From: Haloarcula nitratireducens
GTDB lineage: Archaea; Halobacteriota; Halobacteria; Halobacteriales; Haloarculaceae
Direction of reading: 5' to 3'
DNA: 24,341 nt
NCBI RefSeq assembly: GCF_019599505.1
Contig: NZ_RKLT01000037.1
Span: forward strand, 1 to 24,341
A program made the position numbers and the translations under genes. Positions 1 through 24,341 of the stretch are shown here, piece by piece. The number at the start of each line of letters is the position of its first letter. Within the stretch, counting starts at the first letter, position 1. Under the pieces are notes generated by a model. It was not told the origin of the DNA. It worked only from the letters and a program-made list of their open reading frames with translations, and did not search any database.

Positions 1-174
1 CGAGGGTCGCTTTTTGCCTGCCGTGTCGCCACGGCCTCGGAGACGCCCCCTCGGGAACGGTGTGATGGCCTTCGTCGTCCGGGCGGACCCCAATCCAACC
101 GCCAGTTTTTGCCCGTTGTGCTTGCCCTCAGATACGCTGTCAGGGAGCTTAATTCCGGCGGTTGTGGCGGAGTT

Positions 175-215
175 GTCGGATTCATCCCCGCCGTGAACGG
201 CGAGGCTTTCTCCTC
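175..215 (-). repeat. IS200/IS605-type right-end-like hairpin (remnant)
   Basis: Read on the minus strand, this segment has an 8-bp stem (186-193 pairing with 198-205, one G-T pair) closed by a four-base loop. It is followed by a GGGGATGAATCC tail. The stem lies within AAGCCTCGCCGTTCAC, and nearly the same string recurs on the plus strand at 20533-20548. From memory, haloarchaeal IS1341/TnpB elements end in hairpins of this kind, which form the 3' part of the omega RNA. No TnpB reading frame lies on either side, so this would be a detached end. The rest of 1-243 shows no convincing gene; the short frames there look random. Confidence 0.4.
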
Positions 216-243
216 GAACTTCCGTAATCAGACTACAACGGGA

Positions 244-412
244 GTGTACCGTGTCGGCATATTAGATTCGTATAACAGGAAGGCAATCAATCCAATCCTG
301 AATATCGTTCGCGTACTCAGACATAAATTGGTCTGGGCCCGTGATGAGAACGTTAACTCGCAGATTGAGAACGGCAGCGTCCAACTTTCTCCGCCAGTCG
401 AGTTGAGAGCGG
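244..412 (+). pseudogene. N-terminal remnant of a RimK-like ATP-grasp ligase
   Basis: From a possible GTG start at 244 the frame reads YRVGILDSYNRK, then an alpha-helical stretch, then LVWARDENVNSQIENG. This resembles the first 55 or so residues of the RimK/LysX-like ATP-grasp proteins of haloarchaea, whose N-terminus is a small Rossmann-like domain before the ATP-grasp fold. The frame stops at 429, so the whole ATP-binding domain is missing. Immediately downstream, in a different frame, lies the tail of a RimK-associated zinc protease. The simplest reading is that a deletion removed the end of the ligase and the beginning of the protease. The start codon is a guess, and the family call rests on pattern memory. 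Confidence 0.5.
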
Positions 413-623
413 GCCGATGGTCGGGATGACACAGATACGTTTATCGACCGCCAGTGGAACTGAGACACGGCCACTTGTCGACGTAGACATGTGTCTGAAC
501 GGAAGCTGGCGGACCGTCACAGCCAGCATCACCGATCGGTCCGAGATGACCTATCCTGTTCTTCTCGGACGTGGCGTACTCGAAGCATACTCGTTCGATA
601 TCGGTCAGACAGTCGAGGAATAA
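396..623 (+). pseudogene. C-terminal remnant of a RimK-associated zinc protease (retropepsin-like)
   Basis: The frame ending at 623 contains GPMVGMTQIRLSTASG and then ITDRSEMTYPVLLGRGVLE. This is the conserved C-terminal part of the putative ATP-dependent zinc protease family (PF05618), which adopts a retropepsin-like fold and is often encoded beside RimK-type ligases. The N-terminal segment with the catalytic DTG-like motif is absent, and an in-frame stop lies upstream at 366-368. The remnant could start at the ATG at 417 and give 68 residues, but that product would lack the active site. Together with the ligase remnant it forms a two-gene deletion scar. Confidence 0.6.
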
Positions 624-763
624 CCACATGCAGAGAAGCCAATTCACTAATGTACATCAGAGCGATGAACCACCTCCGGAGCAAATTTTCGCTCCCAACC
701 AGCAACTACCGCTACAGCCGCCTGTATCGACCCGTGTAGGAGACATATAGACGCCCTTCAACC

Positions 764-1018
764 ATGTCTGTAACAAGACAAGTTGTTCTGGAACAGCTCG
801 CCAGAGCAAGTGACGCAGACCAGCGAGAGACGACGACAAAGGCGGCGCTCGCAGCGACACTCAACACCGACGAAGGGACGATCGAATCCCATCTGGCTGG
901 ACTCGCAACGTGTGAACTGGTCCGAACGCATCCGGACGGTCGAGTCAGAATAACGATCACCGGTGAAGAGCTACTGGCTCTTGATGCCGATGAGCTAGTG
1001 ATTGTCGACTCAGAGTAA
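764..1018 (+). CDS. Small winged-helix DNA-binding protein
   Basis: This 84-residue acidic protein has the layout of a stand-alone winged helix-turn-helix. Helix 1 is SVTRQVVLEQLARAS. A helix-turn-helix follows at about 26-50 (TTKAALAATLNTDEGTIESHLAGLATCELV), and a beta-wing at about 54-65 (THPDGRVRITITGEELL). The pattern is like MarR/ArsR-type or PhiH1-like small haloarchaeal regulators, but no ligand-binding domain is present. It lies upstream of a larger HTH regulator on the same strand with a 78-base gap holding a palindrome, so the two probably have separate promoters. A CATATAG lies 14-20 bases before the start, closer than a usual TATA box. Targets are unknown. Confidence 0.7.
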   Translation: MSVTRQVVLEQLARASDADQRETTTKAALAATLNTDEGTIESHLAGLATCELVRTHPDGRVRITITGEELLALDADELVIVDSE

Positions 1019-1046
1019 GGGGTTTCCAGCAGATTGAGAGGTCAGT

Positions 1047-1079
1047 ATTTATCGGCTCCCCGCATAACAGTCGATAAAT
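1047..1079. promoter_or_regulatory. Palindromic candidate operator/promoter before the HTH regulator
   Basis: A perfect 8-bp inverted repeat, ATTTATCG (1047-1054) and CGATAAAT (1072-1079), is separated by 17 bases. The left arm overlaps a TATA-like GTATTTAT. A Shine-Dalgarno-like GGAGGA lies at about 1080-1085, 11 bases before the ATG at 1097. The symmetry and position suggest a dimeric repressor site, most simply for autoregulation by the product of 1097-1699. No second copy was noticed in the window. Confidence 0.45.
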
Positions 1080-1096
1080 GGAGGATTTGACGATTG

Positions 1097-1699
1097 ATGT
1101 CTGATCGAAGTACAACCCAGTCCGACGACGAGAGCGACGAGGTCCAGTACGATCCAAATTCCGGCAGGTACGATATATACGAATGCTCTGACCCCGATTG
1201 TGATAATGTTGTTCTCGTAGTTGGACGCGACGACCCACCAATGTCTTGTCACGACCAACCAATGGAACGGGTTACAGAGTTGGATATGAGTGTGAAACCT
1301 CCAGACGTGAGACAGGTGCTCCTCCAAGCATTCGGTCTTCCGAAGGCTGGACTGGACATCTGTCTATGCGTTATCGGCGAGGGTCCTCTCTCGGCGAACA
1401 AAGTCGCCGAGCAGCTCGGGTATGACCGAAGTACAGTCACGCGGTATCTCAACAAACTCGTCGAACTAGGATTGCTCAAACGATCTGAGCTCAACCGAGA
1501 GGGAGGTGGCGTCGTTAAGGTGTATCACTCGGTTGACCTCGAACGAATGCGCCGCGAGACGCTCATCGGGTTCTACGTCTGGGCCGGGGAGGCAGCCTCC
1601 CTAATCGAAGACGCGAACCTAACGAAACAAGACTACCTCGAAGAGAACCCCGATCGGGAGCTGCCGGACGTCTTCTGGGAGTCATTCCCAGATGAGTAA
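1097..1699 (+). CDS. Zinc-ribbon plus winged-helix transcriptional regulator (TrmB/MarR-like)
   Basis: This is a 200-residue predicted regulator. The acidic N-terminus is followed by a zinc-ribbon-like segment with Cys30, Cys35 and Cys51-His52. A winged helix lies at about 80-145; its core is PLSANKVAEQLGYDRSTVTR followed by a wing with REGGGVVKVYHSV. The C-terminal part (150-200) is helical and acidic. The layout matches haloarchaeal TrmB-like regulators with an N-terminal metal ribbon; in that broad group OxsR of Haloferax is a thiol-based redox sensor, so a redox or metal role is possible here but not shown. The ATG at 1097 is preferred over the upstream TTG at 1094 because of the Shine-Dalgarno-like GGAGGA upstream. 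A palindrome (1047-1079) precedes it. It may control the redox genes of this island. Confidence 0.75.
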   Translation: MSDRSTTQSDDESDEVQYDPNSGRYDIYECSDPDCDNVVLVVGRDDPPMSCHDQPMERVTELDMSVKPPDVRQVLLQAFGLPKAGLDICLCVIGEGPLSANKVAEQLGYDRSTVTRYLNKLVELGLLKRSELNREGGGVVKVYHSVDLERMRRETLIGFYVWAGEAASLIEDANLTKQDYLEENPDRELPDVFWESFPDE

Positions 1700-1927
1700 C
1701 TGTTCGAAGGGCACATCCCGGAACGTCTACATCGAATCGCGGAGAGCAGCGAGGACTTCGCTACAGCCTCTGCAGGGGTCGTATGTTGACCGATATAACC
1801 AGCGGCCCAGTAGTCACGTTGAGTTCCGAGGCCAAGACACAGCCCAATCCTCAGCAGGCTTGACGAGCGGTCACGCATCAGGCCCCTATCGCTTGAACCT
1901 CACTCTGGTATTGGACACTTCCGACTA

Positions 1928-3226
1928 ATGGCCCGACGTCGAACGGTGCTGACAGCTAGTACTGGAATCCTGCTGTGGCTCGCGGGCTGTGGAGATCGCG
2001 GGTCCGATCCGACTCCAACGACCGAGCCGAACCCGGCGTCAGCTACCAACAGTCCCTCTGGTCCGTACTGGTACACCCATCCCCAGCCGACTGGCAATCG
2101 GTTCATCTCCGGGGCCGCGGATCTCCGGAACACCGAGCCTGTTCAGTTCGCTGTCGACGGTCGGCCAGTCTGGCTGGTCGCCCATCCGGCGCCACAGGGG
2201 AGTTACTGGACTGTCGTCACGGCAGAGGGTACCGCTACTCGATGGCAGGTCTACGACGGGGCAGTCTCTAATAAAACGCGTCTGCCACAACAGGTACCCG
2301 GACGCCCGCCAGTAGTAGCAGACGGCAACACCGGTTCAAAGCTTCTCGGCCATCCGTCGATCATGGGCCGGAACGCAGGCCAGATGGTGACCTCTGGGGA
2401 AGGGATGTCTCGCCGCCTGTTCGTGGCAGCGAACGGTGATTTCGTCGTCGACGGCGACGACCGCTCTCGTCTCCCTATCGATGCACCGCCCGATGTCCGA
2501 CCGGCATCACTCGGAGACGGTACGTACGTCGTCTACGGTGACGTGACGGACCGTTACGGACACGGCGCGCTCGGTGACACACTGGAACCGTCGTCCCTCG
2601 TCGTGGTCGATCCGACGAATCCGGAGGTGGTCGCTCGAACAGTACTCGATGCACCCCTTGTCTTCGAAGGGTTGCAACCACTCGTCGCAGATCTTAACGA
2701 CGATGGCAAACCGGAGATTGTCACTACGATTGCTGATTCCGAGAACGGGGCACGCATCGCAGTCTACTCACCGGCCGGTGAGCGCATCGCGACCGGTCCC
2801 GTATACGGCCCAGGCTGGCGCCACCAGCTCGCAGTCGCACCGTTCGGTCCCAAGGATGCCACAGAACTCGCCGCCGTTCTGAAACCGCACGTCACCCACA
2901 CGCTGGAGTATTACCAGCTCGAAGACGGTGAGCTGAGCGTTCGAGCCACCGTTGATGGGGTTTCGTCCCACACGTACGGGTCCCGCAACCTCGACGGGGC
3001 TGTCGCAGCCGATTTCGATGACGATGGTACTGTGGAACTCCTCGTCCCGACGACCGACCGTCGCCGGCTCGTTGCCGTTTCCCGCATATCTAGCGACGCG
3101 CGGATCCAGTGGGAATGGGAGTTAGGTGGTCAGCTAACGAGTAATCTTACTGGCGTTGGTCTCGAAGACGGTGGTGTCGCAGTAGGTGCCGCCACTGCCG
3201 AGGACGTATTCGTCTGGTCAGCCTAA
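1928..3226 (+). CDS. Secreted lipoprotein with VCBS/FG-GAP-type beta-propeller repeats
   Basis: This 432-residue predicted surface lipoprotein has an N-terminal ARRRTVLTA, a short hydrophobic core and a lipobox ending in Cys21 (WLAGC), followed by a Pro/Thr-rich linker to about residue 50. That suggests Tat export and lipid anchoring on the outer face of the membrane. Calcium-loop-like repeats typical of VCBS/FG-GAP propellers occur at 253-266 (VADLNDDGKPEIVT) and 359-374 (VAADFDDDGTVELLVP). The remainder is beta-rich with no catalytic motif I recognise. Its stop codon abuts the stop of the convergent gene at 3227 with no spacer. Ligand and partner are unknown. The 228 bases before it (1700-1927) hold no convincing gene. 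Confidence 0.8.
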   Translation: MARRRTVLTASTGILLWLAGCGDRGSDPTPTTEPNPASATNSPSGPYWYTHPQPTGNRFISGAADLRNTEPVQFAVDGRPVWLVAHPAPQGSYWTVVTAEGTATRWQVYDGAVSNKTRLPQQVPGRPPVVADGNTGSKLLGHPSIMGRNAGQMVTSGEGMSRRLFVAANGDFVVDGDDRSRLPIDAPPDVRPASLGDGTYVVYGDVTDRYGHGALGDTLEPSSLVVVDPTNPEVVARTVLDAPLVFEGLQPLVADLNDDGKPEIVTTIADSENGARIAVYSPAGERIATGPVYGPGWRHQLAVAPFGPKDATELAAVLKPHVTHTLEYYQLEDGELSVRATVDGVSSHTYGSRNLDGAVAADFDDDGTVELLVPTTDRRRLVAVSRISSDARIQWEWELGGQLTSNLTGVGLEDGGVAVGAATAEDVFVWSA

Positions 3227-3847
3227 TCAACGCGATCCGGGACAATCACTAGCGTCGAACGATTGCCTCTCGGATCCTTGGTCTCTCAGCCGCGTTTCTC
3301 CCGAACCGAGATTGACCACTATCGCCAGTCCCCCGTACTCGTGTGTCTGATCGTGTCCACGGACGACGACACAGGTTACCTCCTCGGGAATCTCGATCGT
3401 CTCGGACCGCGTAAATGGCTGCTGAGAGTGCGCGTGCAGAAGTTCGCGCCGACCGAGACGCGTCCCGTCTAATCGTTCGACCTGCCACCAGTTTGCGTAT
3501 CCTTCCTCACCGTCGTCATCGTGATGCAGAGTCACGTCGAACGTGTACGTCCCGTTCTGCGCCTCAAAAGAGACGTCGACGACGTTAGCCTCTCGTAAGT
3601 CAAGGTCGTCAGTTCCGGCGCTATCGGCGGTCTCTGCATCAGAAGTACTGTCGGTTCCTAAGCCGTCGCTTGTAGATGTGTCCGAGGTATCGCGCGTCCC
3701 CGTCGTTGCCTCGTCAGTCGTGTCCTGACCATCCTCTCCAGGACGTGACTCTTGTCCACTGTCTGCACAGCCAGCCAGTGCGGCGAGCGTAAGCACGCTC
3801 CCCTGGCTCAGAAGACGACGTCGAGTGAGATACCGCGTTGTGTTCAT
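3227..3847 (-). CDS. Tat lipoprotein of unknown function with low-complexity linker
   Basis: This 206-residue protein starts with a Tat signal, TRRRLLSQG (residues 8-16), a hydrophobic stretch and a lipobox ending at Cys27 (ALAGC). Residues 28-80 are a Thr/Ser/Asp/Gly/Glu-rich linker of the kind that lifts haloarchaeal lipoproteins off the membrane. The C-terminal 120 residues are a compact beta-rich domain with an HHDDDGEEGYANWWQVE segment and a HDQTHEYGG segment, which could bind a metal, but I do not recognise the family. The upstream sequence has CGTTATTTGCC about 30 bases before the start, consistent with a leaderless TATA promoter. It is convergent with the propeller lipoprotein at 1928 and may work with it at the cell surface. 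Confidence 0.75.
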   Translation of the reverse strand: MNTTRYLTRRRLLSQGSVLTLAALAGCADSGQESRPGEDGQDTTDEATTGTRDTSDTSTSDGLGTDSTSDAETADSAGTDDLDLREANVVDVSFEAQNGTYTFDVTLHHDDDGEEGYANWWQVERLDGTRLGRRELLHAHSQQPFTRSETIEIPEEVTCVVVRGHDQTHEYGGLAIVVNLGSGETRLRDQGSERQSFDASDCPGSR

Positions 3848-3977
3848 GAATCAAGCATTCGCAGGGAGGGCAAATAACGCCACTCGTTACCCGCTTACAA
3901 CATCCAGTTCCAATAGCTCTTCGTCATACACGATTACGAGCAGCCCAACTTCGAAAGTGGGAGAATACGGGAAATCC

Positions 3978-5387
3978 TCACCGTGTGCCGTCGACGACTT
4001 TCGCCGCGGTCAGTACAGGGTCCCAGGTCGTGTTGAACGGTGGCGCGTAAGCGAGGTCGTAATTAGAGAGTTCATCGACGGTCGTCCCCTCGCTCACTGC
4101 TCCGACCAGTGCGTGACTCCGGTGGACCGCACCTTCGCCGTACTCGGAGACGAGACTGCCGCCTAAGACGCGGCCGGAGGGACCGTCGACGGTGAGCGTC
4201 ACCTGCACGGTTCCGCCTTCGGGGTAGTACCCGGCGCGAGACTTAGCTCTGATCGTTTCCGTTATCGGTTCGAAGCCAGCTTTCTGGGCCGTGTCGTGGT
4301 CGAGAATTCCGGTTCGGGCTGCCTCCACCTCGAACGCCTTGACCGCGGCCGTACCGGCGACACCGCCTCCTTTGGTCGGCTTGCCTGCAACGGTCTGGCC
4401 GATGGCCCGTCCGTGTCTATTCGCCGTCAGAGCGAGCGGAATGTACATCGGGTCGCCGGTGACGACGTGCTCGGCCTCTGCACAGTCGCCTGCTGCATAC
4501 ACGTCGGGGACGTTCGTCTCCCGGTAGGCGTCAGTCGCGATTGCGCCCGTCTCGCCGAGTTCGATCCCTGCATCCTCGGCAAGGTTCGTCCGAGGTCGGA
4601 CGCCAGTCCCCACGAGGATCATCTCGACCGGGACGCGGTCATCCTTGGTGACGATTGCCTCGACCGCGTCACTCCCAGCGAGTTCACGCACTTCGGTGTT
4701 CAGATAGACTGCAACATCCTGCTCCTCGAGGTGATCGAGGACGGTTTCGCTGGTAGCCGTGCTGAACTGCTTGAGGATTCGGTCGCCCCGCTGGAAGAGA
4801 TGGACCTCGAAGTCGTTGGCAGCCAGCGCTTCGGCCATTTCGACACCGATGTATCCGCCGCCGACGATCCCGACCGGCCCGTTGCACGTTTCCAGAAACT
4901 GGCAGGCGGGGCCGCGGTCGGGCTGCTGTAGGTCCCCAGTCGAGCGGGCCCGCCCGACGTATTCGCGGAGTTCCTTCCCGTCAGACATCGATCCGAGCGT
5001 GTAGACACCAGTCCGGTCAAGGCCGTCAATCGGTGGTGTAACCGCCTCCGAACCCGTCGCCACGAGCAAGTGGTCGTACTCTTGGACGACCTCTCTCTCA
5101 TCGCTCCGGGCCGTGACAGTCCGGTTCGAGGGGTTGATGTCGACGACCTCGTGGCCCGTCCGGAGATCGATGTCCCGTTCCTGCCGGAATTCCTCCGGTG
5201 TGACCGAGACGAGATCCTCCAGAGATTGGATTTCTCCTTTGATGTAGTACGGTAGTCCGCAGGCACCGTAGGACACCCATTCGCCCTGCTCGAAGACGAC
5301 GACGTCGAGTTCGGGGTCGTCGCGCTTCGCTTTACTAGCTGCAGACATCCCAGCGGCGTCTCCGCCAACAACGACTAAAGTGGACAT
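3978..5387 (-). CDS. FAD/NAD(P)-dependent CoA-disulfide reductase-type oxidoreductase
   Basis: This 469-residue class of flavoenzyme reduces CoA disulfide, persulfide or oxygen with NAD(P)H. The FAD-binding motif is VVVGGDAAGM (5-14). The single redox cysteine, Cys43, sits in SYGACGLPYY (39-48), the signature of the CoADR/NADH oxidase/persulfide reductase group. The NAD(P) motif is GIVGGGYIG (173-181), the second FAD motif is YAAGDC (297-302), and the C-terminal dimerisation domain ends with LAYAPPFNTTWDPV, typical of the family. No fused rhodanese domain is present, so it is not the Npsr/CoADR-RHD type. It is transcribed divergently from the Lpd-like gene at 5520 and has a strong TATA box. 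The exact substrate cannot be told from sequence; CoA disulfide or CoA persulfide fits the sulfur-related setting. Confidence 0.85.
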   Translation of the reverse strand: MSTLVVVGGDAAGMSAASKAKRDDPELDVVVFEQGEWVSYGACGLPYYIKGEIQSLEDLVSVTPEEFRQERDIDLRTGHEVVDINPSNRTVTARSDEREVVQEYDHLLVATGSEAVTPPIDGLDRTGVYTLGSMSDGKELREYVGRARSTGDLQQPDRGPACQFLETCNGPVGIVGGGYIGVEMAEALAANDFEVHLFQRGDRILKQFSTATSETVLDHLEEQDVAVYLNTEVRELAGSDAVEAIVTKDDRVPVEMILVGTGVRPRTNLAEDAGIELGETGAIATDAYRETNVPDVYAAGDCAEAEHVVTGDPMYIPLALTANRHGRAIGQTVAGKPTKGGGVAGTAAVKAFEVEAARTGILDHDTAQKAGFEPITETIRAKSRAGYYPEGGTVQVTLTVDGPSGRVLGGSLVSEYGEGAVHRSHALVGAVSEGTTVDELSNYDLAYAPPFNTTWDPVLTAAKVVDGTR

Positions 5388-5519
5388 AGAGACTGCAACA
5401 GACAGCTGGTTTATAAACGCGGCTCGTGTGTGTGACTCGATTTCAGCGTCGGAAGCGTCCGTGCAACCGGATCGAACCGCCGGGGGAGCTTCTTTGTCGT
5501 CGACGTTGTCAAAATAGAT
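5388..5519. promoter_or_regulatory. Divergent promoter region between two flavoenzyme genes
   Basis: The palindromic TATA box TTTATAAA at 5410-5417 is centred about 26 bases from the minus-strand ATG at 5387, the distance expected for a leaderless archaeal transcript. The plus-strand gene starts at 5520; its promoter is less clear, with a T-rich CTTCTTTGTC about 30 bases upstream. The shared 132-base spacer would let a single regulator act on both disulfide-reductase-type genes. Confidence 0.6.
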
Positions 5520-6881
5520 ATGGCCGACTTTGACGTCCTCGTGATCGGTGGCGGAACAGGCAACAACGTGGCTGCAGCGGCAGCCGACGCCGGACTAGAG
5601 ACGGCACTCGTCGAACCGGGTCCACTCGGTGGGACATGTCTCAACCGAGGATGCAACCCCTCGAAAATGCTCATTCAAGCTGCCAACGCGGTGAACCACG
5701 TTCGTGCCGCCGAGCAGTTCCACGTCGACGCCACCCTCAACGGCATCGACCACGCCGCAGTCGTGGACGAGATGGACGACTTGCTCGGGGGAATCGCGGA
5801 AGACATGGAGGCGCGCTACCGCGAGAAGGAGAATCTCACGCTGTTCAAAGAACGCACGGAGTTCGTCGAAGAGCGGACAGTTCGTCTTGAGGGTGAAGCT
5901 GTCACGGCCGAGAAAGTGGTCGTCGCTGCAGGGAGCCGTCCGGTCGTACCACCGATCGACGGCCTTGATGATGTGGACTACCTCACGAGTCAGGATGCCC
6001 TGTACCTCCGAGAGACGCCCGAGAGCCTCGTTATTCTCGGGGGAGGGTACATTGCCGTCGAACTGGGTTACTTTTTCGACGCGATGGGGACCGACGTGAC
6101 CGTCGTCGAGATGATGGACTCGCTGGTTCATCGTGAGGATGGCGATGTCGCCGAGGTGTTTACCGATATCGCGGCCGACCGCCACGACGTCTACACCGGC
6201 CATCGGGTGACGGCCGTCGAAGAAGCGAGTGGAGGATACGCTGTCCATGCCGAGACCGAGACCGGCGATGAGACGGCTGTCGAGGGCAGTAAGGTGCTTG
6301 TCGCACTAGGACGCCGCCCCAACAGTGATACGCTCAACCTCGAGACTGCAGGCATCGATGTCGACGATCGAGGCTTCATCGAGACTGACGAGTACCTGCA
6401 GACCACCGCCAAGAACGTCTGGGCACAGGGCGACATCGCGGGCAACGCCCTGTTCAAACACTCCGGCGACTACGAAACCCGCCACGCGGTCGCGAACGTC
6501 GTTCATGGAGAGTCACAGGCTATCGATCTCTCGGCTATGCCCCACACGATCTTCACCGAACCACAGATCGCCGGCGTCGGGGCGACCGAGGATGAGCTCA
6601 TGGACGAGGACACTAAGTACGTCGTCGGACGGGCCGATTACGCCGACTCGGCGATGGGCCGGGCGAAGAAGCTCGATCACGGGTTCGTGAAGGTTCTCGC
6701 TGCCCCCGATGGCGAGATCCTGGGCGCCCACGCCATCGGCTACGAAGCTTCCACGCTGTTGCACGAGGCCGTTCTCGCGATGCGTACTGGCGCGACCGTC
6801 GACGACGTCGCCGGGACGATTCACGCCCACCCAACGCTGAGCAAGGTGGTTGAGGCGGCCTTCCGCGACGTGTCAAGCTAA
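5520..6881 (+). CDS. Dihydrolipoamide dehydrogenase/mycothione reductase-like disulfide reductase, His-Glu dyad altered
   Basis: This 453-residue member of the class I pyridine-nucleotide disulfide oxidoreductases has FAD motif VIGGGTGNNVA (8-18), redox pair Cys40-Cys45 in GGTCLNRGCNPSKM, an NAD(P) motif LGGGYIAVELG, a second FAD motif AQGDIAG and a C-terminal dimerisation domain. The GTGNN variant in the FAD loop is more like mycothione reductase than E. coli Lpd. In the C-terminal HAHPTLSKVVE the catalytic His437-Pro438 are kept. The Glu five residues after the His, which pairs with it in Lpd and glutathione reductase, is Lys442 here. Haloarchaea use gamma-glutamylcysteine, and bis-gamma-glutamylcystine reductase belongs to this superfamily, so a low-molecular-weight disulfide is a likelier substrate than lipoamide. 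Automated names such as mercuric reductase are possible but unsupported. Confidence 0.85.
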   Translation: MADFDVLVIGGGTGNNVAAAAADAGLETALVEPGPLGGTCLNRGCNPSKMLIQAANAVNHVRAAEQFHVDATLNGIDHAAVVDEMDDLLGGIAEDMEARYREKENLTLFKERTEFVEERTVRLEGEAVTAEKVVVAAGSRPVVPPIDGLDDVDYLTSQDALYLRETPESLVILGGGYIAVELGYFFDAMGTDVTVVEMMDSLVHREDGDVAEVFTDIAADRHDVYTGHRVTAVEEASGGYAVHAETETGDETAVEGSKVLVALGRRPNSDTLNLETAGIDVDDRGFIETDEYLQTTAKNVWAQGDIAGNALFKHSGDYETRHAVANVVHGESQAIDLSAMPHTIFTEPQIAGVGATEDELMDEDTKYVVGRADYADSAMGRAKKLDHGFVKVLAAPDGEILGAHAIGYEASTLLHEAVLAMRTGATVDDVAGTIHAHPTLSKVVEAAFRDVSS

Positions 6882-7407
6882 CCGATACGAGTATTTGGGT
6901 GCCTACAACCCTGCTCTTTCGCGAACCACATCCTGACGTGACTGGAACATCCCCGAATCTCGGGTGTACGCCGCATCTGTCCCGACGCGGTGAGGGTCGC
7001 GTCGTCTGACGGATGCAGTGCCAAGGGTCACTTATCTGCTCATCGTCGTGGCTGAGTCTCGATGGCTGGCCGTCATGCGGGAGTAGCTGATATTCGATGA
7101 AAGTCGACTATCGAAGTTTGCAAACGAATCGCCTGAGTTCAGGAGGACGCCCTCGCTGCGGATGACCTGGTGGTTAAAATCAGCTCACCAAAACCATCCT
7201 CATTTCCGGAATGAGTGTGTCGTAGGATGGTCTCAGGGAGTGAAACTCGTGTCCAACAACAACTACGCCCTGCGAGCTGTAGCTTCGGCCGACGACTGCT
7301 CGAATTCGCGGAACCCGAAACGATTCCGCTGTTCGAACACCGTGAATCGAATGTTTCCTGAACTACGACGTGTTCTCCCCAACTTCGAGGTGGCGGGCCA
7401 CGAGGAC
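6882..7407. other. Gene-free stretch with a compound inverted repeat
   Basis: These 526 bases between two converging genes hold no reading frame with haloarchaeal codon or amino-acid character. Frames covering the region on either strand are Arg/Ser/Cys-rich and look random. The one structural feature is the nested inverted repeat at 7193-7231. The region may be decayed sequence; no insertion-element ends were recognised. Confidence 0.5.
7193..7231. repeat. Nested inverted repeat
   Basis: ACCATCCT (7193-7200) pairs with AGGATGGT (7224-7231). Between them lies the 8-base palindrome TTCCGGAA (7204-7211), extended on its flanks by CAT and TGA. No T-run follows, so terminator function is not evident. 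It could be a protein-binding site, a decayed element end or an RNA hairpin. Confidence 0.4.
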
Positions 7408-7893
7408 TCAGCGCAGGGAGTGGTAGCTCGCGCCAAGGACTAATCCGAACACGAGGTGCGTGAGCAGGCCCATTAGTCCGAGGTTCGGCAGCGGCGGCGG
7501 GTTGGGAAAGCCGACGGCCGACAGCCCCAGTGGCATAATAACGCCGGCAGCAACGACCCAGAGGATTACGCCGTACGCGAGGCCGAGACCGACGACGCCG
7601 CCCAGCGACTCCGCGGCAGCTGCCAGCCGAGGTTGCGTCAACGCTGCGACGAAGACGACGCCGAACACCGCGCTGAGCGACATATGGACGACCCAGCCAG
7701 CGAGTCCACCGGACAGGCCGACGAGCGCCGGAATCGCGTTCTCGATAACAGGCGGCATCAGCAGCGAAAACAGCACGCCCATCACGAGTCCGCCGATCAA
7801 TCCCGCTTCCACGCCGTGTTGCCACGACGGACTGTCTCGTACAGCTCCAGTCCGTTCGAGGCCCTGCGTTTCCTGTTGTGCTTCTTGTGCCAT
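7408..7893 (-). CDS. Four-helix membrane protein of unknown function (paralog of 11852-12277)
   Basis: This 161-residue protein has a hydrophilic N-terminus and then four hydrophobic segments. The first begins GLIGGLVMGVLFSLLM, the second contains VHMSLSAVFGVVFVA, the third is GGVVGLGLAYGVILWVVAAGV and the fourth LLTHLVFGLVLGASY. It aligns by eye with the product of 11852-12277 (GLGLAYGVIL versus GLGLVYGIVL), and both keep a His at the start of helices 2 and 4. The paired histidines could bind a metal or haem, which is inference only. The ATG at 7893 is preferred over the one at 7923 because CCTTATGCC lies about 32 bases before it, as for a TATA box. I do not know an established function for this family. 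Confidence 0.7.
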   Translation of the reverse strand: MAQEAQQETQGLERTGAVRDSPSWQHGVEAGLIGGLVMGVLFSLLMPPVIENAIPALVGLSGGLAGWVVHMSLSAVFGVVFVAALTQPRLAAAAESLGGVVGLGLAYGVILWVVAAGVIMPLGLSAVGFPNPPPLPNLGLMGLLTHLVFGLVLGASYHSLR

Positions 7894-8130
7894 TGTAATG
7901 GTACTAACGTGTTCGACTGGCATAAGGTACGCAGATAGTTCAGAAAACCCGTTTTGGCCTATTTCGGGTTACCAGTCCAGTCTTGTCAGCATACTACTAG
8001 TTGTGCCTCGTTACCCCACCTGTCACGGACGTCGAAACATGACCCTTCCTCACGGTAGGTTCAACATCCAGTGGTAGACCGTGCCAAAAGCGTCGTCAGT
8101 CTTTACCGAATCAGAGATGTGCCTTCAACC

Positions 8131-9147
8131 TCAGGATTCCGCTCGCGATTCGAGAAATTCTCGTGCCCGCTGGTTGCCCAGGGTTCGAAGTTCGTCGAGA
8201 AACGCGGGATCTCGATCGACCTTCGTCGAGCAGTGGAATCGTTTGCCCATCTGGATGCGGTGAATACTCGTCTGCTGAAACTTATCAGCGGGAAGCGTCC
8301 CGTCGTCGACCCACCCGTTAATGCGTTCGAGGAATCCGAGCTCTTGGTTGAGAGAGATGTTTCCCGACAGTTCGTTGCGCCGGTCGGCAATGACATCCAG
8401 TGTCTCGGGCTCGCCCTCAAACTCCTGGGAATTGATCTGGATGATCCACAGTTCCTCGGGTTTCCGCTCGGGCGGGAGCCACATCAAATCCCTCACTGGT
8501 GGATTCTGTGAAAACAGTCCGTCCCAGTGGAGATGCCCGTGAATCTCGACGGCTTCGAAGAGGTTCGGAACGGCCGCCGACGCGAGTACGGCGTCGACGG
8601 TCACCTCTTCGTTAGTGAACGTTTCGAATACGCCAGCGTTGATATCGACAGTCCCGACGACGAGTTCCGGTACCTGTTTGTCACAGAGGTCCGGGATCTC
8701 GTCGAAGTCGATGTATCGTTCGAGCACCTCGCTAATGCGCTGTTTCCCGACCTCCGGTCCGAGCACTTGGTATGGACTGATCGAGGGGAGCGGGACGCCG
8801 GCACTCTCCATACGAGAGAGAGTCGTTACTAGTGAGTTCATCCAGCGGTCCTGTACTCCGTCGGCTGCCAAATCCGTCCATAGTCCGTCGAGGATCGCTC
8901 GGGCCTGTTCGACGTCCCCGGTCACGAGGCCGTACCACGTTCCGAGAGCGTTGAACGCCCCACCGGACGTGCCACTGATACCGACGAGTTCGTAGTCGTC
9001 ACCCCACTCCTCGAGAAGCGTCCGGAGCACACCAGCAGTGAATGCAGTATGGCTGCCGCCGCCCTGACAGGCGATGGCGACGCGAGTTGAGGCATCCGTG
9101 GCAGAGTCACGCCCCTCCGTTTCCGCTGCTTCGTCGTCCTCACTCAT
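8131..9147 (-). CDS. Patatin-like hydrolase, probable polyhydroxyalkanoate depolymerase
   Basis: This 338-residue patatin-fold serine hydrolase has the oxyanion-hole motif GGGSHTAFTAGVL (29-41), the nucleophile elbow GTSGG with Ser61, and the dyad aspartate Asp209 in HWDGLFSQNPPV; the family segment LASAAVPNLFEAVEI precedes it. Patatins act as lipid acyl hydrolases, but in Haloferax mediterranei a patatin-like protein (PhaZh1) is a depolymerase for intracellular polyhydroxyalkanoate granules. The 148-residue spacing between Ser and Asp here agrees with what I recall for PhaZh1. Its ATG lies inside the end of the upstream 3-hydroxybutyrate dehydrogenase gene (8-base overlap), so the two are co-translated. 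That pairing makes polyhydroxybutyrate breakdown the best guess, with phospholipase as the alternative. There is no signal peptide, in line with a cytoplasmic role. Confidence 0.8.
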   Translation of the reverse strand: MSEDDEAAETEGRDSATDASTRVAIACQGGGSHTAFTAGVLRTLLEEWGDDYELVGISGTSGGAFNALGTWYGLVTGDVEQARAILDGLWTDLAADGVQDRWMNSLVTTLSRMESAGVPLPSISPYQVLGPEVGKQRISEVLERYIDFDEIPDLCDKQVPELVVGTVDINAGVFETFTNEEVTVDAVLASAAVPNLFEAVEIHGHLHWDGLFSQNPPVRDLMWLPPERKPEELWIIQINSQEFEGEPETLDVIADRRNELSGNISLNQELGFLERINGWVDDGTLPADKFQQTSIHRIQMGKRFHCSTKVDRDPAFLDELRTLGNQRAREFLESRAES

Positions 9148-10003
9148 AGGTCGTCGTGTAGCCGCCGTCCCAGAGCAAGTCGCCACCGTTGAGATGCTTG
9201 CCGTGACTGGAGAACCCAAAAACAAAGAGGTTCGCCACTTCGGAGGGAGTCATCATTTCCTTTGTTCGGGCTTGTCCAAGCATCACGTCCTCGACCACCT
9301 CTTGCTTGGAGATGCCACGCTCTTCGGCAGTGTCCTCGATCTGATCCACCATCAGCGGCGTGAGGACGTATCCGACACTCACCGAGAACCCCCGAAGCGT
9401 CCCTTCGCCCTCAGCGGCGATCGACCGTGTGAGTCCGTGAAGACCGTGCTTGGCGGTTATGTAGGCAGGCTTGTCCTGTGTGGCATAGTGACCGTGGACT
9501 GAGGACATATTGCCGATAGCACCGACTCCATCGTCGGTCTCCCGAATGTGGGGCATCGCGAATTTGGCGGTCAAGAACGGTGCCCGCAGCATGATATCCA
9601 AGAGCAGGTCATACTTTTCCATCGGGAACTGGGGAATCGACGCGATGTGTTGCATTCCGGCGATGTTCGCCACATACCGCAGATCTCCGTGATCGGCTGC
9701 TGTATCAATCATCGCCTCGACGTCTCCATCGTCGGTGAGATCGGTTTGAATGGGGTGTATCGTGCCCGACGCATCGAGATCGTCGGCGAGGTTGACCGTC
9801 TCCTCGAGACCATCTTCGTCGATATCTCCGCCGATGACTGAGAGCCCGTTGGCTGCGAGTGCGACCGTCGTGGTCTGACCGATCCCGGAGGCGGCACCCG
9901 TGACGACCGCGACGGTATCTGGACCGAAACGAGAGTCATCGAGCACGAGGAGGTCGTCAGACGTCACCTCTGGTTCGGAGAGGTCGAACGTATTGGTAGA
10001 CAT
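9140..10003 (-). CDS. bdhA: Short-chain dehydrogenase, probable 3-hydroxybutyrate dehydrogenase
   Basis: This 287-residue classical SDR has the cofactor motif TGAASGIG (35-42), NIAGMQH (113-119) in place of NNAG, catalytic Ser168, Tyr181 and Lys185 (YITAK), and VLTPLMVDQ after them. The string GMQHIASIPQFPMEKYD, followed later by SSVHGHYA and AKHGLHGLT, closely follows bacterial D-3-hydroxybutyrate dehydrogenase, whose substrate-binding Gln and His lie in these segments. The expected reaction is 3-hydroxybutyrate to acetoacetate with NAD+. The ATG at 10003 has a TATA-like CTTTAC (10031-10036) about 30 bases upstream, which favours it over the in-frame ATG at 10066. It is the first gene of a two-gene operon with the patatin hydrolase. 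The N-terminal 25-residue extension is unusual compared with bacterial enzymes. Confidence 0.8.
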   Translation of the reverse strand: MSTNTFDLSEPEVTSDDLLVLDDSRFGPDTVAVVTGAASGIGQTTTVALAANGLSVIGGDIDEDGLEETVNLADDLDASGTIHPIQTDLTDDGDVEAMIDTAADHGDLRYVANIAGMQHIASIPQFPMEKYDLLLDIMLRAPFLTAKFAMPHIRETDDGVGAIGNMSSVHGHYATQDKPAYITAKHGLHGLTRSIAAEGEGTLRGFSVSVGYVLTPLMVDQIEDTAEERGISKQEVVEDVMLGQARTKEMMTPSEVANLFVFGFSSHGKHLNGGDLLWDGGYTTTYE

Positions 10004-10105
10004 GCTCACACAGTAGTACGTCGACAGCACGTAAAGAGGTATGTCGAGCGTGCAACGCAGGAACAACGTAGGTCAGCTGCCCTCGAGTCACCCGGCTGTT
10101 CGCCT

Positions 10106-11152
10106 CTACGCGAGCAATTCGCTTGCGAGTACGATCGCGCCGACGATGGCAAAGACGGCGCCCAGCGCCGGCTCCATAATCTCGCTGGGAACGTATTTCC
10201 CAACTCGAGTGCCGATAGTCCCGCCGATGAGGACTCCAGGAATCGACCACGCGACGACGTACCAGACGGGCGTGGCGGCCAGCGCATGGACAGCCGCGCC
10301 GGCGACCGCAGCCACCGCGAGCACGAACACGCTCGTCGCGATTGCCACTCTGGGTGGTAAGCGACACCGGACAATTAGCTGGGTGGTCGTGATCTCCGGG
10401 AGACCAGCGCTGATCAATCCTGTGATGAACCCACCGACGGTTGCCAGGCCGAGACCGGGTGGGCGCCAGCAAGTATCGTAGGTGTATATTTCACCATCGG
10501 TCGTCTCGATGGTCGTCGTTCCGCGTCCAGTGTTCTTCCGTTTCAGGAATTCACCTTCGCACTCGCCTGGGACGCAGTTCTCGGGCGGGTCGTAGTAGAC
10601 GAGGAACGCGCCCAACAGGAGGAGTCCGGCGCCGAACGCAATCGTGAGGAGCGCCGTCGGGACGATGTGGGCGGCAAATGCCCCGACTACGACGGCCGGG
10701 ACCGCGCCGAGCAGGAGCCACTTCGCCGTGGCGTAATCAACGGTACGCTGCCGGACGTAGTTCACCAATCCGTTGCCCATCCCGAACACCTCCGTCAGGA
10801 GCCCGGCACCGATCGCCTGCGAGGGAGATAGCCCGACGAGTAACATGAAGAACGGACTGAAGAACAGCGCCCCGGAGACGCCCGAGGCGAGCGCGACTAG
10901 CGAGAAGAGTATCGAAGCCGGGAACACCCACCAGTGGGCGAGGAACTGGTCAACTGGAAACCCCGCTGGCACGGGGAACGATTGTAATGAGACCGTCCCG
11001 AGGTCGATACCAGTTCCTATTCCGAGCATTGGCAGGGCGAACACTCCCGACAGTCCGACGGATCCACCGAGTACGAGAAGCTGTGCCCGGGTCATACTCG
11101 AAAACTCCAGCGGGAGAATAGCTCGTCTGGACACGCGGTCGGCCTGCGCCAC
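10106..11152 (-). CDS. TSUP (TauE/SafE) family membrane transporter, putative sulfite/sulfur-anion exporter
   Basis: This 348-residue polytopic protein has two TSUP half-repeats. The first half has LASGVSGALFFSPFFMLLVGLSPSQ (about 88-112), the family signature, and the second has VGGFITGLISAGLPEITTTQL (about 239-259). A hydrophilic loop between the halves (187-233) carries Cys193, Cys198 and Cys228. TSUP proteins export sulfite, sulfoacetate, thiosulfate or related anions, and the cysteine loop could bind metal or carry sulfur, which is inference. A second possible start is the ATG at 11095, with GGAG about 9 bases upstream, which would place the first helix right at the N-terminus. It lies 65 bases after the CMD-type gene on the same strand, possibly one transcript. 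Confidence 0.85.
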   Translation of the reverse strand: MAQADRVSRRAILPLEFSSMTRAQLLVLGGSVGLSGVFALPMLGIGTGIDLGTVSLQSFPVPAGFPVDQFLAHWWVFPASILFSLVALASGVSGALFFSPFFMLLVGLSPSQAIGAGLLTEVFGMGNGLVNYVRQRTVDYATAKWLLLGAVPAVVVGAFAAHIVPTALLTIAFGAGLLLLGAFLVYYDPPENCVPGECEGEFLKRKNTGRGTTTIETTDGEIYTYDTCWRPPGLGLATVGGFITGLISAGLPEITTTQLIVRCRLPPRVAIATSVFVLAVAAVAGAAVHALAATPVWYVVAWSIPGVLIGGTIGTRVGKYVPSEIMEPALGAVFAIVGAIVLASELLA

Positions 11153-11217
11153 TGACGATTCAGACCCGAGAGAGTCGGCCCAGTAGCAGTTCCATCAGTA
11201 TTTGCCATCATCTCCAT

Positions 11218-11775
11218 CTAATCGAAAAGTTCCGAGACGGTCTTCTCGTCAGGGGTCCACCCGACGAACTCGCCGCCTTCGAACGGGAGATCGACGGAGG
11301 CGATGTAGTTACACAGCCCCACGTAGAAATCCACGAGCAGACCGAGGGCAACGATCTCACCAGACGAGTAGTGCCGGGTCAGGGCGTCGTGAATCTGGTC
11401 GGTGACGGTCCCTGACTCGACGGCTCGAGCATACTGGAGTAGGACGAACTCGGCATCGTCGAACACAGAGAGGTCTCCCCCGCCAATGGCCTGCATCTCC
11501 TCGATCGTGACCTCCTTGTCGCGGGCGATGTCGACGTGCTGGTGCCACTCGTAGCGAGCCCCACGGGCACGGGCCACGGTCAGAATGACCAGCTCCTTGC
11601 GTCGCTGTCCGAGCTGATCGTACAGAACGTTCAGGTACTCCAGCGTCGCCTCAAGGACCTCCGGGTTGTGCGCCCACGCCCTGAAGATATGGCGGTCGCC
11701 GAGGTACTCGTCGGTGAACAGGTGGTGGTACTCCTCCGGGATGTCGTCTAACTCGAGTAACGGAAGTCGGGACAT
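11218..11775 (-). CDS. Carboxymuconolactone decarboxylase (CMD/AhpD-like) family protein
   Basis: This 185-residue all-alpha protein has the CMD core at about 35-105: RRKELVILTVARARGARYEWHQH is the conserved helix pair. Where AhpD has a CxxC redox pair, this protein has Glu76-Trp-His78-Gln-His80, the ExxHxH form seen in non-redox CMD proteins of decarboxylase or hydrolase type. It is therefore not an AhpD-like alkylhydroperoxide reductase despite the redox neighbours. The C-terminal half (110-185) is a further helical bundle with DALTRHYSSGEIVALGLLVDFYVG. It precedes the TSUP gene on the same strand by 65 bases. The substrate is unknown. Confidence 0.8.
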   Translation of the reverse strand: MSRLPLLELDDIPEEYHHLFTDEYLGDRHIFRAWAHNPEVLEATLEYLNVLYDQLGQRRKELVILTVARARGARYEWHQHVDIARDKEVTIEEMQAIGGGDLSVFDDAEFVLLQYARAVESGTVTDQIHDALTRHYSSGEIVALGLLVDFYVGLCNYIASVDLPFEGGEFVGWTPDEKTVSELFD

Positions 11776-11851
11776 GTGTATCTGTGTCTTATGGTTAGTG
11801 GATTGATGTGTGTTGTGAGGATGCTCTCATCGGAACACGACCCAGTGTCGC

Positions 11852-12277
11852 TTACGCGACGATGCCGGCACCGAGGAAGGCGCCGAGAACGACGCCGTAG
11901 ATGACGTGAACGGTTCCAAACATCATCATCATGCTCTTATCGGGTTCCATCCCGATGATCATCCGCATCCAGAACATCATCCCTCCGATCATGAGGACGA
12001 TGCCGTAGACGAGGCCGAGACCGACGGCAACAGCGATGGAACCGAGGCTAAGCCCGATCAGCGGAACCGCGACCGCGAACACTGCACCAGCGACGATGCC
12101 GTAGACGAGGTGTAACGCCATCCCCGGCATCGCGTAGTCCTCGGGTTCGCCGCCAGCGAACTTCGCGACGAGCGCCGCCGTCGGCGGCGGCCCGCCATCT
12201 CCCATCACCATCATCGCGATGGTCATAACGATCGTTGCAACCACGCCGCCAGCGAGACCGGCAATAACTGATGCCAT
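11852..12277 (-). CDS. Four-helix membrane protein of unknown function (paralog of 7408-7893)
   Basis: This 141-residue, highly hydrophobic and Met-rich protein has four predicted helices: AGLAGGVVATIVMTIAMMVM, MALHLVYGIVAGAVFAVAV, VAVGLGLVYGIVLMIGGMMF and VHVIYGVVLGAFLGA. Between helices 1 and 2 is a polar loop, GEPEDYAMPG. The His before helix 2 and the His before helix 4 match the positions in the product of 7408-7893. The Met content (MMFWMRMIIGMEPDKSMMMM) suggests possible metal, perhaps copper, handling, but this is speculative. The ATG at 12277 is chosen over the one at 12343 because GGTTTAGTAG lies about 30 bases upstream as a TATA-like box. Confidence 0.7.
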   Translation of the reverse strand: MASVIAGLAGGVVATIVMTIAMMVMGDGGPPPTAALVAKFAGGEPEDYAMPGMALHLVYGIVAGAVFAVAVPLIGLSLGSIAVAVGLGLVYGIVLMIGGMMFWMRMIIGMEPDKSMMMMFGTVHVIYGVVLGAFLGAGIVA

Positions 12278-12512
12278 GAGTTCAGTTCTATCAGACGCAA
12301 GAGGACTACTAAACCACGATGCGAGCGTTGAAGAGAGACGCACACCCGCGAAACCATCTGAAACTGTCGGTACGGAATATCTGATAGAGTCATATAGAGA
12401 GACGGAATGAAGCTGGGAATATGTGTAACCGAGGGCTGATCTGCCTGCACTCGCGTGGCCGGTCAGTGTCGGTGTTTCGGTCAGGGTTGATTATTACGCT
12501 GGGTGCGAATGG

Positions 12513-13793
12513 ATGAACATGACTGGAGAGGATACAGATCCCGTTCTCTATCCAAATAGACGGAACCCACCCACCTCAGCGGAAGGGGTGTCTCGTCGAA
12601 ACTTACTCGCTGGGAGCGCAACTGCCGGGGTCGTAGCGACGGCGGGATGCGTCGGTGGAGATGGCGGCAGCGAACCCGCCGAACAGCCGACGGTGTTCGT
12701 TTTCAACACTGGCGACGGCACGGTGAGTCTGATCGATCCCGAGAGTGACGAACTCGTCGAGACACGAGCTATCGACCTCTCGTCGTCGTTTCCCTCGAAT
12801 CAGTACACGCCGGGCCTGACTGACGACTTGGACGACTCGCTGTGGCTTAATGTCGGTCGCGGGGTTCGGGGCCTCGCAGTCGGGTCGCTTTCAGAGACGG
12901 CAGCAGTCGAGACGGGATCCGGCGCGAACTGGCTCGAACAGACGCCCGACGGGAGCTACGTCATCGTCAGCGCCAGAGAGCCCAGTCACAGACAGTTCCG
13001 GCTCGACGCCGATTCGGACTCGGAAACATTCGGTGAGGTGACCGCAGAGATCGATCGGACCCCGGAGGGCGGGCGTGATGACAGAGGCGGCCCCGGCCCG
13101 TGTGACGTCACGATACACCCTGATGGTGAATATGCGTACGTTCCGGATCTCTTCGGAGACACACTGACCGTCCTATCGGTCGAGCCGTTCGAAATCGTTA
13201 CTCAGGTGGATGTAGAACCAGTCGAGGACGAACCTGCTCGCCCCTGGATGGGAACCGTTGCACCGGACGGGCAAACCCTGCTCGTCGAGCACAACGAGGC
13301 CAACGGGGGTAGCGAAAGTATCTGGACGCTCAACGATCCAGCCGAACCAAGCGAGACAGCGAGACTGACGGCCGAAGACGGACTCGGACGACGTCCACTG
13401 ACCAGTGAGATTGGTCCGGGCTCCGAGACCGGATACGTGTTCACTCCAGGCTCGAACGACGTGACTGTCGTTGACCTCACGGACGGAACCGTGACAACAC
13501 GACTCGACCTTGGTGGAGCAGCATTCGTCGGGACGTGGGACCCCCCACGGACGAAGCTCTACGTACCTGTTCAGACCGCCGACGAGGTGGCAGTGATCGA
13601 TCACGAGCGCAGGAAAGTAATCGAGCGGATCAGCGTCGGGCCGAGTCCATACGGGGCAACATCGGCCCAGGTCCGGCCACAGAGCGATCTGTCCGCTTCA
13701 ATGGCTCTCGCAATGGCTCGACTCGGCATTTCGGGCGAGCAGCCTGAGACGACCTACTGTATCGGGAACTGCGCGTGCGGCCATCGATTGTGA
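12513..13793 (+). CDS. Tat lipoprotein with YVTN-type beta-propeller and C-terminal CxxxCxCxH tail
   Basis: This 426-residue protein has Tat motif SRRNLLAG (27-34) after an unusually long polar N-region, and a lipobox ending at Cys46. The body is a seven-bladed-propeller-type sequence of the YncE/YVTN class: TVFVFNTGDGTVSLID, CDVTIHPDGEYAYVPDLFGDTLTVLS-like blades, a FTPGSNDVTVVDLTDGTV blade and LYVPVQTADEVAVID near the end. The last residues carry Cys416, Cys420, Cys422 and His424, a compact potential metal site at the end of an exposed tail. The signal predicts an extracytoplasmic, lipid-anchored protein. A TATA-like TTATTAC lies at 12491-12497; the spacing suits initiation at the third codon (12519) slightly better. 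It is followed on the same strand by the TrxR-like gene. Confidence 0.8.
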   Translation: MNMTGEDTDPVLYPNRRNPPTSAEGVSRRNLLAGSATAGVVATAGCVGGDGGSEPAEQPTVFVFNTGDGTVSLIDPESDELVETRAIDLSSSFPSNQYTPGLTDDLDDSLWLNVGRGVRGLAVGSLSETAAVETGSGANWLEQTPDGSYVIVSAREPSHRQFRLDADSDSETFGEVTAEIDRTPEGGRDDRGGPGPCDVTIHPDGEYAYVPDLFGDTLTVLSVEPFEIVTQVDVEPVEDEPARPWMGTVAPDGQTLLVEHNEANGGSESIWTLNDPAEPSETARLTAEDGLGRRPLTSEIGPGSETGYVFTPGSNDVTVVDLTDGTVTTRLDLGGAAFVGTWDPPRTKLYVPVQTADEVAVIDHERRKVIERISVGPSPYGATSAQVRPQSDLSASMALAMARLGISGEQPETTYCIGNCACGHRL

Positions 13794-13862
13794 GGGCACC
13801 TACGATTCTCGAATGCGTCGGGCGACGCGAAACTTTTGACATTTGACTGAGACACCACATAT

Positions 13863-14888
13863 ATGGCATCAGATTCCACAGAGCAACACGAGTACGAAGT
13901 CCTCGTAGTCGGCGGCGGCCCCGCTGGGATGACAGCAGCCCTGTACAGCACGCGACTCGGGCATGATACGGCCGTCGTCAACCGTGGTGGTGGGCGGGCA
14001 GCGATGATGCAGGAGGTCCACAATCTCCTCGGCGTGAAAGAGGAGACGAGTGGCGCGGAGTTTCTCGGCATCGGGCAAGAACAGCTCGAAGCGTACGGGT
14101 GCAAGATCCACCGCGACATGGTCACAACCTGTTCGCGGACCGACTCGGATAGAATCCGACTATCCGGTAATAGCTCGGAGTATGAAGCCGATCGTGTCGT
14201 TCTCGCGACCGGGTTCAACGACGTTCGGCCGGAGCCGCCGCTCCCCAGGACCGGGCGTGGTCTCCACTATTGTCTACACTGTGACGCCCACATGTTCGTC
14301 GACGAGTCGGTATACGTGATGGGACACGCCGAGAGCGCCGCCCACGTCGCAGCTATCATGCTGAATTTCACCGACGAGGTCGACCTGCTCACTCGCGGTA
14401 ACGACCCCGAGTGGAGTGAGGAAACTGCCGAGATGCTTGAAAACCATCCGATTGAAGTCATCCACGACGACGTCTCGGGCGTCCAGAACGGCGAGGACGG
14501 CTGGCTGAAAGCCCTTGAATTCGAGGATGGAAGCAATCGTGAATACAAAGGCGGGTTCGCCATGTACGGCGCCGAGTACAACAACGGGCTCGCCAGGGAG
14601 CTCGGGTGTGAGCTCAACGACGACGGCACGATTGAGGTGGACGACCACGGACGAACGTCGGTCGACGACGTCTACGCCGTCGGCGACTGTACGCCGGGCC
14701 ACAATCAGATACCAGTCGCGCTCGGGCAGGGCGCAAAAGCCGGAATCGACGTCCATTTCCAGCTCCGAGACTTCCCACGGGATCCCGAGCTCCTCAAAGA
14801 GCAGGGACCGGTGCGTTCCGAAGAAGTCCCGGGGATTCCCGACGAACTACTCGAGCAAGCTGTTGATTTCCACACGTACGGAAAATGA
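13863..14888 (+). CDS. Thioredoxin reductase-like flavoprotein
   Basis: This 341-residue enzyme has the low-molecular-weight thioredoxin reductase layout: FAD motif VVGGGPAGMTA (15-25), redox pair Cys137-Leu-His-Cys140 (bacterial TrxR has CATC at the same place), a degenerate NAD(P) motif MGHAESAAHVA (153-163) and a C-terminal FAD motif YAVGDC followed by QIPVALGQGAKAG. The NAD(P) loop GHAESA differs from the usual GxGxxA, so cofactor use may differ; some archaeal and clostridial TrxR-like proteins use other donors such as ferredoxin. The expected role is transfer of electrons to a thioredoxin- or glutaredoxin-like partner in the cytoplasm. It is convergent with the peroxiredoxin gene (24-base gap) and follows the propeller lipoprotein by 69 bases. 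Confidence 0.85.
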   Translation: MASDSTEQHEYEVLVVGGGPAGMTAALYSTRLGHDTAVVNRGGGRAAMMQEVHNLLGVKEETSGAEFLGIGQEQLEAYGCKIHRDMVTTCSRTDSDRIRLSGNSSEYEADRVVLATGFNDVRPEPPLPRTGRGLHYCLHCDAHMFVDESVYVMGHAESAAHVAAIMLNFTDEVDLLTRGNDPEWSEETAEMLENHPIEVIHDDVSGVQNGEDGWLKALEFEDGSNREYKGGFAMYGAEYNNGLARELGCELNDDGTIEVDDHGRTSVDDVYAVGDCTPGHNQIPVALGQGAKAGIDVHFQLRDFPRDPELLKEQGPVRSEEVPGIPDELLEQAVDFHTYGK

Positions 14889-14912
14889 AAGCGTTCCGGC
14901 GGTGCAGAGCGG

Positions 14913-15428
14913 TTAGACTGGTTCTTCGGATTCGTCGATAGCACACTCGTCGTCCCGGCAGTTCGTCGCCTTCCGCAACGCGCCAAGGTCGGGCTGTTCG
15001 TCAGGACTACGAGCAGACCATGCAAACTGGATGATACGATCGGCATCGACGACGAACGTAGCTCGGCGTGGAACGTCGCGATGGTTCTCGAATTCTTCCG
15101 TTAGTACTCCGTATGCCTGGCTCACCTGTCCATCAGTATCCGATAGAAGCGGGAACTGGATGTTGTGCTTGTCTGCGTATTCGCGATGGGTGTAGGCACT
15201 ATCTGACCCCAGACCGAGGACAACGACATCATCCAAGAGTGTGAGCCAGTCGGCGTCGCGTAAGGAACACCACTGGTCGGTACACGCTGGGTGAAAATCG
15301 AAGGGATAGAAGACCAGAACCACCGCCCAGCCTCGATCCGTGTACTCGGAAAGTCCGTGCGTTTCGATCGTCCCAGCGGCCGCTCCGGGAAGCGTGAAAT
15401 CCGGTGCTTCCTGTCCTATACGAATCAT
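14913..15428 (-). CDS. Peroxiredoxin, BCP/PrxQ type
   Basis: This 171-residue AhpC/TSA-fold protein starts with IGQEAPDFTLPG. The active-site segment is FYPFDFHPACTDQWC. In BCP/PrxQ proteins the equivalent is FTPGCTxEAC, with the peroxidatic Cys in TPGC and the resolving Cys five residues on. Here these are Cys49 and Cys54, and the conserved Thr is His46. The active-site Arg of the family is probably in PRRATFVVD. Two further cysteines, in NCRDDEC near the C-terminus, could act as an extra disulfide. The ATG at 15428 starts the protein directly at the conserved N-terminus, so an upstream in-frame ATG at 15485 is rejected. It lies 75 bases after the NAD(P)H-hydrate epimerase-like gene on the same strand and may share its transcript. 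It probably detoxifies peroxide with electrons from a thioredoxin. Confidence 0.85.
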   Translation of the reverse strand: MIRIGQEAPDFTLPGAAAGTIETHGLSEYTDRGWAVVLVFYPFDFHPACTDQWCSLRDADWLTLLDDVVVLGLGSDSAYTHREYADKHNIQFPLLSDTDGQVSQAYGVLTEEFENHRDVPRRATFVVDADRIIQFAWSARSPDEQPDLGALRKATNCRDDECAIDESEEPV

Positions 15429-15503
15429 GAGAACTAGTAACGCAACCACGGACTTCAAGAAACGGGGGGTGTGCAACGGCGTCACACAGAAGCGAACGGC
15501 GAC

Positions 15504-16223
15504 CTATTGTTCGAGTCGGACCCAGTCGTCATCTCCAAACAGCGGTTCGTAATCGATATCGAGTCGGACGTACACGGTTCGGGGGATACTGATGTCCGCG
15601 AGATAGAGCTTCCCTGTAGGGGCATCGAGCCCAGTTTTCGGAAGGGCGAGGGTGACCGTGCGAGCTGGCGAAACTGCCTCGTCTAACGACTCGCCGGTCG
15701 TGGCATCGATACCGGACGGAACGTCGAGTGAGACCGTCGGTCCAGATAGGTCATTCATCCGGTCGATGTACGCATCCGCCGGTGGCCGGACATTACCAGT
15801 GAGTCCGTAGCCAATCAGCGCGTCAACGATAGCCGTCTGTTCGTCGGCGTCGGCAAGTGGTTCAACACTAGAGGTGACCGAGACGTTCATTTCGTCGAGA
15901 ATGTGGCACTGGTGAGCCGCCGCGCCACTCAATTCCTCAGACGGTCTCTCCAAGACCACTCGAACGGGGATATCTCGATTGGCAAGATGTCGTGCACAGG
16001 TGAGGCCGCCACCGCCGTTCCCACCATTTCCAGCGACAACTACCACGTCGCTCTCCCGAACGTCGCGTACGTGCCACGCGAGTATACGACCCGCGTTCTC
16101 CATCATCTGGAGTAACTGTAATCCGACATCCTCGACGGCGATACGGTCGACGTCTCGCATCTCGTCGGCGGTCACTGCCGTGACGGACCGTCCCGTCGAC
16201 GTGCGGAACGAATTTCGAGACAT
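15504..16223 (-). CDS. Stand-alone YjeF_N domain protein, NAD(P)H-hydrate epimerase-like
   Basis: This 239-residue YjeF_N Rossmann-like protein would convert R- to S-NAD(P)HX for repair of damaged cofactor if active. Family segments present are TADEMRDVDRIAVEDVG (18-34), MMENAG (40-45), the loop AGNGGNGGGGL (64-74), DALIGYGLTG (134-143) and the catalytic-Asp segment SLDVPSGIDATTG (165-177). The loop normally reads NNGGDG; here the Asp is Gly72. No C-terminal ADP/ATP-dependent dehydratase domain is fused, although archaeal genomes often encode the two together. Cofactor repair would suit an island with several NAD(P)H-dependent flavoenzymes. The gene is divergent from the DUF3179 gene at 16346, and a TATA-like box at about 16248-16256 precedes it. 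Confidence 0.8.
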   Translation of the reverse strand: MSRNSFRTSTGRSVTAVTADEMRDVDRIAVEDVGLQLLQMMENAGRILAWHVRDVRESDVVVVAGNGGNGGGGLTCARHLANRDIPVRVVLERPSEELSGAAAHQCHILDEMNVSVTSSVEPLADADEQTAIVDALIGYGLTGNVRPPADAYIDRMNDLSGPTVSLDVPSGIDATTGESLDEAVSPARTVTLALPKTGLDAPTGKLYLADISIPRTVYVRLDIDYEPLFGDDDWVRLEQ

Positions 16224-16345
16224 GCCTCAGTCATGGTGGAGCAGAGACAAATACCTCGCCAGTGGCGTCCGAAGCGGCCGAAACGCGTCCTGCCTCCAAT
16301 GCGGCTGTTCACAGGTGTTATTGATTGGCCTACCCTCCTTGGTGT
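16224..16345. promoter_or_regulatory. Divergent promoter region (YjeF_N gene and DUF3179 gene)
   Basis: On the minus strand GGTATTTGT (16248-16256 in plus coordinates) is centred about 28 bases from the ATG at 16223. On the plus strand TTATTGATT (16318-16326) is centred about 24 bases from the ATG at 16346. Both placements fit leaderless archaeal promoters, supporting these start choices. Confidence 0.5.
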
Positions 16346-17341
16346 ATGCACATTCAGGACGTCCTCCCCCGGGACGCGATTCCAAGTGTCGACGATCCTA
16401 CCTTCGGCACGGAATACATCGGAGACGATGACGACGATGTAATCGTCGTCGAAACCACGCCTGCGCGGGCGTATCCGGTACGGATTCTCAGCTATCACGA
16501 GATTGTCAACGATATGCTCGGAGATAGCGACCGCATAGAATCAGGGAGGTGCTCACCCGGTGACTCTACCGACGAGTCGCGCCCGGTCGCGGTCACATGG
16601 TGTCCAATCTGTGCCAGTGCGGTCGTTTACGACCGACGGGTCGACGATCGCGTGTTGACGTTTGGAACCTCCGGAAAACTTGCTGACGACGCGCTGGTGA
16701 TGTACGATCGCGAAACCGAATCGGAGTGGAAACAGCCGCTCGGAAAGGCGATCAAGGGGCCGCTCGACGGGCACGAACTTTCCGTTGTGCCCGCGTCTGT
16801 CATATCGTGGGAGCAATTTCGCTCGGACTACCCCGACGGAATCGTCCTCCAGCCGATTCATGGCGGTGACGGAGATCCGCGAGGAGAATCACCGCAAACG
16901 GTGTACAAGATGACTCCGTACGAGCGATACGACGCAGCGGAAGGGTTCGGTCTCAGAGAAATGCGTGGTGAAGGGAGGGAACGGTCGTGGGAACACGAGG
17001 ACATCGACGCCAAGACGGTGGTGTTAGGTATCACACACAGAGGAGATGCCGTCGGGTATCCAGTCGAGCAGGTCCAGAACGTGGGTGGTGTCGTCTCAGA
17101 TACAGTGGGCGGTCTCGACGTGCTCATCGTCAGCTCCAGGGATGATATTCACGGGTTCGAAGATCCCGGCTACAAGTTCGAATTTCGGGAGGGAATGCTG
17201 TACGGCGACGGGGCTAAATGGGATACTACAACGGGCCGAAGTGACGACGGTCGTACGCTGGCACGAGTACCAAGTCGACGGCTCTACGCCTTCGCCTGGC
17301 AGGATGACCACGGCCCGAAGAGCTTCTACGGACTCACGTGA
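16346..17341 (+). CDS. DUF3179 domain protein, cytoplasmic form
   Basis: This 331-residue protein covers the DUF3179 domain almost end to end. Recognisable parts are AIPSVDDPTF (11-20), AYPVRILSYHEIVNDMLGD (42-60, with His51), the cysteine motif TWCPICASAVVYDR with Cys86 and Cys89, FGTSGKLADDALVMYDRETES, and a C-terminal VPSRRLYAFAW segment where others have THTFDAMWFAW-like sequence. There is no signal peptide or lipobox, in contrast to the second DUF3179 protein at 22186. The ATG at 16346 is preferred over the TTG at 16325 because it places the protein at the expected leaderless distance from a TATA-like box. The biochemical role of the family is unknown; the CPxC motif suggests metal or thiol chemistry (inference). 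Confidence 0.85.
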   Translation: MHIQDVLPRDAIPSVDDPTFGTEYIGDDDDDVIVVETTPARAYPVRILSYHEIVNDMLGDSDRIESGRCSPGDSTDESRPVAVTWCPICASAVVYDRRVDDRVLTFGTSGKLADDALVMYDRETESEWKQPLGKAIKGPLDGHELSVVPASVISWEQFRSDYPDGIVLQPIHGGDGDPRGESPQTVYKMTPYERYDAAEGFGLREMRGEGRERSWEHEDIDAKTVVLGITHRGDAVGYPVEQVQNVGGVVSDTVGGLDVLIVSSRDDIHGFEDPGYKFEFREGMLYGDGAKWDTTTGRSDDGRTLARVPSRRLYAFAWQDDHGPKSFYGLT

Positions 17342-17383
17342 GAAGCGGCCGACAGAGAGACTATCGAGTGCAAGCGTCAGTCA

Positions 17384-17404
17384 TTCCCCAGTGCTGTTGG
17401 GGAA
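17384..17404 (+). repeat. Perfect 7-bp hairpin downstream of the DUF3179 gene
   Basis: TTCCCCA (17384-17390) pairs with TGGGGAA (17398-17404) across a seven-base loop, 42 bases after the stop codon. No T-run follows, so a classical archaeal terminator is not shown. The surrounding 17342-17490 holds no gene. Confidence 0.4.
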
Positions 17405-17490
17405 CGAGATTGCAGACCCGGCCAATGCTTATGCGCTTTTTCGCCTGACTACTGAACGGGGCGTCCTGTCACACGCTCCCTCCCCCTTGG

Positions 17491-17708
17491 ATGATGAGCG
17501 ACGATTCACGCCTCGGCGTGTGCCCGAACTGTGGTCACGATATCCGGCCAATAGACGAGTCTGGCACATACGAACGGTTGAACAACCCAATCAGTGTGTT
17601 CGCCGAATACATCTCATACATAAAAGTAACCACCCCAGGATAGCGGAGCTATCTGTCCAGCGTTCTACTGAGCGGGTGTGGAAGAGAGCTGAACACCAGC
17701 GTAGATGA
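17491..17708 (+). pseudogene. Small zinc-ribbon protein, probably frameshifted
   Basis: An open frame from 17491 encodes 50 residues including CPNCGHDIRP (11-20) and then NNPISVFAEYISY before it stops at 17643. Haloarchaeal micro-proteins of this sort normally have a second CxxC pair and a basic tail. In another frame ending at 17708 the sequence reads TERVWKRAEHQRR, which looks like such a tail. One or more indels around 17615-17680 would explain the split. A 50-residue product with half a zinc site could still be made; I favour a decayed gene. The DNA context gives no function. Confidence 0.4.
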
Positions 17709-17715
17709 TTATTAC
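17709..17715 (+). promoter_or_regulatory. TATA-like box of the second Lpd-like gene
   Basis: TTATTAC is centred 27 bases before the ATG at 17739, within ATGATTATTACTC. The nearly identical TTGATTATTACGC precedes the propeller lipoprotein gene (12487-12499), which may mean shared control or just a similar core promoter. Confidence 0.5.
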
Positions 17716-17738
17716 TCACGAGGACGGATACTAGATGT

Positions 17739-19160
17739 ATGAACGAAGTCGATTTTCTGGTCATCGGATCCGGCTCCGGTTTGGATGTCGCGAACGCCGC
17801 AGCCAACCGCGGACAATCCGTTGCAGTCGTAGAGAAAGGACCGCTCGGCGGGACGTGTCTCAACCGTGGATGCATACCGTCCAAGATGCTGCTCTACCAT
17901 GCAGACGTATTCGAGACGATAGAGAGTGCCGGCTCCTTCCACATCGACGCAGAGATTACCGATGTGGACTTCGCGGAGATGGTTCGCGAGGTCAACAAGG
18001 ACGTGAGTGGCGACGCCGATTCTATCCGGGAAGGACTCCGTTCCTCCTCGCAACACGATCTCTACGAAGGTGAGGGCCGATTCGTGGACGAACGAACGGT
18101 CGAAATCGTCAGCGGTGTGGATGAAGGAGCCCGAATTCGAGCCGAGACAGTGCTGATCGCTGCCGGGACGCGGCCGGCAATCCCCGATATCGACGGGATC
18201 GACGACGTGGACTACCTCACCAGTACCGAAGCGCTGCAGTTGGAAACCCCACCGGACCACCTCGTGATCATCGGGGGCGGGTACATCGCTGCCGAACTCG
18301 GTCACTTCTTCGGCACGTTTGGGAGCGATGTGACGATCATCGGGCGGCGACCGAATCTCCTTCCGGAGGCCGACGAAGAGGTTTCCGAGGCCTTCACCGA
18401 CCGATACGCCGATCGGTTCACCGTTCACACTGGCTATGCGGCGACGACTGCCTCGGAGAGCGGCGGTACCGTAACCGTCGAAGCCCACCCCTACGAGTAT
18501 GGAGACGACGGCGGGATGCGTGAAGACGAGTCGGTTACCGTGACGGGGGATACGCTACTCGTAGCCGCTGGCCGCACTCCGAACTCCGATATCCTCGATC
18601 TCGATACGACAGCAGTCCAAACAGACGAGCGAGGCTTCATCGAGACCGACGAGTATCTCCAGACGACCGCCGAAGGCGTCTGGGCGCTTGGGGACATCGT
18701 CGGCGAGTATCTTCTGAAGCACAGTGCTAACCACGAAGCCCAGGCCGTCGCGCGAAACCTCTTCGGCGACGACCTCCAGCCGGTCGACTACACTGCGATG
18801 CCCTTCGCTGTGTTCGCGTCACCAGAAGTCGCAGGGGTAGGTGCACACGAATCTGAACTTCAGGAAGCCGGCACGGAATATGCGACGCGGACCTATCGGT
18901 ACGACCAGACAGCACGTGGAAGTGCAATGAAAGCCGACGGCTTCGTCAAGGTCATCATCGACTTGGAAGGAGAGATTCTGGGCTGTCATATCATCGGTCC
19001 CGAAGCCGCCGATCTCATTCAGGAGGTCGTCGTCGCGATGAAAGCCGGGTCGGGGACAGTCACGGATATTCGCGAATCCGTTCATATTCACCCTGCACTC
19101 TCAGAGGTAGTTCAGCGAGCGTTCTCGGGGCAGTTCTCCCGAGGCGGCCACTCGCACTGA
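17739..19160 (+). CDS. Dihydrolipoamide dehydrogenase/mycothione reductase-like disulfide reductase
   Basis: This 473-residue class I disulfide reductase is a paralog of 5520-6881. The FAD motif is VIGSGSGLDVA (8-18), the redox pair is Cys40-Cys45 in GGTCLNRGCIPSKM, the NAD(P) motif is IGGGYIAAELG, and the C-terminal dyad is intact with His451 and Glu456 in HIHPALSEVVQ. GSGSGLDVA together with HPALxEVV recalls mycothione reductase rather than true Lpd. Residues of a His-rich end (RGGHSH) follow the usual C-terminus. There are no E2, E3-partner or 2-oxoacid dehydrogenase genes nearby, so a complex-bound Lpd role is unlikely. Bis-gamma-glutamylcystine or another small disulfide is a plausible substrate in a haloarchaeon, by inference. 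A good TATA-like box supports the ATG at 17739. Confidence 0.85.
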   Translation: MNEVDFLVIGSGSGLDVANAAANRGQSVAVVEKGPLGGTCLNRGCIPSKMLLYHADVFETIESAGSFHIDAEITDVDFAEMVREVNKDVSGDADSIREGLRSSSQHDLYEGEGRFVDERTVEIVSGVDEGARIRAETVLIAAGTRPAIPDIDGIDDVDYLTSTEALQLETPPDHLVIIGGGYIAAELGHFFGTFGSDVTIIGRRPNLLPEADEEVSEAFTDRYADRFTVHTGYAATTASESGGTVTVEAHPYEYGDDGGMREDESVTVTGDTLLVAAGRTPNSDILDLDTTAVQTDERGFIETDEYLQTTAEGVWALGDIVGEYLLKHSANHEAQAVARNLFGDDLQPVDYTAMPFAVFASPEVAGVGAHESELQEAGTEYATRTYRYDQTARGSAMKADGFVKVIIDLEGEILGCHIIGPEAADLIQEVVVAMKAGSGTVTDIRESVHIHPALSEVVQRAFSGQFSRGGHSH

Positions 19161-19273
19161 TCCTGAAGGGAACCTTTACATCGATCAGTGAGTGGAAGCT
19201 CAGTCACACCTGTGTGCTTCAGCTGCACAGTTGCTGAAGACATAACCAGTAGTCGCTCCTCGGTGCGGTTGGA

Positions 19274-19579
19274 ATGTTAGTAGTCCATGCGGCGTTTCCG
19301 ATCGCTGTGGAACATCACGATAGAGCGACTGAATTAATCCGAGAACTAGCCGAGCATTCACGGGAGGAGGAAGGAATCATCGAGTACCGAGTTGCGACCG
19401 ACGTAGACGACGAGAATCTCTTCCGGTTTTTCGAACAGTACGAGGACGAAGCAGCATTTGAAGCACACGCTGAATCCGACCACTTCGAACGGTTCGAGGC
19501 TGAACTACCGAAGTTACTTGCAGGAGAGCCAGAGGTAACCCGCTTCGAAGTCGACTCGGCAACAGACGTCGAACTCTGA
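19274..19579 (+). CDS. Antibiotic biosynthesis monooxygenase (ABM/YgiN-like) family protein
   Basis: This 101-residue protein has the dimeric alpha-beta barrel pattern of the ABM family: a first beta strand MLVVHAAFPI, helix HHDRATELIRELAEHSREEEGIIEYRV (14-40), then FRFFEQYEDEAAFEAHAESDHFERFEAELPKLL (50-82) and a last strand EVTRFEV. The EGxxxY and YxxxxAFxAH segments are family hallmarks. Members include quinol monooxygenase YgiN and haem-degrading enzymes, as well as many proteins of unknown substrate; no specific one can be assigned. It lies 113 bases after the disulfide reductase gene, probably with its own promoter (GACATAACC upstream). Confidence 0.8.
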   Translation: MLVVHAAFPIAVEHHDRATELIRELAEHSREEEGIIEYRVATDVDDENLFRFFEQYEDEAAFEAHAESDHFERFEAELPKLLAGEPEVTRFEVDSATDVEL

Positions 19580-19713
19580 CCCGAAACACGCTCGAAGAGG
19601 TCCACAGACCCCCGGCGTTCAGTTCCAACTGACCACGTGTGGGTCCCGTCAGTCGCCACGGGATACATAAATCACATTCGCAAGCGTATCATCGTTGCAC
19701 GGCCGCAGACGGA

Positions 19714-19720
19714 TTATATC
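19714..19720 (+). promoter_or_regulatory. TATA box of the DsrE gene
   Basis: TTATATC is centred 29 bases before the ATG at 19746. This supports that start over upstream in-frame alternatives and a leaderless or nearly leaderless transcript. Confidence 0.6.
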
Positions 19721-19745
19721 CTCAGGGACTGTACCAGCTGATGCA

Positions 19746-20102
19746 ATGACAAAAGCAGCAGTTGTGATTCTCGCTGGGACGGAAGGACATGCGAACTTGG
19801 GTCGTATCGTTAACGCTCTCGAAACGGCGAAGGAGTTCGCAGAGACCGACGGAGACGAGCTAGAGCTCATCTTCGATGGAGCTGGAACTCAGTGGATCCC
19901 CGAACTCGAAGATCCGGACAGTGACCAGCACGAACTCTACCAGGCCGTCAAGGATGATGCGTCCGCGTGTGATTACTGCTCCGGGGCGTTCGGTGTCGAT
20001 GATGCAGTGAACGATTCCGGCGTAGTTCGACTCGATGACCACGACGGCCACCCCAGCATCCGTTCGCTTGTCGACGACGGCTACGAAGTCATCACCTTCT
20101 AA
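19746..20102 (+). CDS. DsrE/DsrF-like family protein
   Basis: This 118-residue small Rossmann-like protein opens with TKAAVVILAGTEGHANLGRIVNALETAKEF, a strand followed by a long helix, then LELIFDGAGTQWIPEL. The conserved thiol site is Cys75-Asp-Tyr-Cys78 in ACDYCSGAFGVDDAV. DsrE-family proteins carry or transfer sulfane sulfur together with TusA, DsrF/H or rhodanese partners; none of those is in this window. The single-subunit haloarchaeal form with a CxxC-like site may act in persulfide handling alongside the CoADR-type enzyme at 3978, which is inference. The start is fixed by the TATA box and by the family N-terminus. Confidence 0.8.
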   Translation: MTKAAVVILAGTEGHANLGRIVNALETAKEFAETDGDELELIFDGAGTQWIPELEDPDSDQHELYQAVKDDASACDYCSGAFGVDDAVNDSGVVRLDDHDGHPSIRSLVDDGYEVITF

Positions 20103-20592
20103 GATTCCGCTAGCCGTTCATGAATTAGCGGCTTCACGCATGAGGTGTTCGATCAGTTGCAGGCCGAATCGGAGACAAAGCGGACGAGGCGGGGATTCGC
20201 GTTGAGTACGTTAACGCAGCGTATACTTCGCAGACGTGCCACGCCTTGTGGTCGTTTCGGTCGACGGAACGAACAGGCTGAACTTGTATGCCCACACAAC
20301 AATTGTCAGTATCATAATTCCACACAGATATCAACGCGGCAGCGAATATCGCCAGTCGCGTCAACCCGTAGAAGAGAGCATCAGTCGGGAATCCGGCCGC
20401 GATGACTCGCCACAGGATGGGAGCGCATGTGTCAGTATCATACTCCACCGTGAGACGAGCGAGAAATTTTCGCAGATGACGTATGCGGTCTACTCGGACT
20501 GAAACCTGCTAGAATGGATTCTCCTTGTAGGGGAAGCCTCGCCGTTTACCGCGGAAGAGATGTCACTTGAAATTTCGTTGACCGTGACAATC
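20103..20592. other. Gene-poor stretch, possible decayed mobile element
   Basis: No convincing gene lies in these 490 bases. Frames of up to 104 codons exist, but their composition is Arg/Cys/Thr-rich and they show no family pattern. A palindrome-like GCCGTTCATGAATTAGCGGC lies near the start (20113-20132). A 12-base direct repeat, GTCAGTATCATA, occurs at 20305-20316 and 20431-20442. A hairpin like the right end of IS200/IS605-type elements lies at the far side (20526-20566). Together they suggest a shrunken, non-autonomous element, but the boundaries are not fixed. Confidence 0.35.
20526..20566 (+). repeat. IS200/IS605-type right-end-like sequence (remnant)
   Basis: The segment contains AAGCCTCGCCGTTTAC (20533-20548), matching the minus-strand string in 175-215 except for one pyrimidine, followed by GCGG and a GATGTCAC tail. 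Haloarchaeal TnpB-type elements, as I remember them, end with such a hairpin and a GATGTCA-like tail. The stem is imperfect here and no TnpB gene lies upstream, so this would be a decayed or solo end. Confidence 0.4.
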
Positions 20593-21195
20593 CTATCCGA
20601 TCTCTACAGGACAGCCGGCAACTTCGCCGCCGCGCATCCCGTCTGCCAACCAGTAAATCGAGAGGAGGAGTGCCCCGAACGCGAGTATTGAGAATTCTAA
20701 CCCATCTAGTGGCAACACCGTGAGCAGACCAGTCGCCCCGAACAGCGATAACACACCGGCGAGGATGGCAGAGCCACAGGCAGCACAGCCAGCGCCAAGC
20801 GTCCCGAGGAAGACGCCAGCGATGCTGCCAGAGCCCTCACGAAGACCGAGACGATGCTCACGAATGTGGTAGGTCAACATCGCCGCGTTGATACCGAATA
20901 GGCCAGCTGTGAGAAGGAGGAACCCTGACGTAACCGGTGTGAACGCGCTTCCGACGACAGGGTAGAGACCGACGAGGACAGCGATTCGTGCCTCCAGCGG
21001 AAGACCACCACCGACGACGACGTCTTGGACGAATTGGATATTCTGTGAGAGGACGAAAACCGACAGACCAAGCAGGCTGCCGACGAAAGCGAGGGCTGCG
21101 TACACTGGAAGGGAAACGACGAGTCTAGCCGTTCTGAAGATGAGTTGCCAGTCGCTGGTGTCGGTCGGTAGTTGAACACCGCGTCTTGAGCTCAT
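20593..21195 (-). CDS. Polytopic membrane protein with GCAACG motif, coupled to a DsbA-like lipoprotein
   Basis: This 200-residue protein has about five hydrophobic segments (about 26-50, 70-84, 90-108, 125-155, 157-184). A Cys137-Ala-Ala-Cys140 pair lies at the start of the fourth segment in GTLGAGCAACGSAILAGVLSLFG. Cys195 is in the C-terminal tail. The ATG overlaps the stop of the upstream thioredoxin-fold lipoprotein as ATGA, so translation is coupled. A CxxC in the membrane beside an exported thioredoxin-fold protein suggests a DsbB- or CcdA-like electron-relay role, but it is not recognisably either family. By eye it is homologous to the product of 23282-23881 in length, helix order and the GLFGINAAMLTYH/GLVGLNLGLTYLA region. 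Confidence 0.75.
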   Translation of the reverse strand: MSSRRGVQLPTDTSDWQLIFRTARLVVSLPVYAALAFVGSLLGLSVFVLSQNIQFVQDVVVGGGLPLEARIAVLVGLYPVVGSAFTPVTSGFLLLTAGLFGINAAMLTYHIREHRLGLREGSGSIAGVFLGTLGAGCAACGSAILAGVLSLFGATGLLTVLPLDGLEFSILAFGALLLSIYWLADGMRGGEVAGCPVEIG

Positions 21196-21914
21196 AATCC
21201 GAGTGAGTTCTTGAATACGCCGTAGCTCTGGCTGCCAGACACGCGTGAGCGGTATTCGGCGTCCCGGAACAGGAAGAACGTCGGCGTACTGCTGACATCC
21301 GCGTCTTCCCGGACCGTGCTATCCGACTGGATGGCCGCCTCGTACTTACCTTGCTTTGCCTCGTCAACGACGGCAGCGGCGTCGGCACTGGTTTCTCCTT
21401 CAAGGTATGTCTGGGACTTCGAGAAAACGTTGTTCGTCGAGAAACTTTCCTGGTTCTCATAGAAGTGCGACTTGAGTGACCAGAAGGCCGTCGCGTCGTG
21501 AGCGTAGGTCGCTTCCAAGATCTGTGTCGCGGGCATCGCCCATTGTTGGACGTGCGGAAACGTTCGATAGACGAACGAGAGGCGTCCGGGGTCGATAAGT
21601 TTCGACCGAAGTTCCGGAAACGTTCCTGTTTCGAAGCTCTGACAAGCGTGGCAAGATGGGTCCTCGAAGGCAATAATCGTCGCCTCTCCCTCCCCAATGT
21701 CGGGCCCGAGCGTCGGTTCGTCGGCCACCCCTTTTGCGGCGATATGAGCGAGTGGTGTCTCCGGGGATTGATCAGCAGTGTTCTGGTTCTTAGTGGTGGA
21801 ACTCTGCCTATCGTTCGTAGCCCCGTTCTGGTTGCTACCGAGGCAACCGGCGAGGAGGGGTGTCGTAGACAATGCGGTGAGAAAGCGTCGTCGGGTACCA
21901 GCTTTTTCACCCAT
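21192..21914 (-). CDS. Tat lipoprotein with DsbA-like thioredoxin fold
   Basis: This 240-residue protein has Tat motif TRRRFLTAL (7-15) and a lipobox ending at Cys24 (LLAGC), followed by a Thr/Asn/Gln-rich linker to about 50. The DsbA-type domain (Thioredoxin_4) begins GEATIIAFEDPSCHACQSFE, with active-site Cys88-His-Ala-Cys91. The inserted helical region covers about 110-200. The cis-proline loop SSTPTFFLF follows. These features indicate an extracytoplasmic thiol-disulfide oxidoreductase anchored to the membrane. It is the first gene of a two-gene unit with the GCAACG membrane protein (ATGA overlap). The ATG at 21917 is an equally possible start one codon earlier. Whether it makes, breaks or shuffles disulfides cannot be decided from sequence. 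Confidence 0.85.
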   Translation of the reverse strand: MGEKAGTRRRFLTALSTTPLLAGCLGSNQNGATNDRQSSTTKNQNTADQSPETPLAHIAAKGVADEPTLGPDIGEGEATIIAFEDPSCHACQSFETGTFPELRSKLIDPGRLSFVYRTFPHVQQWAMPATQILEATYAHDATAFWSLKSHFYENQESFSTNNVFSKSQTYLEGETSADAAAVVDEAKQGKYEAAIQSDSTVREDADVSSTPTFFLFRDAEYRSRVSGSQSYGVFKNSLGL

Positions 21915-21917
21915 CAT

Positions 21918-22185
21918 TGGCTGGATGGGTCTCTATAGCCAGATATTCGTAACACGGCGAAGGGTAGTTCAGAATCGGTATTTATTCTACTGTAGTTTCG
22001 CGTCAGCCACGCATAATTGGGCAATATTTATGTATAATTATTTTATTCTTCAATTAGAGTTTATAAAGATAGAAAAGAGAGTATTGAGGCTAATATCTCA
22101 TAATTCGAAGGGAATTAATCAGAGTGTGTGAGTGAGGCACACGACCGGTCAACTGTTAATCCTCTATCAGCCGTTCTATCCGTTA
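21918..22185. promoter_or_regulatory. AT-rich divergent promoter region
   Basis: This spacer separates the minus-strand DsbA-like unit from the plus-strand DUF3179 unit. The 60 bases at 22021-22080 contain only 11 G or C, far below the rest of the window. Several TATA-like strings occur (ATATTTATG, TATAATTATTTTATT, TTTATAAAG). On the minus side GAATATC lies about 33 bases before the lipoprotein start. The composition may mark a foreign segment or a strongly melting regulatory region. Confidence 0.5.
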
Positions 22186-23295
22186 ATGGAATTCACCCGA
22201 CGCCAGTTCGTCGCAGTAGCCGGGCTCAGTGCATTCGCTGGCTGTACCAGCGACCCAGACCGTAATTCGGAGAGAGATCCGGCCACGACAGCGGGGTCAA
22301 GTGATATCGGATCAACATCAGTTGCTGACGGAGCCGTCCCGACTGCCGATGAGACGCTGAAATTGCCGATGGAACCCAGTGATCTCGAATCACTCGCAGT
22401 TTCGGGCGGCCCACCCAAAGACGGGATTCCATCCATCGACGACCCCTCGTTCGTCGGGCCAGATGGTGTCGATTTCCTCGACCCCGGCGATCCCGTATTC
22501 GGCGTTGCACTGAACGGTGATGTGAAGGCATACCCACAGAAAATCCTCGTTCAACACGAGATCGTCAATGACCGTCTCGGTGACCGCTCCGTGGCAGTGA
22601 CGTACTGCCCGCTGACGGGGACTGTCCAGGGGTTCGAGCGCGGGCAGACGACCTTTGGTGTCTCTGGCCGCCTGATCAACAACAATCTCGTCATGTACGA
22701 TCGGGCAACAGAGACCTGGTGGCCACAGATTCTCGCCACGTCGATACCTGGGCCGTGGAACTCGGCCCCCGGAACCAGATCGTTACGGGAGTTCAGACTC
22801 GTATGGACAACCTGGGAACAGTGGCGGGGGCTTTATCCTAATACCCAGGTCCTTTCGACGGAGACGGGCTTCGCAAACAACTACGGCAGAGACCCGTACG
22901 GCTCATACAACCCGCGTAGTGGATACTATACCAGTGAGAACACGCTCTTCGAAACGCTCGAGGAAGACGACCGGTTCAGCCGGAAGCGCGTCTTCATGGG
23001 TGCCCGGACTGCTGACGGGGCCGTCGCGTTCGACAAATCTACGCTCCTCGAAAAGCGGATCCTGACGGGCGAACTGAGCGAGACACCGATTGTCGCAGTC
23101 GCCGACCAACGTCTGAATACCGGGTACGTCTATCTGAACCCTGACGAACGGACAGTCACGACCGACGGTAACAGGGTGTTAGTTGGGGATTCCTCGTACG
23201 AACCGAACGCTTTGCCGCTCACGGGAATCCACACCTTTGATGCGATGTGGTTCGCCTGGCACGGATACTATCCAGAGACCAATGTCTACGCGTAA
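22186..23295 (+). CDS. DUF3179 domain Tat lipoprotein
   Basis: This 369-residue protein has Tat motif TRRQFVAVAG (4-13) and lipobox Cys20 (AFAGC), then a Ser/Thr/Asp linker to about 55. The DUF3179 domain follows: GIPSIDDPSFV (80-90), AYPQKILVQHEIVNDRLGD (115-133, His124), VTYCPLTGTVQGFER with Cys141 alone, FGVSGRLINNNLVMYDRATETWW, and the terminal GIHTFDAMWFAWHGYYPE. Where the cytoplasmic paralog at 16346 has CPIC this protein has CPLT. The ATG at 22186 is required for a proper signal peptide; longer frames from 22132 add an unsuitable extension. Its last 14 bases overlap the start of the membrane-protein gene at 23282, so the pair is co-translated. Function is unknown. Confidence 0.85.
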   Translation: MEFTRRQFVAVAGLSAFAGCTSDPDRNSERDPATTAGSSDIGSTSVADGAVPTADETLKLPMEPSDLESLAVSGGPPKDGIPSIDDPSFVGPDGVDFLDPGDPVFGVALNGDVKAYPQKILVQHEIVNDRLGDRSVAVTYCPLTGTVQGFERGQTTFGVSGRLINNNLVMYDRATETWWPQILATSIPGPWNSAPGTRSLREFRLVWTTWEQWRGLYPNTQVLSTETGFANNYGRDPYGSYNPRSGYYTSENTLFETLEEDDRFSRKRVFMGARTADGAVAFDKSTLLEKRILTGELSETPIVAVADQRLNTGYVYLNPDERTVTTDGNRVLVGDSSYEPNALPLTGIHTFDAMWFAWHGYYPETNVYA

Positions 23296-23881
23296 CAACG
23301 CCCCTTTCGGGTGGCTCGGAACTGCCGTCTCCCGAACGATCGCAGCCACGGCAGCGGTATTCCGTCGCCCTGATGCGACGCTCGTCGTCGTCGGAACGGC
23401 AGTTGGATATCTCTTGATCTACCTCTACGCACTTGGGCATCTGGCACCGGGTATCGGCGGGTTTGACGTAACCGTCGTCTCTGGCGCTCTGGGAAAGTTC
23501 TTCCAGCCGCAGCTCGGCCCATTTTCGTTCACTCCCGTTGCTCGCGTATCAGTCGGCCCGGTGACCTACTTGTTTTCGCTCAACACGGTCTTAGGTCTGG
23601 GTATCGCTGGATTGGTCGGTTTGAACCTCGGACTCACGTATCTTGCCTGGCGCCAGCCCGCAGCCTGCGGAATCGGGTCCTCGTCGTCAGGATTCCTCGC
23701 AAGCATTCCGGCGGTTCTGTCGGGAACCGCCTGCTGTGGACCTGTTATCCTCATCGTCCTCGGAATCCAAGCATCGGGCATTATCGTGACAGCGTTCCAG
23801 TTTCTGTTGCCGATTGCCGTCGTGCTATTGCTCGGGAGCCTCGTCCTTGTCGGTCGACAGATCGATCCAGCGAGACTCTGA
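23282..23881 (+). CDS. Polytopic membrane protein with ACCGP motif, coupled to the DUF3179 lipoprotein
   Basis: This 199-residue protein has about five hydrophobic segments (32-52, 60-75, 95-122, 136-163, 167-190). Adjacent Cys151-Cys152 lie in SGTACCGPVILIVLGIQASG, and Cys129 is in the loop before. The pattern FLASIPAVLSGTACCGPVIL corresponds to FLGTLGAGCAACGSAIL of the product of 20593-21195, so the two look like diverged paralogs with CC in place of CxxC. The CCGP-type motif also occurs in small membrane proteins linked to metal handling and thiol relay, but none is established for this family. The start at 23282 lies 14 bases inside the upstream gene, a translationally coupled arrangement; longer starts would run through the DUF3179 domain and are rejected. 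Confidence 0.75.
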   Translation: MSTRNNAPFGWLGTAVSRTIAATAAVFRRPDATLVVVGTAVGYLLIYLYALGHLAPGIGGFDVTVVSGALGKFFQPQLGPFSFTPVARVSVGPVTYLFSLNTVLGLGIAGLVGLNLGLTYLAWRQPAACGIGSSSSGFLASIPAVLSGTACCGPVILIVLGIQASGIIVTAFQFLLPIAVVLLLGSLVLVGRQIDPARL

Positions 23882-23957
23882 GTGGAGTTTTTCCGTCATT
23901 GAGGGGATAATCAGGGTCTCATCTACAGATTAGAATACGGTCTGGAGAGAATGTCCA

Positions 23958-24194
23958 CTATTGGATGAGCAGCGTGTTCCGAGCCGAGTAATCGTGGAAC
24001 TTGCTCTGCACCTCCAGCCACTGCTGGAACTGCTCGCTGGCCTAGGCCTCATCGGTCAGTCCGGCGAGGTCCTCGACCCACGCATCAAGCCGGTCGCGCA
24101 TATCGTCGGCTCGCGTGTCCGAGTCGTCGAAGGAGTGCGTAGTTTGCTGGCTAGACGTCTCTGCGTCAGAAAGGTCGGTTTGGATCGTCGCCAT
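23958..24194 (-). pseudogene. ArdC-like antirestriction protein, N-terminal fragment with nonsense codon
   Basis: From the ATG at 24194 the frame reads MATIQTDLSD, then SFDDSDTRADDMRDRLDAWVEDL. A TAG at 24042-24044 interrupts it as codon 51. After this stop the frame continues ASEQFQQWLEVQSKFHDYSA and RNTLLIQ before a second stop at 23958. The latter segment is the start of the ArdC N-terminal single-stranded-DNA-binding domain, in which FQxWLxVQSxFHxYSxRNTLLI is conserved in haloarchaeal plasmid proteins. The remaining couple of hundred residues, including any metallopeptidase-like part, are missing. The TAG probably replaced a CAG (Gln) codon. Both the nonsense codon and the abrupt end mark it as dead, and its presence suggests plasmid-derived surroundings. 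Confidence 0.75.
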
Positions 24195-24268
24195 TGGTCT
24201 GTACCGGGACGCACTCTCGGGCGCGCCCCCGCACCTCCCACGGGGGGCAGAAAATCGTCGGTTGGGAG

Positions 24269-24340
24269 CTACTCGTTGTTCCGTGCCTTCGCGGCCGCCC
24301 AGCCCAAATGGAAGTACGCGAGTGCTTGATTCGACTCGAA
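24269..24340 (-). CDS. C-terminal end of an unrecognised protein, running off the window
   Basis: On the minus strand the frame enters from the window edge and encodes the last 23 residues FESNQALAYFHLGWAAAKAR plus NNE before a TAG at 24269-24271. The helical, Ala-rich composition is protein-like and the frame is open to the edge. It lies 74 bases upstream of the ArdC fragment on the same strand, so both may belong to one plasmid gene set. I cannot name the family from so short a piece. Confidence 0.45.
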   Translation of the reverse strand, partial: FESNQALAYFHLGWAAAKARNNE

Positions 24341-24341
24341 G

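Follow-up and report, generated by a model that had tools for sequence, protein, structure and literature searches.

The locus examined here raises the question of whether an exported lipoprotein and a small cysteine-bearing membrane protein encoded beside it work as one thiol-based device, and whether DUF3179 fills, in one such couplet, the place that a thioredoxin holds in the other. The window, i.e., the whole stretch of DNA analysed, comprises 24,341 nucleotides of Haloarcula nitratireducens (contig NZ_RKLT01000037.1). Its ORF list places two lipoprotein/membrane-protein couplets head to head, with TRX-MP1 running leftwards and DUF3179-MP2 rightwards, and a second DUF3179 gene provides a comparison case:

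16325-17341, plus strand: second DUF3179 gene, two-cysteine WCPIC, no export signal seen, without MP2
20593-21195, minus strand: MP1 ORF, membrane protein of 200 aa, no Pfam match, partner of TRX
20776-20787, minus strand: MP1 CAAC motif, residues 137-140 (from sequence and conservation; coordinates derived from the ORF)
21192-21917, minus strand: TRX, Tat lipoprotein with DsbA-like thioredoxin fold (Pfam Thioredoxin_4, E 5.3e-19)
21642-21653, minus strand: TRX CHAC motif, residues 89-92 (from sequence)
21918-22185, no strand: AT-rich intergenic region separating the two divergent couplets
22186-23295, plus strand: DUF3179, Tat lipoprotein of 369 aa with single-thiol YCPLTG (Pfam PF11376, E 7.4e-89)
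22606-22617, plus strand: DUF3179 CPLT motif, C141-T144 (from sequence and the CPLT versus CPxC comparison)
23282-23881, plus strand: MP2, MerT-like membrane protein of 199 aa with invariant C129, C151 and C152, partner of CPLT DUF3179
23732-23737, plus strand: MP2 vicinal cysteine pair C151-C152 (TACCGP), in 40/40 proteins, placed on a low-confidence model

The sequence and ORF list agree with the first-pass annotation in coordinates, strands and gene overlaps (4 bases, ATGA, between MP1 and TRX; 14 bases between DUF3179 and MP2), and the 268-base gap between the couplets is AT-rich as described (38.8% GC versus 58.7% in the window).

The left lipoprotein is a DsbA-like thioredoxin, as had been proposed. 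By eye, its N-terminus carries a twin-arginine stretch and a lipobox cysteine (C25), Pfam assigns it to Thioredoxin_4 with 69.4 bits against a cut-off of 23.2, and at least 95% of the 29 sequences aligned keep C89 and C92 of the conserved CHAC, its CxxC motif. It also resembles the Rcas_1661 family of thioredoxin-like (seleno)lipoproteins (NF041057; E 1.5e-12), from which it differs by its score (47.6 bits, where the cut-off is 190) and by having CHAC and no Sec; a literature search for Rcas_1661 found nothing. Its partner MP1 holds C137-A-A-C140 inside a hydrophobic stretch and C195 close to the C terminus, and all three cysteines reach a frequency of 1.00 in 120 aligned homologues, the window protein included. 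Of 27 loci, 26 have TRX immediately upstream of MP1, the second MP1 match of genome G056 lying outside this set; among four plasmid MP1 regions, TRX overlaps MP1 in one, lies 1 to 3 kb away in two and is absent from one. DsbA has a membrane redox partner such as DsbB or VKOR. The TRX-MP1 couplet, a thioredoxin-fold lipoprotein beside a CxxC membrane protein, is like these systems and differs from them in that the Pfam scan gave no match for MP1 and that DUF3179 fills the lipoprotein position in the MP2 couplet.

The right lipoprotein was correctly read as DUF3179 (298.5 bits to PF11376 against a gathering cut-off of 27), a widespread family with 7,986 relatives at E <=0.001 among 7,999 scored candidates; the literature searched contained no functional study of the family. 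Visual inspection shows a twin-arginine stretch and a lipobox cysteine (C20) at the start of the window protein, whose only other cysteine is C141, which is present in 75 of 75 distinct CPLT proteins, the next commonest cysteine position beyond residue 30 being occupied in 9. The predicted structure (pLDDT 87.4) is rich in beta structure and contains an internal duplication; the matches listed for it include no thioredoxin, which does not exclude a thioredoxin match. The earlier suggestion that DUF3179 replaces a thioredoxin-fold partner holds for gene position only. The two lipoproteins do look unrelated, as had been stated. Nor was this a first functional hint for the family, since a redox hint is already published: two papers tabulate DUF3179 as a selenoprotein family with Sec at UxxC/T, and give predicted selenoprotein members in both DUF3179 and MerT (PMC9312934, PMC13188914).

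A Rieske reading of DUF3179 was considered and dropped. Rieske-type proteins top the VIA-align list for the model, and the H124-x16-C141 spacing, found in 51 of 52 aligned DUF3179 proteins, is also the most frequent one among Rieske domains (14 of 24). The mapping was abandoned because a comparison of profiles between DUF3179 and 24 haloarchaeal Rieske domains left H124 and C141 unaligned and scored 15.2, within the range of 40 shuffles (up to 19.5). In the DUF3179 alignment, the region around the motif lacks the Rieske cluster ligands C-x-H ... C-x2-H.

The CPLT motif of DUF3179 tracks adjacency to MP2, which is our main result and is absent from the first-pass annotation. In a 116-genome sample, MP2 is adjacent to all 44 tabulated CPLT genes, to none of the 30 with CPLC or CPIC and to none of the 7 with neither motif; this 81-row table excludes 12 places where DUF3179 matched in part only, three repeat rows and locus L009. 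Seen from the membrane protein, each of the 45 full-length MP2 matches in these genomes is immediately preceded by a DUF3179 match in the same orientation. The pairing is therefore not peculiar to this window, a concern raised earlier: DUF3179 lies directly upstream of MP2 in 38 of 39 loci, the sole exception (L032) having an internally shortened MP2, and it is split across more than one frame in two of the 38 (L004 and L013); at L181 both couplet genes are cut down. The second DUF3179 gene of the window groups with the MP2-less CxxC proteins, all 120 closest relatives of a Thiothrix DUF3179 among the matches listed are CPLC, and four bacterial plasmid loci gave no MP2 match. The window protein thus differs from the CPxC forms examined, which are without MP2, in being an exported single-thiol CPLT protein beside MP2. 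CPLT proteins form one clade (98/96, one change), so the link between motif and partner traces back to a single, long-maintained evolutionary event and the counts lack statistical independence; the Fisher p of 6e-24 is overstated for this reason. The loss of one motif cysteine only in the MP2-adjacent lineage hints at a shared thiol relay that crosses the membrane.

MP2 contributes three invariant cysteines to the couplet. C129, C151 and C152 occur in 40 of the 40 proteins first aligned, C129 being the only conserved cysteine besides the vicinal pair. The low-confidence model (mean pLDDT 69) has four membrane helices plus an N-terminal helix (residues 8-28), making the earlier "five-helix" description doubtful, and breaks the third membrane helix at the CC motif, where pLDDT falls near 50 in the CC helix; because the model is weak, how deep the cysteine pair lies and which side C129 faces are guesses. 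MP2 matches were found in 9 of 148 genomes sampled from the phylum, all 9 already in the class sample, a tally that does not separate the out-of-class share of the 148. Alternatively, DUF3179 could have a polar pocket of invariant residues (H124, E125, N128, D129, C141, D172, Q181) and serve as an enzyme or binding protein, and MP2 would merely anchor or stabilise it, its cysteines being structural or otherwise employed. The pocket residues are at least 95% conserved alike in every DUF3179 form compared (CPLT, CPLC-lipoprotein, Thiothrix-relative and signal-less), and the MP2-less forms evidently manage alone. We nevertheless consider this explanation improbable, as the lipoprotein is already anchored and purely structural cysteines are not expected in 40 of 40 MP2 proteins down to ~40% identity.

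MP1 and MP2 are distant homologues on sequence-profile grounds, in line with the kinship first noted by eye. Pairwise search is too weak to show this (BLASTP E 0.24), and shallow profiles gave only E 0.0025 with a probability of 12%, which would suit convergence of small membrane proteins with a coincidentally similar gene layout. The deeper profile-profile comparison scored 35.9 (E 1.4e-4), a value that 25 block-shuffled controls did not approach (maximum 25.6), and the MP1 profile matches one MP2 protein at E 5.9e-5. The relatives MP3 and MP4 connect unevenly: MP1-MP3 (84.7 versus 33.6 in shuffles) and MP4-MP2 (65.5 versus 39.2, with the MP4 profile matching MP2 at E 1.1e-6) stand clear of the controls, whereas MP2-MP3 (25.0 versus 23.3) and MP4-MP1 (38.4 versus 37.5) scarcely exceed them, again as convergence might predict. 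However, the MP1-MP2 alignment extends over the preceding helix with its G-x-N motif, and with the scores above this makes convergence very unlikely. The cysteine patterns differ, with a CxxC plus a C-terminal cysteine in MP1 and a CC plus a loop cysteine in MP2.

DUF3179-MP2 may form a two-gene module whose products act as a thiol-based relay across the membrane of haloarchaea, with MP2 supplying the thiol that DUF3179 lost; we hold this reading tentatively, at a little short of an even chance. A protein with a Tat-lipoprotein start and a single conserved thiol in its mature part (C141) is encoded directly before a membrane protein whose vicinal cysteine pair lies in a hydrophobic segment and whose third cysteine lies in the preceding loop, and the homologous MP1 is tied likewise to a CHAC thioredoxin lipoprotein. 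C141 would react with, or pass its load to, the C151-C152 pair, which may stand in for the second motif cysteine present in other DUF3179 proteins (CPLC), and C129, which a correct reading of the charge pattern would place on the cytoplasmic side, would continue the relay. Electrons, moved by thiol-disulphide exchange, are slightly more likely as the load than a soft metal ion. Such a relay would work by analogy with MerP-MerT or with DsbA and its membrane partner, and we claim membership in neither.

The likeness to MerP-MerT lies in an extracytoplasmic thiol protein joined to a small membrane protein with a vicinal cysteine pair and a further loop cysteine. Similarity to MerT at E <=0.1 is found in 27 of 43 MP2 proteins (best 6.8e-5), although the window MP2 scores below the MerT gathering cut-off (PF02411; 18.9 versus 32.9 bits). 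In one study, the membrane-helix CC pair of MerT is required for Hg(II) transport and the accepted route runs from MerP to this pair and on to a cytoplasmic cysteine (PMC5715351). By the same route, C141 could bind a thiophilic ion such as Hg(II) or Cu(I) in the manner of MerP and deliver it first to the CC pair of MP2 and then to C129. One plasmid couplet sits among genes for a heavy-metal P-type ATPase, a multicopper oxidase and a plastocyanin, and an uncontrolled by-eye tally of nine mixed plasmid neighbourhoods found copper-protein genes annotated in 4 and thiol/sulphur redox genes in 6. A cupredoxin gene lies near MP4 in 3 of 21 fetched loci, but none was seen within the fetched flank in the other 18. 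MP2 also departs from MerT in that its CC is placed, by the weak model, in the third membrane helix and not the first, in having the one loop cysteine C129 where that source describes a second, cytoplasmic pair (Cys76/Cys82), and in having DUF3179 as partner in place of MerP at the 38 paired loci of 39. Among the 23 window proteins scanned, no Pfam match to MerP (HMA), MerB or MerR was found, two dihydrolipoamide-dehydrogenase-like proteins in the window lack the C-terminal cysteine pair that the same source gives for MerA (PMC5715351), and neither MerP nor MerB nor MerR is named in the nine plasmid regions, whose annotation is incomplete. Together with the redox partner of the paralogue MP1, a CHAC thioredoxin, these observations count against soft-metal transfer, which we rate as less likely than not.

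The pairings DUF3179-MP2 and TRX-MP1 recur independently, and the lipoprotein partner differs by membrane-protein subfamily; this much of the earlier idea of a relay with exchangeable modules stands, and the relay itself is what we infer. It is possible, though doubtful, that a common cysteine membrane protein was re-tasked by partner swaps (a thioredoxin lipoprotein, DUF3179 and perhaps others for MP4), and that DUF3179 gave up its resolving cysteine once the membrane protein supplied one. The natural comparison between CPLC alone and CPLT with a three-cysteine membrane protein points to the working residue of DUF3179 and names a partner that can be tested in haloarchaea amenable to genetics. 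If true, MerT-like membrane thiol proteins extend beyond mercury resistance and can change partners.

The head-to-head arrangement is local. We reject the two couplets as a conserved unit: no MP1 match occurs in any of the 108 fetched DUF3179+MP2 loci (some fetched twice, many short), and a piece of TRX is found in just one, the nearest relative L001, which keeps DUF3179-MP2 at 90% DNA identity and 112 codons of the TRX frame. When the DNA of positions 20500-23900 was compared with the plasmid collection, no record covered 80% of it. Across 60 couplet loci, no gene cluster besides DUF3179 and MP2 occurs in more than 11. Some of the neighbour clusters in these loci resemble antisense frames.

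The two lipoprotein/membrane-protein couplets are real, since the MP2 side and the MP1 side each show a recurring partner across loci. They diverge from a 268-base AT-rich gap, and the gene overlaps described in the first-pass annotation are present on both sides:

20593-21195, reverse strand: MP1, membrane protein (C137, C140, C195)
21192-21917, reverse strand: TRX, Tat lipoprotein left of the gap, Thioredoxin_4 with a CHAC motif, 4-base overlap with MP1
22186-23295, forward strand: DUF3179 (PF11376), Tat lipoprotein right of the gap, C141 in a CPLT motif, 14-base overlap with MP2
23282-23881, forward strand: MP2, membrane protein (C129, C151, C152)
16325-17341: second DUF3179 gene, WCPIC, no export signal seen, without MP2

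The signal-less second gene shares the window with the exported CPLT form, and the two kinds co-occur elsewhere too (e.g., genomes G001 and G032). The DUF3179/MP2 pairing is not confined to this contig: DUF3179 lies immediately 5' of MP2, on the same strand, in 38 of 39 loci from GTDB genomes. MP1 gave 28 strong matches in 27 of 116 Halobacteria genomes, with TRX directly 5' in 26 of 27 fetched loci; in the four plasmid MP1 regions viewed, TRX overlapped MP1 in one, lay 1 to 3 kb off in two, and was not found in one. The head-to-head position of the couplets is local, because 108 fetched DUF3179-MP2 loci (some fetched twice, many short) contained no MP1 match and a piece of TRX in one (L001). 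A decayed couplet was also seen (L181, 3568-4234), comprising a DUF3179 fragment and an MP2 match ending before the CC pair.

The proposed homology of MP1 and MP2 is supported by profile evidence. BLASTP was uninformative (E 0.24) and a shallow profile comparison gave E 0.0025 (probability 12%), while broader alignments (43 MP2, 25 MP1) scored 35.9 (E 1.4e-4, probability 52%) against a maximum of 25.6 in 25 block-shuffled controls. The MP1 profile matched a single MP2 protein at E 5.9e-5, a gene that a second profile recovered at 5.6e-4, and the MP2 profile reached two MP1 proteins at 0.002 and 0.006 only. The aligned part covers a G-x-N helix and the Cys motif, where MP1 C140-G faces MP2 C152-G. 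Two further subfamilies join them. MP3, GCASCG-type membrane proteins, is close to MP1 (84.7 vs shuffle maximum 33.6), and TRX lies beside it in 14 of 17 loci (L157-L159, L167-L180), co-directional or divergent depending on the genome; L170 and L172 have no TRX, and in L177 it is ~2 kb distant. MP4 (~410 residues; L162-L165, L232-L253), many with CTCGCCGP or CCCCGP, is close to MP2 (65.5 vs shuffle maximum 39.2), and its profile matched one MP2 protein at E 1.1e-6. MP2-MP3 (25.0 vs 23.3) and MP4-MP1 (38.4 vs 37.5) barely exceed their controls, and MP4-MP3 (16.9) falls under its control (25.9). A cupredoxin gene lies near MP4 in 3 of 21 loci.

DUF3179 is present in 60 of the 116 sampled Halobacteria genomes, and the 81 tabulated genes comprise 44 CPLT, 30 CPxC, and 7 motif-less forms. 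MP2 adjoins all 44 CPLT genes and none of the other 37; conversely, all 45 full-length MP2 matches in these genomes have a DUF3179 match directly upstream. The CPxC genes divide into 9 YCPLC with Tat-lipoprotein starts and 21 WCP[LI]C, mostly without such starts. The best 120 relatives of a Thiothrix DUF3179 are all CPLC, and no MP2 match was found in four bacterial plasmid DUF3179 loci, likewise all CPLC. C141 occurs in 75 of 75 distinct CPLT proteins, and other Cys positions past residue 30 in at most 9 each. In a tree of 102 proteins, all 56 CPLT rows sit on one side of a single branch (98/96), so the CPLT form reflects one evolutionary event, which is the main weakness of the motif-link argument. 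No CP motif was recovered in a Haloarcula marina gene annotated as a DUF3179 (seleno)protein (L129, 7503-8960), which has a very long branch in this tree. Among the open-access papers searched, three name DUF3179 and none is a functional study of it; neither the DUF3179-MP2 pairing nor the CPLT-MP2 link was mentioned, an absence that does not prove novelty.

The right couplet joins a single-thiol lipoprotein to a three-Cys membrane partner whose homologue MP1 is tied to a CHAC thioredoxin lipoprotein. We tentatively favor a thiol relay, with electrons as its somewhat more probable load, in which C141 would exchange thiol with MP2 C151-C152, and the relay would pass on to C129. A metal relay, to which a weak match of MP2 to the mercury-transport protein MerT and the presence of copper genes around 4 of the 9 plasmid couplets point, is less likely. 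The redox reading is favored because the paralogous couplet contains a CHAC thioredoxin, because DUF3179 has predicted selenoprotein forms, and because redox genes occur both in the window and near 6 of the 9 plasmid couplets. MP2 is present in each of these nine plasmid regions, and CPLT was seen in eight.

The redox genes of the window form a thiol/sulfur redox island:

3978-6881, 10106-11152, 13863-15485, and 17739-20102: four pyridine nucleotide-disulfide oxidoreductases, a peroxiredoxin, TauE, and a DsrE-like protein

Genes resembling this island recur near some DUF3179-MP2 couplets. Two small hydrophobic proteins (7408-7923 and 11852-12343) are alike by eye; the former had no Pfam match and the latter a sub-threshold match to DUF6789. 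A beta-propeller-like protein (12513-13793) has a Tat-like start and ends in a Cys-rich tail, CIGNCACGHRL.
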